Positions 1 through 64,000 of a DNA stretch of 64,000 bases are shown here, piece by piece. Made by a program: the position numbers and the translations under genes. Source of the DNA: a virus. The DNA lies in IMG/VR virus record IMGVR_UViG_3300027800_000004, positions 1 through 64,000 of that record. The stretch is one strand, 5' to 3'. Within the stretch, counting starts at the first letter, position 1. Every line of letters begins with the position of its first letter. The notes under the pieces are model-generated. The model had not been told where the DNA came from. It did not search any database and saw only the letters and a program-made list of their open reading frames with translations.

Positions 1-740
1 CCGGCCTCATCATTATCGGTTGAAAATATCAACTGGTCCACGTTGTCCGGGTGGAAGAAGCTCTGTACATACGGATCCTCCGCATACGCAAACTCTTCTT
101 TGAAGTTCTTGGCCTTTGGGGATGGTGCGCCCTGCGGAACGCTTACGGCATTGTTATATCCACATTGTTTCCATGTGAGCATGTCAATCTCTCCCTCCGT
201 GATAATGACAGTCCTATTCTTCTGTATCTCGTCATCACTCTCAAAACTGATGGATTGCATACCCCAGAATATAGGCTTTGACCCGTATTCTTTCTTCATC
301 TGCCACCACTTCAATCCGGCCTCTTCTGAATTATACCTAACATTGAGGTATTTGACATTCACCAGTGTCATATTAATGAATGAAGGAAATCCAAGAACCG
401 GATTGCCTTTTACAGTATATTCAAATACTTTCTCTCTGATAGCTATCGCGGGATCTATGCCTCGCCTCTTAAAATAATCGCGGACCTCAGTCGTAAATAT
501 GGATGCCGGTTGCTTGGGCATACGACTATGCTCAACAACTTCCTTATACTTATCCTGTATATCAAGGTTTCCGCTAAAATTGCAATGATGGCACTTGTAC
601 CACCGGTTCCCCGGCTCGTCATTGACAGTCAGGCACGGTACATTCTTGTGCTTCTTTCTGCTCTCATTGCATTTCGGACAAATAGTGTAGTATCGGGATG
701 CCCCCGACTTGGTATGGATCCCCAGCTCCTCAAACGTCAT
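1..740 (-). CDS. Replicative primase-helicase, N-terminal part (cut by window edge)
   Basis: This is the N-terminal 246 residues of a T7 gp4/Twinkle-type primase-helicase; the helicase domain would lie outside the window. A zinc ribbon is formed by Cys21-x2-Cys24 and Cys50-x2-Cys53. A TOPRIM domain follows, with the motif TEGEID near residues 180-185 and STDNDEAG at the window edge, the acidic metal-binding residues of the fold. The family makes RNA primers and unwinds DNA at the phage fork. The ATG at 738-740 overlaps the TGA of the upstream HTH gene (ATGA), so the two are translationally coupled. No stop is seen because the gene runs off the left edge. Family assignment is firm; presence of the helicase half is inferred. 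Confidence 0.88.
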   Translation of the reverse strand, partial: MTFEELGIHTKSGASRYYTICPKCNESRKKHKNVPCLTVNDEPGNRWYKCHHCNFSGNLDIQDKYKEVVEHSRMPKQPASIFTTEVRDYFKRRGIDPAIAIREKVFEYTVKGNPVLGFPSFINMTLVNVKYLNVRYNSEEAGLKWWQMKKEYGSKPIFWGMQSISFESDDEIQKNRTVIITEGEIDMLTWKQCGYNNAVSVPQGAPSPKAKNFKEEFAYAEDPYVQSFFHPDNVDQLIFSTDNDEA

Positions 741-1078
741 GCCTTCAAGAATTTCTCGCTCTTCTCGTTTCGTAAGATAAACTTGGGACCTGTACCTTCC
801 GAATCCTGGAATGGATACACGGTATCAAACTCAAAGTAGATCTTACCTTCAAGAATGGAAGGTCTGGTCTTGTTTGTGATAGTAGATACCGGAAGTCCGG
901 ACAGGTTTGCGAACTGATTGACGGTAAAAACATTGTATCTCATCATGCTTTTAACCGCCAGTAATGGGAGGTTTCTCTTTATTGCCAGCTTCTCTACCAG
1001 CGCAGGATCAGTCTTTACGAACTTGCACTCTACGCTCTGGGCAACAATAACATTAACATCGTTTTCTGCTTCTGCCAT
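737..1078 (-). CDS. Small helix-turn-helix protein upstream of primase
   Basis: A 113-residue protein with a predicted helix-turn-helix around residues 38-75 (LLAVKSMMRYNVFTVNQFAN followed by SGLPVSTITNK), which resembles MerR/AlpA-type DNA-binding helices. The C-terminal part is a short mixed strand region ending in a charged tail. It is the first gene after a well-formed promoter and overlaps the primase start by 4 nt, so it is probably a replication accessory or a regulator co-expressed with the primase. I cannot name the family. Start ATG at 1076-1078 lies about 17 nt downstream of the predicted transcription start. Confidence 0.7.
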   Translation of the reverse strand: MAEAENDVNVIVAQSVECKFVKTDPALVEKLAIKRNLPLLAVKSMMRYNVFTVNQFANLSGLPVSTITNKTRPSILEGKIYFEFDTVYPFQDSEGTGPKFILRNEKSEKFLKA

Positions 1079-1100
1079 ATTTGCTGAATTAATTTCTCAA

Positions 1101-1130
1101 CAAATATAGCAAACAAATTTAATAAAACAA
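1101..1130 (-). promoter_or_regulatory. Bacteroidota-type promoter for HTH-primase operon
   Basis: Read on the minus strand: a -33 TTG (1128-1130), exactly 19 nt of spacer, then TATATTTG (1101-1108), a perfect match to the Bacteroidota -7 consensus TAnnTTTG. The predicted start of transcription is about 17 nt before the ATG at 1078. Both boxes and the spacing fit, making this the best-supported promoter of the window. Confidence 0.75.
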
Positions 1131-1134
1131 TATT

Positions 1135-1584
1135 TCAATTAAAATTAAACGCCACTCCTGTCAGAAGAAAGAAATTTTTAGTAGAGATGTTGTACCCACC
1201 ACCGAAAGCAATGTATTGCCACAACTGTACGGTGCCGGCCAGAGAGATTTCTGCCGGAGACACCTCGCCTATGTCTGTGCCAAATAACACTATTGCGCTA
1301 AAGGCATAGTCCATATATGGCTCTCCGTTCTGTTCGGTAAAATGGCCTATGGTAAGACCTGTTCCCAAAGAAGATAGGGGGGTAACGAGAACCTGATCTG
1401 AGAAAGTGAACTGCATTGCTGATACCTGTACTACTGGCCGGAACAGCCATTGGACGTTTACCCCCCTATCGTTTGTTGGTATCTTATCCGGAACCCTTCC
1501 GAAGAAGTTGTTCCATTTGTCCTGGGCATTTAAGGATGTTGCAATAACTCCTAATAATGCCATAATTAGTAATGTCTTTTTCAT
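1135..1584 (-). CDS. Small secreted outer-membrane-type protein
   Basis: 149 residues with a clear Sec signal peptide (MKKTLLIMALLGVIATSLNA, cleavage before Gln21, a frequent Bacteroidota arrangement). The mature part has alternating hydrophobic/polar strands, several Gly/aromatic turns, and ends in FNFN, all in keeping with a small outer-membrane beta-barrel. Its start overlaps the stop of the giant downstream-polyvalent reading frame by 4 nt, so it is the last gene of the late operon. A role in superinfection exclusion or envelope modification is a guess. I do not recognise the family. Confidence 0.65.
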   Translation of the reverse strand: MKKTLLIMALLGVIATSLNAQDKWNNFFGRVPDKIPTNDRGVNVQWLFRPVVQVSAMQFTFSDQVLVTPLSSLGTGLTIGHFTEQNGEPYMDYAFSAIVLFGTDIGEVSPAEISLAGTVQLWQYIAFGGGYNISTKNFFLLTGVAFNFN

Positions 1585-4500
1585 TTGTTCAGTTTTTTAT
1601 ATTCCTGTGCTTCTTCATACATTTTCACAAAATCAATACCTGGCTGATCCCATATCTCGCGGATCTTCGTGGCAAGATCTCTCACATCCTTTCCAACCTT
1701 GAGCATTAATGTCCTGTCTTTCTGAACATCTTCGCTGTAATAGGTCTTGATAACGCTATTGAGAAGGTCAACGTATGGATGCTGATATAACTTGTACTTC
1801 TTTGCCGTCTGGAGTACCCATTGAACATCTTTTGCTCCATATACAGGAGATGCGCGGAAGATACCCAGGTCAGTGATATCAAACTTCATCTCTCTCTGCG
1901 CTATCTTGCCCGTAAAGGCATCTGCGCCAAGTTCAACTCCCTTCAGCATGTATTCTCCATAGTAAGGGAACTGAGCCATGATGAAATCATCAACCATACG
2001 CGCATCCCACTTAGGCTCTCCACCAAGACCAGAGACTTTCTGTAATGCCTGGCCAATGACTGTTGCTCTTTCGGTATTGCGGAGAGATATTGAGATATCC
2101 ATCTCACTTGGAGGAATAATCCATTTATCCCGGAAGAAGTCTCTCTTGGTTGCTGCATGAAGTATTCCTGCAAAGCCACCGGTAAGTCCGGCAAAGTCAA
2201 ACGGGAAGAATGTCTTATACCCCAAACGATACCAATCCTCTGTAAATGCTTTGTCATCATTTAGTATCAGATTATCAAGGATCCTCTGTACTGATGATGC
2301 CATATAACCAAGTTCAAACGGCTTTGGTATTGATAGCCATCTACCATTGCCCAGGGGAATATTGAAATACATATCTCTCTGGTATGCCGGTAACTGCTTA
2401 TATTCCTCAATGGTGTCATCATCCATCTGTGCGATCAGGATACTGTTGGCCAGGGCCGGAGCCAGTGCTATCATTGCCCACCATGCTAAGAAGTTCCCTG
2501 GATTATCCCTGGCTGACCTCACAACCTTTGCCAGACCCCGTATTGCTGCATTGGAGAACACCACGAACTGATTAAGGCTCTTCATGTAGGTTCCTGCCAC
2601 ATGGAAGTCAAGAAGGTCCCTGGCCTCAAACGCTGCTCTTAAGGTAGCCTCATAAGGACTTAATCCCATCTTGATGCCCTTGTCGTATTCGGCCTTATAC
2701 AGACTTATACGGTTGATCTTCTCTGATTTTGAGAAGAAGTTGTCAATGTTATCCCAATTTGTTTGAACGAATGTCTTGAAATCCATAAAATACTTGTTGG
2801 GATCCTTGGAGTGTTTGAACATCCATTCTCTCTGCAGACGATAATAGTCAATCTGATTCTTGATATAAAATCCGAATTGACCACCACCAGTAAGATCGAG
2901 CATGTGTCCTGGCGTTTCTCCATAGAATAACATCTCTCTCTTGATGTTTGGCAATCCCTTTGCCCCGCCAACGATCAGCCTCGTAAAGAAGTCTCGTATT
3001 GGGTTCCTGATCATAAAAGGAAGTGAATGAGTCACCATTGTCCTTAATAGGCTTGGGAAGTACGTTGCCCATTTCGGGAACATTGGACTATCGTTCAACC
3101 CCTTGAGGCTGGCATAGACATACGGATCCTGTATGGTTATCCATAATGGCTTACCACGAATGAGGAATTTCAATGATGTTCCGGCTTGCCCTGGGATCTT
3201 TGTGATATATCCTATCCCGGCTATCTCAAACTTATCTTTATCGTAAAATTCCCTATCTCCTGTGAACGCCAAGGTCCATTGTCTGAGAACATTGTTCTTG
3301 TCCGTGTTTATAATAATAGAATGTGCGGTTTCAATCTGCACTAAATACGGGTCCACAATGGGATGAACGCTTCCTTTGATCGGATAAATGTGCAACCGGC
3401 CTTCATATCCCCTGCTATCCCTTCCTATGGAGTAGAAATCATTGAACCCTTTTATTTCCCAACTCTCTGTCCCAGGTCCATGTTCTCTGAAGTAACGATG
3501 GAAGGCAATATAATGCAGATCTTCAGTAGAGATAAGTTCATATAACTCATCACTCATTAATCCACCCTCCCAGGCATACCTGTTATAGTTCATCACATTT
3601 AACAGATACCTCCTATTGAACTCTTCAATCTGTTCTGCCTTTCTTGGATCGGAAAGTTTTAATGCCTCCCACTCCTTCTTCGTCTTGTCGGCAACCATCT
3701 TATCTGTTTCACCTTCCTGTGCTATGCCATAGATCGCATCATTATCATGGTTGTATCTGTCTGCCGGAAAGAAAACCTTGTCAGGATCAAGTTCACCTTT
3801 CATTATTTTGTTGACGATCCTGTTGATCTTTGCCGAATATTTATCCGCAATGTGCGGATACTTTCGCAATATATCCAAAGGAGGCAGCATGTCACCTGGT
3901 TGAGCAAGGTCTATCTTAACCTGTTTGCCGCCAAGTTTCCATATAACCTCAAGGATCCTGTCGGCTGCATTAAATCCATAAGCTAATTCCAAGAACTCTC
4001 TCATCTCCGGGAGACTGCTATCCGGTAATGCCTCATATTGCCAGGGGAAGCTGATAGCTTCACCAGTGATGGGATCTATCTGCCGTTCCAACTTATTGTT
4101 AGTAACGCCAAACATCATCATGTCACCAATCTTATCCATGCCACCAAGTAAAAGATGTGACAGAGTTATGAAATTCTCACTTGGAGGAACTTTCTTCGGA
4201 TCTTTAACATCTTTGTCTTTCTTCTTAGACATTGCCCATCTCCATGCCTTCTCTGCTATACGGCCTTCATCAAGCCACTTCAGAGCAAAGAGATCGAACT
4301 TTGTCACTACCCAATCACCCATCTTTGAGGATGGTTTAAACAGGCTTGTCCATCCCCAGGGAACCTTTCCTTCTTTCGGCAGTCCCCATTTGACATGTTT
4401 CCTCATCCGGTCAACACCACTGGCACCAAGATATTCTCTGAAATCGGTGCTGAGAACCTGTATGGCATCCCAGATCTTTGGACTCATGCGCTTAACTCTG

Positions 4501-7310
4501 GCCTCGAACCACCTGGTAAACTCCGGGAATGACCTTGCTGTTTCAGTAGGATTGACAAGATATGCACGGAAGAACTCTGCCACGCCCTCTTTCATCTTGT
4601 ACATCAGAGGATTCTTGTCTCCCTTGGGTGGATTACTCCCGAACTGCCATAGTTTCTTAAGTTCAGGTTGGAATAACCCGTATAATGGTTCTGCCTCCGG
4701 ACCAACCAGGCCGAACATATCATCAAGCCTGTGTCCAAGTTCATGCGTACCAACTTCCAATCTGCCTTTGAACAACTTATCAACAACAAGTTTTCCTATT
4801 GACGGTGTGTAGGATCCGGCCCCTCTTCTGACAGACTTATCCCAGAATATCTTCTGGTCAATAACATCAGCAAAATCCTTAAGTATCTGCCATATCGGTT
4901 TAGGCTCTTTCCCCTCAATAGGCTCCGGCTGTATCCTCTCGCCCATATTGGCTTTGCTCTTTGAGGCTTTTACCTCTGCCTCTGGCCTCTTCTCTCCATG
5001 ACCATTAATATTCTTGGTTGCTCTCTCAAACTCCCGAACCATGTTTATCCCACTTCCCTGGCTTGAGGATCCCTTTACTACATTATCGGCACGGACCTCA
5101 AAGGTTTCTCCGTAATGATCCTGTATGTATTGGAGCAATCCTTCAAGTCTTGGCTCAGACACAATACCGACCATCTTATCACCATGCACATTGAAGATCT
5201 TATCGTAAACAAACTCCTGCAGTCCTTTGTCTCCCCAATATTTCTCACCTCTGGACCTCGATGCCGGCACACGCAACTTATACTGGACCTGACCCTCATA
5301 GTTGGGTCTGTCTTTCATTATCTGGATATTGCCACTTGAACTCTCAACGTAGTCCATCGGTGACAATGCCTTGATGATATTCAATGCCCTTGTTGCAGGA
5401 ACAATAATGCGGTTCTTGTCCTCTTTCACATAGTTCTCCGGAAGCAATAATCCCTTCCGGACCGATCCATCCTGCATGGTATATTCTATGAGCCGGCCCT
5501 TGTATTTGGCCATGCCCTGCAGAATGTTTCCGGTAATAACAAATCTCTTCTCCCTGTTCCTGGCCGGCTTGAGTTTATCCCAATCCCGTCTGGTTTCCTC
5601 CTGCTCCATTCTGCCAATGCTATAAGAGTTGGCAATGATCTGGCTGACATGAGTATCCTTACTGGCCGGGATCCGGAACCTTCTGCGACTATCTGCCGTT
5701 GCAAAATTGAGCATGATATTGCTCGGTGCATAAGGATTAGATTTGGCTTCATTGATATCAAATCCCAGGAATACACCTTTATTCATTCTGATGAGTCCAA
5801 GTTGATCGTTCTCTGTGAATGGTACCTCAACCACCCTGCCAGGATAGAAGAACCTGATTAATTTCTCGGTCTTATCTTTTATGTAGGTTGCGCTATCAAG
5901 ATACATGTTTGTCATGGTCTGATGCTTATCCTCCATTTGCTCAAGCTGTTCTTTCAGCCACCACTCAATATCCTCGGCCCTTCCTTTCTTTCCTTCTGCC
6001 TCTTTGCGCTTGGCTGCTATGTTTGCATCAAAACTCACTTGGAGATCTGCTATCCTTTTCCCATATACAGCATCAACACCGGTCCTCATCTTCTCAATAA
6101 GTGCAACATTGTATTCATCATCAGACTTGCCGTCAAGGACAGCGTTCACAGCCTCGTCAATCTGGACCTTTGTTAAAGGTTTGCGTAAAATATCAACTTC
6201 GATTGTCTCCAGGGTAGTGTCATCTCCAAAGATCGAGATGCCTCCCTTGCCAATGATGACCACTTCTTTCTCAACTGTCACGGCATTTAATGGCTCATTT
6301 TTTACCTCCAGGTCATTCTGCCCACTGGCATTGAGATATTCAATCTCTGCATTATATCTCTGAATGATCTCAGTATAGAACTGTTCCTGTCTGTCAATAG
6401 GAAGAACGGCCAGCTTGCCGGTTATCTTATGAGCCAATCCGCTTGCGTCATCTTTTGTCAGATCAACGGGATCTCCCATGTCGCTATTCAGGTCCGGGTT
6501 CTCCCTCATGTATTCAAGGACAATCTTATCTCCGTACTTATTGAGGAAATCAGTTGTCTCAGTAATGGACTTGCTTGACTGCTGATTGGATGTGGTATTG
6601 GCATAGAGAGACTTCAGCTTCTTGGCATTCATCATCGCTATTCTCTTCTCTGCCGGTAAGACAGAAATGACATGGATATACTCAGGCTTATTCACCTGGT
6701 CTGCCCTGTTTATCCTACCATCCTTCTGAACTACCACGTTGACATCAAGATCCGGCTGAAGGTTTATCCCAACCCTTTGCTTGGTGTCATTGAATTTCGG
6801 TGAACTATGTGCAGACAACCCGGTGGATCCGGACACGTTGGCTATGATTGCCCAACCAGGTTCGTTGTTAAAACTGTTGATCAACTTGTTCTTGTTCGGC
6901 TTACGATTGGGAATATACTTGCCCTTCATGTAATCGTCAGTCAACTCAAACCTTGATTTACGGCCTGTTATCTCTGCAATCTTAAACCCTGCGTCCGTTA
7001 TTCCTTTTATGAGAACATCAATGGGAGATATCGTAATCCCGGTTGATACAGCTTTGATCTTTTCAATCAGTCTCTTATATTCTGCTGCACCCATCTCACT
7101 CAGGTCGGTGACATCCAACTGATGCGGCTCATGTACACCCGATGGAGTTTTTAAGGTATATCTCATCACTCCGTTCAGTCCTCTCTTAAGAACTTCCCGG
7201 AAGTCTGTTTCAATAGTCTCATTATAGTCCAGATTGAGATCGTCAATCATGGCCTCCATCGTGCTGCTTAAGGTAATGAATGGCTTCCTTCCTTTCCTTA
7301 ACTCATCCAC
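1581..7310 (-). CDS. Giant polyvalent protein, C-terminal part: helicase lobe 2, HELGH protease-like, LPD region
   Basis: 1909 residues from a GTG start; the frame is open back to 7334. Residues 1-250 match the second lobe of Strawberry-notch-type helicases: KGRKPFITLSSTMEAM, then SSPKFNDTKQRVGINLQPDL and a DGRINRADQ segment. Around residue 857 is HELGH inside VGTHELGHRLDDMF, a zinc-metalloprotease-type HExxH. The last 500 residues carry the RNPIRDFFTRLI segment (about residue 1437) and the ARDLLDFHVAGTYMKSLNQF segment typical of the C-terminal helical domain of phage large polyvalent proteins (LPD38-like). The first helicase lobe is at the end of the neighbouring frame, so this is probably the rest of one protein, separated by a frameshift. 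Such proteins are thought to be packaged and injected with phage DNA. Confidence 0.8.
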   Translation of the reverse strand: MDELRKGRKPFITLSSTMEAMIDDLNLDYNETIETDFREVLKRGLNGVMRYTLKTPSGVHEPHQLDVTDLSEMGAAEYKRLIEKIKAVSTGITISPIDVLIKGITDAGFKIAEITGRKSRFELTDDYMKGKYIPNRKPNKNKLINSFNNEPGWAIIANVSGSTGLSAHSSPKFNDTKQRVGINLQPDLDVNVVVQKDGRINRADQVNKPEYIHVISVLPAEKRIAMMNAKKLKSLYANTTSNQQSSKSITETTDFLNKYGDKIVLEYMRENPDLNSDMGDPVDLTKDDASGLAHKITGKLAVLPIDRQEQFYTEIIQRYNAEIEYLNASGQNDLEVKNEPLNAVTVEKEVVIIGKGGISIFGDDTTLETIEVDILRKPLTKVQIDEAVNAVLDGKSDDEYNVALIEKMRTGVDAVYGKRIADLQVSFDANIAAKRKEAEGKKGRAEDIEWWLKEQLEQMEDKHQTMTNMYLDSATYIKDKTEKLIRFFYPGRVVEVPFTENDQLGLIRMNKGVFLGFDINEAKSNPYAPSNIMLNFATADSRRRFRIPASKDTHVSQIIANSYSIGRMEQEETRRDWDKLKPARNREKRFVITGNILQGMAKYKGRLIEYTMQDGSVRKGLLLPENYVKEDKNRIIVPATRALNIIKALSPMDYVESSSGNIQIMKDRPNYEGQVQYKLRVPASRSRGEKYWGDKGLQEFVYDKIFNVHGDKMVGIVSEPRLEGLLQYIQDHYGETFEVRADNVVKGSSSQGSGINMVREFERATKNINGHGEKRPEAEVKASKSKANMGERIQPEPIEGKEPKPIWQILKDFADVIDQKIFWDKSVRRGAGSYTPSIGKLVVDKLFKGRLEVGTHELGHRLDDMFGLVGPEAEPLYGLFQPELKKLWQFGSNPPKGDKNPLMYKMKEGVAEFFRAYLVNPTETARSFPEFTRWFEARVKRMSPKIWDAIQVLSTDFREYLGASGVDRMRKHVKWGLPKEGKVPWGWTSLFKPSSKMGDWVVTKFDLFALKWLDEGRIAEKAWRWAMSKKKDKDVKDPKKVPPSENFITLSHLLLGGMDKIGDMMMFGVTNNKLERQIDPITGEAISFPWQYEALPDSSLPEMREFLELAYGFNAADRILEVIWKLGGKQVKIDLAQPGDMLPPLDILRKYPHIADKYSAKINRIVNKIMKGELDPDKVFFPADRYNHDNDAIYGIAQEGETDKMVADKTKKEWEALKLSDPRKAEQIEEFNRRYLLNVMNYNRYAWEGGLMSDELYELISTEDLHYIAFHRYFREHGPGTESWEIKGFNDFYSIGRDSRGYEGRLHIYPIKGSVHPIVDPYLVQIETAHSIIINTDKNNVLRQWTLAFTGDREFYDKDKFEIAGIGYITKIPGQAGTSLKFLIRGKPLWITIQDPYVYASLKGLNDSPMFPKWATYFPSLLRTMVTHSLPFMIRNPIRDFFTRLIVGGAKGLPNIKREMLFYGETPGHMLDLTGGGQFGFYIKNQIDYYRLQREWMFKHSKDPNKYFMDFKTFVQTNWDNIDNFFSKSEKINRISLYKAEYDKGIKMGLSPYEATLRAAFEARDLLDFHVAGTYMKSLNQFVVFSNAAIRGLAKVVRSARDNPGNFLAWWAMIALAPALANSILIAQMDDDTIEEYKQLPAYQRDMYFNIPLGNGRWLSIPKPFELGYMASSVQRILDNLILNDDKAFTEDWYRLGYKTFFPFDFAGLTGGFAGILHAATKRDFFRDKWIIPPSEMDISISLRNTERATVIGQALQKVSGLGGEPKWDARMVDDFIMAQFPYYGEYMLKGVELGADAFTGKIAQREMKFDITDLGIFRASPVYGAKDVQWVLQTAKKYKLYQHPYVDLLNSVIKTYYSEDVQKDRTLMLKVGKDVRDLATKIREIWDQPGIDFVKMYEEAQEYKKLNK

Positions 7311-7330
7311 TATTAAAGGAATGACATGCT

Positions 7331-10300
7331 TTACTTAATAGCGAGAAGCAACTGATTGACGATATTGAATACCTTGCTGAAATATGGATAGTTATCAACA
7401 CCCATATTAACAGTTCCCTTCTTAATCCCTGCACTTTCTCCCTCTTTCTTTACCTCTTTATCCAGGGCCTCGATAACCGGCTTGATATGCTGTCTCTGGA
7501 AGTCAATTATTTCGTGCATGATCTTGGTGACAGCATCATAGTCCTTGCGTAACTGCTGCCCAAGTTCCGGATTATAGAACATACTACCCTCTTCATCATT
7601 GCCAAGAACGTACCAGTTCCTTTCAATGTTCTCCATGTTGAGTTGTCTCCGGGTGAACTGTATGCTCTCTGCAAGCTGTGAGGATATTATTTCCTGTAAT
7701 GCAGGACCACCATTGACGATGGCGGCTACCAGGTCATCATAGGACATATTTGCCTCTCTCAGCACCGTTTTCATGGCATAGATTGGTAGGTTGTCCGGCC
7801 TTTTAGCGAATGTGGCAGACAAATAGACCCCACCCCTCGTTCTCTGTATAAACTCCTTAAAAAAGTTACCCGTGTTACTGGATCCGGAGGCATCATGGCT
7901 CTCATCCATGATGAAAATTGCGTTTGGAGCAATATTCAAGAAGAAATCCCTTCTTTTTAGGGCATTACCTTTATCAGTATTGAACTGCGAATATGTTGCC
8001 AGGACAAAATTAGTACCCTTCGGAAGCTCTCCTGTCTTTAACATTTGTTCATACTGCTTCTCACTCCAGATAAACATGGCCTCTTCCGTATTAGGCTTGT
8101 AGATCTTAGTCTTTTCTCCCTGATCTTCTTTGTTAAGTATGAATGGTATGTAATTCGGCTTGCCTATGTCGAACAGGTCCCGGTACATATCGGTGAATAG
8201 ATTTGCTGTCTTGGTTATGAACACCGGTATGTATCCATTCTCAATAGCATACGATATCACCCCTGCAGCGATCCTTCCTTTTCCTACACCTGTCTGATCT
8301 CCGATAATCGTAGCATCTCCGTTCTCTATATTGAATACGGACATACCAATACCATCAATCTGTGATCCATAAAGCGCGGCAGACAGGTCATCAAGACTGT
8401 TGTACTTGAGTTTTTCCATGACATACTGATCTATGTCACCGACCTCTGCCCTTAGTTGCATAAGTGCATCCTCAAGTTGTTGCGCCATTGCACCAGGCAC
8501 CATCTCGTTTCCGGAAGGTGTTCTGCTCAGTGGCACATACGGAATGACTGCATCTGTCTCCCGGTCTATCAGACCGAGGGATCTTCCAGTACGCTCAATA
8601 GGTTCTCTAGGCTGCTCTGGTGGTAGATCTCCTGGACTTGCCGGAGGTTGAACTGCTCCACGATCTCCGGTTTTCCGCTTAAACGGGTTCTCAAGGCCCC
8701 GAAGTGGCTTGTCATCTGTGGGCAACGGAGTATCTGGTCCACCTGGGCGGTCAGGCTCGTTTCCGGGACTTGGTTTATGTACATCTCCAGAAGTCGGCTT
8801 CTTTGTTTCTCCGGGACGTTCGCTAGGAGGGCCAGGTACCTCTCCCGGAGGGGGCTGTACAGGTCCGATATCTTCTGTATTCTTTGGGATGGATGAATTT
8901 CTACCACGAATAATCGTACTGTCTCTTCCGATGGCATCCATCTTGGATTGTAAAATAGCTTTTTCATGTGGGTCTGTCGTTATCTTGATTATTCTGTCAT
9001 AGAGTTCTGTCCATCCGGGGACAGGATTATCTCTCTCTGTTCTCTGTGGAGCAATACCTTCAAATGCCGGCTTACGGCCATTGATGAGGATCAGTCTGGT
9101 GGGATAAGAGGTTCCCATCTTTGAATAAAGCTCACCAGGGATCTGTATTACATCCTCTACATAGAAATTTGAATACAGCCAGTTAAAGAATTTGAGATCT
9201 CCCCCGGTCATGTATCCGTCTTTGTCGTATTTCGTATGATCACCTATAATGACTGATGCCTTGCCTTCGTCTGCAAGGTTCTCAAGTGCCATAGCTACCA
9301 TGTAGTGCGTACCTGAGAGTGTATAAGAATATTTCCCTGCTCCCTTGAAATCCCCTGTAACCTGTAATCCAAACGGAGGATTGGTATTGATGGCATAGAA
9401 TAGCGGATGGTCAAACTTATCCTTCAGGCTTTCCCTGGCATCGTAGTTACTCGCGCGATATCCCTGCGATACAAGACTACTGAACCGGTTGGGATCAATC
9501 TCATTGATGCGGACATTCTTCTGGTTAGCAAAAATCACCAATGCTCCGTGACCACCGGTGGGATCCAGTATTGACTGCACTACATCGGAGTTGGTATAAA
9601 CTCCCATCATATACCCAAGGGGTACGGGTGTGCTGTATTGCTGTAATTCCTTGACCTGGCTCGTTGCAAACCTGTCCTGTAATGGAAATGTATCATAGAG
9701 GGCAACAATGCGGTAGAAACGATCTGAGATCGTCAGAGAGGCATTTTGGGCAATACGTTTTGCCAACATCGTCAGAGCCATTTCTGCCTGATCCCTTATC
9801 GTGGTCAGATCCGTGATGCCAAACTCATCTTTGGCCATCCTCTTCAAATCTCCGGCATTGCCAATAGATACCCCATTATTGAGATAATATGCGATCCTGT
9901 TGGTGAAGAGATATTTTTTGAGATCTATCAGTTTCTTTTCTCCCTCTTTGATAGCCTCTTCAAGCTGAGTTATCCTTCTGACAATCTTCTCAGGTTTGGT
10001 CCTTTTGTCTCCTTTGGCTATTCTCCGGGCCTCTTGACCTATAAATAACAGAAGATCTCTTGGTGCTATTCCCCCAAAGTGATGCTGTAAGAAACGATAT
10101 GAGCCAATAGCATCCCAATCCATTCCTATATGAGCCATCCATCTCTCTACCTCATTCTCCAGGCGAAGAACATCGGCAAGTAATTCGGCCGGCACGTTTG
10201 CCATAATGTACGGCTCCAATGAATCACCAGTGCCATCTGCCTTATCCAACGTAGCAAAGATTGATCCTGATGTTATTCTGACCGGATCCCTTGGAACGAA

Positions 10301-13300
10301 CTGAATCTCTCCATACTTAATCTGTAATTCAAGTTTTCGTTCTTTTACGCATTCTTTAAGGTTCTCCAGATCGTTCTCCAGTGTCAGTCCTCTTGATGGT
10401 TTTACCGTTGCCCTGCTCCGGATCCATGTAGCCATATCCGGATCGCCAAGTTTCTCAAACTCCTGGGCAACCTCATCATAAGCCTTTGTTCTCTTCGGAT
10501 CGTTATACGGCGGTTCCGGGATTACTTCCTTAACACGGCCTTCGGCAATTCCCTTGCGTAAAGTATCCAGCTTTGCATAGGTGAGGGGATTTCCCTCAAT
10601 AGCCACCACCTTCATCGGGAAGGTTTGCTCTTCTGCAAACAACCCGTCATGGGCCTTGACTTTCTGAAAATACTCTGTCTCTCCCCACTCTTCAACGTGG
10701 CGTATCTCTATGGTCATGCCATTGGGTACACGAAACTTCTTCCCTACCACATCGGAGAAATCATCCTCTGGTTCTTCCGGTGCGTTCATCTTGGCCATGA
10801 GATTGTCCAGATCTTCTTTTCCAAAACTTCTGACCTTCTGGAATTGTTTGGACATTTTCTCCATAACATCTTCCGGCGCATCCATAGATACTGCACCATA
10901 TCCCTGTTTGAGAAATGGCATGAGTTTATCCAGGACCGGTGCATCTACTTGAGGAATGATCTGTTCAAGCATATCCTCAAAGTCAGTTATCCCGGCATTG
11001 GCAAACTTGCGAACCATGTCCGAAGCGATATTCCGAAGTTGTGTCTTAAGCGCATCGTCCTCACCGCCACTCTCCATGCCAAACCCTGCTGCCGGGGGAC
11101 CTCCCAAAAGATTAAGGAGATCCTTCATGTCCTTGAGATCCTTGGCTACATCTACTTGCTTTTTGACTGGCTTGGTTGGCCCTTTAACTGGTTTACTCGG
11201 GCCTTTAGTCTCAGGAACCGGAGGGCCTCCTGTTGGAGCTTCAGGTTCTTCTCCACCATAGAGTCTGGCTTCTTCTGCTGCCCAGTCTGCTTCAAGTCGT
11301 TTTCTGGCTTCATGTTCTTCTGCTATTGCTTGTTTGTATAACTGAATTTCTTTCTCGTCAATGATACCGGCCTTGGCCGCCTCATTTACTGTCTCCAATG
11401 TCAGACCACCATACCTCTCAACGAATGTAGTGAATTTGGCATCCTTAATAAGATTGGTGTGTTCTTCGATTGAGACAATTATTTTCGTATCACCATCTCC
11501 TTTAAACACCATCTCACCCCTCTGATACATCTGTTTCAGAGCATCCATGAGATACTGGCTGTGCTGTGTGCCTTTTCCGGATAATAAGATCTTTGCCGCT
11601 TTTGCAAGACCTACCTCTCCCATAGAAGGTGCATCAATACCATATAAGAACTCCCATGACTTTGCCATAAATCCGACAAAATCCTTCAGTCCGGGTTCTT
11701 CTATGGATGTCAGGGTGTCGTATTCTGGCTTTACGCTTATTCTCCTGGCCTTTGAGCCACCTTCATTAAAGACAGTGATCTTCCTTCCCTCAACCTTGAA
11801 CGTGTAGCCTATCTCATTTGACAGGCTATTTATGCGCGGTATTAGCTTGGACTTGGCACTCTTGCTATTGGTGGAGTTATATTCCTCCATAAGAGAGACA
11901 AGTTCATTATTGGCATAGATCCTTCTTGCCTCTTTGTTCTTTGCCTTTTCTGCAAGATCTTTCTCGGTTGTTTTCTTCTCCTCTTCTGTCTCCGGTTTAA
12001 TTCCACCGGCTTTTTCCCATAACGCAAATTGGCGATCCCATTCCTGTACTGTAATAGGAAATTCCTCGCCTGTTTCCATGTTTCTTACTATCCAACCCTT
12101 ATCAGTTGTATCTAGTTCAGAGTTCTCAAAATCAATGGTGCGGAATTGCTGTTCTTTCTTTGCTCTGAATAAGATATCTCCATTTGGCTTTTCTTCTAGA
12201 TCAAAGAACTTCTTTAGTTCCTCAAATATTTTTGGTACTTCTACCTGGTTATTCCGTGACTCCTTCTTTGAAATCAATCCGGCAACATCCTTGGGCAGAT
12301 TGCCCATTGCGTATTTAATGATGTTAGTGGCCAACCCCTGCTTTTGCTCGTCTGTAACGGTGCTTAATAATCCCATTGAAAGGAACTTCTCTCCGTCAAT
12401 ATCAATGACCGGCTTCTTTAGTGTCAGTGATGATGCCTCTGTCTCACCATCTGGAGTATATACGATGTACTTATAATCGTTCTTACGATCAAGTATGTTT
12501 GGCTTATACTGGTCCGGGAACTGTGGCTCTGCGGCAGGCGTTACTTTTGGTGCCTCTTTTTCTGGAGTAATTGTAACGGGTTCCTCTCCCTTGCCAATAA
12601 ACTCATCAACACTCTTATCGAAGATCTCACCGATGCTCAGATCCTTTATCTCCTTTGTAGGATTGTTAATCTTTCCCCAAGCAAGTTCAACGATGTCGTT
12701 TATATCTTCTTGACTGAAATCACCCTTGGCCTTAATACGGCTCTCGATCTCCGGCATTGATTCAAGGATATAATCCTGCAGCTCTTTCTCAAACTTTAAA
12801 CCTAACTGCTTTTTGGCATATTCGATCTTAGCAATCTCATCCCGGTATGCAGCTCTCTCTTTTCTGCCCTCTCTTCCCTGGAACTTCTCTGCCTGTTTCT
12901 CTATATCTGCGATCTGCTTATCATAAGCCTCTGTTTGCTTTGTAAGCGTTTCCTGTGCCTTGACAAGATTACCCAGAAAATCCTTTGCCGGTGTCTCCAT
13001 GATCTTGCCCGGCTCTCCGTAAGTATATTCCTTTTTGAGTTTTTCCGGAAGTTCAACCGGCTCCATGCCGGCTTTCTTCATCTCGGCTCCCTCTGCCTCC
13101 AGTTGCTTTAGCCTCTTCTCTATTTTCGTAGGCTCTGGTGTCTTGACATAGAACGCACCTGTTGACTTTCCAAGTCCTTTTGCGGGTGGAGGCCCTGCCG
13201 GTAATGCCTGGAAATCCTTGCCGTAATAACCTTTCTCTGCAAGGACCTCATTGAATACCTGTAATCTCTCGTAATGGTTCTCAAGTCTTAATGCAAGTTC

Positions 13301-16090
13301 AAGTCTGCTGCCAACTTTATAGTAAATGTCAGCCTTGACATCTTCGGCCAGAGCCTTTACACTCTTGCCTGTCTCGATATCTATCAGATCAAATCCAACT
13401 ACTGTGCCTCTCTTGGTCTTTAATACTTCATTCACTTCATAATACACATCATCCATCTGAACAACATCCATCGGTTTAACATCTTTTAACGATGATGTTT
13501 TCAGAGTAACAAATCCGTCAAATGCCGGATCGTTATTCATGTTCTCCAGCACCTTGATGGCATCCCTGTTGGCATCAACGGCCATTCTGAGAACGCTTAC
13601 CGGCATTTTTTTGGCATATTCCTCTGTCTCTGCAATCCTTTGCATCTTCAGATCTTTACCAGTGATAGGTTCCTTGGTCATATCCAGCCACCGGTAGAGT
13701 TCTTTTGCAGTATCAGTATATCCTTTTTCGTCTGCAGTTCTGGCAGCATTGAATACCTTGGCTCTCATTTTAGGATTGAAATATCCTGTCCAAGATGCGC
13801 CTCCGCTTTTACCCCACTTGGCTCCAAGGGGTGCTGTCATGGCTTTTTGGCTCCCGGTAGTCAAGGCTCCCATGCCTCCGAAGAAGATACCATTGACAGT
13901 AAGTTCCATCAGGACCCTTTTCGTTACCTCATCGAGATTAGGATAGAGATTATTCATCTCTTCTTTGATCGTGCTATCAGAGAGTAGCGCATTTGCCATC
14001 GCTGATGTAGCTAATCCGGCCTCCATACCCACCGTTGCACCTACGGCACTCTTATATGCCATATCAATGAACGGTTGCAGGATATTGCCCCATTTGCCCC
14101 TTAATTTGACTTCTGGCAGAAATAGATGTGCGGTATTGATACCGGTCATAAAGCCTGGTGTCATACCCATCATCCCTGTGAAGGCTGCTTCATCTATGGC
14201 AGATGAGATAACTAAACCCTTAAGTTTACTCACACTGGTTGGTTTGACCTCGCTGATCACCTTCCATCCGGTAGGCACCGGGTCTGCAAACCTCAATGTT
14301 CTGGTAAGAGGCTTACCGGCCTCTTTCAATACAGGGTTCTCAATTATCTTCGTGCCATACCTTAATTTACTGATTAATGGTGCAGACTTCAATACGTTTG
14401 TGGCACCACCTATGAGCATAAGCATCGGAAGGTCTGCCATAAGACTTCCGGAAAACGACATGGTTTGCTCAAGGAACCCCGGAGTTATCTGGTCAATCTC
14501 TTCGTCTGTCCAGCCTATACCTTCCCTCATGCCAAGTTCACCCATCTTCTGAAGGATAGTCTGCTCCGTTACCCTGCCTGATATTGGTGTTTCTTGTTTG
14601 GATATCCCCTTAAGGATTGCATCGCCCATGACCTCAAACTGATATTTGGCATCCTTCTTAATGTCCATAGGGCCTTCGTTGGCATAGTACATCCTAGATG
14701 CAGCTTCAAACATAGCTGTCTTTTCGTACTTCATCTTTTGGGCGTTCTCCATTGCCGGAGAGATTGGGGCCGGCCTAAACCCTACTGTCCGGGCAGCCTG
14801 TTGTGGATCAGCATAGGGTGTTGATGCTTCTTTATACTGTTTTTCAAGCCTTGCATATTCCTCATCCCAAAACTTCTTCTCAACAAACGCATCATTGACG
14901 ATCTGGTGCAGCCTTTCCTTATCTGAAGGATTACTCGTTATTGATCCAGTAATGTTTTTATCAGTATCAATACTCTCATTAAAATCATTGATTTCTTTTT
15001 CAAGGTCTTTCTGCACCTTGATAAGATCAATCTGGGCCTTTTTCCACTCATCTACCTCCGGACTGGTGGCGATTAATGCTCCCTTCAAAGAGTCCTGTGC
15101 GGCCTTCCTCAGTTCCTCGACTTCAGCATAAGCCTCCATCAACTGATCCTGTTTGAGATCGAGTTGTTCTTTCTTCTTTGATAATGGATGGTCCGGTGAT
15201 GATGCTATTGCACCATTGCGGAGTTGCTCCATGTACTTATTGATAAGAGCCAACTGATCTGCATCGGCCTCTGTCTCCGGCTGTAATTTCCTCTGGCCGG
15301 TAACGGGGTCAATGAACGTGCCTGGTTTGGCATCTTTGACATAAGGTTGTGCTTCCTGTTGTACTGCCTGTTCGAGTTTTATGGGATCCCATTTCTCCTT
15401 TAACTTATCAACCATGCTTCTGTTGGCAGTATAATGAAGCATGTCCAGTAACCGGTTACGGTCCTCTTTCGGAATACCCTGCTCCTTAAGGTATTTCTCA
15501 ACCTTCTTCTTTTCTCCAAACCCTTCGGTCAGGACATATTGTTCGGGATTGGTCTTGATATAGTTATAGTCCGGATGCTCAAGCAATTTGGGGATTACTC
15601 CGGCTATCTTTTCTTCATTTGCGCGGACTGCCTGAAATGCTTCCGCGGACTTATTGAGATAAGTATCACTGATTACCGGCTTGATTGCGTCTTGCCGGGC
15701 ATAGAATTGATCGTAGATTTGCGATTTGTCCACAAAATCTGGATAATCCAGTTCCGGAACGACTGGCTCTTGTTCTTTTTTTTTTGACAGACTGAGTTTA
15801 GCGATATTACTATCAATGAACTTTTGCCTTAATTCCTTGATGGTGTTTACATCTTTAAGGCCCATCTCATTATAATAGGGTGTTGAGATACTGTCAAAAA
15901 ACTTCCCAAGAGTATTGCGCTGACTTACTGAGTCCTGGCGATATAACCGTTCATCAGCAAAGAACTGGTCCTTATCTCTCTGGTAAAGGTCTTTTTTTAC
16001 CTTAAGAACATCAGGAGTATAATCTTGTGTCGGCTGATCAACCGGAAGCTCCGGTGCCGCCACTTCTTCTTTTTTGCGCTTTTTATCCAT
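7331..16090 (-). CDS. Giant polyvalent protein, N-terminal part: N6-methyltransferase-like and Strawberry-notch helicase lobe 1
   Basis: 2919 residues. The first 1,900 are mostly helical, charged and low in recognisable domains, with hydrophobic stretches near residues 560-730. A GNAT-like segment (LLSTVTDEQKQGLATNII) lies near residue 1,240, only a weak resemblance. An N6-adenine methyltransferase-like domain has DPTGGHGA near 2173 and the catalytic NPPF near 2237. A Pro/Gly-rich linker follows, then a Strawberry-notch AAA lobe with Walker A-like DQTGVGKGR near 2600 and DESH near 2729. The frame stops with TAA at 7331-7333 exactly between the two helicase lobes; the continuation is one frame away. 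Likely role: protection, modification and remodelling of incoming phage DNA. Confidence 0.82.
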   Translation of the reverse strand: MDKKRKKEEVAAPELPVDQPTQDYTPDVLKVKKDLYQRDKDQFFADERLYRQDSVSQRNTLGKFFDSISTPYYNEMGLKDVNTIKELRQKFIDSNIAKLSLSKKKEQEPVVPELDYPDFVDKSQIYDQFYARQDAIKPVISDTYLNKSAEAFQAVRANEEKIAGVIPKLLEHPDYNYIKTNPEQYVLTEGFGEKKKVEKYLKEQGIPKEDRNRLLDMLHYTANRSMVDKLKEKWDPIKLEQAVQQEAQPYVKDAKPGTFIDPVTGQRKLQPETEADADQLALINKYMEQLRNGAIASSPDHPLSKKKEQLDLKQDQLMEAYAEVEELRKAAQDSLKGALIATSPEVDEWKKAQIDLIKVQKDLEKEINDFNESIDTDKNITGSITSNPSDKERLHQIVNDAFVEKKFWDEEYARLEKQYKEASTPYADPQQAARTVGFRPAPISPAMENAQKMKYEKTAMFEAASRMYYANEGPMDIKKDAKYQFEVMGDAILKGISKQETPISGRVTEQTILQKMGELGMREGIGWTDEEIDQITPGFLEQTMSFSGSLMADLPMLMLIGGATNVLKSAPLISKLRYGTKIIENPVLKEAGKPLTRTLRFADPVPTGWKVISEVKPTSVSKLKGLVISSAIDEAAFTGMMGMTPGFMTGINTAHLFLPEVKLRGKWGNILQPFIDMAYKSAVGATVGMEAGLATSAMANALLSDSTIKEEMNNLYPNLDEVTKRVLMELTVNGIFFGGMGALTTGSQKAMTAPLGAKWGKSGGASWTGYFNPKMRAKVFNAARTADEKGYTDTAKELYRWLDMTKEPITGKDLKMQRIAETEEYAKKMPVSVLRMAVDANRDAIKVLENMNNDPAFDGFVTLKTSSLKDVKPMDVVQMDDVYYEVNEVLKTKRGTVVGFDLIDIETGKSVKALAEDVKADIYYKVGSRLELALRLENHYERLQVFNEVLAEKGYYGKDFQALPAGPPPAKGLGKSTGAFYVKTPEPTKIEKRLKQLEAEGAEMKKAGMEPVELPEKLKKEYTYGEPGKIMETPAKDFLGNLVKAQETLTKQTEAYDKQIADIEKQAEKFQGREGRKERAAYRDEIAKIEYAKKQLGLKFEKELQDYILESMPEIESRIKAKGDFSQEDINDIVELAWGKINNPTKEIKDLSIGEIFDKSVDEFIGKGEEPVTITPEKEAPKVTPAAEPQFPDQYKPNILDRKNDYKYIVYTPDGETEASSLTLKKPVIDIDGEKFLSMGLLSTVTDEQKQGLATNIIKYAMGNLPKDVAGLISKKESRNNQVEVPKIFEELKKFFDLEEKPNGDILFRAKKEQQFRTIDFENSELDTTDKGWIVRNMETGEEFPITVQEWDRQFALWEKAGGIKPETEEEKKTTEKDLAEKAKNKEARRIYANNELVSLMEEYNSTNSKSAKSKLIPRINSLSNEIGYTFKVEGRKITVFNEGGSKARRISVKPEYDTLTSIEEPGLKDFVGFMAKSWEFLYGIDAPSMGEVGLAKAAKILLSGKGTQHSQYLMDALKQMYQRGEMVFKGDGDTKIIVSIEEHTNLIKDAKFTTFVERYGGLTLETVNEAAKAGIIDEKEIQLYKQAIAEEHEARKRLEADWAAEEARLYGGEEPEAPTGGPPVPETKGPSKPVKGPTKPVKKQVDVAKDLKDMKDLLNLLGGPPAAGFGMESGGEDDALKTQLRNIASDMVRKFANAGITDFEDMLEQIIPQVDAPVLDKLMPFLKQGYGAVSMDAPEDVMEKMSKQFQKVRSFGKEDLDNLMAKMNAPEEPEDDFSDVVGKKFRVPNGMTIEIRHVEEWGETEYFQKVKAHDGLFAEEQTFPMKVVAIEGNPLTYAKLDTLRKGIAEGRVKEVIPEPPYNDPKRTKAYDEVAQEFEKLGDPDMATWIRSRATVKPSRGLTLENDLENLKECVKERKLELQIKYGEIQFVPRDPVRITSGSIFATLDKADGTGDSLEPYIMANVPAELLADVLRLENEVERWMAHIGMDWDAIGSYRFLQHHFGGIAPRDLLLFIGQEARRIAKGDKRTKPEKIVRRITQLEEAIKEGEKKLIDLKKYLFTNRIAYYLNNGVSIGNAGDLKRMAKDEFGITDLTTIRDQAEMALTMLAKRIAQNASLTISDRFYRIVALYDTFPLQDRFATSQVKELQQYSTPVPLGYMMGVYTNSDVVQSILDPTGGHGALVIFANQKNVRINEIDPNRFSSLVSQGYRASNYDARESLKDKFDHPLFYAINTNPPFGLQVTGDFKGAGKYSYTLSGTHYMVAMALENLADEGKASVIIGDHTKYDKDGYMTGGDLKFFNWLYSNFYVEDVIQIPGELYSKMGTSYPTRLILINGRKPAFEGIAPQRTERDNPVPGWTELYDRIIKITTDPHEKAILQSKMDAIGRDSTIIRGRNSSIPKNTEDIGPVQPPPGEVPGPPSERPGETKKPTSGDVHKPSPGNEPDRPGGPDTPLPTDDKPLRGLENPFKRKTGDRGAVQPPASPGDLPPEQPREPIERTGRSLGLIDRETDAVIPYVPLSRTPSGNEMVPGAMAQQLEDALMQLRAEVGDIDQYVMEKLKYNSLDDLSAALYGSQIDGIGMSVFNIENGDATIIGDQTGVGKGRIAAGVISYAIENGYIPVFITKTANLFTDMYRDLFDIGKPNYIPFILNKEDQGEKTKIYKPNTEEAMFIWSEKQYEQMLKTGELPKGTNFVLATYSQFNTDKGNALKRRDFFLNIAPNAIFIMDESHDASGSSNTGNFFKEFIQRTRGGVYLSATFAKRPDNLPIYAMKTVLREANMSYDDLVAAIVNGGPALQEIISSQLAESIQFTRRQLNMENIERNWYVLGNDEEGSMFYNPELGQQLRKDYDAVTKIMHEIIDFQRQHIKPVIEALDKEVKKEGESAGIKKGTVNMGVDNYPYFSKVFNIVNQLLLAIK

Positions 16091-16092
16091 GT

Positions 16093-17733
16093 CTATTGTT
16101 CAAGGGCCTTGAATAGATCCTCGGTGGTTTTCGTTTTATCCTCAAACAAATTATTGATTTTGGACGTACTATTCAACTGTGTCTCCATATCATTGATGTA
16201 CTTGTCATACGGGGTCCAATCTTGCTTATTCTCTTTTGCTGCCGTAAAGAGATCCTGTTTTACCTCATCATAAGGTACAATGGATGTTTCTGTATAAGAC
16301 TGCGTTCTTCCAGAGGAATCTGGCATGTAAATATTGAATTGATCTCCCAACGATGCTGCCTGTCCTTCCTTGACCTGTTTGTACGACAATCCAAAGTGAA
16401 TGTATGGTTTGTACTGTATCTGGTGAGGCGGAGCCATGCCCTGTTCCCTGGCACTGGCGTTCTCAAGTCTTATCTGCTCAAGAACATGCAATGGTATCCT
16501 CTCACCTGGCTTGATTGTCTCGGTAATCATCTCCGTACCCCTGGGATCCTTGACCTTTATTGCCATTGCTTTTGTGGCAACCGGGTACATGTTTGCCTCT
16601 ACCGGAACTGCCGGGATTGCCTTGCCCTTGCCTTCTACCTGGCCGGTGATAGCATTTATGTTATTGGCAGAACCCATGATAGTTATGTTCTTAAACCCAA
16701 AGGTTGCTGCAATAGGTATGCGTCCAACACCCTCATAGGGTACAACTTTGTCACCACTCTTGCTTGATGTGTTGTAGTAGATATCCCTGACCTGCGGTTG
16801 GACAGGGTAATTGCCCGTAGTATCTTTCTCTGGAATACCATAGCCGGCTCCCATACCCCCTGTTCCGGAAATCCCCTGCTCATAACCTTTCTTTACCGGA
16901 TATTCTGGACCGTAATTCTGCATGATCCAATCCTCTTTGTTCATCACTCCCTTTTCCGGATCGGCCTCAAACATCTTATCTACGGCATTCTTTATGTTTG
17001 TAGGTGCGGCCTTATATGCCTTGAGGATACCGGCTTTTGCTCTTGCAGGATCAACACCTTCCCAGGTTGACTTGCCCCATTTACCAGTAGTCTCGTCAAT
17101 AATAAATCTACTGACGGTCTTATCTGTGCCAGGAACAAATTTCGGTATAGCCGCTTGAAAATATTTACCGGCATCCACCGGCCTTGCCTTACCAACAATA
17201 AGTTCTTTTGACAACGGACTTCTTCCAAGAACGCCACCCTCTGCTTTCATCCATTTATCAATCTGTTCCTGTGTTGCATTAATGTCAATGTCTCTCTCTT
17301 CTTCTGGTTTCCCGGCCTGTTGATTTATTATTTTTTCAACATCGCCAATCGTTGCTTTCTCCTGCTGCCAGACATCGTGTTTCTGTTTAATGTCTGCCAA
17401 CTTTGTTCTGAATGCTTTTGCAATCTTCCTCTCTGCTCCGCTGGAAGGATCGTAGATGTTATATCCTTTACTTCCAAGTTCTACATATTGATCTTTAAGA
17501 TTTTCAAGTTCACCACTTATCTCATCATAGCCCTGCTGATCTTCCCATCCCTTGATGTCAAGGTCAATGAGTTTCTTCCCGGCCTCAAAGTCCTTATCTC
17601 TTTTTTCCTTGAGTGCCTGACCATATTGTAGCCTTTCAAGCCGTACTCTTTGTACTGCCTGTACCGGATCGTATGATGATGGCCCGAAAAATGGTGCCGC
17701 TACAAAGCCGGGATCTATTTTACCGTTTGCCAT
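16093..17733 (-). CDS. Probable virion-internal (cargo) protein
   Basis: 546 residues, not recognised. The N-terminal third is strongly charged and likely coiled coil (residues 25-150, rich in Lys/Glu/Gln), followed by a mixed beta region with many Gly and Pro and no signal peptide or membrane segment. The stop is 2 nt before the giant polyvalent gene start, and it follows the pilot-like protein gene, so all three are probably cotranscribed and packaged together. In crAss-like virions, cargo proteins encoded after the stump genes fill the capsid/tail lumen; a similar job here is inferred from position only. Confidence 0.6.
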   Translation of the reverse strand: MANGKIDPGFVAAPFFGPSSYDPVQAVQRVRLERLQYGQALKEKRDKDFEAGKKLIDLDIKGWEDQQGYDEISGELENLKDQYVELGSKGYNIYDPSSGAERKIAKAFRTKLADIKQKHDVWQQEKATIGDVEKIINQQAGKPEEERDIDINATQEQIDKWMKAEGGVLGRSPLSKELIVGKARPVDAGKYFQAAIPKFVPGTDKTVSRFIIDETTGKWGKSTWEGVDPARAKAGILKAYKAAPTNIKNAVDKMFEADPEKGVMNKEDWIMQNYGPEYPVKKGYEQGISGTGGMGAGYGIPEKDTTGNYPVQPQVRDIYYNTSSKSGDKVVPYEGVGRIPIAATFGFKNITIMGSANNINAITGQVEGKGKAIPAVPVEANMYPVATKAMAIKVKDPRGTEMITETIKPGERIPLHVLEQIRLENASAREQGMAPPHQIQYKPYIHFGLSYKQVKEGQAASLGDQFNIYMPDSSGRTQSYTETSIVPYDEVKQDLFTAAKENKQDWTPYDKYINDMETQLNSTSKINNLFEDKTKTTEDLFKALEQ

Positions 17734-17742
17734 TTCTATTAA

Positions 17743-18432
17743 TTATTTAATTCCGAAAGCCGGAACATTAAGTGTTGTATTTTGCTTTTTGGTAATCTGA
17801 GCAATAATATCTGCCAAGTCTTTCTCGGAAACTGCTGATCCTCCTGTCCCTTTTCCTAATAATGAGGAAAGGATGTCCGTATTCTGCGTGGCAGTAGCAA
17901 CGCCCCCGATATTCTTTACTGCCGCCATGACGTTCTGCCCACCGGACTCTCTCAATGCCTGTGCTGCCTGTGCTGCCTGTAAGTATGGCATTTCCTTATT
18001 CCAGTAGTCAACTCGTCTTTCTTCCTGATAAACTGGTCCCTGCAGAACATCCATGTACTGACCCTGTGCCTGGTATCTCTGCTGTGCTGCCTGTGCTGCC
18101 ATCTGAGTATAGTTCTTTTGCTGACCAAGAACAAGTTTATCGAGCAATCCATAAGCCTCTGCACCGGATCCAAGTTGTGATGCTGCCCTCAGTCCTGATG
18201 CGGTTGCTCCGGCAATCTCATTGCGATAGATCTCCCCTCCGGGAATATCCTGGTCAAGTTGACGGGCATAGGCATATCCCTGAAGGTCCTTTATGGACTG
18301 TGAGGTTGTTGCTTTTGGTCGGGGATATTGCTCTTCAAGTTTATCTGCCTTCTTCTCCTGAAACGCACCCCAGATACCTTGTACTGCGGATGTCGCTGCC
18401 CCTATTAATGCTGCTATTGTTACTGGATCCAT
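17743..18432 (-). CDS. Pilot/ejection-like internal protein, Ala/Gln-rich
   Basis: 229 residues. It opens with MDPVTIAALIGAATSAVQGI, a hydrophobic Ala/Gly helix followed by charged residues, an arrangement seen in DNA pilot proteins (microvirus VP2-like) and podovirus ejection proteins. The middle is helical and rich in Ala/Gln, with two AAQAAQ tracts near residues 115 and 152. These are encoded by 9-nt tandem units around 17959-17985 and 18085-18110. The C-terminal end is Gly/Ser-rich. Placed between stump genes and the giant injected protein, it probably lines or traverses the ejection channel. Function is inferred from composition and place. Confidence 0.6.
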   Translation of the reverse strand: MDPVTIAALIGAATSAVQGIWGAFQEKKADKLEEQYPRPKATTSQSIKDLQGYAYARQLDQDIPGGEIYRNEIAGATASGLRAASQLGSGAEAYGLLDKLVLGQQKNYTQMAAQAAQQRYQAQGQYMDVLQGPVYQEERRVDYWNKEMPYLQAAQAAQALRESGGQNVMAAVKNIGGVATATQNTDILSSLLGKGTGGSAVSEKDLADIIAQITKKQNTTLNVPAFGIK

Positions 18433-18444
18433 GATATTGTCTTT

Positions 18445-21123
18445 TTAGCCACTTCTTTCACTGTCTGTTGATAAAACTATTACTGAGTAAATCCTTACTT
18501 TTTCATCGTGTTCCTCCGTTCTCAATCTTACATAGCAATATCTTCCTCTTATCTCTCTCCCGTTCATCGTCCTGGCGTTCATTGTTGCAAAGTTACCAGG
18601 ACTATTCTCATCCTTGAGTATTCTGCCATAATAAATGCCCTCCGACTTATTCCAAACAGCAACATACGTTTCCATAAGCACATAAGAGGCTTCATAGGGA
18701 ATTAGGATATATCTGCTATTGCAATCAAACTGATGATCGGCATAGACGGCTAGAGAATTGAAAACCTTATTCTTTTCAGGATTGACATTGCTGACAAACT
18801 GAACATCACCTACCGTTGGAACCTTTGCCCATTCAAGCCAACCCTGTCCCTCATCCACATTCATTATGTAAAGTTTCTGACGATACATGTGGGCAAACCA
18901 TATTCCCAGATGAACATAAGATTCTGTCTGTTGATCTATCCTGGTTATCCACCGGCCATGATGTTCGCTGAAGATCGCTCCCCAGACTACTCCGTTCATG
19001 TTCCAGTTAACCCAGATCTCATTATGCTCTACATTGGCACCAGAATTAACCAGTAATAAGCGAGATCCACCTTGAAGCGTTATCCATGCTGAAAGATCCC
19101 GGAACCATCTCTTCATCTTATAGTCAGAGATAGGTAGTTGTCCATTGGGTGCTGAACGTATGTATTTACCTTCGCTATTATCCCAATAATACAAGTTCCT
19201 ATCATTAACCAAAACACTGTCCGGGTGCTGGCAGCCATAATTTGTTGACTCTTCCCTTGATGTGCCAAGAAGATTCTGAACCAAAGTGTAATTGCTTAAT
19301 CCTCCATCGGCACTGAATGTCTGCACCCTGTTGATATAGATGCTTGTTTCTTTGTACATCTGAAGGACCTTGAGAGTAAATCCTATTTCTCTCAATGCAG
19401 TTATGTCTCCATTCTTTCTTGGTAAATCAACAAAGTCATTATACATGAATAGGGCAATATTGTTTACCTGAGTACCCTCAAGCAGTCTGCCTCCGTTTCT
19501 TATTCTCTCATGCAATGCTACCTGTTGCTGACTCACATCCCATAAGAATGGCCAACCCTGAGAGGTTAAGGCTGTCTGAAGATCCCACCAGTCACTCGGA
19601 GCAATGCTTTCTGCATAAAATGGCACTACGTTTACCGTTCCGGATTCATAGTTCAGTCTGAAATACTTCCAGCAATCATTGGCTGTATTAAATATCTGTG
19701 CCTTTGTTGTGGTATTTCCATAAAGATCTATTACTTGGTCTATGTCTCCTTTATGATATTTATTGCCATTTGCGTCAATACCTATCTCAAAGACCATCCC
19801 TGTACCATAGAATATGGTTGTTCCCAGACCTTTTCGTGGCCTATAAACTTCTACGAGAATATCATTTGCACCCTCAACCCATTCCGTAGGGGCATTTACG
19901 GCCTGTACGATAAGCCACTCGCCTCCAACCGCATCACCATACATGGTACTGGTTCTCTCAATCTCATAATCGAAGTTTTCCTCAAATTCCGTAACATCAC
20001 CAGAACCAGTATCTATTGTGCCGATAAGCCTTAATCTATCTCCATGCTCCCATATATAGTCAGGAACTTTCCATCGGAGATTATTAATTCTTGTTTCATC
20101 CAAGGTATCCTGAATCATTACTGCCCATCTGTCATGAGTAAGATCCTTGATGTCATTGATCCTAATCTGAAGGAAATAATCCATAGATATATTTCCGGAA
20201 TAAACAATCTCGTAAGTTGTTGCCCAATCCGGGGGCCGGTGATTTATGTTAAAAGTGAGATAAGCAATAGTTGTTGTAAGAACATCCGGTAATCCATTTG
20301 GATTACCTTTCATATACCAGGGCAAATAAATATCGAAGTCATCTGTCTTAATGACTGAGCATCTTCTTGCTATTTCATCTTTATATACAAGTCCAAAGCC
20401 ATGAACTGCACCATACTTCAATACTGGATACTTTGTGACAGTTCCATAAGAAGTGTAATATGCGCTAACCTCATAGCCATAATCCGGGAAAACATCAGTA
20501 AAGTTTCCTTCGCTTGGTGGTGGAAATGTATGATAAACTCTATCTAATGGCCAGAAATCAAGCCAGAATGGATATACAACCGGATCTGCATCTGAAGTTA
20601 CTCTTGAGGGTCCCCAATTAGGATGAGCCAACATTGCAGCGTTTAGACCTACCGTCACATCATACCAGTTGTCTCCTGCTTGGGCCACATAAGATACAAT
20701 ATATGCGATGTCATTCTTTGTATCATCAACTCTTAGATAATAAACATCACCGGAAGTAACAGGATTTGGTATAAGAACATGGGCGGAGACATAAAATCGA
20801 GTGTTTCTTGTTATTTCTCCTCCTGGCGTTGGATCCCAAGAATATGGAGGTTTTCTTTGTGAAATATAAACATCCAGATTAATCGTGGTAAAATCTACTG
20901 ATATGTCCGAATAATCAACATCAACCGACATATCTGGCTTAATAGTATCATACCCTTCAGTTATCTTTCCAAATACAACCGCATTGCCGGATATCAACTC
21001 CATGTGTCCAGCTTTTATTGGCACATAGGTAAAGGGTATGGCTATCGCTTCGGCAGCGATTTGTTCTTTAATCCTGTCGTTGTAAAACTTTATGTCAATA
21101 TCTTGATTATGTCCGTAAAGCAT
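18445..21123 (-). CDS. Large stump/muzzle-like protein, C-terminal section
   Basis: 892 residues, no signal peptide. The first 120 residues (FYNDRIKEQIAAEAIAIPFT, YVPIKAGHMELISGN, VVFGKITEGYD) look like the middle of the large beta-rich stump proteins (muzzle/T7 gp12-type) of crAss-like phages rather than a natural N terminus. The rest is beta-rich, with a long conserved-looking segment containing ESTNYGCQHPDSVLVNDRNL and YYWDNSEGKYIRS, which resembles a beta-propeller or knob fold. Upstream genes at 24366-25550 and 25553-27553 look like the front part of the same ancestral protein. Family identity is from general resemblance and gene order, without a search. Confidence 0.55.
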   Translation of the reverse strand: MLYGHNQDIDIKFYNDRIKEQIAAEAIAIPFTYVPIKAGHMELISGNAVVFGKITEGYDTIKPDMSVDVDYSDISVDFTTINLDVYISQRKPPYSWDPTPGGEITRNTRFYVSAHVLIPNPVTSGDVYYLRVDDTKNDIAYIVSYVAQAGDNWYDVTVGLNAAMLAHPNWGPSRVTSDADPVVYPFWLDFWPLDRVYHTFPPPSEGNFTDVFPDYGYEVSAYYTSYGTVTKYPVLKYGAVHGFGLVYKDEIARRCSVIKTDDFDIYLPWYMKGNPNGLPDVLTTTIAYLTFNINHRPPDWATTYEIVYSGNISMDYFLQIRINDIKDLTHDRWAVMIQDTLDETRINNLRWKVPDYIWEHGDRLRLIGTIDTGSGDVTEFEENFDYEIERTSTMYGDAVGGEWLIVQAVNAPTEWVEGANDILVEVYRPRKGLGTTIFYGTGMVFEIGIDANGNKYHKGDIDQVIDLYGNTTTKAQIFNTANDCWKYFRLNYESGTVNVVPFYAESIAPSDWWDLQTALTSQGWPFLWDVSQQQVALHERIRNGGRLLEGTQVNNIALFMYNDFVDLPRKNGDITALREIGFTLKVLQMYKETSIYINRVQTFSADGGLSNYTLVQNLLGTSREESTNYGCQHPDSVLVNDRNLYYWDNSEGKYIRSAPNGQLPISDYKMKRWFRDLSAWITLQGGSRLLLVNSGANVEHNEIWVNWNMNGVVWGAIFSEHHGRWITRIDQQTESYVHLGIWFAHMYRQKLYIMNVDEGQGWLEWAKVPTVGDVQFVSNVNPEKNKVFNSLAVYADHQFDCNSRYILIPYEASYVLMETYVAVWNKSEGIYYGRILKDENSPGNFATMNARTMNGREIRGRYCYVRLRTEEHDEKVRIYSVIVLSTDSERSG

Positions 21124-21130
21124 CTGACAT

Positions 21131-21556
21131 TTAACTTACATAGATTATCCCAAGTGAGTTCCATTCTATCGTTGAAGTGCCGTTTGTGACAATCTGGTTA
21201 GTGGTAAAATCAATGATACATCTTATTGGAGATGTTGACAAACTTCCTCCTACAAACGCATAGACACATCCATAGCGGTAACTTAGTGTTGCCGAAGGAC
21301 CTATAACAACATTGGCCGCATCGAGGAAAGCATTGTTCCCATCATAGGATTGCACTCTTCCGGTAATAGGCATACCTTCTACTGGATAAGGTCCACTGGC
21401 TGCGATCCTCCTGTCTACAACACCACTCTGTCCTGCGAATTGGTGTTGTGCGGGATCGGGTGTATATTGGTCATTAAGAAGCATAAGTCTTAAATCTTCT
21501 GCTACCCAGGCATCAACTATTGCCTTTTTTACAAATCTTGGTACTACGCTTGCCAT
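21131..21556 (-). CDS. Small phage structural protein
   Basis: 141 residues. The N terminus (FVKKAIVDAWVAEDLRLMLL, NDQYTPDP) resembles small structural proteins often found among phage tail and neck genes. The C-terminal 60 residues are beta-rich and end in the hydrophobic segment TIEWNSLGIIYVS. It sits between the tailspike-like and the large stump gene with gaps of only 7 and 16 nt. Possibly a decoration or tailspike-anchor protein; I cannot choose between them. Confidence 0.6.
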   Translation of the reverse strand: MASVVPRFVKKAIVDAWVAEDLRLMLLNDQYTPDPAQHQFAGQSGVVDRRIAASGPYPVEGMPITGRVQSYDGNNAFLDAANVVIGPSATLSYRYGCVYAFVGGSLSTSPIRCIIDFTTNQIVTNGTSTIEWNSLGIIYVS

Positions 21557-21572
21557 GATATTTCGTTTTTAA

Positions 21573-24362
21573 TTAATTCAAAGGTTCTGTCCATAAAAGT
21601 ATTGTTAAAGTATCACCTGGAGATGATGCAACTGTCATATTTACTGAGAATGGTCCATTAGATTCCATGTTATTCATCTCAATGTAAGTCGGGGTAACGC
21701 CATAAACATATCCGGAATTATTTCTTCTAATCATTATTCTCAAATTCAATAACGCACCTTCGCCAAATTGTGAGTGCCAGGGAATACAATCAAATACAAC
21801 CAATGTTGATCCTACTGCATTATAAGCATTATACTCATCAATATACATGTGAGTTTCACTTGGATGATTAATAACATTAACAGATATTGGTAGCGGTGCA
21901 GCTCCCTGGGTTACGGTTAATAAGACGTTATTCAAATAAGGAGTATTATCCTCTATCGTAATTACACCGGTCCTCTCTGCTCCGTTGTTCTGAGAATTTG
22001 GGTATAATGCCAGTGTTGTTCCGGAAGCGATCTGGCCTCCTTCCAGTACCTCTACCGCATCATCGTCATTCCAGACAGTCATCCATGCCGGTATATCCCT
22101 GACAAACATCGGTATTGTTGGAACTGAATGGGTAATAGTTGTTTCATACTTGATACCGACTCCGGGTGCGCCAATATATTCAAATGCTCCTATGGACGGT
22201 ATCGCGTTCCAACCATAGCCATCTCCGTCATAACCATTGGCACCGCCCAGGTTAATCCCGGCATTTCTTAGATCTGAACCAGTTTCTAGGTGCAAAAAAT
22301 CTAGCTTCGGCAAACTACCATCACTTTGTCTTACACCATCTAGGACTGAATCTATAAGACTTTTAAAATCCGCATCTGTAACTGTAACTACACCATTCCA
22401 TGAATTATGGTCATTGGTTGCTCCGGCTGCTACTACGGCATTAACATTACTGTTTGAATATGCAATATTGTTTCTTAGGATATTTGCGATACCAAGTGGT
22501 CTGTTAAATTCAAAGCCGTTATAATTTCCAAAGGCCACATTGTTATATAACCACATGATGCAACTGAAATCTGCCGTATTCTGGTCAAATCCATTAACCA
22601 TATTTCTAACAGCCAATGAATTTTTTACGGTTCTCAGATGTTCGGTTGCATGGTCAGTAAAGCAAGGTCCTAGTTTAAATCCATTGCCATCAGCCCCACC
22701 ACCATAAGGAGTTATTCCTTCATCACTATACCCATTCCAAAACGCCCAGCATCTATCTATCTCAATATACCCATCGTGGTCAAAGAAATCCCATCCATCA
22801 TCACAGCAACACCATGCCCTACACCCATAGAAATATAGAAATGTAGAGGTATCTCCACCTGTCGCATTAAATCCGTTTGCATTTTCATAGTTGTGATAAG
22901 GATCTGCAAGGTGATGAGCATCACAGTTTCTCCAAGTAATATGATGTGATTGGTTCACTACAAAACCATATCCACCAAGATGGTCCGCATCGCATAATTC
23001 GATAGTACAATAAGTACATGTTGTATGGAATATTCCCGACACTCCTCCTGTCTGCAATGCTGTCTGTGCTAGTCCTGTTACTCTTAATCCCTTAATATTT
23101 AGATAGTCACAACTATAAACATAGAGTGCAATGATGTATGTATAAGTCGGAACTACATTATCAAGATTTAATACTGGAGATTCGTCAGGATAATTTAAAA
23201 TATTGATTGGATTTAATGCTGTACCATGAAGATGATGCCATCTGCTAAATGCGGATGCTGAATTGGCATAGGTCGTTCTGTAAATACCTCCTCTGATATA
23301 TGCTAGATCTCCGGCAACCATTACGTCATCCAATCTCTCCCATGTTTTAAATGGTGAATTAAATGATCCATCATTAGTATCACTTCCCCAGTTTGCTACA
23401 TAATAATCTGCACCAATATCTGTTGCTGAACCATATATCCTGGCTCCGACCTGCCATGTCCCATCCTGATTTTGATAATCAGTTAGTCTATCAAGATCCC
23501 AAGTAGCACCCAACGCTAAACCAGTAAGATATGTTGTTCCAAGGTTTACTCCATAATTCAATCTTGCGCGTGGAACGAAAGTGATGGTATCAAAGAAATT
23601 TGGATTTATAACAACCGAATGAGTATCATAACCTAATGCCCTCCATTGCGCCCAAGTATATATTGAACCCAGATAATTGAATGATGGAAGATTATCTCCT
23701 TCTTCGCACCAATATATGTTGTAGTCACACTCAAATCCCGTCAGACAGCCGGCATTGCCTACCCAGATACTATTAATCCCTTTATAGACTGTGTAAAAGA
23801 TATTGTTCTTAATTTTTGCACCGGACGCTGAACCAACGGGACTTATATCTGAATTTTCATAAACCTCTACTAGAGATCTGTTACAAACTGCACTGGTAAG
23901 TGAACTGTAAAGGGTGTTGTTATAAATCTTAATCCCATTCATTCCCTTAACAACTATCCCTGGCTTTCCGTTCTTGACGATATTGTACGCAACCATCCCG
24001 GATGTATCCGTCATGCCATTGCTCTTGCGTACAATGCCCATTGGCACTCCGTCAAGATAATTGTATTTTACATGGACATTAATGTTGTATCCGGTAAATA
24101 TTCCGTGCGTAATGATACTTAATGAGGGTGTTCCTCCCCAGACTAACTTGTTTCCGTAAATAAGCGCACCATCGAGATTGTTATTATAAGCATTGACATT
24201 CTCATCTCCAGAGCATAGCATATATCCCTGAGTATTTAAAGAAGAAATGAAGTTTCTCCTATAAATAAGATCAGTATCCGTAAGTCTGGGGATATTAACT
24301 CCTGTCCAGACCGGGGTATCTGTATTAATGGTTGATGTGCCTTCTATGAGTAATTGAGCCAT
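21573..24362 (-). CDS. Beta-helix tailspike with PL9-like pectate-lyase module and BACON-like domain
   Basis: 929 residues in three parts. Residues 1-310 form a parallel beta-helix (repeated YN/NN turns, e.g. GMNGIKIYNNTLY and KIKNNIFYT) paralogous to the secreted protein at 30077-31201. Residues 315-690 form a second right-handed beta-helix of the polysaccharide-lyase family 9 type: YYVANWGSDTNDGS at the start, then DDGWDFFDHDG and GNGFKLG, which match the substrate/calcium-binding turns of PL9. Residues 735-815 resemble a BACON-like domain (PAWMTVWN, ERTGVITIEDN, LLTVTQGAAP), followed by a beta-rich tail. Expected role: binding and depolymerising host surface polysaccharide. No signal peptide, consistent with a virion protein. 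Confidence 0.72.
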   Translation of the reverse strand: MAQLLIEGTSTINTDTPVWTGVNIPRLTDTDLIYRRNFISSLNTQGYMLCSGDENVNAYNNNLDGALIYGNKLVWGGTPSLSIITHGIFTGYNINVHVKYNYLDGVPMGIVRKSNGMTDTSGMVAYNIVKNGKPGIVVKGMNGIKIYNNTLYSSLTSAVCNRSLVEVYENSDISPVGSASGAKIKNNIFYTVYKGINSIWVGNAGCLTGFECDYNIYWCEEGDNLPSFNYLGSIYTWAQWRALGYDTHSVVINPNFFDTITFVPRARLNYGVNLGTTYLTGLALGATWDLDRLTDYQNQDGTWQVGARIYGSATDIGADYYVANWGSDTNDGSFNSPFKTWERLDDVMVAGDLAYIRGGIYRTTYANSASAFSRWHHLHGTALNPINILNYPDESPVLNLDNVVPTYTYIIALYVYSCDYLNIKGLRVTGLAQTALQTGGVSGIFHTTCTYCTIELCDADHLGGYGFVVNQSHHITWRNCDAHHLADPYHNYENANGFNATGGDTSTFLYFYGCRAWCCCDDGWDFFDHDGYIEIDRCWAFWNGYSDEGITPYGGGADGNGFKLGPCFTDHATEHLRTVKNSLAVRNMVNGFDQNTADFSCIMWLYNNVAFGNYNGFEFNRPLGIANILRNNIAYSNSNVNAVVAAGATNDHNSWNGVVTVTDADFKSLIDSVLDGVRQSDGSLPKLDFLHLETGSDLRNAGINLGGANGYDGDGYGWNAIPSIGAFEYIGAPGVGIKYETTITHSVPTIPMFVRDIPAWMTVWNDDDAVEVLEGGQIASGTTLALYPNSQNNGAERTGVITIEDNTPYLNNVLLTVTQGAAPLPISVNVINHPSETHMYIDEYNAYNAVGSTLVVFDCIPWHSQFGEGALLNLRIMIRRNNSGYVYGVTPTYIEMNNMESNGPFSVNMTVASSPGDTLTILLWTEPLN

Positions 24363-24365
24363 TGC

Positions 24366-25550
24366 TTAAGTATCATCAAATTCATCATAATCCCATTCAA
24401 ATTCATCTTCTGTTGCCAGTAGAAACATGTTTATTGGCGTAGATGTCGGTGTGCCTAATGCCAGTCCCAAAAAAGCTGGTAAGGAAATTCCACTACCCGT
24501 TACAATCGGGAGAGGAATTGTAATAACCAGAGTTGTTAATTCTGTCTGTAAAAGCGTATTGGTTTCATAGGCCCTCTCTTCAGCACTAAACTTATCAATT
24601 TCTTCAACCAAAAACCATGTTGACGGATCCTGACTGCTCCTGCCGATGATCTTGATCTTCCTGACCTCCTCTGTCCCGGTGTTTACCCTAATCTTAAGAT
24701 AATTGTTTAGTGAAATAACCTCTGTGGCCAATCCTGTTGCTATCTCTTCCTCTCCGTTGGGCATTGCCACTATACAGGCCGGAGAATAGGTACTCTCTCT
24801 CCAGTCCATGTAAACATAGTTATACGCAAACTGAAAGAGAGTCTGTCTTAAGTTATTAATTTTTCGTGTATCATCAGTCTGATATTCAACTGTAGGAGCA
24901 AGTTTGGGTGGCATTGGGGCAAAGTAAAAATTCTCCACCTTCATGGTGTAATAGCAATCTTCTACCATACAAAGTCTGGTCCAATATGCTGTCCATGCAA
25001 TAGGATTATAACCGATGTTAGATATCACGCATTTGTACATGTATTTGCCTTCCGAAATGATCTGGTTCTCATAGTAATAAATATCATCAGTCCATTCGGT
25101 AATGCTTGTGTTTTGACCATATCCTATGCCGTGATAATATGAGGTCTTTGCTCTCTCAATGTCTATCTGGTAGATCGGGTTCAGGTTATCAGTCCATATT
25201 ATCTTTCCATTGATAATTCTGGCATTATAGATTTTATAATCCTCGTCAAAACCTATTGAATTTGCAGCATCATAATAGACAACATTTTGCGCCCTGGTGT
25301 CTATGTCCACTTCTATTATCCATGCTGCATGATAATAATTATCAATGTAGAAGAGATATAATTTCCTATTCTCCGGATCAACACATTTACCATTTAGCAA
25401 AATGTTTGAGACATACGAATCAACTTCCGGAAACGGACCGGGAGATGACCGTAATAACCTCACAGATAGATAGTGAGATTTTAAAGCAAAAGAATTTATT
25501 GCTTCTCCACTATTATGTGCCAGGTCTATTGTCTGTACAAGTTGTCCCAT
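24366..25550 (-). CDS. Stump/muzzle-like protein, middle section
   Basis: 394 residues. The segments VYYDAANSIGF, IINGKIIWTDNLNPIYQI and LFQFAYNYVYMDWRESTYSP follow the order seen in the central part of the muzzle-type stump protein of crAss-like phages, where they make beta-propeller-like blades. The protein starts abruptly with a beta strand and ends in a Thr/Pro-rich hydrophobic stretch and an acidic tail (DEFEWDYDEFDDT). It is separated by 2 nt from the gene before it and 3 nt from the tailspike after it. I read it as the middle piece of a protein whose N-terminal piece is at 25553-27553 and whose C-terminal piece is at 18445-21123. Inference from resemblance and synteny. Confidence 0.5.
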   Translation of the reverse strand: MGQLVQTIDLAHNSGEAINSFALKSHYLSVRLLRSSPGPFPEVDSYVSNILLNGKCVDPENRKLYLFYIDNYYHAAWIIEVDIDTRAQNVVYYDAANSIGFDEDYKIYNARIINGKIIWTDNLNPIYQIDIERAKTSYYHGIGYGQNTSITEWTDDIYYYENQIISEGKYMYKCVISNIGYNPIAWTAYWTRLCMVEDCYYTMKVENFYFAPMPPKLAPTVEYQTDDTRKINNLRQTLFQFAYNYVYMDWRESTYSPACIVAMPNGEEEIATGLATEVISLNNYLKIRVNTGTEEVRKIKIIGRSSQDPSTWFLVEEIDKFSAEERAYETNTLLQTELTTLVITIPLPIVTGSGISLPAFLGLALGTPTSTPINMFLLATEDEFEWDYDEFDDT

Positions 25551-25552
25551 TT

Positions 25553-27553
25553 TTATGGTGTATCGCCCCAGAATATGTCAAGTAAAAATGCTTCCGCAAG
25601 TAACTCTATCTGAGCATCTGTTAATACAATTCCCGATTTAATTATTCCTATTGCTGTAATTTCATACGGTGGACTATCGGAATATCTGACAACCGTTCTA
25701 TGATAATTAAAGTCAACGAGATCTCCAGTAGTCACTTGTTCCTGTACTCCGGCACCGGTAAACCATAAGTTGTCCTCGTCATCCAATATAAAGTCAGGAG
25801 AACTTTCTAGTACAAATAATGAGCCTGAAGAATATGGAATATAATTGGTTGCAAAATCTCTCACCAGGATTGCTATTCTTCTTCCGTCTGTTGCACTTAT
25901 TAAGTGATCGCTTTCTATTTCTCCAATCCACAGGAAATCTAAGAGATCTATTACGCTTCCCCAGGCCAGAAGATTTATCAGAACGATTGCATCTTGAGTT
26001 ATAAGATGATAGTAAGATGTCATGCCGGATCCATCTGGTGCTGCATTGGTCCCTGACAAGTCTAGCCTATCACCAAGTCTCCATTCCCCTACTCCCGTAA
26101 CCGCATCAAATGTTGTAAGGAATAAACTAACGCTGGTAGATATAAGGTTATTGTTTAAGAAATCATAGTTCCGTTGGCCTGCAACATCTGTACCCCATGT
26201 CGCATAAGGAGTAACCGAGTCCAGAAGATTTTCAGATGCGTTAAGTATCCTAAGTTTTGGTAATGATGCCGGTAATGTGAGGATTAGTAATTCATTATTC
26301 CGCAAATCGAGTATTTCAAGATCTGCAATAGTGAGAGTATTGACAATAAAATTGATTAATGAATTATCATTTGCAATAAAGGACTGCCACAAAACTGTTC
26401 CTGTCGGGAATACGATATTATTAATGTTATTATTGGAAATATCAATCGTTCCAAATCTTGATAGGTAAGTCATACTTATCGCAATCAGATTATTATTGGA
26501 GATATCAAACTTACCTGCGTTGGTTCTCCATGTATATGGAACTGATATTGCCGTTAATAGATTGTCTGATAGATCTATCTCTGCATAATCTGTCAATGAT
26601 CCAAATTTCCATGTTTGTAGTGAAATACTTGTTAATAAATTTGAGGACAGATCAATTTTCTCAAGACTTGTACAAACAGGAGATATTGTGATACTCGTTA
26701 TTTCTACTTCATCTGCGACAATAGATTTAAGATGTGAGCAGTTATAAATATTAATGGTTCCACCACCGGCCAGATAGGTGTGTTTAATTGCTATTGGCAC
26801 ATCATCAAGAAAATACATCTGGCCAACACCATCTCCCCAATCTATATATATAAATCCATCTCCGGTTAATGTCATTTCAAATTCACCGTCAATGGATGTT
26901 ACTATAACTACATGTATCAAAATACTCGGTACAATTTCATCATATAACCAAAATTGAGTTCTGGTCTTTAGTAACTCATAACCAAAATCTCCATATTTCC
27001 CTGCTCCAAGTGCCGAAAAACCGTATGAGTCAACTGCATCTGTGTTTGGAGCCAGCCACCGGACTTCGCCAGGTACTTTTAGTTTGCCTCCGGCTGTTGC
27101 CTGTCCTCCAAGATGATTGAATAAGATAAGCCAGTCTGCCAGTGATGCTATCTTCCATCCATCAGGACAGAATCCCGGTTGGTGGATCATCTGCCAATTA
27201 TAGAGGCCGCCATAAATATCCCTGTTTGCCTCAATATCTCCATAAACCTTTGATCCGAAATAATTCCTGGCATAGTTCTTCTTCATCCAGGTCTGGGTGC
27301 CTATTGTTACACTCTCATATCCTTCATAGACAAACCCTCCTCCAATAGAACCTCCATAATAAGTTGGTAGAATAGCGTCAATAATCAGTTCTACCTCACC
27401 CTGTAATGTCTCCATAATACCAATGCCCTGCTGCTCCTCGCTTGAGGCAACGCGCATGTTTAAGGCATCGGTATATTCGCCTGGCTGAAGATCGGCAGGG
27501 TTATCGTCCTTATTAAGACCTATGTTAAACCTATGGAGGTCCTTGTTCTGCAT
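25553..27553 (-). CDS. Stump protein N terminus fused to FISUMP and leucine-rich-repeat adhesion module
   Basis: 666 residues. Residues 1-60 (FNIGLNKDDNPADLQPGEYT, DALNMRVASSEEQQGIG) are a typical beginning of the muzzle-type stump protein. Residues 75-200 are a FISUMP domain (VTIGTQTWMKKNYA, YGGLYNWQ, CPDGWKIASLADWLILFNHL). Residues 205-265 are PKD/BspA-like (YIDWGDGVG, IKHTYLAGG). Residues 270-470 hold about ten irregular leucine-rich repeats of the form LDLxxNxLxxI (e.g. FDISNNNLIAI, LDLRNNELLIL). The rest is a beta-rich, LamG-like tail. FISUMP and BspA repeats are surface adhesion modules, so this is a likely receptor-binding device mounted on a stump protein. Start overlaps the previous stop (TAATG). 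Confidence 0.65.
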   Translation of the reverse strand: MQNKDLHRFNIGLNKDDNPADLQPGEYTDALNMRVASSEEQQGIGIMETLQGEVELIIDAILPTYYGGSIGGGFVYEGYESVTIGTQTWMKKNYARNYFGSKVYGDIEANRDIYGGLYNWQMIHQPGFCPDGWKIASLADWLILFNHLGGQATAGGKLKVPGEVRWLAPNTDAVDSYGFSALGAGKYGDFGYELLKTRTQFWLYDEIVPSILIHVVIVTSIDGEFEMTLTGDGFIYIDWGDGVGQMYFLDDVPIAIKHTYLAGGGTINIYNCSHLKSIVADEVEITSITISPVCTSLEKIDLSSNLLTSISLQTWKFGSLTDYAEIDLSDNLLTAISVPYTWRTNAGKFDISNNNLIAISMTYLSRFGTIDISNNNINNIVFPTGTVLWQSFIANDNSLINFIVNTLTIADLEILDLRNNELLILTLPASLPKLRILNASENLLDSVTPYATWGTDVAGQRNYDFLNNNLISTSVSLFLTTFDAVTGVGEWRLGDRLDLSGTNAAPDGSGMTSYYHLITQDAIVLINLLAWGSVIDLLDFLWIGEIESDHLISATDGRRIAILVRDFATNYIPYSSGSLFVLESSPDFILDDEDNLWFTGAGVQEQVTTGDLVDFNYHRTVVRYSDSPPYEITAIGIIKSGIVLTDAQIELLAEAFLLDIFWGDTP

Positions 27554-28329
27554 TATCTCTTCGGTGTTTGCCTTGAGGTACTGAACAACATCTGCCTGTA
27601 CTCTTCTGCCGTAAAGATATCTTGGAAGTCACGAAGCATCGCTACTGCCTTGTCGTGATTGTCTTCTCTCCTTGCCTTCTCTGCCTGTGATATTCGCGGA
27701 TCATTCTCTACCATCTGCCAGAGAATATACGTCCTCACTGCCGGCTCTGCTTCTCTGGGTATGGTCGTGGATCCGGTCAGGTTCACTCCGGATGAGATAT
27801 ATTCAAGGACGATATAATTGTCCGTGATGGTGCCTGTAAAGGCGAATGTGCGTCTTTCTCTGTCAAACCGGTATGAAGCATCACTGATACCGCCAGACAT
27901 CCCGTAAAGGCCTCCTACGAACTGGCCGCATCGGATATGATCTGAGAAATAGACCAATGATGAAGCATCTGTCGTGTCATTTGCATCTGTGTTGCTGAAA
28001 TTCTCAAGTCCGTCTGTTGATGTCCTGGGGAGAAGGATCTTATCGTGACGATGAATCACCTTCAGTTTCCCATTGGACGGAATACCCACTTTCAGCCAGT
28101 CAACAAAGTCTGCCGGCAGAGATACAACCTTACTCGTTGGATCCACGTTTATATAGACAACCTCAATATTATCAAGATGCCAGAGATTGAGTTCGGTATA
28201 ACCTTCGATAGCCAGTTGCATCAAATGGAAATAATCCCTCATTGTGTAGTCTTTTACCCTGTTCAGGGTTGACATCACAACCTTTCTCAGACTGACTACC
28301 CCTGCTATTTTTGGTGCTGCTATACTCAT
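27553..28329 (-). CDS. Ring/head-tail connector protein
   Basis: 258 residues. Helical N terminus, then a beta domain beginning with VVYINVDPTSKVVSLPADFV, followed by DWLKVGI, and a helical C terminus rich in charged residues (ISQAEKARREDNHDKAVAML). This helix-beta-helix arrangement and the PADFVDW-type strand are usual for P22 gp4/T7 gp11-like ring proteins that extend the portal. It lies directly before the stump gene and after another ring-like protein. A member of the connector ring stack is likely; which ring cannot be told from sequence alone. Confidence 0.6.
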   Translation of the reverse strand: MSIAAPKIAGVVSLRKVVMSTLNRVKDYTMRDYFHLMQLAIEGYTELNLWHLDNIEVVYINVDPTSKVVSLPADFVDWLKVGIPSNGKLKVIHRHDKILLPRTSTDGLENFSNTDANDTTDASSLVYFSDHIRCGQFVGGLYGMSGGISDASYRFDRERRTFAFTGTITDNYIVLEYISSGVNLTGSTTIPREAEPAVRTYILWQMVENDPRISQAEKARREDNHDKAVAMLRDFQDIFTAEEYRQMLFSTSRQTPKR

Positions 28330-28337
28330 CTCTCAAC

Positions 28338-29018
28338 TTATTGATTAGGCCTGTTGGCGTTCATGTCGTTTACCGTATCCTCCGGCAGTTTTGCCCTTAA
28401 CAACTCGATGACCTGTTTTACAAGCAGATCTTCCTGTCCTGATGGCATTGCTACATCATCATAATCATCAATCTGATCCAGAGGAACGATCATCTTTACG
28501 TTAAAATATGTTAAGGTTGGTGGTGCTATGTATAATGATATCGGAATATGATCGCATTTGAGAATATGCGTTTCAATGCCGGCTCCCGTGTCGTTCTGTT
28601 CCAACCGGAAATATGGCGTTGTGTCTGTGGTATAAACTTCCAACTCGCTGAAGATAGGTATTGCGCCACTTTCAAGGTAGGCAAAGGCTATGTTTTCATT
28701 TGTTGCAGATGACACCTGCCGGATCCCCATATTGTTTGGTAATTGTATTGGTGGGTAGGGAAGTCTTAAATTGCCTGTCAAGAAACCTCCGACAACTGCA
28801 TCATTATACAGAGCAAGTGAGTAAGTTCTTGTCCAGGCATCCAGTTGACTATAATCGCTGAACTTTTTACCATTAAGCCATGTCATATAGACGGCCTGAT
28901 TATAGGCTATCTCCAGATGTTTCTTAATGATCTCCGGATGGTATTGTGATAACATATCATCCGGCAGTTCTGATGCCAGGAAGTCAGAAACAAGTTCAAC
29001 GAGATTGATCTTTTTCAT
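28338..29018 (-). CDS. Ring-like connector protein
   Basis: 226 residues, no signal peptide. Helical N-terminal half (VELVSDFLASELPDDMLSQY, IAYNQAVYMTWLN), a beta sandwich in the middle and a helical end (GQEDLLVKQVIELLRAKLPE). The combination suits a second ring protein of the podovirus neck, and the gene lies between two other ring-like genes. It overlaps the small basic gene upstream by 4 nt (ATGA). Family name not recognised with certainty. Confidence 0.55.
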   Translation of the reverse strand: MKKINLVELVSDFLASELPDDMLSQYHPEIIKKHLEIAYNQAVYMTWLNGKKFSDYSQLDAWTRTYSLALYNDAVVGGFLTGNLRLPYPPIQLPNNMGIRQVSSATNENIAFAYLESGAIPIFSELEVYTTDTTPYFRLEQNDTGAGIETHILKCDHIPISLYIAPPTLTYFNVKMIVPLDQIDDYDDVAMPSGQEDLLVKQVIELLRAKLPEDTVNDMNANRPNQ

Positions 29019-29206
29019 TTCTTCTTAGATTTCTCAATTTTGCGACCACCGATATCAATCATCTTCTTACCGGCACTCGTCATCACATTTGACTTGAAAG
29101 TAGGCTTACCGGCCTTTCTAGCGGTCAGTCTGCCACCCATGTAGGCTTTCATGCCCGTATCAACGAGCCTCTTGCCTCTCTGGTACTGTTTTGTTTTATC
29201 TGGCAT
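29015..29206 (-). CDS. Small basic protein
   Basis: 63 residues, about one third Lys/Arg, ending in KKK, with Gly-rich loops (AYMGGRLTARKAGKP). Couples to the ring-like gene downstream through an ATGA overlap. The composition suggests a nucleic-acid-binding or virion-packaged peptide. No family recognised. Confidence 0.6.
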   Translation of the reverse strand: MPDKTKQYQRGKRLVDTGMKAYMGGRLTARKAGKPTFKSNVMTSAGKKMIDIGGRKIEKSKKK

Positions 29207-29208
29207 GA

Positions 29209-29358
29209 TTACTTCTTTTTTGGTGTTTTACCCTGTGTCCAACCGCCTCCCTTTTTTCTCTTAATTCCCGTGCTTGATGAGCATATTGCATAAGCGGAGG
29301 ATTTGCTTCTGCCCTGTGCCTGTACTTTGCTTACACATCTTTCTAGTTTCTTTGGCAT
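29209..29358 (-). CDS. Very small basic phage protein, 49 residues
   Basis: ATG at 29356-29358 to TAA at 29209-29211. The product starts MPKKLERCVSKVQAQGRSKS and continues SAYAICSSSTGIKR before a basic tail GGGWTQGKTPKKK. The pattern of a Cys-containing helix, then 'KSSAYAICxxSTGxK', is one I know from small phage proteins near structural genes, where it often appears as an uncharacterised peptide. Gap to the next gene is 2 nt and to the previous gene 11 nt, so it fits neatly into the operon. Function unknown; two Cys residues and the basic tail are its main features. Confidence 0.65.
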   Translation of the reverse strand: MPKKLERCVSKVQAQGRSKSSAYAICSSSTGIKRKKGGGWTQGKTPKKK

Positions 29359-29369
29359 CTCTTTTAGTT

Positions 29370-30071
29370 TTAAATACCTTGTTGAATTTTCGTATTAGCG
29401 TACTGGACGATATCTGCCTCACGGAGATTAACGCCCATGTATTCAAGTATCATCCTTACAAGGTCCATGTGTTCGTCCTGGGGCCACTCAAACTCTGTTG
29501 ACGATGCGGCATTATAGGTGATGTAACCCTCAAACTGATTATATTCAAAGATAGGTTCTACCGGCCACCGCCAGTATGCAAAGTCAACGGCTGTAATTGT
29601 TATCGGATAGATCTGTATGCCGGTGCTACGCATGATACCTATCGGATACATTGTGGTAGGTGCTTTTGTATAATTGCCTCTCCGCGCTGTTCCTTCTGTC
29701 TCCCGAAGGATCTCCACCTGTCTAGGTACAGGGATGGACACACCGTCAATGGTAGTGTCCCTATTATACGTTATCTGGTCCCTGTGAGCATAGTCAGACG
29801 GATATGGGAGTAACCCTGCCACGCATGCTGTATTTGACAAGAACATCTTGAATGCCTTCATGTCATCAGCGTTCTTCAGAGTTATTTCTACAAATTCTCT
29901 GGGAATCGGTCTGCCAGGTTGGTATTCTGCCGGAAGTCCAAACTTCTTCTTATACTTGTCAATGTTGACAACCTTTATCAACTGTCTGAACCGATCAGGA
30001 CCCCAGATGTTTCCTGCATAGTCCTTATTCAGAATTAACTCTACCAACTCATACATCTCGAATAAGGTCAT
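29370..30071 (-). CDS. Ring-like/neck protein of crAss-like type
   Basis: 233 residues. The start (MTLFEMYELVELILNKDYAG, then RFRQLIKVVNIDKYKKKFGL) and PAEYQPGRPIPRE, a VDFAYWRWPVEPIF strand, and the end STEFEWPQDEHMDLVRMILE are features I associate with a conserved structural protein of Bacteroidota podoviruses that lies next to the ring proteins. No signal peptide. It is the first of a run of four to five neck genes. Assigned to the neck or tail by synteny; the exact ring is not resolved. Confidence 0.6.
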   Translation of the reverse strand: MTLFEMYELVELILNKDYAGNIWGPDRFRQLIKVVNIDKYKKKFGLPAEYQPGRPIPREFVEITLKNADDMKAFKMFLSNTACVAGLLPYPSDYAHRDQITYNRDTTIDGVSIPVPRQVEILRETEGTARRGNYTKAPTTMYPIGIMRSTGIQIYPITITAVDFAYWRWPVEPIFEYNQFEGYITYNAASSTEFEWPQDEHMDLVRMILEYMGVNLREADIVQYANTKIQQGI

Positions 30072-30076
30072 CGTCT

Positions 30077-31201
30077 TTAGTATTGAATGAATATTTCACC
30101 TTCCTTGAAAAACATCTTACCCGTCTTTAGCGGTATGTTTACCGTATCTCCTGAGATAACGTACCCTTTCTCATAAAAGATCGTCATTCCCCCTTCATAC
30201 ACCCTCGCCCCCTGTTGCCAATACATACCATTCTGTCTTACCAAAGGTACATCTTTCCCAACCTCCCAATGAGCATTAGCAGCAATACCCATATTAAACT
30301 CAGTCCAGGTTCCCCATTCCACTCTCCATGATGGTACCAAACTTTCTGTATCAATAAAGTATGGATCTCTTAACTGAGAATGAGTATCATATCCGTGTTC
30401 TCTCCACTGGGTTAATGTATGTCTCACTCCGGCAATAGTAAAGATCGGTTCTCCTGCCTCACACCAATAAACATTATAGTCACATTCAAATCCCTGTAAA
30501 CAATCTTCTTCCATTACGTTGATATTAATAATCTGTCTTTTGGTATAGAAGATATTGTTCTTGATCTTTGTGTTATGTGCCCTGCCGAATGCGTCAGGAT
30601 GACCGGAGGATGTGTCGGTGTTCATGTAAACATCAATCAGACCGCGCCAGGTTCCGATGCCTGGACCAACATATACCGAATCTTCGCTATAAAAGGTATT
30701 ATTATAAATCCTTACTCCGTTCATTCCTTTAACTACAACGCCAACGGCAGGAGGATTACGAATGATATTGTAAGCCACTACCCCGGAAGTATCAGTCAAT
30801 CCATTTGACTTACGAACAATACCCATTGGAACGTAATTGAGATAATTATACATGATCCTTGCGTCCGTATTATATCCTGTAAATATCCCATGAGTAATTG
30901 TATTGGCATTCTGATCTCCGGTCCAGTTGAACTTGTTACCAATTATCTGTTCACCACGAAGATTATTGGTATATCCTGACGGCACTTCATATCCTGCTTC
31001 CAGCATATACCCGTTTTTGTTACAGGTCTGAACATAGTTGTTCTTAAAGGTGAAAGTCGTAGGAACGGTTTTTGGAAAGACTACCCCATATCCTACATCG
31101 CAGTTGATGGTATCAATCTTTGTCTGTCCTTCAATGGTCAAAACAACTTGCGCCGATAAAATCGGCGGCAATAATAACATTATGAATATCAGCCACTTCA
31201 T
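30077..31201 (-). CDS. Secreted beta-helix protein, paralogue of the tailspike N-terminal domain
   Basis: 374 residues. A Sec signal peptide (MKWLIFIMLLLPPILSA, cut before QVVL) precedes a parallel beta-helix closely similar to residues 1-310 of the tailspike at 21573-24362: shared segments include ITHGIFTGYN, VPMGIVRKSNG, TDTSGVVAYNI, VVKGMNG, GFECDYN and HGYDTHS. A C-terminal beta tail (VNIPLKTGKMFFKEGEIFIQ) replaces the lyase module. It overlaps the lipoprotein gene by 4 nt. A phage beta-helix exported to the periplasm or surface is odd; it may bind the same glycan as the tailspike, for example as a decoy or superinfection factor. Catalytic residues were not identified. Confidence 0.68.
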   Translation of the reverse strand: MKWLIFIMLLLPPILSAQVVLTIEGQTKIDTINCDVGYGVVFPKTVPTTFTFKNNYVQTCNKNGYMLEAGYEVPSGYTNNLRGEQIIGNKFNWTGDQNANTITHGIFTGYNTDARIMYNYLNYVPMGIVRKSNGLTDTSGVVAYNIIRNPPAVGVVVKGMNGVRIYNNTFYSEDSVYVGPGIGTWRGLIDVYMNTDTSSGHPDAFGRAHNTKIKNNIFYTKRQIININVMEEDCLQGFECDYNVYWCEAGEPIFTIAGVRHTLTQWREHGYDTHSQLRDPYFIDTESLVPSWRVEWGTWTEFNMGIAANAHWEVGKDVPLVRQNGMYWQQGARVYEGGMTIFYEKGYVISGDTVNIPLKTGKMFFKEGEIFIQY

Positions 31202-31770
31202 TTTATTGTGAATGTATCATTATCGCTAACCCATGTAATCACTCTTCCACCATATCCGGTAGTGGCATGTGCAGGAGAGGTCCATGTCAGCATCATCTTT
31301 TCATTATATTGATTATCTGATCTCAGACTGTCCGGTACTGAACTCCAATCATAATTGGCATCAAAAAATGCCTCTTGCTCCGCTACCATTTTGTCTGCCT
31401 GATCGTACATATTATTTATCTTGATCCAATTATCAGCAAGTAAATCTCCGGTAGGAGTAATTACGGGTGGTTGTGAATCTTTTGCTGTTACCGTAAAACT
31501 AACTTCACTAAAATTATTAAATGCGTCCGTCGCTCTAATCACTACCGTAACCACAGGATTTGTAATGCTCAAAATAGTGCCAGGAGCCGGTGTCTGAACC
31601 ACGCTCTTAATGCTACAATTATCGGTCACAATAACCATTGGTACATAGTTAGGTAGTGGAGCTTCACAATTTGCCCCAACCATAACATACTGTGGAGGTA
31701 TCTGCGAAAGCAGACATGTACAACTGCTTGCAAGAAGCATAACCGCAAAAAGAATTGTTAGTTTTTTCAT
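31198..31770 (-). CDS. Lipoprotein with HYR-type domain
   Basis: 190 residues. The signal MKKLTILFAVMLLASSC ends in a lipobox-like ASSC, so Cys17 is the likely lipidated residue. No acidic residues follow Cys17, so the Bacteroidota surface-export signal is not visible and a periplasmic-face location is favoured. Residues 25-105 resemble a HYR/Ig-like domain: Cys-containing start, TDNCSIKSVVQTPAPGTI, then VVIRATDAFNNFSEVSFTV. The C-terminal part is helical then beta. It sits between the secreted beta-helix and the lysis cassette. Role in envelope disruption or superinfection control is speculation. Confidence 0.62.
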   Translation of the reverse strand: MKKLTILFAVMLLASSCTCLLSQIPPQYVMVGANCEAPLPNYVPMVIVTDNCSIKSVVQTPAPGTILSITNPVVTVVIRATDAFNNFSEVSFTVTAKDSQPPVITPTGDLLADNWIKINNMYDQADKMVAEQEAFFDANYDWSSVPDSLRSDNQYNEKMMLTWTSPAHATTGYGGRVITWVSDNDTFTIK

Positions 31771-31774
31771 TATC

Positions 31775-32221
31775 TTATCGTATTATTAGTTTGAATTTTG
31801 GTGGAAGAATTGTTCTTAATAAATCCATTGCCTTGGTGCTATCCTGTACGTCTATGTTTCCGTCATTGTTTATGTCAAAAAACTTTAATCCTACAAGGAT
31901 ACATCCAAGGGTATCAACTTTTCTCAGGTCTTTCATAATGGCTCTTTCCAGTAGCATTTTTTCAGATGCGTAGTTGCCAATATGAATGATTATATTAGAC
32001 CGGTTTGGTACATCCTTTACAAGAAAACATATTCCAAATTTCTGAGAATGTATGCGTTCGCACTCGTATTCACCTGGGGGGATGCAGGAAATATCTTTGT
32101 GATTTTCAAGGTACGGCAGTTCCAGGCTCTTGACCTGGGCAACTACCGTATCCTCGTCAATCACCAAGAAACAGCCTTGTGTCTGCTTCTCAAGATAAGA
32201 TCTGCCAATTACTGCGAACAT
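31775..32221 (-). CDS. DUF5675-family protein with inserted calcium-binding motif
   Basis: 148 residues. The core matches the DUF5675 pattern: VIDEDTVVAQVKSLELPYLE, then CIPPGEYECER, FLVKDVPNRSNIIIHIGN and GCILVGL. This family is found in phage lysis regions and mobile elements of Bacteroidota. Near the C terminus, DINNDGNIDVQDSTKAMDLL is inserted or appended, an EF-hand/dockerin-like calcium loop (Asp-x-Asn-x-Asp-x-x-x-Asp). The gene is coupled to the holin gene by a TAATG overlap, so it is part of the lysis cassette. The enzymatic activity of DUF5675 is not known. Confidence 0.75.
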   Translation of the reverse strand: MFAVIGRSYLEKQTQGCFLVIDEDTVVAQVKSLELPYLENHKDISCIPPGEYECERIHSQKFGICFLVKDVPNRSNIIIHIGNYASEKMLLERAIMKDLRKVDTLGCILVGLKFFDINNDGNIDVQDSTKAMDLLRTILPPKFKLIIR

Positions 32222-32427
32222 TATACAGGCTCGCTTTGCTTAAAGAATATCCCGATCAATGCAACAACCCCGGCAATTACCGATGAAATAAGGGGTAAGG
32301 CCTGTGAAGATTGTTCGGGTGTAACAATGCCGAAACCTACAAGAACTGCAAACACAAGTGCGATAATTGATAATACTGTCTGCATCCAAGTTGCAGACCA
32401 TTCTCTTTTTGTACTTTTTGCTTTCAT
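32221..32427 (-). CDS. Holin-like protein
   Basis: 68 residues with two predicted membrane helices, about residues 15-33 (MQTVLSIIALVFAVLVGF) and 44-62 (PLISSVIAGVVALIGIFF), joined by a short polar turn, and a Lys/Arg-rich N terminus. This is the usual outline of a small two-helix phage holin. It is coupled to the DUF5675 gene (TAATG) and follows the metacaspase-like gene by 10 nt. It would form the pores that start lysis. Confidence 0.75.
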   Translation of the reverse strand: MKAKSTKREWSATWMQTVLSIIALVFAVLVGFGIVTPEQSSQALPLISSVIAGVVALIGIFFKQSEPV

Positions 32428-32437
32428 AATTTAACTT

Positions 32438-33193
32438 TTAAGTGAATACTAATCTATTTTGAAGATCAATGTTTCCTTCTATTGTAGGATGTTGATCGAA
32501 GTTTTTATTTGGAAGGTAAAGACACACCTGTTCAAACCATTTGCGATAAGTAAAGTTCCTGTCCAGACAGTTCCAGAAATAGAATGAAAACGCACCGTTA
32601 AAAACTCCGTTAATTTCCGCATCGGCAGAAGTTTCATTCTCTGCACAGGCAGAAAAAATAATAACGTCACCCATAGGATGTATTGCCTTTTTTATCCTGT
32701 TGTATGAAGGCAAACATTTTTTTGGAGGCATAAAACGAGCCTTGCTATTCAATGCTCTTGGCTTATTCCCTGAGAAGCAACTGTCGAGAATTAATACGAA
32801 AGTAACACCTTGGGGAATGTCTTTTAGCAATTCTTCAGTTTCATCGTCAATGAAGTTCCCGTCATAAAGATAAAGTGTTTCGTCCACGCCGTCAGGCTCA
32901 TCCCCGTGAACATCCTTCACATAACTTCCGTGACCGCTGTAAGCGACTATTATTATGTCACCAGAAACAGCGTTTTGTTTTGCATAAAGCACTTGATCTC
33001 TGAGTGTGCGCCTTGTTACATCACTATCCTTAAACGGTCTTATCTGAAAGTCGGGTATTTGACTTGCTGCCAGCAGCATATCATTATTACATCCGTTCAG
33101 ATCGTTTTTTGAGCCTTTGTAGTCGTTAATTGATAGCAATATTGCGACCTTATTTGAGTGTTCCCACGCTATCGGTTTTCTTTTGAAGCACAT
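32438..33193 (-). CDS. Metacaspase-like protease (peptidase C14 fold) in lysis cassette
   Basis: 251 residues. The catalytic dyad of the caspase fold is present: His88 in IIVAYSGHGSY and Cys139 in FVLILDSCFSG. The N terminus carries ILLSINDYKGSKNDLNGCNN, the usual first strand and helix of metacaspases, and VIIFSACAENETSADAE the later core strand. No signal peptide or extra domain is seen. The gene is within the lysis cassette, coupled by TAATG to the coiled-coil membrane protein and 10 nt from the holin. Expected to cleave after Arg/Lys or Asp in a host or phage protein at lysis or abortive death; the substrate is unknown. Confidence 0.85.
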   Translation of the reverse strand: MCFKRKPIAWEHSNKVAILLSINDYKGSKNDLNGCNNDMLLAASQIPDFQIRPFKDSDVTRRTLRDQVLYAKQNAVSGDIIIVAYSGHGSYVKDVHGDEPDGVDETLYLYDGNFIDDETEELLKDIPQGVTFVLILDSCFSGNKPRALNSKARFMPPKKCLPSYNRIKKAIHPMGDVIIFSACAENETSADAEINGVFNGAFSFYFWNCLDRNFTYRKWFEQVCLYLPNKNFDQHPTIEGNIDLQNRLVFT

Positions 33194-33600
33194 TATTTTA
33201 ACGCATTAACAATATTCCATAACTCGCGCAGTCCAAAATAGTCCAGTAACCCTACGATAATCGCCACCGATCCAATAAATATCAACAATAACGCCCACCA
33301 ATTCTTTTTCATCCATTGGTAAGGTTTGTGGCTTCCGGTTTTAACGTGTTCTTTAAACTCTAGAACAACTTCTGCCCTCTTGTTGCTTTCTCTCTGTAAC
33401 TCCGCGACAGTGCCGTTCAGTTCTTTAAGATGTTCCTTTATGTCTTTAAGATCTTTGTTTGTTATCCATGCAGTTGCCGCAAGATCTTTATGCACACCCT
33501 TTATGCCGTCTGTTATAGCATTACGGATATCATTATGAGCATTTAGATTGTTTAATTGAATGTCCTCTACGGCTTTAAATATAAGAGTTAGATCTGCCAT
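33193..33600 (-). CDS. Coiled-coil protein with C-terminal membrane helix (XhlA-like)
   Basis: 135 residues. Residues 5-85 are amphipathic and mostly helical with likely coiled coil (LKDIKEHLKELNGTVAELQR), followed by a single membrane helix at about 101-120 (WWALLLIFIGSVAIIVGLLD). This layout is like the hemolysin XhlA family, which assists holins in several phages. It is coupled to the metacaspase-like gene, so it may bring that enzyme to the membrane or be part of the holin complex. Function is inferred from layout and location. Confidence 0.6.
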   Translation of the reverse strand: MADLTLIFKAVEDIQLNNLNAHNDIRNAITDGIKGVHKDLAATAWITNKDLKDIKEHLKELNGTVAELQRESNKRAEVVLEFKEHVKTGSHKPYQWMKKNWWALLLIFIGSVAIIVGLLDYFGLRELWNIVNALK

Positions 33601-33972
33601 TTATATCGCTTGATTAATTGTGTACCAATATTCAAATCCATCATATAGAAAAACAACAATGTTTACAACGCCGGCTGTCTCTACATAGGCGAATGAACTG
33701 TTAGATTTACGAAATCCATTGAAGACTGGTATGTGTGTTCCATCTCCAATCAGTCTATAAATTGCCCCAAAACCGGGAATAGGTGTTAACACTATGCTTG
33801 GCGCGAGCGTGTCGTTTGTAATTAATGTATGTTCACAAACAGTACATCCTCTATTAAATGGAATAGCTACATTATATGATGCTGTCTGTGCATATAAATC
33901 GCCAAAATTATTTGCCAATTTTGCTGTTAGAGCTACACCATTATCTCCTACTAATACCGTTTGATTTGCCAT
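33601..33972 (-). CDS. Small fibre-tip-like protein
   Basis: 123 residues, beta-rich, starting without a signal peptide (MANQTVLVGDNGVALTAKLA) and ending FLYDGFEYWYTINQAI. A pattern of strands with small turns and an aromatic-rich C terminus resembles the short beta domains that end Bacteroidota phage fibres. It directly precedes the lysis cassette and follows the long fibre gene by 11 nt. Family not certain. Confidence 0.5.
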   Translation of the reverse strand: MANQTVLVGDNGVALTAKLANNFGDLYAQTASYNVAIPFNRGCTVCEHTLITNDTLAPSIVLTPIPGFGAIYRLIGDGTHIPVFNGFRKSNSSFAYVETAGVVNIVVFLYDGFEYWYTINQAI

Positions 33973-33983
33973 ATTCTATTTGC

Positions 33984-36900
33984 TTATGTTAATAACTCTA
34001 GTGTTGCCGATAATGCGTTTGTGAGTTCATAAGATAATTCATTCTGAGTAATCCATAAAACATCTTTATCCTCATTATAAGATATTAATGTTGTAGTTGA
34101 AGATTCATAAGTTCCTGTTCCACAAACAAATTCGTATGTCAACGTACTTGGATTAATCCTTAAAACTGAAGGCACAACTGTTTCACCCCCTCCGTTAACA
34201 TAAGATATTCTATTTCTAATTCCACTAAATATTATGCCATTGCTTGTTATTGCATGGTTATCTTTCATTTTATAATTTGAATACCAATCACCAAATCCAG
34301 TTTTAGCATCTACCGCATTAGTGGCACATGGAATAAGTAACTTATCAAACTCGGTAAAATCTATAAATCCAAAAGGCATTCGGGCTATAAGTGTTGATTT
34401 GTGAATAATATATATTGGAATACACCAATAACCGCCACTGAGTTCTACCGTTATATCTGAAGAAACTAAGTATTCTTGATAAAACATTATGTAATCTCCG
34501 CATAATACCAGTCTTCCAAAATATTGTCTTCCAAGCCATGCGGCATCTCGTATTTCAATATTAAAATATATTGATTTGTTATTAAGATCACTCGCGCTGA
34601 CAACACTTCTTATATCAACAATCTTTACTATTGGATATTGGTTTATAAGATCTTCGGTTCCTGTGTGTAAAACTCCAAGACTATCAGCAAATGAACAATT
34701 CATCATTGCACGAATCTCTGTTCTAAATAGTCCAATAAATAAATAATCACCATCATTTCCAAGACCAGACTGCATAAATTGGTCACTCGATTTTAATAAT
34801 GTAATCAATCTGTCCCTTGCCTCATTATCGCTTTCACCAGACTCTTTATAGATATTAATCCAACTTAAAACCGCTGTCTCTACGGCTGCATTAGAGTAGT
34901 TAGCACCCGTTAATCCAAGTTGATTATACCTTAGATCATAAGAATAGGCAAAATTTATATCATAGGCACAATCAATTTTTGTATCAACCAAAATCCCTGT
35001 ACCCAGATAATTTAACCAATCAATAACGCCAAATACTATTCCGTCCATATAAGAAAGTTGTCTTCGATGTTGTGCTGTATAGTATAATAATGGACTATTA
35101 AGAGACATAAAAGTCATATCCAATACGGAAATTGTTTGTTTCTTAATATTTGCTCCGGATGTATTAAGGCCATTTATGAAATCTACTATTATTATTGTAC
35201 CTGGATAACCAATCAATATTAAATATCTATCATTTACCAATAAACTTGATTCTATACTAATAGGATTGGGTAGGTATGTTTTTTCCGTAAGATCATTAAG
35301 ATTATAAATAAGTAATGGCTCATATCTGGTTCCGATAACTAAAACAATGTCCTCAACTTCGTAAACATTTTCAGGATATCCATAAATAGCAGTTAAATTA
35401 TTTAATTCAGTTATTCTTACGAAGATGTGATTAATGTCATTAAAACTTTTTATCTCGGCAGTATAAATATTTTGATTTAGTTCTTTAATATCTATAGCTA
35501 AATAAAGAATATCAAAAACATTCAAATATTCAAAATCCTCATAATCATAATAATTGTCTTCATCGGTTAAGTCTAATATTTCTATTGTTCCTCCCTTATC
35601 TGTATCATTTAACTCTCTTATAAGAAATCCTAGCGGGTTAGTGTCTGGATCATAATAAAAAGAAGGATCACTAGTATCTACATAAACAAACTTACTTCCA
35701 TACGGCTGGATTGCATGATCTCCTCTAGGAAAGCATTCATTCCCTTGATAATCCTCTATTATTGCCATCCATGTATCACTATCATCATATCCATATTGAT
35801 TATGGAAATTGCATAGATAATATGATACACTAGCACTATTTTCAAAATAATAATCTTCTCTTGTAATTATTCCTCTTGTAATATGATTAAATCTATGTTT
35901 ATCTAGTAGGTCGGGATGGAGGAAATCACCTGTCTCTCTGTCAATATAGTGAGCATACATAGGTCTGGAAATACCCTCATAAGATGCCATCATCAGATAT
36001 TTATTAACCTGGGCGGCACCAAAACCATAAAATAAACCTACTGCCCACCAATTTTCATCATACGACGCTTCACTAGTAAATACTGTTGTACAATTATGTG
36101 GTACTGCCGACAAGCTAGTAAATGATTCAATATCCGTAATATGTGAACCCATGTCTAAGGCCTCATACGGAGAGTCGGTGTTTGATACAAGTATAAAAGC
36201 ATTAATAATATTATTTAAGTCGGCAAGGCACCATCTATCCTCTCCGGAATAATAACATCTATAAAATACACGAAGATAAATACTTGCTGTTCCTTCATTT
36301 ATTTTACTATCATCTTCATGTACATAAATTCTGTCAAATTTTATAGTAGTACCTGATGTTCCTACAAGTTGAGGCAGTGTGGCATTTGCAATAATAGTAG
36401 CCTTGATATTATCAAACAACATATCATTTGCTCCAGATCCGTGCGTAGAGGCTTTAATGTACTTGCCAGTAAAAATTGACAATGCAAACGTAAATGTAAA
36501 TTTTATTCCAAATTTTCGTACAGCAACTCTTTCAAGTTCCTCGTCCGTATTATCAAAAACATATTTCCATTGGTTTTCAACAACGGAATACTCACCTATG
36601 CTTGGACTATTAGTCCACCCATGCAGAGGAATTATCAAATTCCCATCTTCAGAAATACCCGTTGATTGATATGTGCCGCGACGAGGCTCTATAAAATTAA
36701 ATAAATACGGAGAACCGATGCCCCACCCATACGGCCTATCGTACGTTGAATTTTTAAGTACATCTAAGAGAGTAAGTTCAAATTTCTCGTTTTTAGTAAA
36801 ATCCCAAATGTAAATAGTTGGGTCAAAAGTCCCGTTTTGTGGTGCTATAAAATTTCCTAATAGATTACTATTATGAAGATTATATATTGCCTCATTTTCA

Positions 36901-37061
36901 CTAGATCTAACTGGCACTGTAAAAAGTTTTGGAAAAAGTGAATCTGGAAAAATAGTGAAATATTGACCATTTGAAAGTTGAATAACGCAGACATACCTAC
37001 CATTAAAATCGTATAAATTAACCGCAGAAATTCCAAGTGATAATAATAGTTTATAACTCAT
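33984..37061 (-). CDS. Large fibre/appendage protein, unrecognised
   Basis: 1025 residues, beta-rich throughout with many Tyr, Asn, Ile and Asp residues and no signal peptide or membrane segment. The N terminus (YKLLLSLGISAVNLYDFNGR, YVCVIQLSNGQYFTIFPDSL) and repeated strand-turn motifs hint at propeller-like or WD-type blades, but I cannot count clear repeats. The DNA is noticeably more AT-rich than the capsid genes. The gene overlaps the 257-residue gene by 4 nt and lies among fibre genes, so it is probably a tail appendage. No family recognised. Confidence 0.55.
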   Translation of the reverse strand: MSYKLLLSLGISAVNLYDFNGRYVCVIQLSNGQYFTIFPDSLFPKLFTVPVRSSENEAIYNLHNSNLLGNFIAPQNGTFDPTIYIWDFTKNEKFELTLLDVLKNSTYDRPYGWGIGSPYLFNFIEPRRGTYQSTGISEDGNLIIPLHGWTNSPSIGEYSVVENQWKYVFDNTDEELERVAVRKFGIKFTFTFALSIFTGKYIKASTHGSGANDMLFDNIKATIIANATLPQLVGTSGTTIKFDRIYVHEDDSKINEGTASIYLRVFYRCYYSGEDRWCLADLNNIINAFILVSNTDSPYEALDMGSHITDIESFTSLSAVPHNCTTVFTSEASYDENWWAVGLFYGFGAAQVNKYLMMASYEGISRPMYAHYIDRETGDFLHPDLLDKHRFNHITRGIITREDYYFENSASVSYYLCNFHNQYGYDDSDTWMAIIEDYQGNECFPRGDHAIQPYGSKFVYVDTSDPSFYYDPDTNPLGFLIRELNDTDKGGTIEILDLTDEDNYYDYEDFEYLNVFDILYLAIDIKELNQNIYTAEIKSFNDINHIFVRITELNNLTAIYGYPENVYEVEDIVLVIGTRYEPLLIYNLNDLTEKTYLPNPISIESSLLVNDRYLILIGYPGTIIIVDFINGLNTSGANIKKQTISVLDMTFMSLNSPLLYYTAQHRRQLSYMDGIVFGVIDWLNYLGTGILVDTKIDCAYDINFAYSYDLRYNQLGLTGANYSNAAVETAVLSWINIYKESGESDNEARDRLITLLKSSDQFMQSGLGNDGDYLFIGLFRTEIRAMMNCSFADSLGVLHTGTEDLINQYPIVKIVDIRSVVSASDLNNKSIYFNIEIRDAAWLGRQYFGRLVLCGDYIMFYQEYLVSSDITVELSGGYWCIPIYIIHKSTLIARMPFGFIDFTEFDKLLIPCATNAVDAKTGFGDWYSNYKMKDNHAITSNGIIFSGIRNRISYVNGGGETVVPSVLRINPSTLTYEFVCGTGTYESSTTTLISYNEDKDVLWITQNELSYELTNALSATLELLT

Positions 37062-37831
37062 ATTATTTGCGTTATATTGATAATTCCTAATTCGTCAAGT
37101 TTTACCACATTAAAAGTAAGAATAGATGCTGTTGTTAGCGTTGTATATCTCTGTGTTAAACCATCAATGTAAGTATTACCATCCTGACAAACTGTTTCTA
37201 TGTTTGTATGGTCATAGTTAATATACCAATAAAATATTATATCAAACAGATTATTAATAGCATAATTAAAATTAGCTTGGAAATGGATTTTTACATTAAA
37301 ATTACATGGAGCAGTAAGGTTAGTAAGTCTAATATTTAAAATCTTATGTCTAAGCGATTGAGCAAAATTAGTTTGGCGATAAATAATATCATAATGTAAT
37401 TTTGATGGATAGTAGTTTGGTATAATTATATTTAGTTCAGTAAGTTCCGGATAAATCATCATATTGCTTCCAAAATAATGACTAATCACCGGGGATATAA
37501 TAAAAGGTTCTAGATCAAAACACAATATCTTTCCGTATGCAAGGTTTCTTTTTATTTCTCCATCAATATAAACAGTATCTCCGGGCATAGTGATTAATAA
37601 CTTATCCTGTGGTGCTGTTATGGTAAAAGTCCTTGGATCTAATACATTGAAGAGAGTTAAGTTTGGCTCAATAGGTAATGAAATTATGTCAACCTGGGCC
37701 TCAATAGAATAGGTTTCAATACTTATCCCATTGAAAAAGGTATAATATACTACATTACCCGCAAGGACCGATTTGCCCGGATAATATTCACGAGTACCGC
37801 TTACTAACCAGTTTTTGAGAAGTATGCTCAT
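37058..37831 (-). CDS. Unrecognised protein of the fibre block
   Basis: 257 residues, AT-rich codons, mostly beta with hydrophobic and aromatic residues (VLAGNVVYYTFFNGISIETY, IIFYWYINYDHTN). No signal peptide. It is coupled to the large appendage gene downstream through an ATGA overlap and separated from the multi-domain fibre gene by a single base. Probably a structural appendage subunit or the assembly partner of the 1025-residue protein. No family recognised. Confidence 0.5.
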   Translation of the reverse strand: MSILLKNWLVSGTREYYPGKSVLAGNVVYYTFFNGISIETYSIEAQVDIISLPIEPNLTLFNVLDPRTFTITAPQDKLLITMPGDTVYIDGEIKRNLAYGKILCFDLEPFIISPVISHYFGSNMMIYPELTELNIIIPNYYPSKLHYDIIYRQTNFAQSLRHKILNIRLTNLTAPCNFNVKIHFQANFNYAINNLFDIIFYWYINYDHTNIETVCQDGNTYIDGLTQRYTTLTTASILTFNVVKLDELGIINITQII

Positions 37832-39196
37832 TTATAATAATCCCCCATCTACTATGATCCAAAGATCATCCGCTATAAGAGACGCTCTTGCCGCTTGGCC
37901 ACCTCCTGCGACTGAATACTTACTAGCAATTTGAAATGTTAATGAGTTTGCAACATCTCCTGCTGCCCATGCAATAAGTGTTGCGTCATAATTAGTAGAA
38001 GTTCCTGGTAGATTAATATCAGATGTAACGGAAACTATGTTTGAGAGATTTGTTGCAGATGCAAGAGAAAATCCTGCCAATGACTGTTTAAAACTAGTGC
38101 AAAACCTAAGCATAGATGTAAAATCGGTCACTAGAGATGTATTAAAATGCAATACACTACCATTAAATAATGCACAAAACTGGAACATCCTATTCATATC
38201 GGTCACATGGGACGTATTTGGATTATCAATATAATTAGCTGTTAAATTAAGGCAGCCATTAAAAACTGAAACCGTTGTTGACCACTTAATATTCCCCCAT
38301 TGATCAAGACTAGTTGGCTTTGCACGGTCGGTTCCAGTTTCCGCATAAGCAAAACATGAAAGAGAACCCCTTATCTTCACCTGGTAGATTCCTGGTGCAG
38401 CATAAACATGTGTTTTTGTCCCTGTTGTGGTAAATGTTTCTTCACCGCCTCCAGCACCCCAGTCAATATAATAATTTCCTGCGTCTTTAGCGGTAACGGG
38501 TAAAATAAAGGTATTGTTTGCGCTACCAGGCAGAGCAGTGTTAATAGTCATCTTAAAATAGGTGTCAATGATATTGCTCTCAATACTTTCTATCACACCA
38601 TTATATGCTACTACATAGAAATAATATAACTCTCCTGCGGTTAATCCTGTGGCAGTATAAGTATTAACATTTGCGAGCGTAGTTCCTTTCTCAATATAAT
38701 TTAATCCACCATCCGTAGAGATGTAAATACGATAACCTGTTTCGCTTGAAGAAAGGTCTGTCCAAGATAAATCTACCTCCGTATCTCTATAAACTATGGC
38801 ATAAAGATCTATTGGTCCAAAGAAAGCTGTTACTGTAAAATTGACAAAACTAGATGCCTGATCTCCAGAAATATTTTTAATGGGATTTAAAGCCGGCCTA
38901 GTATAACTAACTGAGATAACACCTACATCACTAAATGGAACTGTTGTAGTAAGTGTAACTACTGCACCGAGAATGTTAACACTCCCAATGGTTTTTCCGG
39001 CAATAACAAATGCCGTTGTTGCAGGTATGCTTGTTATATCAAGAATCTGATCAAAAGTTATATTAACTTTATCTAAATCTGTATTGGCTATCTCAGCAGA
39101 TAAAGGATAAGGTCCTGATACAATAGTCCTATTGGCCTTTATGCGGCCACTTGATAGTATTCCCATTTCACTTATTCCTATTTGTTTGAGTCCCAT
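37832..39196 (-). CDS. Multi-domain fibre: SWM-like, fibronectin III, PKD-like, BspA/DUF285 repeats
   Basis: 454 residues. Residues 30-115 resemble a SWM/SwmB repeat (NITFDQILD, VISVSYTRPALNPI, GDQASSFVNFTV). Residues 125-215 are fibronectin type III (DTEVDLSWTDLSSSETGYRI, YYFYVVAYNG). Residues 220-290 are PKD/BspA-like (YYIDWGAGGGEE, KTHVYAAPGIYQVKIRG). Residues 290-400 hold DUF285-type repeats (VTDMNRMFQFCALFNGS, VTDFTSMLRFCTSFKQSL). These are adhesion modules; the gene likely encodes a receptor-binding fibre. The domain pair 'PKD-like then repeat' is the same as in the stump protein at 25553-27553. Confidence 0.68.
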   Translation of the reverse strand: MGLKQIGISEMGILSSGRIKANRTIVSGPYPLSAEIANTDLDKVNITFDQILDITSIPATTAFVIAGKTIGSVNILGAVVTLTTTVPFSDVGVISVSYTRPALNPIKNISGDQASSFVNFTVTAFFGPIDLYAIVYRDTEVDLSWTDLSSSETGYRIYISTDGGLNYIEKGTTLANVNTYTATGLTAGELYYFYVVAYNGVIESIESNIIDTYFKMTINTALPGSANNTFILPVTAKDAGNYYIDWGAGGGEETFTTTGTKTHVYAAPGIYQVKIRGSLSCFAYAETGTDRAKPTSLDQWGNIKWSTTVSVFNGCLNLTANYIDNPNTSHVTDMNRMFQFCALFNGSVLHFNTSLVTDFTSMLRFCTSFKQSLAGFSLASATNLSNIVSVTSDINLPGTSTNYDATLIAWAAGDVANSLTFQIASKYSVAGGGQAARASLIADDLWIIVDGGLL

Positions 39197-39202
39197 GACC
39201 GG

Positions 39203-39529
39203 TTATTTTAAGAACCAGACCTTGAAGAGTCCCAATGTAGGGACCAGCTTTGTGTATCTACCTTCAAAGATGCAGTATTGAGGATATGTGTAACCGAGAT
39301 ATTTTGGGTTTACAACCCTAGATACGCCTGGTCTGCCGCCTTTTGCAATGACGTACTCCTCCTCCATCTCGTCCATCGTATCGCCATTCTCATCAAGACA
39401 CATAAATGCCGTGACTATTTTTCCAGTAAAATCGTGTGCTGCCGGGGAGATGATGTCCCATACTTCGGGTGTTCCTGCTCCTCCATTGCCTATTGCAACG
39501 TCATTTTTGTTTGTCTGAAAGCCACTCAT
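39203..39529 (-). CDS. Small structural protein at head of fibre operon
   Basis: 108 residues. Contains a Gly-rich loop (NKNDVAIGNGGAGTPE), an Asp/Glu-rich turn and a beta-rich end (EGRYTKLVPTLGLFKVWFLK). It is the first gene after a predicted promoter. Its place between capsid genes and fibre genes suggests a head fibre or decoration protein. No family recognised with confidence. Confidence 0.5.
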   Translation of the reverse strand: MSGFQTNKNDVAIGNGGAGTPEVWDIISPAAHDFTGKIVTAFMCLDENGDTMDEMEEEYVIAKGGRPGVSRVVNPKYLGYTYPQYCIFEGRYTKLVPTLGLFKVWFLK

Positions 39530-39565
39530 GGTAGTCTATTTTTTTGTTAAAGTTATAAAAAGCAT

Positions 39566-39573
39566 CAAATATA
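39566..39573 (-). promoter_or_regulatory. -7 box for fibre/lysis/stump operon
   Basis: TATATTTG on the minus strand, a perfect TAnnTTTG match, about 30 nt before the initiation site of the 108-residue gene. No -33 TTG is found at the usual spacing; the hairpin 39578-39601 lies immediately upstream. Confidence 0.4.
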
Positions 39574-39577
39574 AAGA

Positions 39578-39601
39578 CAGCGGATGTGCTATTATCCGCT
39601 G
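39578..39601 (-). terminator. Hairpin between capsid and fibre operons
   Basis: A perfect 8-bp stem (cagcggat ... atccgctg) around an 8-nt loop, followed on the minus strand by TCTTTATATTT. It sits 35 nt after the 313-residue gene. A weak terminator, or an element of the next promoter, fits the position. Confidence 0.45.
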
Positions 39602-39635
39602 CCAACAATTTCTATATGAAAGAACATGGTTGTAT

Positions 39636-40520
39636 TTATACAACCGCTTTCGCTCTCTTCGTTTTTCCAATAAGATCCACTGTCTCCTGAAATTCCTTGT
39701 TTCCCATGTAGTAATCATACATGGCATCGTTGGGATCCGCTGACGGAGGAACCTTTATTATCTTGGTGGCCTTCTTGCCTTCCTCAAGCCAGAGCCATTC
39801 CTTCTTCACCACATCGTATTTAAGGTATCCCTTATCAACGATCTCCTGTATCTTTCCCCTGATGACGATCAGTTCTTCCATATTCGTCATCTCCATGAAC
39901 TTCTGATGACCGTGTTGCGGGTCACGCATGACCTGGTGTTCTATGGCCATCTTTACCTGGGCAAAGGTGAGGTTATCAACATTCTTGATGAAATAGGCTT
40001 TGGCCAGTGCCCTTAATCTCTCTTCTGAAAGTCCAAAGTCTTTGTTCCAGATCATTGTCTTTACACCTGAGATCAGGGATTCTCTTTCTGCCTTTCTCTC
40101 TGCATCCGTGATCAGGTCCTCAAACATGAACTTGATAGTTTTGCCCTGGTTCTCTCCACCCTTGCAATACTGTGACTTGGTGTAAAGGAACCACACCAAC
40201 TCGATATCCGTTTCCTCAAACGGTCTGCGGCCATTAAAACGAAAGTTCTTTGGTGTATATTTTTTCAGTCCGTGTTCTTTGATGATCACGTTCTCTGCAT
40301 ATCTCCACTGATCTGTGCCTAACTTTGTCTTGACTGTTGCTGTCAACGGCCAGGACATTGAGTTTGGTTTATCCGGGAGTTTATTCTGCTTTGATCTGCT
40401 CGGAACAATACGTTCCGGAGGGTAGATAATTGTCAACGGCCACTTTCCATGAAAGCGTTCATTGATTGTTTTCACATCTGTTGGTGCCAACTTGTACGGT
40501 TCTTCATTCTTGTATAACAT
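39636..40520 (-). CDS. Unrecognised protein downstream of major capsid gene
   Basis: The reading frame is open to a GTG at 40577, but that codon lies in the terminator hairpin; the ATG at 40520 (MLYKNEEPYKLAPTDVKTIN) is the better start, giving 294 residues. The protein is mixed helical, with basic and aromatic residues (RFHGKWPLTIIYPPERIVPS, NFRFNGRRPFEETD) and no signal peptide. The stop lies inside an 18-bp palindrome (39628-39645). It follows the capsid gene, so a head-completion role or a regulatory DNA-binding role is possible. No family recognised. Confidence 0.55.
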   Translation of the reverse strand: MLYKNEEPYKLAPTDVKTINERFHGKWPLTIIYPPERIVPSRSKQNKLPDKPNSMSWPLTATVKTKLGTDQWRYAENVIIKEHGLKKYTPKNFRFNGRRPFEETDIELVWFLYTKSQYCKGGENQGKTIKFMFEDLITDAERKAERESLISGVKTMIWNKDFGLSEERLRALAKAYFIKNVDNLTFAQVKMAIEHQVMRDPQHGHQKFMEMTNMEELIVIRGKIQEIVDKGYLKYDVVKKEWLWLEEGKKATKIIKVPPSADPNDAMYDYYMGNKEFQETVDLIGKTKRAKAVV

Positions 40521-40543
40521 AGCCTTTAAGTATTGGTTTAAAA

Positions 40544-40580
40544 AATCAAAAAGGAGAGAGGTTTTTAAGCCTCTCACCTT
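40544..40580 (-). terminator. Rho-independent-type terminator after capsid gene
   Basis: On the minus strand the hairpin GAGAGG ... CCTCTC, with a loop of about 8 nt, follows the capsid stop within about 15-20 nt and leads into TCCTTTTTGATTTTTT. Good stem and U-tract; partial readthrough probably supplies the 313-residue gene. Boundaries are approximate by a few bases. Confidence 0.65.
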
Positions 40581-40591
40581 TTATGTTAAAG

Positions 40592-41965
40592 TTAGACTTC
40601 CATCAAAACGAACTGGTTGCCTCCACGGAAATGCGCTCCAATATGCGCACGCATGTAGGTGTACCTGCTGTCAAACTCAGTTACCTTCAGTCCTTCACCG
40701 GCACCGCCAACCTGCCAGACTTCCATCCTGCGGTTGTACTTGCCAAGGCCACGATAGCGGCATCCAATAGATGACACCATGTTGCCAGATACAGGATCCT
40801 TACGTTTGTTGATAGGCATCCAGATACCCATTCTCGGAGCCTCATAACCTGTGGCACCGTAAAGTTTTGGGTTATTGAATACGCCCATCCTCTTCATAAG
40901 GAACGTCCTCTCGGACTTCGTGAGGTAGGTGAAGTTCACTGAAGCACTCAGAGCTTCGTTGTTGTTGAAAAGAACACTGTTGGTGGCCTGTTTCGTATAA
41001 TTGATATTGGTGTTTGCGAAATACGTTACAAGTCCATTCTCAATGTCCTGATGGAGAGATATACCCAAAAGACCAAGGATGTAGTTTCCTGCATGTTCAC
41101 GGTCCAGGGTATTATCCATTTCATCAAATTCGTCAACATCAAATGCTCCTTGAGCATAGGTCTGCTCGTTCCCTACTCGTCTGATGTAAGGAATCATACC
41201 TTCAGTGGTCTTTATTGGCCGGCCCGTGTCCGGGTCTATCAGTCCTGCGTTGGTAGTGATCTTGTTCCACAGCAATGCTCCGTCAATTTTCAGAGCCATG
41301 CGATAGTCAATATCTACCTGTCCAAGAAAATAGTATGCAGGGATAGCCTGTCCACGACTGGTCACGTTGAACCATGTCTGGTTGACCATTTCTGTTCCGG
41401 TGTAACCGATGGTTTCCTTGATGATCTGAGCCACGTTGTCATACCTCCAAACGCCACGAATGGCACCATCTGGCTGACCTGACCCTTCTGACCATGCATC
41501 TGTGAAAATCACAAGTTCTTCACCTGCGGCAAGAGCCGGGAACTGGTCTGATACCTCGTTAGGCTCAACGGTAAGAACCGGTGCGCCAGGAACGGTAGTG
41601 TCAATGTCAATGATCGAACCCGGAACTTCATTTGGGAATAGGATCTGATCCCAAAGTCTTGGATAGAAGTTATTATTCACATCAAGGTCCTGTGCATCCA
41701 GGGTGAAGGAGATAGGATCTCCTACAGCCGGTTGTACAACGGGATCAAGGACATGTATAATCTCATGTATCCTGTTCTCTTCCCAATGTCCGTATTCGTC
41801 AAGTGATACCTGTTCCTCAAATCCCATTGATCTGAGTAACTGGAAATACGATGCTCCCTGATCGCCAAAGCGACTGAAAAGCACGTTCAGATTCTCCGGT
41901 TTATGAATATCAAATCCGGATACAATGTCTGAGGCATATATTTGTGCGATTGCTTCTGGTCCCAT
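40592..41965 (-). CDS. Major capsid protein (HK97 fold)
   Basis: 457 residues. The order scaffold-capsid and the segment types fit an HK97-fold capsid of the crAss-like group: an N-terminal arm with ASDIVSGFDIHKPENLNVLF, an extended E-loop and long central helix region, then A-domain strands near the end (PRMGIWMPINK, YNRRMEVWQVGG, HFRGGNQFVLMEV). A loop segment at DPDTGRPIKTTEG may lie on the outer surface. It is followed by a terminator, as expected for a highly expressed gene. The start at 41965 has no Shine-Dalgarno sequence. Confidence 0.8.
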   Translation of the reverse strand: MGPEAIAQIYASDIVSGFDIHKPENLNVLFSRFGDQGASYFQLLRSMGFEEQVSLDEYGHWEENRIHEIIHVLDPVVQPAVGDPISFTLDAQDLDVNNNFYPRLWDQILFPNEVPGSIIDIDTTVPGAPVLTVEPNEVSDQFPALAAGEELVIFTDAWSEGSGQPDGAIRGVWRYDNVAQIIKETIGYTGTEMVNQTWFNVTSRGQAIPAYYFLGQVDIDYRMALKIDGALLWNKITTNAGLIDPDTGRPIKTTEGMIPYIRRVGNEQTYAQGAFDVDEFDEMDNTLDREHAGNYILGLLGISLHQDIENGLVTYFANTNINYTKQATNSVLFNNNEALSASVNFTYLTKSERTFLMKRMGVFNNPKLYGATGYEAPRMGIWMPINKRKDPVSGNMVSSIGCRYRGLGKYNRRMEVWQVGGAGEGLKVTEFDSRYTYMRAHIGAHFRGGNQFVLMEV

Positions 41966-42015
41966 TTTATAGGATGTTAATTGTTAAACATAAATATTTG
42001 CCTCTCACTCTACTG

Positions 42016-43161
42016 TTATCTCCGGTCCATCTCAGCCTGGAATGCCTTCTTCTTGGCCTCTTCTTCTTCGTTTATGTCTCCACGATCTACGAGAGGCTGA
42101 TCATCACCGCCCAATTTTGATGGGTTGTGATAATACTTTAAACTTTCCTCTTTTGTCAGACTTCTTGCCTTCTCAAAAATAGCATGATTGGCAAGTGCTT
42201 CATTTCTGGCCTTGATTTCAGAATACATAAATCTTGCTATTATGTCAATGTTTTTCTCATTAGCTTCCATCTGGTTGCTGATAGCAAAATCCAATGCGTC
42301 TTTCTGAACGGCCTTTAATGTTTCAGGGGGTACAACAAAGTTTATAATAGGTTCTTTGCTGTTCGGCAGGAAATAGGGTATCGTAGATAACTTCTCTCCC
42401 ATTGCCTTGTTTGCCCTGTCCCAGATAGTGTTTGCCTGGGTAGTCTGTTCTGGAGTCCATTGAATGATCTTTGGCTGCTCTGGTTCCGGTTCGGGGATAG
42501 TCAATTTCCCCTTTAATGCTAGAAGCATTGCTTTAGCCTTGGCTCCCTCTTGGGCAAGGCCAATTTTGTTTACTTCCAGATCTTCTTCGTCCACTTGTGA
42601 AGGATCCACATTATAGGTTTTCTCTATATGCTTGCGAAGTTGTGGCTCCTTTACTATGAGTTCCGGGTTTTCCAACTGTCTTGCCAGGATAATTGCGTTC
42701 ATGTAGTCCATGTTCGCAATGTCAGATCCGTGCAAGCGGTTGAATACATCAAAACTCTTGATGCCTGTCGTTCTTACAAACTCGTTGAACAAAGCCACAT
42801 CATCGTTTGCAAAGTTCGATTTCGGTTTTGTCGCAAGTTTGCCGGAGAGATCGTTCTTCTCTGCGGTAAGTGCGTCAACCTGTTGTCTCAACTGGTCGGC
42901 CTCTTTAAGTCTTTCAGGAATATTGATTTTTTTCAACTCTTCAACTGATGAAAACTGATCACCGAAAATCTCTTTCAGTATGCCAGTCGCATCAGCCGGG
43001 GGTGCTGCTTCGCTCTTGGGTGGTACCGGCGGTTGTGCCGGTGGTTGAGGTGGTGCCGGTTCTCCGGCAATTTGCCGCATGATATCCTCTGGATCCACGC
43101 CCTCAATACCTTTTAACGCATCTAATTCTGCTTCTCTGCCTTGTAATCCTGGTTTTGTCAT
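42016..43161 (-). CDS. Scaffolding protein
   Basis: 381 residues, acidic, mostly helical, with a Pro/Ala-rich stretch at 30-60 (PAPPQPPAQPPVPPKSEAAP), a likely coiled coil at 80-115 (LKEADQLRQQVDALTAEKND) and a charged C terminus. No signal peptide. This composition and the place between portal and capsid genes are the standard signs of a phage scaffold that guides capsid assembly. The catalytic Ser/His of a protease was not seen, so it is not read as a fused maturation protease. Confidence 0.72.
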   Translation of the reverse strand: MTKPGLQGREAELDALKGIEGVDPEDIMRQIAGEPAPPQPPAQPPVPPKSEAAPPADATGILKEIFGDQFSSVEELKKINIPERLKEADQLRQQVDALTAEKNDLSGKLATKPKSNFANDDVALFNEFVRTTGIKSFDVFNRLHGSDIANMDYMNAIILARQLENPELIVKEPQLRKHIEKTYNVDPSQVDEEDLEVNKIGLAQEGAKAKAMLLALKGKLTIPEPEPEQPKIIQWTPEQTTQANTIWDRANKAMGEKLSTIPYFLPNSKEPIINFVVPPETLKAVQKDALDFAISNQMEANEKNIDIIARFMYSEIKARNEALANHAIFEKARSLTKEESLKYYHNPSKLGGDDQPLVDRGDINEEEEAKKKAFQAEMDRR

Positions 43162-43178
43162 AGCAATGAGTTTAGTTA

Positions 43179-43186
43179 CAAATATA
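43179..43186 (-). promoter_or_regulatory. -7 box ahead of scaffold/capsid genes
   Basis: TATATTTG on the minus strand, a perfect TAnnTTTG match, in the 30-nt gap between portal stop and scaffold ATG. The predicted start lies about 10 nt before the ATG. No -33 TTG at the usual 19-20 nt. Would boost scaffold and capsid over portal. Confidence 0.4.
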
Positions 43187-43191
43187 GTTTA

Positions 43192-45498
43192 TTATGCCGA
43201 TTGTGCTACTGGTGCCTGTGATGCTACTGCAGTCTTTTCGATGGCGTTCATCGTTGACTGAAGAGCAATCTTTTCTTTCTCCCTGGTGTGATTCAGACCT
43301 GCGTATTTCTCTTCCAATTCTTTTAACGCAGTCTCAAACCTAATCTTTTCGTCAGTCTCAAACCTAATCTTTTCAAGTTCACCCTTCTGCTTTGACTGTA
43401 TGCCTTCCAATTCTCTTTGCTTGTCCAGCATCATATTTTCTCGCTGAAGCTGCAACTGCTGTTCTTTATTTTTTGTACTCCGATAGTTGAGAAATGCTTC
43501 TGCATATTTGAGATTTCCGTTCTCAAGTAATCTCTCTATAAGCAAAAAGTCAGGTAACTCGATTCCTTTGTTGCCATCCCTGTCAGTTGCCATAGCCGCT
43601 ATCGCTGCCTGGCGAATGGTTTCTTTTCGTTTCTCGGTAGGTTTGGCCTCGTACTTGATATAGTAATTGGCATCAACGACATCGGCTCCAACACTGATGA
43701 TCTGTACTCCGGCCCTGCCCAGAACCGGTACATAGCCATCGTATGCCTTCTTGTTGTGCTTTATGAGTAACTGCATACGAAGACATACATTCTTTGCCAC
43801 CCTCTCTTTTGTCGTGATATAAGCGTTATAGATAGGCCGTAAGGCATTGTTTGTAGCAGCAATAGCCAGTTCTGATCCGCCAACGGATTGTTCCGGATTC
43901 GGATTAGACGCATCTGCGACTTGGTTGACACCTGTTACCTCCCTGATGAAGTTGATATACAGGTCAAAGATCTTAATAAACTCATCAAGCTGCTGGCCCA
44001 GACCTCCACTGAGTTCCTGAATAGGCCGGTAGCCTCCCGGTATGTTTGGCTGACCCTTGTGGGTCGTGGCTTTGTAGAGTAAGTCTCCACTCTGCTTCCG
44101 GATCTTCAATATTTCCAAAGGCTCCATCTTGTTACCGCCAAGTTTCATATTCTGAAGGGCGGTGTATTCGATAGAGATACCGGGAGGGGCGGCCATCGCC
44201 AGCGCATTTTGCAGCTTAATGTGAGCCAGTGCTATCTGGTGCAAGCACGGCTCGGCAGACATAACGATTGACTTATCTGGTCTTTTATAGAAATGATAGG
44301 ATAATGCTACCTCTTTACCCTCTGGCCTGGGTATGTCGTGTTGTAGGCCGAAATCATACATAACGTCTGTTCCAATAACCCACTTAGCCTTGTAAACGAC
44401 ATGAATATCATAGACATTTGTTTTCTTCTTCTCTGTGTCTCTGACCATTCCCCAATCTTCTTCATAAGTAAGATCTTCGCCATATTGTGTTTTCCTGGTA
44501 GTCCAGTATTCGCTATTGACTGACTTCCATTCAAAATCCAGGACATCAATTTTGAAATTACCCCATTTATAAGTAGCATCCTCGCAAGAAACACCTATGT
44601 CAAGATCGCTGAGAGTAATGTTACCATTAATCCCGTTGTATTGTTTTGCCAGTTTATTAATAACTGTCCGGTCAACACTTGGATCCTGCTTAATGATCGT
44701 TTCTACGGTTTCCTGCACAATCTCCCCGGCATATCTCATGTTCCTGTGATCGTAGGAACTGGAATACTGGCCTACAAACATGGCGGGATCCACGTACCTG
44801 GTCTTTACCTTTCCAACATAGTTGTCCGTATAGTCTTTTACACAAATGGCGTTGAATGTAACCATGTCACGGACCATCTTCATCTTTGTCTGTTTCCAAT
44901 CGGAGATGTAAAAGGTATAATCAAGACCCTCTTCCATCTCTGTCTCCCGGCTCAACTTAAAGCCTCCCATGCTTGTGTAGAGATCCAGTTCCTCAACACT
45001 CTCCGGCATAAACTTCTTTCTTTTTTCCAGGCCCAGGCCGGCTTCGATCTCATTCACCATATCTGCAAACTGCATGTCAAATGCGGTACGCAACTTCTGT
45101 TCTTCTTTTTCCTTGCTGCTTTTTGGGTCAACGGCTGTGGCTACAACCTGATGCTCTGTCTGCTCCATCATGCCCTCGATCACGCGCATGAACTTTGGCA
45201 TTACTGAGAATACGTCAAAGTCCACGTTCATGTATCCTTCCATAGCACCATCTTCCTCACTCTCATCCAGAAGGATCTTTTGATACTTCAAAACATTCTG
45301 GTTGCCGTTGGCTAGGTCACGGAGTTCCTGTATCTCTTTAAGTCTGTTGTAGGGAATACATGTGAGGTTTTTCAACCATTGCGAGACAATGGCCTCGGCC
45401 CATTTTTTTGCCCAACTCTTCCCCTTCTTTTTCGGATTAATATTATCGTCTGGGAACGGATATGAGCCTGTGCTATACTGGTCGTATGGTACTACCAT
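43192..45498 (-). CDS. Portal protein
   Basis: 768 residues. N terminus with IVSQWLKNLTCIPYNRLKEI, then RVIEGMMEQTEHQVVATAVD (a helix and strand around residues 110-130), a wing/stem region and a long C-terminal helical part with coiled coil (MLDKQRELEGIQSKQKGELE), which fits the barrel of crAss-like and P22-like portals. Near the end is an 8-residue tandem repeat EKIRFETD/EKIRFETA. Gene order TerL-portal-scaffold-capsid supports the call. The portal is the DNA gate of the head and binds TerL and the ring proteins. Confidence 0.8.
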   Translation of the reverse strand: MVVPYDQYSTGSYPFPDDNINPKKKGKSWAKKWAEAIVSQWLKNLTCIPYNRLKEIQELRDLANGNQNVLKYQKILLDESEEDGAMEGYMNVDFDVFSVMPKFMRVIEGMMEQTEHQVVATAVDPKSSKEKEEQKLRTAFDMQFADMVNEIEAGLGLEKRKKFMPESVEELDLYTSMGGFKLSRETEMEEGLDYTFYISDWKQTKMKMVRDMVTFNAICVKDYTDNYVGKVKTRYVDPAMFVGQYSSSYDHRNMRYAGEIVQETVETIIKQDPSVDRTVINKLAKQYNGINGNITLSDLDIGVSCEDATYKWGNFKIDVLDFEWKSVNSEYWTTRKTQYGEDLTYEEDWGMVRDTEKKKTNVYDIHVVYKAKWVIGTDVMYDFGLQHDIPRPEGKEVALSYHFYKRPDKSIVMSAEPCLHQIALAHIKLQNALAMAAPPGISIEYTALQNMKLGGNKMEPLEILKIRKQSGDLLYKATTHKGQPNIPGGYRPIQELSGGLGQQLDEFIKIFDLYINFIREVTGVNQVADASNPNPEQSVGGSELAIAATNNALRPIYNAYITTKERVAKNVCLRMQLLIKHNKKAYDGYVPVLGRAGVQIISVGADVVDANYYIKYEAKPTEKRKETIRQAAIAAMATDRDGNKGIELPDFLLIERLLENGNLKYAEAFLNYRSTKNKEQQLQLQRENMMLDKQRELEGIQSKQKGELEKIRFETDEKIRFETALKELEEKYAGLNHTREKEKIALQSTMNAIEKTAVASQAPVAQSA
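43329..43376 (-). repeat. 24-bp in-frame tandem duplication in portal gene
   Basis: Two units of 24 nt (CAGTCTCAAACCTAATCTTT plus four bases on the plus strand), 22 of 24 positions identical, encoding EKIRFETD and EKIRFETA. It lies in the coiled-coil/barrel region and keeps the frame; probably a replication-slippage duplication. Confidence 0.75.
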
Positions 45499-45526
45499 TC
45501 TTAAAAATTTTTATAAAGTTAGATTT

Positions 45527-47767
45527 TTATTTCGGCTTGTAATATCTTTTCTTGATGTAAGCGTCTATCTCGTATTCCTGTTCATCCAACTTCGCCATCT
45601 CATCATAGATGCCGTGTGTGCCAAGCAACGCATATCCGCCTGCCGTAAACAGGTCATAGTTAGTCATATCTTCCGGCCCCTCAATGTCTCTACATTCTTC
45701 CAGGACTTCGATATGTTTTTCCGTATCTGCCTCGTTCTCTATCCAGGTCATCCATTCGGTGAAGATATCCTGTTTGATCTTTTCGCTGGTCTGCCCTCCG
45801 GGTGTCTTGCCAAACTCAAAGGTTTTTGGATCCACTTTGTAGAGCAAGTATCCACCATATCCTCTTTCATCAAAATAATCCCAGAGAAACGGTACGTTTA
45901 TTTCCGGAAACATCTGTACTCCGTAATAGACGCACATCTTTATCATGTCCTCGCCATATTCATTCTTGTCAAATGTCCTGTTGGCATAGGTACATGCGAA
46001 GTTGCGCCTCAGACTGAAATCGCCATCCTTAAGTTTTCCTTTCTTAACAACGGCACCGCCACCCTTTGATTTGCGGTTCCCCTCTGTCTTATTGAACTTA
46101 AACGGGTCCCCTCCGGCCACACCCCATTGAGTGTTCCCTGGCATCCATGTCTCTTCGTCCTCGCTCCAATATTTGCGATTTGCCTCTCTCTCTTCAAGTT
46201 GGTGGCTTACAACGAATTTTCCAGTAGGCTTTAGACGAAAAACGACATCCGAATCTCTTTTGTTATCCTTCCACTCAAAATCTCCCCTGGTTGTCATTGC
46301 ACGGCTGAATGACAGGTCATCAATGTATGTCTCCAACTTATTCATATTGAATCCGGATGACTTTGCTGCTGTGCGGAAACACTCTGCAAACCTTATCGGG
46401 TATAGCCGGATCTCTTCCGAAAGACCTTCCTGGTCTCCGGCATCTATATAACCTTTCCTTCGGTTTAGAAGATATTCTCTGGCTCCGATCTTATGTCCGA
46501 TATACTCTGCCTGGCGTTTATTTGGTGTTCCGACAACACTCATCCCATACTCGTCAATGAATCCCTGTAACCCATCGTCCGCAGGAATGAATAAGACTGC
46601 CAGTCCGGATCTCGTTTGCCCGTTTGGAGTCCTGATGTAGTAATCACTCATCATGCACTGATGTTTGAATACACGGCCACCACCACGCTCCATCTCGCCA
46701 ACGGTTGAGGTTTTTATAGTATATCCAATGATCTCAGATCCCATGACCAGACACTCTTTGACAACCGTGTGCCGGTCCCAACACGACAGACCTTTCTTTA
46801 ATTTACCAACCTCGTCATCGTGATGGAAGTACAGTTTATCTCCGTCATAGGCTGACGGATCGGCCATTTCGTAGTTTATGCCAGACTCAAGACCCAGTTC
46901 TGATGTTGACAATGCTCCCCGGCTTGACAATCTCTTTGCCGGTGGAGAGAAGGATAGTTCTGATTTTGGAGAGGTAGATCCTTCATAGTTAGGTTTGAAG
47001 AAGAATGGCAGTTTTTTCCAGGGTCCTACAAGGTGTCTCAGGAAGCATTTGCGGGACTGTTCATCATTCATGGATTGGATGCCTCCCCAGGCTCCCATCG
47101 TGCGACTGATGATCTCGTAGTTGATACACTCGGCCTTATATGTGGCTCCTTCCCTACGGTGTTTGGGATAATTGAACCCGTAAAACAATCTTTTGCCAAA
47201 CTCTATCCACTCATATTCCCCGGCATTGTTCTTTACCGCAAACCCCTTTCCATCGCATCTGGGTGCTTTTGTCTCATTAAAGATCTTTCGTGCAAATAAG
47301 AAGAACCTGCGGTCTCTGTCCCTGTATTTTGGCAGTCCAACGTCAATGTTCCACCACGCGCAATAGAAATAGTGCCATCCATCTATGTATGTCGGCACCC
47401 CGTTGTTAAAGAACCAGTATCCATTGAGCCTGTAATACCAGGATTTTTTCATAAACTCTATCTCATGCTCGTAGATATCCTTGTTATTCTCTATCTCGGC
47501 CCAGATCTCGTCAAGGGTTTCATATTTTATCTGAAGTTCCTTGAGTTTTTTTGACAGTCTTGGCGGTTGCCATTTCTGTTCTGCAGCCGGTAGGCCAAAT
47601 CCGTCTATCAGATGATAGTCCGGTGCTTCAGGAAGATCTATTTTTATCGGGATAAGATCTTTGTCATCCTTATTTACCCATACAAATCTGTCCGCATAGT
47701 CATACTGCGCCAATATTGTTGGATTAACCTCTCTGCCATATCTCTTTAAGAGTTGTAGTGGCCCCAT
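45527..47767 (-). CDS. Terminase large subunit (TerL)
   Basis: 746 residues. The ATPase has a non-classical Walker A at residues 201-211 (PKHRREGATYK) of the type seen in crAss-like TerL, and a Walker B-like VLFIPADDG near residue 400. The nuclease has GVAGGDPFKF near 550 and LWDYFDERGYGGYL near 640. Length fits the large crAss-like TerL. It packages phage DNA through the portal, encoded directly upstream in transcription order. No intron or intein seen. Confidence 0.85.
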   Translation of the reverse strand: MGPLQLLKRYGREVNPTILAQYDYADRFVWVNKDDKDLIPIKIDLPEAPDYHLIDGFGLPAAEQKWQPPRLSKKLKELQIKYETLDEIWAEIENNKDIYEHEIEFMKKSWYYRLNGYWFFNNGVPTYIDGWHYFYCAWWNIDVGLPKYRDRDRRFFLFARKIFNETKAPRCDGKGFAVKNNAGEYEWIEFGKRLFYGFNYPKHRREGATYKAECINYEIISRTMGAWGGIQSMNDEQSRKCFLRHLVGPWKKLPFFFKPNYEGSTSPKSELSFSPPAKRLSSRGALSTSELGLESGINYEMADPSAYDGDKLYFHHDDEVGKLKKGLSCWDRHTVVKECLVMGSEIIGYTIKTSTVGEMERGGGRVFKHQCMMSDYYIRTPNGQTRSGLAVLFIPADDGLQGFIDEYGMSVVGTPNKRQAEYIGHKIGAREYLLNRRKGYIDAGDQEGLSEEIRLYPIRFAECFRTAAKSSGFNMNKLETYIDDLSFSRAMTTRGDFEWKDNKRDSDVVFRLKPTGKFVVSHQLEEREANRKYWSEDEETWMPGNTQWGVAGGDPFKFNKTEGNRKSKGGGAVVKKGKLKDGDFSLRRNFACTYANRTFDKNEYGEDMIKMCVYYGVQMFPEINVPFLWDYFDERGYGGYLLYKVDPKTFEFGKTPGGQTSEKIKQDIFTEWMTWIENEADTEKHIEVLEECRDIEGPEDMTNYDLFTAGGYALLGTHGIYDEMAKLDEQEYEIDAYIKKRYYKPK

Positions 47768-47769
47768 GA

Positions 47770-48363
47770 CTAGTTATGGACAAAAAGTGGTTTCTCTATA
47801 TGGATAATCTTCAATGCCATTTTTCTGCATAATGCACCACATTCTACGGCAAATGTACCATCTGCCGAGTGGTTTGTGTTTTTAAAGCCAATCTTCTTTG
47901 CAATATCCAATCTGGTTATAAAGGATCCCATGTCAATGTAGTCTATTCTTAACTGTGACTGAAGGACTCCGTACTGAAGATATGAATGAAGGGTGTCGCA
48001 AAAGACAAGTCCTACACGGGTAGTACAGAGCCTCAGCATCATCTCTACAAATTTCGGAACATAATAGTTGTCATCATTGGTTATGAGAAGATAGTCTGAG
48101 TGGTTGAATGGCAGTTTTTTTAACTGCAAGTCTCTGTTAGGATGGCCAAAGCTGCCATTTACAGATGGCGTTTCTATAAAAGTTATCCTTTTATCCTGTT
48201 CATATTCGCGCATGTATATTATCATTTCATCCGGTGCCGGTCCGTCATGAACGACATACAATCTCCATCGCGGATCTGTCTGAAGCTGCAAACTGGTTAT
48301 GAGAATACGCAAAGGCAATGTCCTTTGATAAACCGTGCAGATTATATGTAAAATGCCGGTCAT
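47770..48363 (-). CDS. Family 2-type glycosyltransferase
   Basis: 197 residues, the size of a bare GT-A domain. ILHIICTVYQRTLPLRILIT opens the fold, Asp40 is in YVVHDGP and the metal-binding NDDN motif is at residues 96-99. A second half carries a strand and helix (IDYIDMGSFITRLDIAKKIG) but is short, so only the catalytic core is present. No membrane segment. It begins a cassette of sugar-modifying genes and overlaps the next gene by 4 nt. Sugar and acceptor unknown. Confidence 0.72.
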   Translation of the reverse strand: MTGILHIICTVYQRTLPLRILITSLQLQTDPRWRLYVVHDGPAPDEMIIYMREYEQDKRITFIETPSVNGSFGHPNRDLQLKKLPFNHSDYLLITNDDNYYVPKFVEMMLRLCTTRVGLVFCDTLHSYLQYGVLQSQLRIDYIDMGSFITRLDIAKKIGFKNTNHSADGTFAVECGALCRKMALKIIHIEKPLFVHN

Positions 48364-49073
48364 CTTTTTCGGTAGTTATTCTCTGGATAAACGAGGTTAT
48401 AATGCCCTCTTCCGGATATCAACCTCTCTTTGCTGTTGTATCCGGAGTTGTGTATTTCAAAGGCTTTTGCCTCCTTGTTTGAGCCGATCCAGAACTCTCT
48501 TTTAAAACGCCAGGGATCATCGAGATAGGAATGGTCAAGTGTGTTGATATAATCTGTTCTTGCCCACCAAAAGTTTCCGGAGAAATGCGGCCAGTATCCC
48601 AGGGGAGTATCTTTATTCCACATCACTCCGCAGCAATCATATCCTTTCTCAAGAATCTTTATGCTGTCACACCATTTTTCTATGGCAAAATATTCCATAT
48701 ATCTTCTCCATGATTCTGTTGGTGCGGTGAGTTGAGTAATGCCTTTAGTGTGAAAATAGCAAACATAGTCTCCGGGGTTTTTTGCCGAATAGTCTCTTAT
48801 AAACTTTAAAGTATCGGACTCATCTTTGTTATCGTCATAGACCATGATGGTGATCTTAGAACTATCCATCGCGCTATCAATCTTTCCACAGAACCACCTT
48901 AACCACTCCAGATGCTTGGAAGACTTTTCTGTTTTCGGATTAATTACCCCAATATAAAATTTGTCACATGCTTCTAACAGGCCCGAATTGATTACGTTCT
49001 CCATCTGGTCGGTAATCATGTCAACACAATGATCTATCAGATACACATGATAGGCAGCAACGATCTTTTTCAT
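48360..49073 (-). CDS. Glycosyltransferase-like protein (paralogue of 50272-50826)
   Basis: 237 residues. The sequence of elements is a Rossmann-like start (KIVAAYHVYLIDHCVDMITD), YVCYFHTKGITQ, FSGNFWWARTDYINTL and FKREFWIGS. The same order is present in the 184-residue gene at 50272-50826, so both stem from one family. The FHTKG and SGNFWW patterns occur in transferase-like proteins of bacterial surface polysaccharide clusters. Catalysis is inferred only. Overlaps neighbours by 4 nt on both sides. Confidence 0.6.
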   Translation of the reverse strand: MKKIVAAYHVYLIDHCVDMITDQMENVINSGLLEACDKFYIGVINPKTEKSSKHLEWLRWFCGKIDSAMDSSKITIMVYDDNKDESDTLKFIRDYSAKNPGDYVCYFHTKGITQLTAPTESWRRYMEYFAIEKWCDSIKILEKGYDCCGVMWNKDTPLGYWPHFSGNFWWARTDYINTLDHSYLDDPWRFKREFWIGSNKEAKAFEIHNSGYNSKERLISGRGHYNLVYPENNYRKR

Positions 49074-50275
49074 AATATCTTGATATCGGGAAACATTACA
49101 ATGAATTTTCCATCATACTGACCTTTTAAAGACTCGATGATGTAATCACGAAAGTTATGAGCCAGGATAAGGATGTAGTCAATATGGTTGTCTTTTAAAA
49201 CATCCCGGCTGACTACCTCTATGCCGGTGCCTGGCACGAACTTATTTTGTTTGAAAGGGGTATCATCAATGATGAACTTCATAATGGAATAGTCAATTCC
49301 GCAAGTGTTTAGAAACACACAACCCTTTGCGGCCGCACCAAACCCTGCGATGACCTTTCCCTGAGAGATCAGGTCCGCAATGAACTTCTGAAACTCCTCA
49401 ATCTTCTGGTGTGTTCGTTTGCCCCATTTTATGCAATACTCTTCCGTAAGTGTCTTTTCAAGATTGAGAAAAGATGCTATGGTGGTATCCGGTGTTCGTG
49501 ATGATGTTTTCTTGGCACTCAAGACCCGGAGGGTGCCGGCGTGCATGTCGTGGTAAGAAACATTGATGACCTTTAACCCTTCCTGGTCAAGCAGATCTAT
49601 GATGTTTTGCAGACAGTAGTAGTACACATGTTCGTGATAGATCTGGTCGTAGTTGTCGTTGGCAAGGGTTGTGAGGATATATGGAAACTCCAAGCACCAT
49701 ATTCCATCGTTTGTGAGTGACTGCCGGATCCCGCGGACGAAAGACCTGATAGGTTCGGTATGCTGAAATACGTTTGTTGAGGTGATAAGTTTTGCCTTAT
49801 ATGGCAATCTGATCTTATCGTCAAAATACTCGCAGATATATTCGATGCTGATCTCCTTATTGATGTCAATGAAGCTGCGGCTGCAATCAATGTTGATGTA
49901 TGTTGGGGACCGGTTCTCTTTCTTAAACTCCAAAAGAAGGCTTCCATCATTGCCGCCAATATCCACAACAATATCATCCTTCTGCAATGTGATAAACCAC
50001 GACAGGTAATCATACATGTTGGCGCAATGGTCCAGGTATGGCTTGTTGACTCCGGAACGGTAAAGATAGTTCAGAAAGATGCCGTCCCGGTCAACACACT
50101 CGGTCAGGCTGGTCAACTTACTTTCCGGGAAGAATTGAATAGCCAGGGGAAATTTTTCGCAGTCAAGAGATTCTTGCATTGTCAGGCAAAGGTTATTTAC
50201 CAATGGCACTTTGCCCAGGTTAAGGTATTCTACGGACTCCTTACTTCCACTAATTGGACATTGGGTTATTTTCAT
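49070..50275 (-). CDS. Sugar C-methyltransferase (SAM-dependent)
   Basis: About 401 residues from the ATG at 50275, which overlaps the upstream stop as ATGA; the more distal ATG at 50293 would give a 22-nt overlap. The N-terminal zinc-binding region of the family (CPISGSKE, YLNLGKVPLVN) has lost part of its Cys set. The SAM-binding motif is DIGGNDGS near residues 105-112, then YHEHVYYYCLQNIIDLLDQE and GTLRVLSAKK, and a GFGAAAKG loop in the C-terminal domain. This order is that of TylC3/C-3-type sugar methyltransferases, which make branched deoxysugars. Works with the neighbouring transferases on a glycan. Confidence 0.75.
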   Translation of the reverse strand: MKITQCPISGSKESVEYLNLGKVPLVNNLCLTMQESLDCEKFPLAIQFFPESKLTSLTECVDRDGIFLNYLYRSGVNKPYLDHCANMYDYLSWFITLQKDDIVVDIGGNDGSLLLEFKKENRSPTYINIDCSRSFIDINKEISIEYICEYFDDKIRLPYKAKLITSTNVFQHTEPIRSFVRGIRQSLTNDGIWCLEFPYILTTLANDNYDQIYHEHVYYYCLQNIIDLLDQEGLKVINVSYHDMHAGTLRVLSAKKTSSRTPDTTIASFLNLEKTLTEEYCIKWGKRTHQKIEEFQKFIADLISQGKVIAGFGAAAKGCVFLNTCGIDYSIMKFIIDDTPFKQNKFVPGTGIEVVSRDVLKDNHIDYILILAHNFRDYIIESLKGQYDGKFIVMFPDIKIL

Positions 50276-50826
50276 GGTTTTGAGTATATCCAATATTCTG
50301 CATTAAAGCGATCTGTCTGATCTATTTCGGAAAGTGGTTTTAGCCGTGATAATCTTTTACGATCAAACCAAAAGTAATTTCCGGAAAATCTTTTGGGTAT
50401 AGACAGGTAGTTTACCGAAGAGATATCATATCCTGTTTCAATAAGATCCTTATGATGCTGCCACTGACTGAGCATTATGAAATTAAGAAACATCCTCTCT
50501 TTCGTCTGCATGGTATCTTTTGGCCTGGTTACACCTTTGAGATGAAAATAGAAACCAACATAATTACTGGGGTCCTGCTCTATAAGTTTCAATGTGGCAA
50601 ACTCATATTCAAGAGGATTTGTTGTTTGATAGCATAATGCAAACTTCATTTTTGGATATAATAATTGCATTAATTTATCAATATCTTGTTGTGATCCAAT
50701 ACATCCCATCTTAATCTCGGCACAACTATCGTAGAGATGGGATGCAACCAATATATTCAACTGTTCATTTACGATAGCCTCCCAGTTGTTGATGAGGTAC
50801 AGATGCCAATAGCCTTTTATAATCAT
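50272..50826 (-). CDS. Glycosyltransferase-like protein, second paralogue
   Basis: 184 residues. The layout matches the 237-residue gene: start with KGYWHLYLINNWEAIVNEQL, then YFHLKGVTRP, FSGNYFWFDRKRLSRLKPL and RFNAEYWI. The pair differs in length mainly in the N-terminal and middle part. No signal peptide or membrane segment. Overlaps its neighbours by 4 nt on both sides, so it is cotranscribed with the methyltransferase and the conserved 212-residue gene. Sugar and acceptor unknown. Confidence 0.58.
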   Translation of the reverse strand: MIIKGYWHLYLINNWEAIVNEQLNILVASHLYDSCAEIKMGCIGSQQDIDKLMQLLYPKMKFALCYQTTNPLEYEFATLKLIEQDPSNYVGFYFHLKGVTRPKDTMQTKERMFLNFIMLSQWQHHKDLIETGYDISSVNYLSIPKRFSGNYFWFDRKRLSRLKPLSEIDQTDRFNAEYWIYSKP

Positions 50827-51461
50827 GTGTCCTTGATTGAGATTGGTGATTCTCCGTTCTGTGTTTTTTTCGCAATATCCTCCGGTCTTAACTGCAATCG
50901 CTCATCCTCCATGTAACGTAGGATCTCATCCTTGAGATATGGATTGTTATCCTGGTTGAGTATTTCCATAAGCGTATCTTCCAACTCCGTCTGAATATTT
51001 CGCGCGTCACCGATTTGCTTTGTAGATCCTCCCATGATATCCAGCATGATTGAGTAGTAGGATGTCTCGATGCTAACAAGGAAAGCATATTTAAAATTTC
51101 TGTGGAGTCTGACATATTCTACTATTTTTTGATTTACAATTCTGTTTCTTCCTTTCAGTAGATCTTCTATTGGTGGCGCAAAGATACCTCCTCCGGTGTC
51201 TTCAAATCCTACATCGTGGGCCACCTCAATCTTTCTCTTCAGGACATCGGAGTATTTCTTCCGGTAGGGGGAGTTCTTATCATACATGCAAAGGATATAT
51301 TTCAACAATAGATCGTTGTCGATGCCCTCTCCGGGATCCAGCCGGAACGCGCGGACCTTGGCCAACTCCTTGTAAAACTTCAGCACACCGGATCCCTCCG
51401 GTACCCTGGCCGGATTATACATCATCTGGGAAAACTCTCTCTCGTTGAACTGGCTCTTCAT
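50823..51461 (-). CDS. Conserved phage protein near terminase
   Basis: 212 residues, mainly helical, with MMYNPARVPEGSGVLKFYKE, the core LLKYILCMYDKNSPYRKKYS, RKIEVAHDVGFEDTGGGIF, and a charged C terminus. The Tyr/Asp-Lys-x-Ser-Pro segment is one I associate with an uncharacterised protein of the crAss-like late module. It may be the small terminase or a DNA-packaging partner, judged by its place, but there is no clear HTH. Overlaps neighbours by 4 nt. Function not assigned. Confidence 0.55.
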   Translation of the reverse strand: MKSQFNEREFSQMMYNPARVPEGSGVLKFYKELAKVRAFRLDPGEGIDNDLLLKYILCMYDKNSPYRKKYSDVLKRKIEVAHDVGFEDTGGGIFAPPIEDLLKGRNRIVNQKIVEYVRLHRNFKYAFLVSIETSYYSIMLDIMGGSTKQIGDARNIQTELEDTLMEILNQDNNPYLKDEILRYMEDERLQLRPEDIAKKTQNGESPISIKDT

Positions 51462-52156
51462 AGTTTTGCAAAGATATATCTGCGCTGAACTCTCCAGTAT
51501 TTATTCCCTCCGTCAATGTTTGCATGAAGGTCATACTCCAATGGCAGATCAGTAATCTTCTTCATCACAACCATGTCTCCCGGATTGATAGATACCCCTT
51601 CATCCGTATGCCCGTCCACATAAGCCTCATTTGGCCGGCCTAGGTATTTTACTTTTCCGTAAACAACTCCGGTAAGCGATTTTTTATCAGAACGAAACAT
51701 GGTCAGGCCAACCTTCTCCATCCTCTTATCCTGGGCATTGATCTCCGGACTGTCACATGGCTCGATCAGACAGTAACCATTGATAGGAACTATTATCCCA
51801 TCTCTTACTGCGGCAAAGATATTCTGGTATTGTGTCCAGATGTATTTCTGGCCATCCTCTACAATGGCTCTCATTGTTTCCGGACGCAATGCGTTGACAA
51901 CGGCCAGGTAATAGATCACAACCCTGTCACCTAACCTGAGTTCAAGAGGTGTTTTCCAGGGCATCCCTATGTTTGGGATCCCAGTATAAGAAAGTCTTTT
52001 GGGAAGACCGTAGACAATACCTGTAACCGTTGCATGTTTCTCAACCTCGAAGGTGGTATCAATGTATAGTTCGGTTCCATTCTTAAGTTTAATCAGATCA
52101 TTGTCCTTGTCTAATCTTATCATTACGAAGTTGCCGAATGTTTGCTTGTGCTGCAT
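51458..52156 (-). CDS. GroES-like co-chaperonin, tandem
   Basis: 232 residues in two similar halves. First half: GNFVMIRLDKDND as the first strand, a loop (KLKNGTELYIDTTFEVEKHA), TVTGIVYGLPK and LELRLGDRVVIYYL. Second half: NGYCLIEPCD, TGVVYGKVKYLGR and GVSINPGDMVVMKK. The pattern 'strand, mobile loop, GxVxxxG, GDxVV' is that of GroES/gp31. A duplicated GroES unit is uncommon. The ATG at 52156 is preferred because the first strand needs residues 8-14; a shorter start exists at 52123. It would help fold capsid or stump proteins with host GroEL. Confidence 0.65.
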   Translation of the reverse strand: MQHKQTFGNFVMIRLDKDNDLIKLKNGTELYIDTTFEVEKHATVTGIVYGLPKRLSYTGIPNIGMPWKTPLELRLGDRVVIYYLAVVNALRPETMRAIVEDGQKYIWTQYQNIFAAVRDGIIVPINGYCLIEPCDSPEINAQDKRMEKVGLTMFRSDKKSLTGVVYGKVKYLGRPNEAYVDGHTDEGVSINPGDMVVMKKITDLPLEYDLHANIDGGNKYWRVQRRYIFAKL

Positions 52157-52445
52157 AATCCTTGTTCTTAATTGCTATTGTCTGTCCGTTAATTTCCTCA
52201 AACCTTATCTGTCCTTTCTTCTCAAGCGTTTTAAAACGGTTAGCCATCGCCCTTTTATTCTTGCGTGACATGTTTTTAAACATGAGCAGTTCTGTCTTTC
52301 TGAGATTAATGTTCTGGCCGTTGTATTTGATTACCACATAGTCGTTGATAACCTCTGTTGCCTTTGGCGGTTCCGGACGAGATACTGGTTTGGTCCACAA
52401 CCAGTATCTTATCCTTCTCCATAACTTTTTCAGAAAAGTTACCAT
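52098..52445 (-). CDS. Small basic protein with N-terminal amphipathic segment
   Basis: 115 residues. The N terminus (MVTFLKKLWRRIRYWLWTKP) is rich in aromatic and basic residues, an amphipathic membrane-binding helix, then ATEVINDYVVIKYNGQNINL and a basic helical C-terminal half. Overlaps the GroES-like gene by up to 59 nt and the Lys/Pro-rich gene by 7 nt. A membrane- or nucleic-acid-interacting role is possible. No family recognised. Confidence 0.55.
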   Translation of the reverse strand: MVTFLKKLWRRIRYWLWTKPVSRPEPPKATEVINDYVVIKYNGQNINLRKTELLMFKNMSRKNKRAMANRFKTLEKKGQIRFEEINGQTIAIKNKDYAAQANIRQLRNDKIRQGQ

Positions 52446-52762
52446 ACCGGAGGTTTTTGAGATTTAAACTTTACGTTCAGATCTGCAATTTCCTTCTCGC
52501 CTTCGGCAACCACCTTGGGATTATCGCTCTGCATCTTCGCGCGCGCAACAGCCATTGTGGTTTTGATGTCATCCATCGTAAGCCGTTTCTCCGGCTCTGG
52601 TGGTACAGGAATAAATTTTGGTTTTTCTTCCACTGCTGGAGCCGGCACCGATAATTCCTTTACGATGTCTTTCTTCACAACGGGTTTTTTTGCCACTGTC
52701 TTTTTCACTACCACCGGAGGCGGTGTTACTTTTTTCTGTGTCAGTTCTTTTTTCTTTGTCAT
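52439..52762 (-). CDS. Lys/Pro/Val-rich small protein
   Basis: 107 residues from the ATG at 52762. The other in-frame ATG (52789) falls inside the -7 promoter box, so it cannot be the start if that promoter is real. The first half is low-complexity (VTPPPVVVKKTVAKKPVVKK), the second half helical and charged (DDIKTTMAVARAKMQSDNPK). First gene of the late operon. Possibly a disordered linker or DNA-binding protein. No family recognised. Confidence 0.55.
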   Translation of the reverse strand: MTKKKELTQKKVTPPPVVVKKTVAKKPVVKKDIVKELSVPAPAVEEKPKFIPVPPEPEKRLTMDDIKTTMAVARAKMQSDNPKVVAEGEKEIADLNVKFKSQKPPVW

Positions 52763-52786
52763 AACTCTTGATTTTAATTGGTCAGT

Positions 52787-52794
52787 CAAATTTA
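52787..52794 (-). promoter_or_regulatory. -7 box opening the late (GroES-sugar-packaging) operon
   Basis: TAAATTTG on the minus strand matches TAnnTTTG and lies immediately after the terminator at 52797-52827. Predicted transcription start about 18 nt before the ATG at 52762. No -33 TTG at the expected spacing. Confidence 0.45.
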
Positions 52795-52796
52795 TG

Positions 52797-52827
52797 AAAA
52801 AACCCCCTCATTGGAAAAACGAGGGGG
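52797..52827 (-). terminator. Strong Rho-independent terminator
   Basis: On the minus strand, CCCCCTC - 11-nt loop - GAGGGGG followed by TTTTTT. A perfect 7-bp GC-rich stem with a good U-tract. It ends the transcript of the replication-type gene 52935-53441, and separates it from the following promoter. Confidence 0.85.
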
Positions 52828-52934
52828 CCGTTCTTGCTATGAACAAGAAAGCAGAACATACAGTCGGCATCTGTATGGTGTCAAAGTTATATCTTTTTCC
52901 TTGTTCCATTAAATTTTCAGGTAAGTATGTTTTA

Positions 52935-53441
52935 CTATCGTTCACCGGTTAATAGATCTGCACGAAATTGTTCCAACTCTTTCTCCAATCTTTCATCCTC
53001 AATTTTTTTTCTTTTTTCAAAATCAGCAAAAGATTCTTCTTTCTTATCATTCTTAATCATTCTTGTTTGTTGTTGGTTGTTTGTTGATTGATTGTTAATT
53101 GGTGTGTTAGTTTGTTTGTTGGCATCGCTTTCCTCGATTTGATAAGCATCATAGTTGCAAATAGTTATAATACTATATTTGTTTGTTGATTTGATTGTTA
53201 TTTCGCCTGTTGATTTTAGACGGCCTAAACTCGTTCTAATTGACTGGTAACTGACACCAGTTGCGCGTTTGATGCTATTTAAACTGCTGATTGTTGATGC
53301 TTTGTTGACCATAATGCCTTTCCACTTCTTATCTTTATGATTCACAGTGAGTAATAGGTAGAGAAAAATTCGGAAAGTATTGTCGTCTTGAAACCACTCC
53401 CAATTCAGTATTTTTCTGTGTATTTTAATCCATCCTTCCAT
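52935..53441 (-). CDS. Replication-type winged-helix protein (DnaD N-terminal-like)
   Basis: 168 residues from ATG 53441 (MEGWIKIHRKILNWEWFQDD); the longer in-frame ATG at 53486 lies in a GC-rich hairpin leader and is less likely. The N-terminal 100 residues are the winged helix common in phage replication organisers: WIKIHRKI, FRIFLYLLLTVNHKDK, then SIKRATGVSYQSIRTSLGRL and the wing strand TNKYSIITICNYDAYQ. The rest is Asn/Gln-rich then charged coiled coil. It lacks an ATPase domain. Stands alone between a leader hairpin and a strong terminator. Confidence 0.7.
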   Translation of the reverse strand: MEGWIKIHRKILNWEWFQDDNTFRIFLYLLLTVNHKDKKWKGIMVNKASTISSLNSIKRATGVSYQSIRTSLGRLKSTGEITIKSTNKYSIITICNYDAYQIEESDANKQTNTPINNQSTNNQQQTRMIKNDKKEESFADFEKRKKIEDERLEKELEQFRADLLTGER

Positions 53442-53467
53442 AGTCACACTTTTAAAGGAGAGGCGTT

Positions 53468-53517
53468 CCCCCCAGGGGTGTGACATCCGCGTTTGGCAAC
53501 AGCAGATCCCTGGGGAG
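53468..53517 (-). promoter_or_regulatory. Long GC-rich inverted repeat upstream of replication-type gene
   Basis: Arms ccccccagggg (53468-53478) and ccctggggag (53508-53517), separated by about 30 nt, so a long stem can form in the leader RNA on the minus strand. The motif ATAGTCACACT is repeated near 53440 and near 53535. The hairpin may control translation or transcription of the winged-helix gene, or act as the terminator of the upstream gene, though no U-tract is seen. Confidence 0.45.
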
Positions 53518-53545
53518 TAGCCTCAGTATTTTATTGATAGTCACA

Positions 53546-54421
53546 CTATTTTTTATCCTGCAGAAGTCCATTCTTCTTGCAAAACCTTGTTACTCGTTTA
53601 TAAAGTTCCGGTTCCTCAAGCTGTAAGCGCATATTCACCCTGCGCATCATCGTGTAATCCCTCTTTGTGGTCCCCCATAGATGAGTATATTTTAACTTAT
53701 CAGGGATCACGGTGACATCTTCTGCAATAACCTTGACCTTCTTGCGGAGATTGTGCATCTTGATAAGGCTGGCAGCGAAATACTGCTCATGGAAGAGGTT
53801 CTGGTGGATCAGTACGCCCTTATGTTTTCGGAAAAAGATATCCTGGTTCTCTTCGGCAAAGATGTATTCCGCGGAACACTCAATCCACTCCTTAAAGAAC
53901 TCCAACTTATTACCCCCACAGATCCCGCAGTTGTAGGCAAAGTCCAAAACTTCGTTATCAACAATTTTCTGAGGCTTTACCGGAGCATCAGCGAAACATG
54001 GCCGCATCATGTCGTAATACTTATAGCCGTCCAATTCCATTGGCTCATGGCTCTGGAAGCAAAGATCAGCCTTGAGGATACGTTTGGGCAGAGGATCCCA
54101 GAGAAACACATCATTGTCAATATGCACGAAAGGTACTTCCTGTTCGTTATAAGCAAGGAGTTTGCCATACGCCCAGAAGAAGGCCGACACTCGGTTCATC
54201 TCCTTCAACTTGTCGTTATAATGGGTTACTGGTAGGCCGATCTGTTTAAACATCTCGATAGCCCAGGGAGTGCTGACCATGTGGACCTCTTTAAAATGTC
54301 TTGAGGCACACCATACAGCCAGTGCGGTAGTGTATAGGAAGTCCGAATACTTTACGAATCCGCACTTGTTTACAAAATCTTCATCAGAATTGAAATAGGA
54401 AAAAACCACTCTGTTTATCAT
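53546..54421 (-). CDS. DUF6734-like glycosyltransferase-type protein
   Basis: 291 residues. Segments VVFSYFNSDEDFVNKCGFVK, VPFVHIDNDVFLWDPLP (a DxD-type metal site at IDNDVF), NCGICGGNKLEFFKEWIEC and KYTHLWGTTKRD are typical of DUF6734, a family found in polysaccharide and phage clusters with a GT-A-like core. The C-terminal end is helical and basic. Stop TAG at 53546. It would act with the sugar genes at 47.8-50.8 kb. Activity is inferred. Confidence 0.66.
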   Translation of the reverse strand: MINRVVFSYFNSDEDFVNKCGFVKYSDFLYTTALAVWCASRHFKEVHMVSTPWAIEMFKQIGLPVTHYNDKLKEMNRVSAFFWAYGKLLAYNEQEVPFVHIDNDVFLWDPLPKRILKADLCFQSHEPMELDGYKYYDMMRPCFADAPVKPQKIVDNEVLDFAYNCGICGGNKLEFFKEWIECSAEYIFAEENQDIFFRKHKGVLIHQNLFHEQYFAASLIKMHNLRKKVKVIAEDVTVIPDKLKYTHLWGTTKRDYTMMRRVNMRLQLEEPELYKRVTRFCKKNGLLQDKK

Positions 54422-54439
54422 AATTGCCGATATTAGGAT

Positions 54440-54481
54440 AAAAAAAGGGGGAGGGTTAGAAAGTCAGGTCAGACCCTCCCC
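54440..54481 (-). terminator. Rho-independent terminator
   Basis: On the minus strand GGGGAGGGT ... ACCCTCCCC with a loop of about 16 nt, followed by CTTTTTTTAT. Strong stem and U-tract. It ends the small-gene operon that starts near 56.9 kb, ahead of the DUF6734-like gene. Confidence 0.8.
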
Positions 54482-54500
54482 GGAAACATGGAAAAAAGTA

Positions 54501-54746
54501 TTAAACAAAAAGACCGCCAATGGCGTCACCCAGGTAATAACCCGTAGTGTTAGCATATCCACCGCAAAGGATGTCAACTGCCGTATCGAAACGCCACCGC
54601 AGTTCATTCTTATCAATGACTTGGGTTACGCATTTGTGGATGTGGTGATACTGATCACCGTCCTTGTATCCCTCCGGCTGGTAGTCCAGCTTCTCGGTTG
54701 CGAGAATTTTGAGGTCTATTTTTCCCTGAACATAATTTATTGCCAT
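54501..54746 (-). CDS. Small paralogue A with conserved GGYANTTGYYLGDAIGG tail
   Basis: 81 residues. The first two thirds are polar (INYVQGKIDLKILATEKLDY, YHHIHKCVTQVI), followed by DTAVDILCGGYAN and a Gly/Tyr-rich tail shared almost exactly with the 86-residue gene at 54777-55037. The tail is about 18 residues, uncharged and hydrophobic. No signal peptide. The pair arose by tandem duplication. Family not recognised. Confidence 0.6.
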   Translation of the reverse strand: MAINYVQGKIDLKILATEKLDYQPEGYKDGDQYHHIHKCVTQVIDKNELRWRFDTAVDILCGGYANTTGYYLGDAIGGLFV

Positions 54747-54776
54747 TTCTTTATTTTTTTAAAGAGTTAAACATCA

Positions 54777-55037
54777 TTAAACAAACAAGCCACCGATTGC
54801 ATCTCCAAGATAGTAGCCAGTGGTATTGGCATAACCGCCACAGAGTATATCAATGGCTGTTGCCCACCTCCATCTCCAGTCATTGTAGTCCATGTTGATT
54901 GGACGGCATTTATGATCCTGGTTCCATTGCTGTTCGTGGTGTTCAACACCTTGTCTCGTCTGAGGATTAGACTTGTCCACCTCCAGGCACACCTTGGCAT
55001 GAAGGTCTATATATGATCTCACATAAGTAGTTGCCAT
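54777..55037 (-). CDS. Small paralogue B with conserved GGYANTTGYYLGDAIGG tail
   Basis: 86 residues. The C-terminal 30 residues match paralogue A (AIDILCGGYAN, TTGYYLGDAIGGLF), while the N-terminal part differs (TYVRSYIDLHAKVCLEVDKS, HHEQQWNQDHKCRPIN) except for a shared Trp-Arg-Trp region. No membrane helix or signal peptide. It is 30 nt upstream of paralogue A. Role unknown. Confidence 0.6.
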   Translation of the reverse strand: MATTYVRSYIDLHAKVCLEVDKSNPQTRQGVEHHEQQWNQDHKCRPINMDYNDWRWRWATAIDILCGGYANTTGYYLGDAIGGLFV

Positions 55038-55055
55038 TTTCTTAAGTATTAGTTA

Positions 55056-55634
55056 TTAAATTAGTGGAATTTCGATGTGTTTGATGATGCCATAGGCAAT
55101 CTTGTTGCCGTCATTGCCAAAAGGAACAACATACAGATCAAGTCCACCTAACAGGGCCACATCCATATTGGCCGTGATCTTTTCAGTTGTCGTACTGGTA
55201 ACAGGCGTTTCTGCTGCTGCAACAGTTAGTGCAGAGGAGAAGGACGGATCTGTATCTACAAGAAAACCACAGGTAGTTGCAACATTATTGCTCTCTACTT
55301 TTGCGGAAAAATACAGCGTCATTGTATCTGTATCAAGGATGAGATCTCCCATCCATACTTCTACCGGTGGCAACGTAGCCAGTTCCCATCCTCTCGTCAA
55401 AACAAGGTAAGCATCAGCATATCTTCCCTGATACTCATTCAAAAGAAGTTCCATCATCGGAAGATCCTTTACAAACTTCTCCTGTTGACGCTCACGGCCG
55501 GGACGTTTCTGTATTGCCCCCTTGTTTGTGTCCCAGGTGATTCTCTCTTCCAGAAAACTAAACCGGGTCTTTATCCTCACATTTCTCAGATGTGAGGCGG
55601 TACCCTGTCTGGATCCAATCGTAATTCTTGCCAT
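55056..55634 (-). CDS. Protein with C-terminal Ig/FnIII-like domain
   Basis: 192 residues. N-terminal basic segment (ITIGSRQGTASHLRNVRIKT), a helix (KDLPMMELLLNEYQGRYADA), and from about residue 95 a beta sandwich with TMTLYFSAKVESNNVATTCG, the 'GFLVDTDPSFSSALTV' turn and LDLYVVPFGNDGNKIAYGI, which reads like a fibronectin-III fold. May decorate the virion or bind nucleic acid through the basic end. No family recognised beyond the domain. Confidence 0.55.
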   Translation of the reverse strand: MARITIGSRQGTASHLRNVRIKTRFSFLEERITWDTNKGAIQKRPGRERQQEKFVKDLPMMELLLNEYQGRYADAYLVLTRGWELATLPPVEVWMGDLILDTDTMTLYFSAKVESNNVATTCGFLVDTDPSFSSALTVAAAETPVTSTTTEKITANMDVALLGGLDLYVVPFGNDGNKIAYGIIKHIEIPLI

Positions 55635-55662
55635 TTTTCACTTGGTTTTAAATGGTTACACT

Positions 55663-55670
55663 CAAAATTA
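55663..55670 (-). promoter_or_regulatory. -7 box before the 192-residue gene
   Basis: TAATTTTG on the minus strand fits TAnnTTTG. Predicted start of transcription about 22 nt before the ATG at 55634. No -33 TTG at the normal distance. Confidence 0.35.
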
Positions 55671-55681
55671 TCGTTATAAAG

Positions 55682-56083
55682 TTAAGTCTTTTTCCGTAGT
55701 AGGGCGTAGATGTTCTTATTTTCTTCATCATCTACCGATCTCTCACAGATAATGAATGTGAATCTATCAGGACAGGTTGCCCCTGCCGGTCGTGATGTAA
55801 CAGTCCAGGTCTTATCCATCACCAACGAAGCCAGATCTACCGAATTAAACACCGCGCCACCTCTTCCATTCTTTCTTAATCGGTAGGTACTGCCTACTGA
55901 AATAAAAAACTCACTGGGGACATCTCCCTGAAAGACATCCACCAGTGAGCCGTGACGAACATTTAATCTGACTAACGCCACATTTGACAGTATGACCACC
56001 CCACGCCTGGTAAATGATATCGTGGCTAACTTATTATGGCTCTTGTTGGCCAATCCCTCCCTGGTCAACCGAACAAATTTCAT
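55682..56083 (-). CDS. Small beta-rich protein
   Basis: 133 residues, with strands such as LATISFTRRGVVILSNVALV, a basic Gly-rich loop (RLRKNGRGGAVFN) and a C-terminal helix-turn (DEENKNIYALLRKKT). No signal peptide or membrane segment. Overlaps the lipoprotein gene by 4 nt. An Arg/Lys pattern and beta folding fit a small DNA- or RNA-binding protein but nothing is specific. No family recognised. Confidence 0.5.
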   Translation of the reverse strand: MKFVRLTREGLANKSHNKLATISFTRRGVVILSNVALVRLNVRHGSLVDVFQGDVPSEFFISVGSTYRLRKNGRGGAVFNSVDLASLVMDKTWTVTSRPAGATCPDRFTFIICERSVDDEENKNIYALLRKKT

Positions 56084-56289
56084 CTCCCATCAAATATCTT
56101 ACCCCAGATATTCTCGTTGTAGTGCCTCTTTGGATTAAATTGGTTCTTTTTGTGCAGCTTTGGGTAATCTGCCCTCTCTTTGGCAGCCTTTGTGTCATTG
56201 TACGCAGCACACTTGCTCGTAGCAGTACGGTAACTTGAACACGACATCAGTAACAATGTCATCACAATTAATAACGCGATCTTTTTCAT
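56080..56289 (-). CDS. Small lipoprotein
   Basis: 69 residues. The N terminus MKKIALLIVMTLLLMSC has a lipobox-like LMSC, so Cys17 is likely lipidated. The mature 53 residues are polar, with RTATSKCAAYNDTKAAKERA and a conserved-looking end (KKNQFNPKRHYNENIWGKIF). Phage lipoproteins of this size often act in superinfection exclusion or envelope stress. No acidic export signal after Cys17. Overlaps the next gene by 4 nt. Confidence 0.65.
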   Translation of the reverse strand: MKKIALLIVMTLLLMSCSSYRTATSKCAAYNDTKAAKERADYPKLHKKNQFNPKRHYNENIWGKIFDGR

Positions 56290-56301
56290 AGCAATATGGT
56301 T

Positions 56302-56628
56302 TTAGGTGTTATCTTCATTCTTTACAACAGGTGGCATAACCTTAATCTCCGGTCCCTTCTGTTCGGTCTTATCCACCTGCCCGGATACTAATCGTAGCAA
56401 CTGATCAACCTCCACCCCTTCCCTGGCTACTATCACCAGGTACCAGTACAAGACATTACTCATGCTGATGATCTTGCTCATCCTCTCATACTCCCCTCCA
56501 AACTTATTCCGGGGATCCAGACTTAAATTCATCAGTAACATGGCATCATGCAGCTTGTTTAGGACATCCTTGCCATCTTCTGCCTTTAACTCCTTCATCT
56601 GTGCAACCAACTCTTCTACTGTTCTCAT
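56302..56628 (-). CDS. Small helical protein
   Basis: 108 residues. Three likely helices (EELVAQMKELKAEDGKDVLN, ERMSKIISMSNVLYWYLVIV, GVEVDQLLRLVSGQ), the second with a hydrophobic core that could associate with a membrane or partner, and a Lys/Glu/Pro tail. No signal peptide. Situated 12 nt before the lipoprotein gene. No family recognised. Confidence 0.55.
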   Translation of the reverse strand: MRTVEELVAQMKELKAEDGKDVLNKLHDAMLLMNLSLDPRNKFGGEYERMSKIISMSNVLYWYLVIVAREGVEVDQLLRLVSGQVDKTEQKGPEIKVMPPVVKNEDNT

Positions 56629-56640
56629 ATCTCTTAGTTT

Positions 56641-56922
56641 TTAGTTCCTGTTATATCCACTCATCCTTTCCCTTCCATTTACCCTCTGCTTTCCCTTATA
56701 CAGCGTAAAACTACGAAAGATCATATAATCCCCCTCTACTAATACATCCCTCTTCTTCCTGCTGAATATGTACGTTAACCGGTCCCTCTTTATTCCCGTC
56801 ATCCCTTCCAGTGTTACCAGGTTCGTGCAATTACTCACCATACAGTCTGTCAAATCATCCGTTATCGCCTTTCCCCCCAGGCAAACTACTGTGTAAATCC
56901 TCTGTATCCTCTTCCGGTTCAT
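56641..56922 (-). CDS. Small protein at start of minus-strand early operon
   Basis: 93 residues. Basic (RKRIQRIYTVVCLGGKAITD, then SNCTNLVTLEGMTGIKRDRL and SRKKRDVLVEGDY) with a short beta pattern and a basic Arg/Gly tail. Its segment 'LVTLEGMTGIKRDRLTYIF' looks like a HTH recognition helix, but weakly. First gene after the -7 box at 56968. A small regulatory or DNA-binding protein is possible. Confidence 0.5.
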   Translation of the reverse strand: MNRKRIQRIYTVVCLGGKAITDDLTDCMVSNCTNLVTLEGMTGIKRDRLTYIFSRKKRDVLVEGDYMIFRSFTLYKGKQRVNGRERMSGYNRN

Positions 56923-56967
56923 AATCGTGTAAAATCAGCCATTACAACTTAGCGGCCCGTACACTTG

Positions 56968-56975
56968 CAAAGCTA
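56968..56975 (-). promoter_or_regulatory. -7 box for minus-strand early operon
   Basis: TAGCTTTG on the minus strand fits TAnnTTTG. The predicted start lies about 40 nt before the ATG at 56922. An upstream TTTTG is 25 nt away, longer than the usual 19-20, so the promoter is only partly supported. Confidence 0.4.
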
Positions 56976-57416
56976 ATTTAATTTACGACATAGGACTACG
57001 CAAAATGGTAAAAAGTTATTAACAAGTAATTAATTTTATACCAAAGTGAGCGTCTGCCTGCGGTCTATGTATATATTTCAGGCTCGGTCGCGCGAACCCA
57101 AATCGGATTTGCGTACCCGCCCCCCCTGCCTGGGCCTCTCCAGGCGTTTTGTGTCCGTGCCTTTAAAGTGGTTCTGCCCTGTCCAACAACAAAATAAAGC
57201 GTTCTGACCTGTTGTTGATAGGGTAGGGGAGAGGATCTATAAACACAATGCCTTCATGTTCTATTTAACATAATGATAATTATGGGCAATGTAGTCAGCC
57301 ATCATGTCATGCCTGTCTGAGTGTGTCATCCCTGCATCCTGTGAGCCTGTAAATGTGGCCTCTTTTGTGCTTGATACAATTCAATGAACGTACATAATGA
57401 ATGGTGTGGATGATGC

Positions 57417-57460
57417 GTTAAATGGGTTGAAATGCTTAAATTTGCGTGTTAAATGGGTTG
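57417..57460 (+). repeat. 13-bp direct repeats flanking a -7 box
   Basis: GTTAAATGGGTTG occurs at 57417-57429 and at 57448-57460, exactly 31 bp apart, about three helical turns. The -7 box TAAATTTG lies between them. This arrangement fits a two-site operator that covers the promoter of the winged-helix gene. Confidence 0.6.
57437..57444 (+). promoter_or_regulatory. -7 box for the winged-helix regulator
   Basis: TAAATTTG, fitting TAnnTTTG, 40 nt before the ATG at 57484. No TTG 19-20 nt upstream. Flanked by the 13-bp repeats, which suggests repression or autoregulation. Confidence 0.45.
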
Positions 57461-57483
57461 TTAACCTCTTGAGAGTTGCATAA

Positions 57484-58035
57484 ATGAATGAGAACCTGTC
57501 CCCTGCGCCATCCTTGCCTCCTTCTCTGGCTTATCTGTATTCAAACCTATCAATGGAAGAACAAAGGGTCTTTCATAAGGTGTTCAATAGTATGTGGGGT
57601 GTTGTTGCTCCCTTGAAGCGGTTCGTTCATCATGGTGGTGTCATGTATGCCTATTGGGTTGCTGATAAACTGCGTGAAGAACATAACCTCACCAATGTGG
57701 AGTTATCCCTGCTCATGTATTTGTATCATGTGTCTGGTGGTGGCAGACAGGTCATTGATGGTGTAGATCTCCTCGCTGCTCCCTCCTTCCCCTGCTCGTA
57801 TAACTATTGGATGGTGTTGTCCGGTCAGTTTAAACAACGTGGTTATATCGTGCGTTCTGTTCGTAACCCTGCTAAACCATATACATCTGGGTATCGTGCA
57901 AAGGGAATGAGATACATAAGACTAACCGACAAAGCAATTAACTTGATACATGATATGGATAGAGAGTTGTACAGGCGGTTGCGGTCTTGTACGTTCAACG
58001 ATGTGGTGTGTGGATATGGAAAAGGGCAGATATAA
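57484..58035 (+). CDS. Winged-helix (MarR-like) regulator
   Basis: 183 residues. The helix LSLLMYLYHVSGGG, a middle region with SYNYWMVLSGQFKQRGYIVR as the recognition helix, the wing RNPAKPYTSGYR and a C-terminal helix (RLTDKAINLIHDMDRELYRR) fit a MarR-like or related winged-helix fold. It begins the plus-strand arm and is preceded by direct repeats that could be its own operator. May control the early/late switch or the neighbouring minus operon. N-terminal 30 residues are Pro/Ser-rich. Start ATG 57484. Confidence 0.65.
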   Translation: MNENLSPAPSLPPSLAYLYSNLSMEEQRVFHKVFNSMWGVVAPLKRFVHHGGVMYAYWVADKLREEHNLTNVELSLLMYLYHVSGGGRQVIDGVDLLAAPSFPCSYNYWMVLSGQFKQRGYIVRSVRNPAKPYTSGYRAKGMRYIRLTDKAINLIHDMDRELYRRLRSCTFNDVVCGYGKGQI

Positions 58036-58044
58036 CTCTGCCCT
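58023..58044. terminator. Hairpin between convergent genes
   Basis: agggcaga - tataac - tctgccct, a perfect 8-bp stem whose loop contains the stop of the regulator gene. On the minus strand TTTTCC follows, so it can serve as a terminator for the minus genes and, weakly, the plus gene. Confidence 0.6.
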
Positions 58045-58068
58045 CTGTCCTGTGGTCTTATTTGAGGT

Positions 58069-58434
58069 TTAAATAACTCCCATTGCAATCCCCTGTTTCA
58101 GCATGTACTCTGAACTGCACCAATGTATTTGATTAATGATAACATTGATGTTCGTCTTGTGGTCTGCTTCATTGCCTTCATCATCCATGCCAATAATCAT
58201 TGACTTGCCAAGAATAGCATATACAAAGCCATTGAACATCCATCCGGCCTGTGGTGCATCCTCATTGAACTCAATCCATGCCTCTTCGTTGCAGTATAGC
58301 ACATCTCTGTTAGGATAAGTGATAGGTGCTTCAATCATGTGGCAGTCTAAGAGCCTGTAAATGTCCTTGAGGCTTCCGGTTGTTTCAACCTGTGTTACTT
58401 CCTTTGTGTCTGGGTTAATTAAAATTGCTTTCAT
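58069..58434 (-). CDS. DUF3846-like protein
   Basis: 121 residues. The start MKAILINPDTKEVTQVE followed by TGSLKDIYRLLDCHMIEA, then VLYCNEEAWIEFNEDAPQAG and IIGMDDEGNEAD, is the usual outline of DUF3846 proteins of phages and mobile elements. No signal peptide. Preceded by the AACACACACGACAATG leader. Function unknown; a role in countering host defences or in replication has been considered for related proteins by context only. Confidence 0.65.
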   Translation of the reverse strand: MKAILINPDTKEVTQVETTGSLKDIYRLLDCHMIEAPITYPNRDVLYCNEEAWIEFNEDAPQAGWMFNGFVYAILGKSMIIGMDDEGNEADHKTNINVIINQIHWCSSEYMLKQGIAMGVI

Positions 58435-58446
58435 TGTCGTGTGTGT

Positions 58447-58692
58447 TTATAGGTTATTAATCAGTTGCATTAATTCATCCGGTTTGCGGTCATCCTTGAC
58501 GTTGTTACAGGCAAGTGCATAGAATATTGAACTCCCCATAACAAGATTGTCATAGGGGTCAATAATAGGGTCAATGGTCTTAATCTCATTGACATTTAAC
58601 CATGTTGATTTTGGTTCGGTTGTCTTGAAATAGCGTTCTTCTTTTGAGTGCCATATCCATGACCATGTACATTTAAGAATGTGTGTTCTCAT
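58447..58692 (-). CDS. Small protein of accessory arm
   Basis: 81 residues from the ATG at 58692. It begins MRTHILKCTWSWIWHSKEER and ends KDDRKPDELMQLINNL. The upstream ATG at 58722 would overlap the previous gene; instead the start chosen lies 4 nt after the previous stop and directly follows AAGGAG. No membrane helix, no known family. The Trp-rich beginning is its only notable feature. Confidence 0.55.
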   Translation of the reverse strand: MRTHILKCTWSWIWHSKEERYFKTTEPKSTWLNVNEIKTIDPIIDPYDNLVMGSSIFYALACNNVKDDRKPDELMQLINNL

Positions 58693-58696
58693 CTCC

Positions 58697-58942
58697 TTAT
58701 TTATTAGTGTGTTTGACTTCAATTATAGCCTTCCAACATGAGTCGCAAACATAGTCAGAAGGGTATGGGTCTATGCAGTTCTGAAATGCCACCCATTGTT
58801 CGGGCGTGTACTCTGGGATTGCCTCCTGTTCTCTCCGGTAGTCACCTACAAATGACATGATTAACAGGGTAATGAATAAGGCCAACGTAACAACGATTAG
58901 GCCGATGTTCATCTGTTCTTCTACGTTCTTGGTTTTCATCAT
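58697..58942 (-). CDS. Small membrane protein
   Basis: 81 residues with one N-terminal membrane helix at about 12-32 (NIGLIVVTLALFITLLIMSF) and a soluble C-terminal half with three Cys (NCIDPYPSDYVCDSCWKAII), possibly metal-binding or disulfide-linked. The start is preceded by GAACACACACTAAAACACGCAAG. The gene faces the RadC-type gene across a shared control region. Role unknown. Confidence 0.6.
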   Translation of the reverse strand: MMKTKNVEEQMNIGLIVVTLALFITLLIMSFVGDYRREQEAIPEYTPEQWVAFQNCIDPYPSDYVCDSCWKAIIEVKHTNK

Positions 58943-59005
58943 CTTGCGTGTTTTAGTGTGTGTTCTGCGTTGTTTGATACTGCAATATTATACTATATAA
59001 TAACA

Positions 59006-59083
59006 CGAACAAATTTATTTTGACGAATAGTTCGTTTTTTTTGACGAACGGATTTGTTGGTTTAATATATTAGTGTATCTTCA
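59006..59083. promoter_or_regulatory. Divergent control region with palindromic operator
   Basis: Plus strand promoter: TTTG at 59053-59056, 19 nt, TATCTTCA at 59076-59083 (close to TAnnTTTG), 30 nt before the RadC-type start. Minus-strand -7 box TAAATTTG at 59010-59017 for the small membrane protein. Between them is a perfect palindrome ACGAA-TAG-TTCGT (59023-59035), flanked by two direct half-sites ACGAAC (59005-59010 and 59044-59049). This is what a bound dimeric repressor would need to block both promoters. Confidence 0.55.
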
Positions 59084-59113
59084 CATCGTATTAATAACAT
59101 AATAACACACACA

Positions 59114-59773
59114 ATGAACACACGACAATTAGAATTGCAAGAACCAGATGCTAAACTGCTCTACATGGGTAAGTCAGCATTGTCAGACAGGGACATTATG
59201 TCTTTAATTCTGGCAGGGAGTGACAACAAGAACAAGGCTGACAAGGTATTGAAAGCCTCAGATTTCAATTTTGATAGTATGTCAAAGTATTGTTACACCG
59301 ATTTGAAAGCGTTCGGATTATCCCATTTACAGGCCGTTCGCTGCATTGCAGTTATTGAGTTCGCCAAGCGGTTGAATATACACAGGGTTGACGAACAGAC
59401 ACAAATTAGGTCAAGTTCAGACATCTTTGCTTACATGTCCCCCATCCTCTCAGACCTTGACCATGAGGAATTTTGGGCAATCCTGTTGAACAGGGCAAAC
59501 CGCATCATTAAGCGTGTCAAAATCTCACAGGGTGGCATAGCGGGAACGGTCACCGACATCCGCATATTGTTCAAACATGCCATTAATGACCTTGCCTGTG
59601 GCCTTGTGGTATGCCATAACCATCCCTCTGGCAATACCTCTCCCTCTGATAGTGACATCCGCATAACTCAGAAGATTAAGGAGACAGGGAACATTATGGA
59701 CATACAGGTATTAGACCATGTAATTATCGCCAAGAGTGAACACTATTCCTTTGCAGATAACGGAACGCTATAA
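59114..59773 (+). CDS. radC: RadC-like JAMM-domain protein
   Basis: 219 residues. The JAMM zinc motif is complete: His168-x-His170, then seven residues, Ser178 and Asp181 (HNHPSGNTSPSDSD), preceded by a Glu-containing strand near residue 118-125. The N-terminal 100 residues are a helix-hairpin-helix-like region. Length matches bacterial RadC. RadC is common in phages and mobile elements, and its role in DNA repair is disputed. Preceded by AACACACACAATG, first gene of the plus-strand operon. Confidence 0.8.
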   Translation: MNTRQLELQEPDAKLLYMGKSALSDRDIMSLILAGSDNKNKADKVLKASDFNFDSMSKYCYTDLKAFGLSHLQAVRCIAVIEFAKRLNIHRVDEQTQIRSSSDIFAYMSPILSDLDHEEFWAILLNRANRIIKRVKISQGGIAGTVTDIRILFKHAINDLACGLVVCHNHPSGNTSPSDSDIRITQKIKETGNIMDIQVLDHVIIAKSEHYSFADNGTL

Positions 59774-59795
59774 CACTAACTAACACACAAATAAC

Positions 59796-60119
59796 ATGGA
59801 AACAATTTACATTTTCAACTACTCACCGAAGGCCATTGTTGTCGTGGGTGACACCAAGCCAATTCACGGACTACTCAAGAACGCAGGGGGCAAATGGAAC
59901 GCCCGATTAACCGATTTAAGGACAGGGAACAAGTTTGGAGGTTGGGTATATCATCATACTCGTTTGGCTTCCATACAGGCCACATTAACGGCCAATGCAA
60001 TCAAGTTCGCAATGGAGAGGCCGTCAAGCCTCTCCTCCCTCTCATCCACAGGTCGGGATTATATCCAAGACCCTGCTGAAATAGATGCTGACAACTTTTG
60101 CCAACGTAACAATATCTGA
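59796..60119 (+). CDS. Mobile-element protein with 'LKxxGGKWN' domain
   Basis: 107 residues. Contains KAIVVVGDTKPIHGLLKNAG, GKWNARLTDLRTG and FGGWVYHHTR, a compact domain that I know from Bacteroidota mobile-element and phage proteins, often fused to larger nucleases or helicases. No catalytic motif is visible. It starts with the AACACACAAATAACATGG leader. Role unknown; location next to radC suggests DNA metabolism. Confidence 0.58.
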   Translation: METIYIFNYSPKAIVVVGDTKPIHGLLKNAGGKWNARLTDLRTGNKFGGWVYHHTRLASIQATLTANAIKFAMERPSSLSSLSSTGRDYIQDPAEIDADNFCQRNNI

Positions 60120-60121
60120 AC

Positions 60122-60505
60122 ATGGCACAGACAGGACTATTCACAGGCGAAGAGATGCGTGGTACAGGTCAGATGAACATGCTGAACTCCATAGACCACC
60201 AAGAGGACAGGATTAAAAGCCTCCGCAAACAGGTACACCATTACCATTATGATGCAGGGCATGGATGGTTAGAGGTGGAACTTGCTGACCTTTCAAAATT
60301 AGGCATAAGCCATGCTATCTCCGGTTTCTCATTCAGACATGGTGACAAAGCATATTTGGAAGAAGATAGCGATGCGGTTCTCTATATTAACACACTCTTC
60401 CCGAACCGACATGTTGACCCCGAATATCCGATATTTCAAGACCACATGAGGGGTATAAATGATGGTGACAACTCACACATCAGAAGATACGCACACTACA
60501 AATAA
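60122..60505 (+). CDS. Conserved phage/mobile-element protein
   Basis: 127 residues. Motifs HYDAGHGWLEVELADLSKLG, SGFSFRHGDKAYLEEDSDAV and LYINTLFPNRHVD read like a small conserved single-domain protein found in phage and plasmid accessory regions. Gap to the previous gene 2 nt. No signal peptide. Possibly linked to replication or antirestriction; not assigned. Confidence 0.55.
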   Translation: MAQTGLFTGEEMRGTGQMNMLNSIDHQEDRIKSLRKQVHHYHYDAGHGWLEVELADLSKLGISHAISGFSFRHGDKAYLEEDSDAVLYINTLFPNRHVDPEYPIFQDHMRGINDGDNSHIRRYAHYK

Positions 60506-60515
60506 CATGAACAAC

Positions 60516-60539
60516 GCCTCCCTGCTACGGCAGGGGGGC
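60516..60539 (+). other. Ten-base-pair hairpin with UACG tetraloop
   Basis: Stem from 60516-60525 and 60530-60539 around the loop TACG, with C and G closing it, which is a cUACGg tetraloop of the very stable UNCG class. One G-T wobble in the stem. It lies inside a possible 21-codon leader ORF (ATG 60507 to TAG 60572) upstream of the 65-residue gene. No U-tract, so a control or processing element is more likely than a terminator. Confidence 0.6.
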
Positions 60540-60555
60540 ATAAAAACAAAAGACA

Positions 60556-60753
60556 ATGGCAATACTTATTAGAATTGGAGACAGAGTACAACGCAATCAA
60601 GTCGGTGACTATACTCATGGCCGTAGAGGAGATGTTGTTGATATTAATGGTGAAAGACTGAGGGTAAAATGGGATATGTTCCCAAGTGGTGTAATGATGA
60701 AAACCCCTGTTCGTACATGGGTGAATGTAAAGAGACTTGTTAAAATAGGATAA
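60556..60753 (+). CDS. Small beta-barrel (KOW/SH3-like) protein
   Basis: 65 residues. The pattern IGDRVQRNQVGDYTHGRRGD, VVDINGERLRVKWDMF and VNVKRLVKIG is like a KOW or SH3-type barrel, a fold that often binds nucleic acid or partner proteins. Basic overall. Starts after an A-rich leader with a stable hairpin upstream. No named family. Confidence 0.55.
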   Translation: MAILIRIGDRVQRNQVGDYTHGRRGDVVDINGERLRVKWDMFPSGVMMKTPVRTWVNVKRLVKIG

Positions 60754-60762
60754 CACACAAAC

Positions 60763-61005
60763 ATGAAAAAAACATATCATATATCAACCTACAAAGAGGT
60801 TTTTATTGAAGCAACCACCAAAAAAGAATGTATTGCTATAATGAAGCAATATGAGCAAAAGGGGTGGAAAGCTGATAAGCCTATTAGAAAAGGAGATTGG
60901 GATAGTTCTGGTTTAATTTACTATGTATTTATGAGTAAAGAAACAGGCGGATATATCAATGCTCCTCCTACCGACATAACTGCGAACCCTCATACATTTA
61001 ATTAA
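60763..61005 (+). CDS. Small protein of accessory arm
   Basis: 80 residues. TYHISTYKEVFIEATTKKEC, IAIMKQYEQKGWKADKPIRK and SSGLIYYVFMSKE form a compact alpha/beta pattern without a signal peptide or catalytic motif. Leader AACACACAAACATGAAA. Role unknown. Confidence 0.5.
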   Translation: MKKTYHISTYKEVFIEATTKKECIAIMKQYEQKGWKADKPIRKGDWDSSGLIYYVFMSKETGGYINAPPTDITANPHTFN

Positions 61006-61028
61006 TAAATCTTTAAACACACAAAACA

Positions 61029-62303
61029 ATGACAACTACACAGATTAGTACCAAAGACAACCGCACACCTATCTATTACATAGGTCTTGTGCGTGAAGGC
61101 CGTAAACTCATCATACAGGCCAAAGAAAGCGTTGATGAGTTATCATGTGAGATAACTGACTACTTAGGGCCAAGACAGGTAAGCAAGGCCACGATTGAGG
61201 CAAATAAGACCATCCTTCTGGAAGGCTTTAAGGCCGACCCGAAATACCGCAACTGCGACATGGTTGAGGTACAAGAGCCGGAAGAGGTTTACACAAGGCC
61301 GGAGGTCACAAAGTTCAAACAGATAGCATACCTTGAGCAGATGCAAAAGAAAATGATGGACTTAAACCAAAGTATGCACGACTTAAACATGCTTTGGCAG
61401 AAGGATATGCAGTTTGACTTGGATATGAACGATTATCTTGCCAACCAATACCCTTTTAACTTCTCTTTTGATGACCTTGTTATAGAGGCTGATGTTTGGT
61501 ATCAGAAAGGTTGGGTTGCTTTAAATCAAAAGATAAAGGTATTGCAGGGGTATCCGGCTGATAAGGTGTACGGCACACAGAATAACGAGCAGAAGGTTGA
61601 AGAGCCTTCTGCTCCCTACTACACTCCCGAAGAGGCACAGGGCAAATGGATATGCGCCTACGATACAATGTGCGGTGGATGGGATTGTGTCCGCTATTCC
61701 GGTGGTGACAAAGATGGCTATCCTGTCCTGTATGGCAGTAAGAGAGAGGTTGAGGCTGATGATTTCTTTGATGGTGAGGATGACTTTGCAATATTGGCTA
61801 CTGAGTTCATTGAAGGCCGCAAGGCTTTCTTTGGTGCTAATGGCCTACACATTGAAGGCATACCCATAGTTAAAGGCTACCGGATTAAGGGCAACAAGAC
61901 AACCATGAGGGCAGAAGAACCGGAGGCAAAGTATGAGATTAAGGTTGCAAAGGCATGGCAGAGTTCGGAGTTCTTCCCAAATGGCCTTGACATCATTGCT
62001 CTGGAGTTAGATTACAGGGACAGAATAAAATTACTTGGTGCAATAGAAAAGTGCAAATTGTATGGCTATGACCATATAGCCGTTCATGCAGGGAGAGGAG
62101 CAGAATATCTCACAAATGAGGGAGATGAGGTTGAGTTTTACACCGATGTTGAGTATTTTAAAGTATTCAATGATTGTGTATATTTCTATGCACAGAGCAA
62201 GTATGATAGCGGTTGCCAAGTTGAAAGCGAACGCATTGTAATTACAAACAACTTGGCTATTGAGTTACCCGACCATGTTGAATACGAAGTTGAACAACAA
62301 TAA
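61029..62303 (+). CDS. Unrecognised accessory protein
   Basis: 424 residues. N-terminal part with TPIYYIGLVREGRKLIIQAK and a long helical region at residues 95-130 (EQMQKKMMDLNQSMHDLNML), then Asp/Glu/Tyr-rich strands such as FFDGEDDFAILATEF and a C-terminal domain with KYEIKVAKAWQSSEFF and GAEYLTNEGDEVEFY. No signal peptide or known catalytic motif. Preceded by AACACACAAAACAATG. Between the small proteins and PcfK. Function not assigned. Confidence 0.5.
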   Translation: MTTTQISTKDNRTPIYYIGLVREGRKLIIQAKESVDELSCEITDYLGPRQVSKATIEANKTILLEGFKADPKYRNCDMVEVQEPEEVYTRPEVTKFKQIAYLEQMQKKMMDLNQSMHDLNMLWQKDMQFDLDMNDYLANQYPFNFSFDDLVIEADVWYQKGWVALNQKIKVLQGYPADKVYGTQNNEQKVEEPSAPYYTPEEAQGKWICAYDTMCGGWDCVRYSGGDKDGYPVLYGSKREVEADDFFDGEDDFAILATEFIEGRKAFFGANGLHIEGIPIVKGYRIKGNKTTMRAEEPEAKYEIKVAKAWQSSEFFPNGLDIIALELDYRDRIKLLGAIEKCKLYGYDHIAVHAGRGAEYLTNEGDEVEFYTDVEYFKVFNDCVYFYAQSKYDSGCQVESERIVITNNLAIELPDHVEYEVEQQ

Positions 62304-62314
62304 TAACACACACC

Positions 62315-62788
62315 ATGAAAGCAACAGAGACATTTAAAGGCGTTATCAAGGCTTATTGCGATGAGAGGGCGTTATCAGATTTCCCCTTCTCTGAGGCATT
62401 AAAGAAGGCCGATAGGAACATTGAGGATTGTGTTACATACATTCTCAATGAGGTCAAGAAAAGCGGATGCGAAGGCTTTGCTGACCAAGAGATATTCAAC
62501 ATGGCAGTACACTACTATGAGGCCGAAAAGGTTGAGATAGGGGATAAGTCTATTAGTGCCAACGTGGTGGTGAACCATCATATTGACAAGCCAAAGCCAA
62601 CTGCCATTGCCAAGTCAGACAAGAAGGCTTCCGCACCCAAGACAGAGAAGAAGGCAGATACCAAGCCAACCATTGCTCCGATGAGTGTCATCAAGAATAT
62701 TACAGATAAGTATTTTGATGCCAAGAAGGAGGAAGAACCAAAGAAGGATGGGGATAAGCCTCAGTTCATTCAAACCTCATTATTCTGA
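62315..62788 (+). CDS. pcfK: PcfK-like protein
   Basis: 157 residues. The N-terminal half (MKATETFKGVIKAYCDERAL, NIEDCVTYILNEVKKSGC, FADQEIFNMAVHYYEAEKVE) matches PcfK-like proteins of Bacteroidota mobile elements. The C-terminal half is Lys/Ala/Pro-rich and probably disordered, ending QFIQTSLF. It precedes the PcfJ-like gene by 4 nt, the usual pair. Both are named from an enterococcal conjugative plasmid, and their role here is unknown. Leader AACACACACCATG. Confidence 0.75.
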   Translation: MKATETFKGVIKAYCDERALSDFPFSEALKKADRNIEDCVTYILNEVKKSGCEGFADQEIFNMAVHYYEAEKVEIGDKSISANVVVNHHIDKPKPTAIAKSDKKASAPKTEKKADTKPTIAPMSVIKNITDKYFDAKKEEEPKKDGDKPQFIQTSLF

Positions 62789-62792
62789 TACC

Positions 62793-64000
62793 ATGAGGCC
62801 AAAGACAGAGATACAGAAGGAAGTTGACAGATATAGTCACCACCTTCACAAATTCACGGCAGAACAGAAGAGGTATGCCTACGACAATGTGTTTACTGCC
62901 CATGTCTATAAGACAAAGGACAAGGCCACCTGTCTGACATGCGGTCATACATGGGAGGATGCTACCGATAAGGCAAGTCTTCTCCATTCTATTGGCGGTT
63001 ATACCTGTCCCAAGTGTGCCAGGCACTTGACCGCCCTCCCCACCATGCAACGTACCCTGCATGACAAGGGGTACATTCATCAGTTCATCACATTCAAGAA
63101 CTACCAAGTGGTTCGGACATGCTTTATAAAGCGTTCGTGCAAGGCAGGGCAGAAGGTAGAGTACAATTTCAATGAGATCATTCAGCATTGGATAAGAGAG
63201 GATGGTAAGCACGTTGTCCGTTCTGTCCTGTATCAAGCAATGGGATATAACGCAGACGCATGGTGTCTGGGTACAGACATAGATATAAGAGGTGATGCAG
63301 ATAAGTATTATCAACATGCCAAGAACGTATTCCCCAACAAGAGCATATTGAAGGTCATCCGCAGAAATGGCTACAAAGGTGGTTTCCATGACCTCCACCC
63401 TGCTTATTTCTTCCATGTGATACTGACCTACCCGATGGCTGAAACACTCTTAAAAGCCAAGCAATACACCTTATTGAGTTATTGGAGTGTCAATCGCATT
63501 AAGGAACTTGAGAAGTATTGGCCTCAGATTAAGATTTGCATCCGCAATAACTACATCATTAAGGATGTTGGAACATGGTTTGACCAACTTGAACTGCTTG
63601 AATACTTTGGCAAGGACATCTTCTCCCCTGCGTTTATCTGCTCCCCCACCCTCAAGAACGACCATCAGAGGCTCATTGACAAGAAAGAGAAGATCATGGA
63701 GGGCAAGAGGATTGCCGAACTCAAGGGCATGATAGCGAAGGCCAATATACACTACCGCAAGAGCAAGGAGAAGTATTTCAATCTCCGGTTCTCCAATGGC
63801 AACGTGGATGTTGTTGTTCTCAACAATGTGATGGAGTTCTATTTGGAGGGCAAGGCACACCATCATTGTGTGTTCACCAATGAGTATTACAAGAACGAGG
63901 ATAGCCTTATCCTGTCAGCACAGAGACAGGGCGAGAGGCTTGAGACTATTGAACTCTCCCTGCGTGAGATGAGAATACTCCAAGCAAGAGGTCTTCAGAA
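62793..64000 (+). CDS. pcfJ: PcfJ-like protein (cut by right edge)
   Basis: The first 402 residues are seen; the frame is open to the window end. A zinc ribbon is formed by Cys47-x2-Cys50 and Cys72-x2-Cys75 (CLTCGHTW, CPKCARHL). Later, EFYLEGKAHHHCVFTNEYYK, then SLILSAQRQGERLETIEL, is the conserved signature of PcfJ. No stop or membrane helix is seen. PcfJ-PcfK pairs are common in Bacteroidota conjugative elements and some phages. Probably a nucleic-acid-binding or processing protein, but no activity is established. Confidence 0.78.
   Translation, partial: MRPKTEIQKEVDRYSHHLHKFTAEQKRYAYDNVFTAHVYKTKDKATCLTCGHTWEDATDKASLLHSIGGYTCPKCARHLTALPTMQRTLHDKGYIHQFITFKNYQVVRTCFIKRSCKAGQKVEYNFNEIIQHWIREDGKHVVRSVLYQAMGYNADAWCLGTDIDIRGDADKYYQHAKNVFPNKSILKVIRRNGYKGGFHDLHPAYFFHVILTYPMAETLLKAKQYTLLSYWSVNRIKELEKYWPQIKICIRNNYIIKDVGTWFDQLELLEYFGKDIFSPAFICSPTLKNDHQRLIDKKEKIMEGKRIAELKGMIAKANIHYRKSKEKYFNLRFSNGNVDVVVLNNVMEFYLEGKAHHHCVFTNEYYKNEDSLILSAQRQGERLETIELSLREMRILQARGLQ

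Follow-up and report, generated by a model that had tools for sequence, protein, structure and literature searches.

A caspase-fold protease kept beside holin-like genes in phages, with a naturally rearranged subclade, suggests a possible protein-cutting step in lysis

What is a caspase doing among the lysis-like genes of a phage? The question is raised by a gene in the window, by which we mean the whole 64 kb stretch analysed here, out of a 76,344-base Caudoviricetes virus record. Terminase, portal and virion genes of the window match PHROG families. With the terminases of Cellulophaga, Flavobacterium and Maribacter phages its own shares 27% identity (27.5% for Cellulophaga phi46:3), and with an environmental one 32%; phi46:3 and the other terminase relatives we take to be Pachyviridae. 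These comparisons suggest that the window virus is distantly related to flavobacterial phages and that its host is probably a member of the Bacteroidota. Elsewhere in the window, Glycosyltransferase 2 and C-methyltransferase genes lie beside the terminase (47770-50293, minus strand), and two giant minus-strand ORFs (1581-7310 and 7331-16090) encode 1909 and 2919 aa. A single 5078-aa ORF in the stretch L257 of a relative has the 1909-aa ORF as its best match (78% over 1912 aa).

The gene itself (32438..33193, minus strand) starts with ATG and encodes 251 aa with the N-terminus MCFKRK. PF00656 (Peptidase_C14) matches the protein at 2.5e-24 with 86.7 bits (cut-off 21.4) over profile positions 2-225 of 233, and also exceeds the cut-off for two diverged relatives, the caspase of L132 (70.0 bits) and the permuted caspase of G002 described below (28.0 bits). 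The catalytic His88 of the SGHG stretch in SGHGSY (codon 32930..32932, minus strand) and Cys139 of DSCFSG (codon 32777..32779, minus strand) occupy invariant columns of a 41-row alignment, and both are retained in all 25 phage sequences of the alignment listing. An AF2 model built from this alignment (pLDDT 85.9, pTM 0.86) retrieved 3bij in Foldseek at 5e-15 and matched metacaspases across residues 11-251, with VIA Z scores of 24.7 to AtMCA9 and 24.2 to GSU0716. The window ORF is an intact family C14 caspase with the dyad H88/C139; both the dyad and the caspase fold expected in a preliminary description of this DNA are borne out. A p20-only orthocaspase is excluded, as the profile match reaches position 225 of 233 and strands and helices lie behind the Cys in the model. 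No signal peptide was seen in the protein. With yeast Mca1 it has in common an acidic GDE-DG-D loop and a DD motif, which leaves a Ca2+ switch as an option; calcium-independent members of the metacaspase family are reported in the excerpted text of PMC5756287.

On the minus strand, the neighbouring genes encode, in order, a coiled-coil-like membrane protein (135 aa), the caspase, a two-TM protein (68 aa), a DUF5675 protein (148 aa), and the proteins Lp1 (190 aa) and Lp2 (374 aa). The first of these (33193..33600, minus strand), coiled-coil-like by eye, carries one C-terminal TM segment (99-125), and its stop overlaps the caspase start by one base (TAATG), which is the coupling reported earlier. 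A resemblance to XhlA-type coiled-coil lysis proteins was not borne out in Pfam, where the XhlA profile gave no match for it at E 0.1; L097 encodes a 38.7% relative. Downstream, the previously noted gap of 10 nt lies between the caspase stop and the ATG that begins the 68-aa gene (32221..32427, minus strand). Weak matches to four PHROG holin families (2.8e-4 to 0.0065), together with the two TM segments, faintly suggest a holin, and we refer to this protein as holin-like; it represents the first of two such families linked to the caspase clade described below. The DUF5675 gene (31775..32221, minus strand), already recognized in the preliminary description, has a firm Pfam match (1e-19). Its product is a candidate peptidoglycan enzyme and, on this predicted role, the sole candidate for peptidoglycan degradation in the window cassette; a family member at L147:9532-9972 gives a sub-threshold Tlde1 match (0.0038). 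Lp1 (31198..31770, minus strand) is a probable lipoprotein by eye (LLASSC), and a 60% relative adjoins a caspase in another phage backbone (L154/L155). Lp2 (30077..31201, minus strand) has an N-terminal hydrophobic, signal-like stretch, and its relative in L132 is 82% identical to the gene preceding the L154/L155 caspase. Two other IMG/VR records bear the cassette with 100% identical proteins. The cassette sits among structural genes, a virion-protein gene (PHROG 14543, 29370-30071) following it, and this location counts against a role in lysis.

Is the caspase beside these genes by chance? Scans of viral contigs with short patterns gave at least 27 further phage caspase sequences, with copies of the window virus and the duplicate L242 not counted. 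Thirteen sequences form one clade (bootstrap 100, or 98 when the moved segment discussed below is left out), termed here the lysis clade, comprising the window, L132, L147, L245, L263, L264 and seven permuted sequences. It occurs in at least three phage backbones. A portal of PHROG 7376 and a tape measure protein are encoded in the L147 record, a PHROG 146 portal in L154 and a PHROG 38 terminase in the L155 record. Neither the records of L147, L154 and L155 nor the partial one of L132 contained a match to the window capsid protein. Cassettes were seen in the window, L132 and G002/L112, which belong to the same virus group, and also in L147/L241/L243, L154/L155/L239, L240, L245, L263 and L264. 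The gene directly after the caspase encodes a product no longer than 150 aa with at least two TM segments at 10 of 12 distinct clade loci versus none of the 15 other phage caspases (Fisher 8e-6, a value that overstates independence, since the loci share ancestry and L239 and L155 are close kin). Within two genes of the caspase such a small multi-TM gene is found at 11/12 clade loci versus 1/15 others (L248), against a background of 17 among 501 other genes at 25 loci. In L241 the holin-like gene is displaced from the caspase by a GIY-YIG/NUMOD3 endonuclease (L241:8757-9674), and in L264 a 256-aa three-TM protein comes next. On the upstream side, the overlap is one base in the window, G002, L147 and L241 and four bases in L154 and L239, with a short gap in L132; Amidase_2 directly precedes the L264 caspase and DUF5675 that of L263. 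These counts argue that the placement of the clade beside a holin-like gene is not accidental. The non-random placement among lysis genes anticipated in the preliminary description is thus found, and the search it proposed for the same cassette in other phages returned diverged members (L132, L147, L154/L155, L263 and L264 among others).

Several further features of these loci were observed. An ORF behind DUF5675 in L097 (L097:8527-9285) is a BLAST relative (46.7%) of the L241 endonuclease. In the permuted-caspase cassette, Lp1 has a sigma-70 factor gene ahead of it (L154:1406-1948, L155:5505-6077); a related pair lies elsewhere in the L147 record (L254:7874-8958). Small proteins with a signal-like N-terminus, a mostly aromatic last residue and, by eye, the look of an outer-membrane barrel recur in cassettes (L102:8684-9139, L106:6839-7375, L101:8469-9107, L263:7017-7484, L264:6769-7539); the window's copy, which ends in FNFN, lies outside the cassette (1135-1584, minus strand).

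The 15 other phage caspases lie elsewhere in varied contexts, implying that phages also use the caspase fold for something else. Caspases are known parts of defence systems, and the window caspase could likewise be a host take-over or counter-defence protease that lies beside lysis genes merely by chance. A weak PADLOC caspase match (1.1e-6) and the varied contexts of the non-clade phage caspases speak for this; we nevertheless consider it improbable, given the clade-specific placement across different backbones and the lack of a PADLOC match for the five other proteins of the window cassette.

How general is the caspase within the virus group of the window? A terminase search led to 77 loci, and 37 of their records were searched with PF00656. 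Matches were obtained in two, both copies of the window virus, and in none of the nine records longer than 60 kb; the permuted G002 caspase scored under the threshold in this search. Most relatives therefore appear to lyse without a caspase. By BLASTP, G002 has a diverged caspase at the same place as the window, and L132, reached via a ring-type protein, encodes the coiled-coil/TM protein, a caspase (47%), another holin-like gene, DUF5675, Lp1, Lp2 and the virion protein. Seven caspase-less relatives carry in the slot a one-TM gene judged coiled-coil-like by eye, behind which some encode other enzymes: GH108 and papain C1 (L106), phage lysozyme (L102) or DUF5675 (L098, L099). A cysteine-protease-like gene is present in the cassette of three caspase-less relatives. 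That of L106 (L106:7348-8130, minus strand) is a papain C1 by its PF00112 match (5.1e-14), and those at L102:7756-8481 and L101:9234-9959 (minus strand) had no Pfam match and are papain-like by eye only. This variety argues that the caspase is one option within a modular slot. The same survey bears on whether the enzyme could instead be a virion or capsid maturation protease within the structural block. Such a role would agree with the virion-protein gene that follows the cassette, with the portal gene that follows the holin-like gene in L154/L155, and with three non-clade phage caspases near the large terminase gene (L143, L145 and L146, that of L145 between the small and large subunit genes). 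We regard it as very unlikely: most structural relatives searched have no caspase, and the neighbour that the clade has kept is the holin-like gene, not capsid genes.

The kept neighbour is not one protein family. Twelve holin-like proteins, those of 11 loci and that of L154, fall into two BLAST families, of 68-80 aa and 124-132 aa, with no cross match at E 0.01; L264 lacks such a protein. A coiled-coil gene is absent directly upstream in 6 of the 11 lysis-clade loci with upstream sequence (L155, L239, L240, L245, L263, L264). Judged by these gene neighbourhoods, the constant neighbour of the clade caspase is the downstream holin-like gene rather than the coiled-coil gene. The coiled-coil membrane protein, proposed earlier as the anchor of the system, finds no support in that part, being missing directly upstream in these six loci and present in the seven caspase-less relatives. 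The same observations weigh on a timing switch, in which the caspase would cleave its own coiled-coil/TM protein or holin, removing an anti-holin or activating a pore. Such a device would fit the one-base overlap with the coiled-coil/TM gene and the constant presence downstream of a holin-like gene from one of just two families, and it would have a precedent in bacterial gasdermins, which an adjacent caspase-like protease activates (PMC9612521). The partners vary, however, the two holin-like families being without a mutual BLAST match, and the coiled-coil gene is missing directly upstream of the caspase in the six loci named and retained without a caspase in the relatives above; we judge a switch of this kind unlikely, if less so than a counter-defence role.

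A feature of the caspases themselves also marks the clade. M-(x)-C ahead of the first strand is found in 12/12 clade members with an N-terminus and in 0/14 other phage and 0/24 bacterial caspases; it lies at most two codons from the start in nine members and at an internal Met of the called ORF in L240, L263 and L264. A stricter version that requires two basic residues occurs in 8 of the 13 clade sequences and in none of the 38 other caspases. The clade-wide motif appears to mark an N-terminal function.

Taken together, the intact enzyme, the upstream coupling, the clade-specific placement, the N-terminal motif and the retained His and Cys form the basis in sequence on which we read function. 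Because a single caspase clade stays next to a holin-like gene across different backbones, we favour, with some reserve, the view that the window caspase supplies the proteolytic part of a dedicated lysis module and probably serves as an executioner once the holin has opened the membrane. The caspase would be made late, together with the holin, and, as no signal peptide was seen, would wait in the cytoplasm until the membrane opens. Once the holin breaks the inner membrane, the caspase could reach periplasmic proteins, or be switched on at that moment, and would then cut envelope-tethering or other host proteins, helping the cell to come apart. The peptidoglycan enzyme of the cassette would act alongside it, an amidase in L264 and the DUF5675 candidate elsewhere. 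We prefer a host target over a phage one because the holin-like proteins belong to two dissimilar families and the coiled-coil gene is variably adjacent; target and trigger are guesses. A loose precedent is the host membrane protease FtsH, which affects lysis by phage TP712 (PMC4749879, in excerpt).

Seven of the 13 clade members, nested within the clade with support 100, have a rearranged chain in which the beta3-His-loop-alpha3 segment, central in canonical caspases, stands at the C-terminus (L112:7485-8285, L154:3638-4459, L155:7767-8588, L239:2445-3266, L240:7959-8738, L241:7953-8738, L243:3-602). Against a profile built from canonical caspases (18 from phages and 22 from bacteria, 40 in all), these proteins match as piece A (positions ~4-74), then C (~116-266, with the Cys and the p10-like part), then B (~68-122, with the His, acidic loop and helix 3). 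In L241 the pieces cover 4-74, 116-266 and 68-121, and L243, whose N-terminus is cut off, shows two pieces only, C then B. Piece B was matched at E values of 5e-6 (L241), 3e-13 (L240), 2e-6 (G2) and 2e-13 (L243), and with 38-42 bits in L154, L155 and L239. An alignment artefact is rejected, as a single canonical profile matches the pieces in the order A, C, B, and so is an assembly artefact, the seven sequences coming from seven IMG/VR sample numbers and being 39-98% identical where compared. The order is neither that of a type III metacaspase, the p10 not being N-terminal of the p20, nor a circular permutation, A-C-B not being a cyclic shift of A-B-C.

The catalytic His and Cys are retained in 7/7 permuted sequences. 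Among 13 acidic columns, several are changed in G2 and L241 and single ones in L239, L240 and L243, the last of which also lacks two columns. The sister of the permuted clade is the canonical pair L263 and L264 (support 95; 66 without the moved segment), and since the permuted clade is nested with a canonical sister, the rearrangement probably happened once, inside the lysis-clade family. The same slot holds the canonical form in L147 and the permuted form in L241, with coiled-coil genes 84%, DUF5675 89% and other neighbours 34-96% identical, which argues that the two forms do the same job. AF2 gave the permuted protein a pLDDT of 39.5 from a three-row alignment, too shallow for judging the fold; the 50 VIA matches listed for the permuted protein are caspases, metacaspases and legumain-type proteins, mostly over residues 16-223, with the moved segment outside.

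Where else do such caspases occur? In GenBank, 1 of 50,697 phage records matched the window caspase (LR745208.1, 30.5%, unannotated), and the same record was the only match for the permuted caspase. L148, which shares its N-terminus with the LR745208.1 match, falls outside the lysis clade, so that no clade member was seen among GenBank phages. The permuted form was found in 0/395 and 0/298 genomes, overlapping samples from the phylum and the order of the genome that carries L175 (Flavisolibacter), at E 1e-15; as a positive control, the query matched 5/5 permuted phage records with one continuous match each, and the empty answer is a weak one. Within the searches made, permuted caspases were found only in phage contigs. 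No description of a phage lysis caspase was found among the matches listed in open-access papers, in keeping with the earlier remark that this is not a described lysis route. The lysis reading of the preliminary description thus stands as regards the caspase fold, the non-random placement and the lack of a described route, and is not supported as regards the coiled-coil protein as anchor.

The closest cellular counterparts are stand-alone bacterial metacaspase-like proteins of the GSU0716 type (PDB 3bij), which share family, fold, dyad, similar length and a p20 with p10-like part, and of which homologues at ~33% occur in Accumulibacter, Dechloromonas, Flavisolibacter and others; in contrast to the phage clade, they are cellular, keep the canonical order and carry M-(x)-C in 0/24. 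Type I/II metacaspases (yeast Mca1, T. brucei MCA2, AtMCA4/9) have a fold like that of the window caspase (Z 22.7-24.7 for AtMCA4/9) but are eukaryotic. Type III metacaspases of secondary algae, like the permuted subclade, are a natural rearrangement of the caspase chain, with an N-terminal p10-like domain according to the text seen of PMC5756287, whereas the permuted phage caspases retain the p10 after the Cys, and the displacement is confined to the p20 segment that bears the His. Segment order is also altered in a circularly permuted caspase-2, man-made with the small subunit ahead of the large one (PMC7760212, in excerpt); the phage rearrangement, by contrast, is natural and A-C-B. The bacterial gasdermin system resembles the window cassette in that a caspase gene adjoins a gene for a pore-type membrane protein, but it serves host defence (PMC9612521); no gasdermin was seen in the window cassette, and none of the five neighbouring proteins had a PADLOC match. 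Small TM genes beside a lysin, here a candidate one, are also a feature of the holin-endolysin cassettes of flavobacterial phages, the Pachyviridae phage Gundel and others; the lysins named in the consulted part of PMC8776804 are amidase, peptidase, muramidase or GH19, with no caspase among them.

Phage lysis is usually described in terms of membrane, wall and outer-membrane steps. A caspase in lysis-like genes suggests that phages may also lyse their hosts with the help of a protein-cutting step, for which we found no description. That phages have evolved a caspase-executed route, including a still-active, naturally shuffled caspase, and with it a fold topology and a class of lysis effector that are both new, is a broader proposal that we put forward tentatively, as a serious possibility somewhat short of probable. 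If it is true, lysis would gain a proteolytic step performed by an enzyme of the cell-death protease family and would be connected with pyroptosis through a common caspase logic, and the shuffled subclade, which has an unshuffled sister occupying the same gene slot, would be a rare natural test of how far the caspase fold tolerates non-circular rearrangement.
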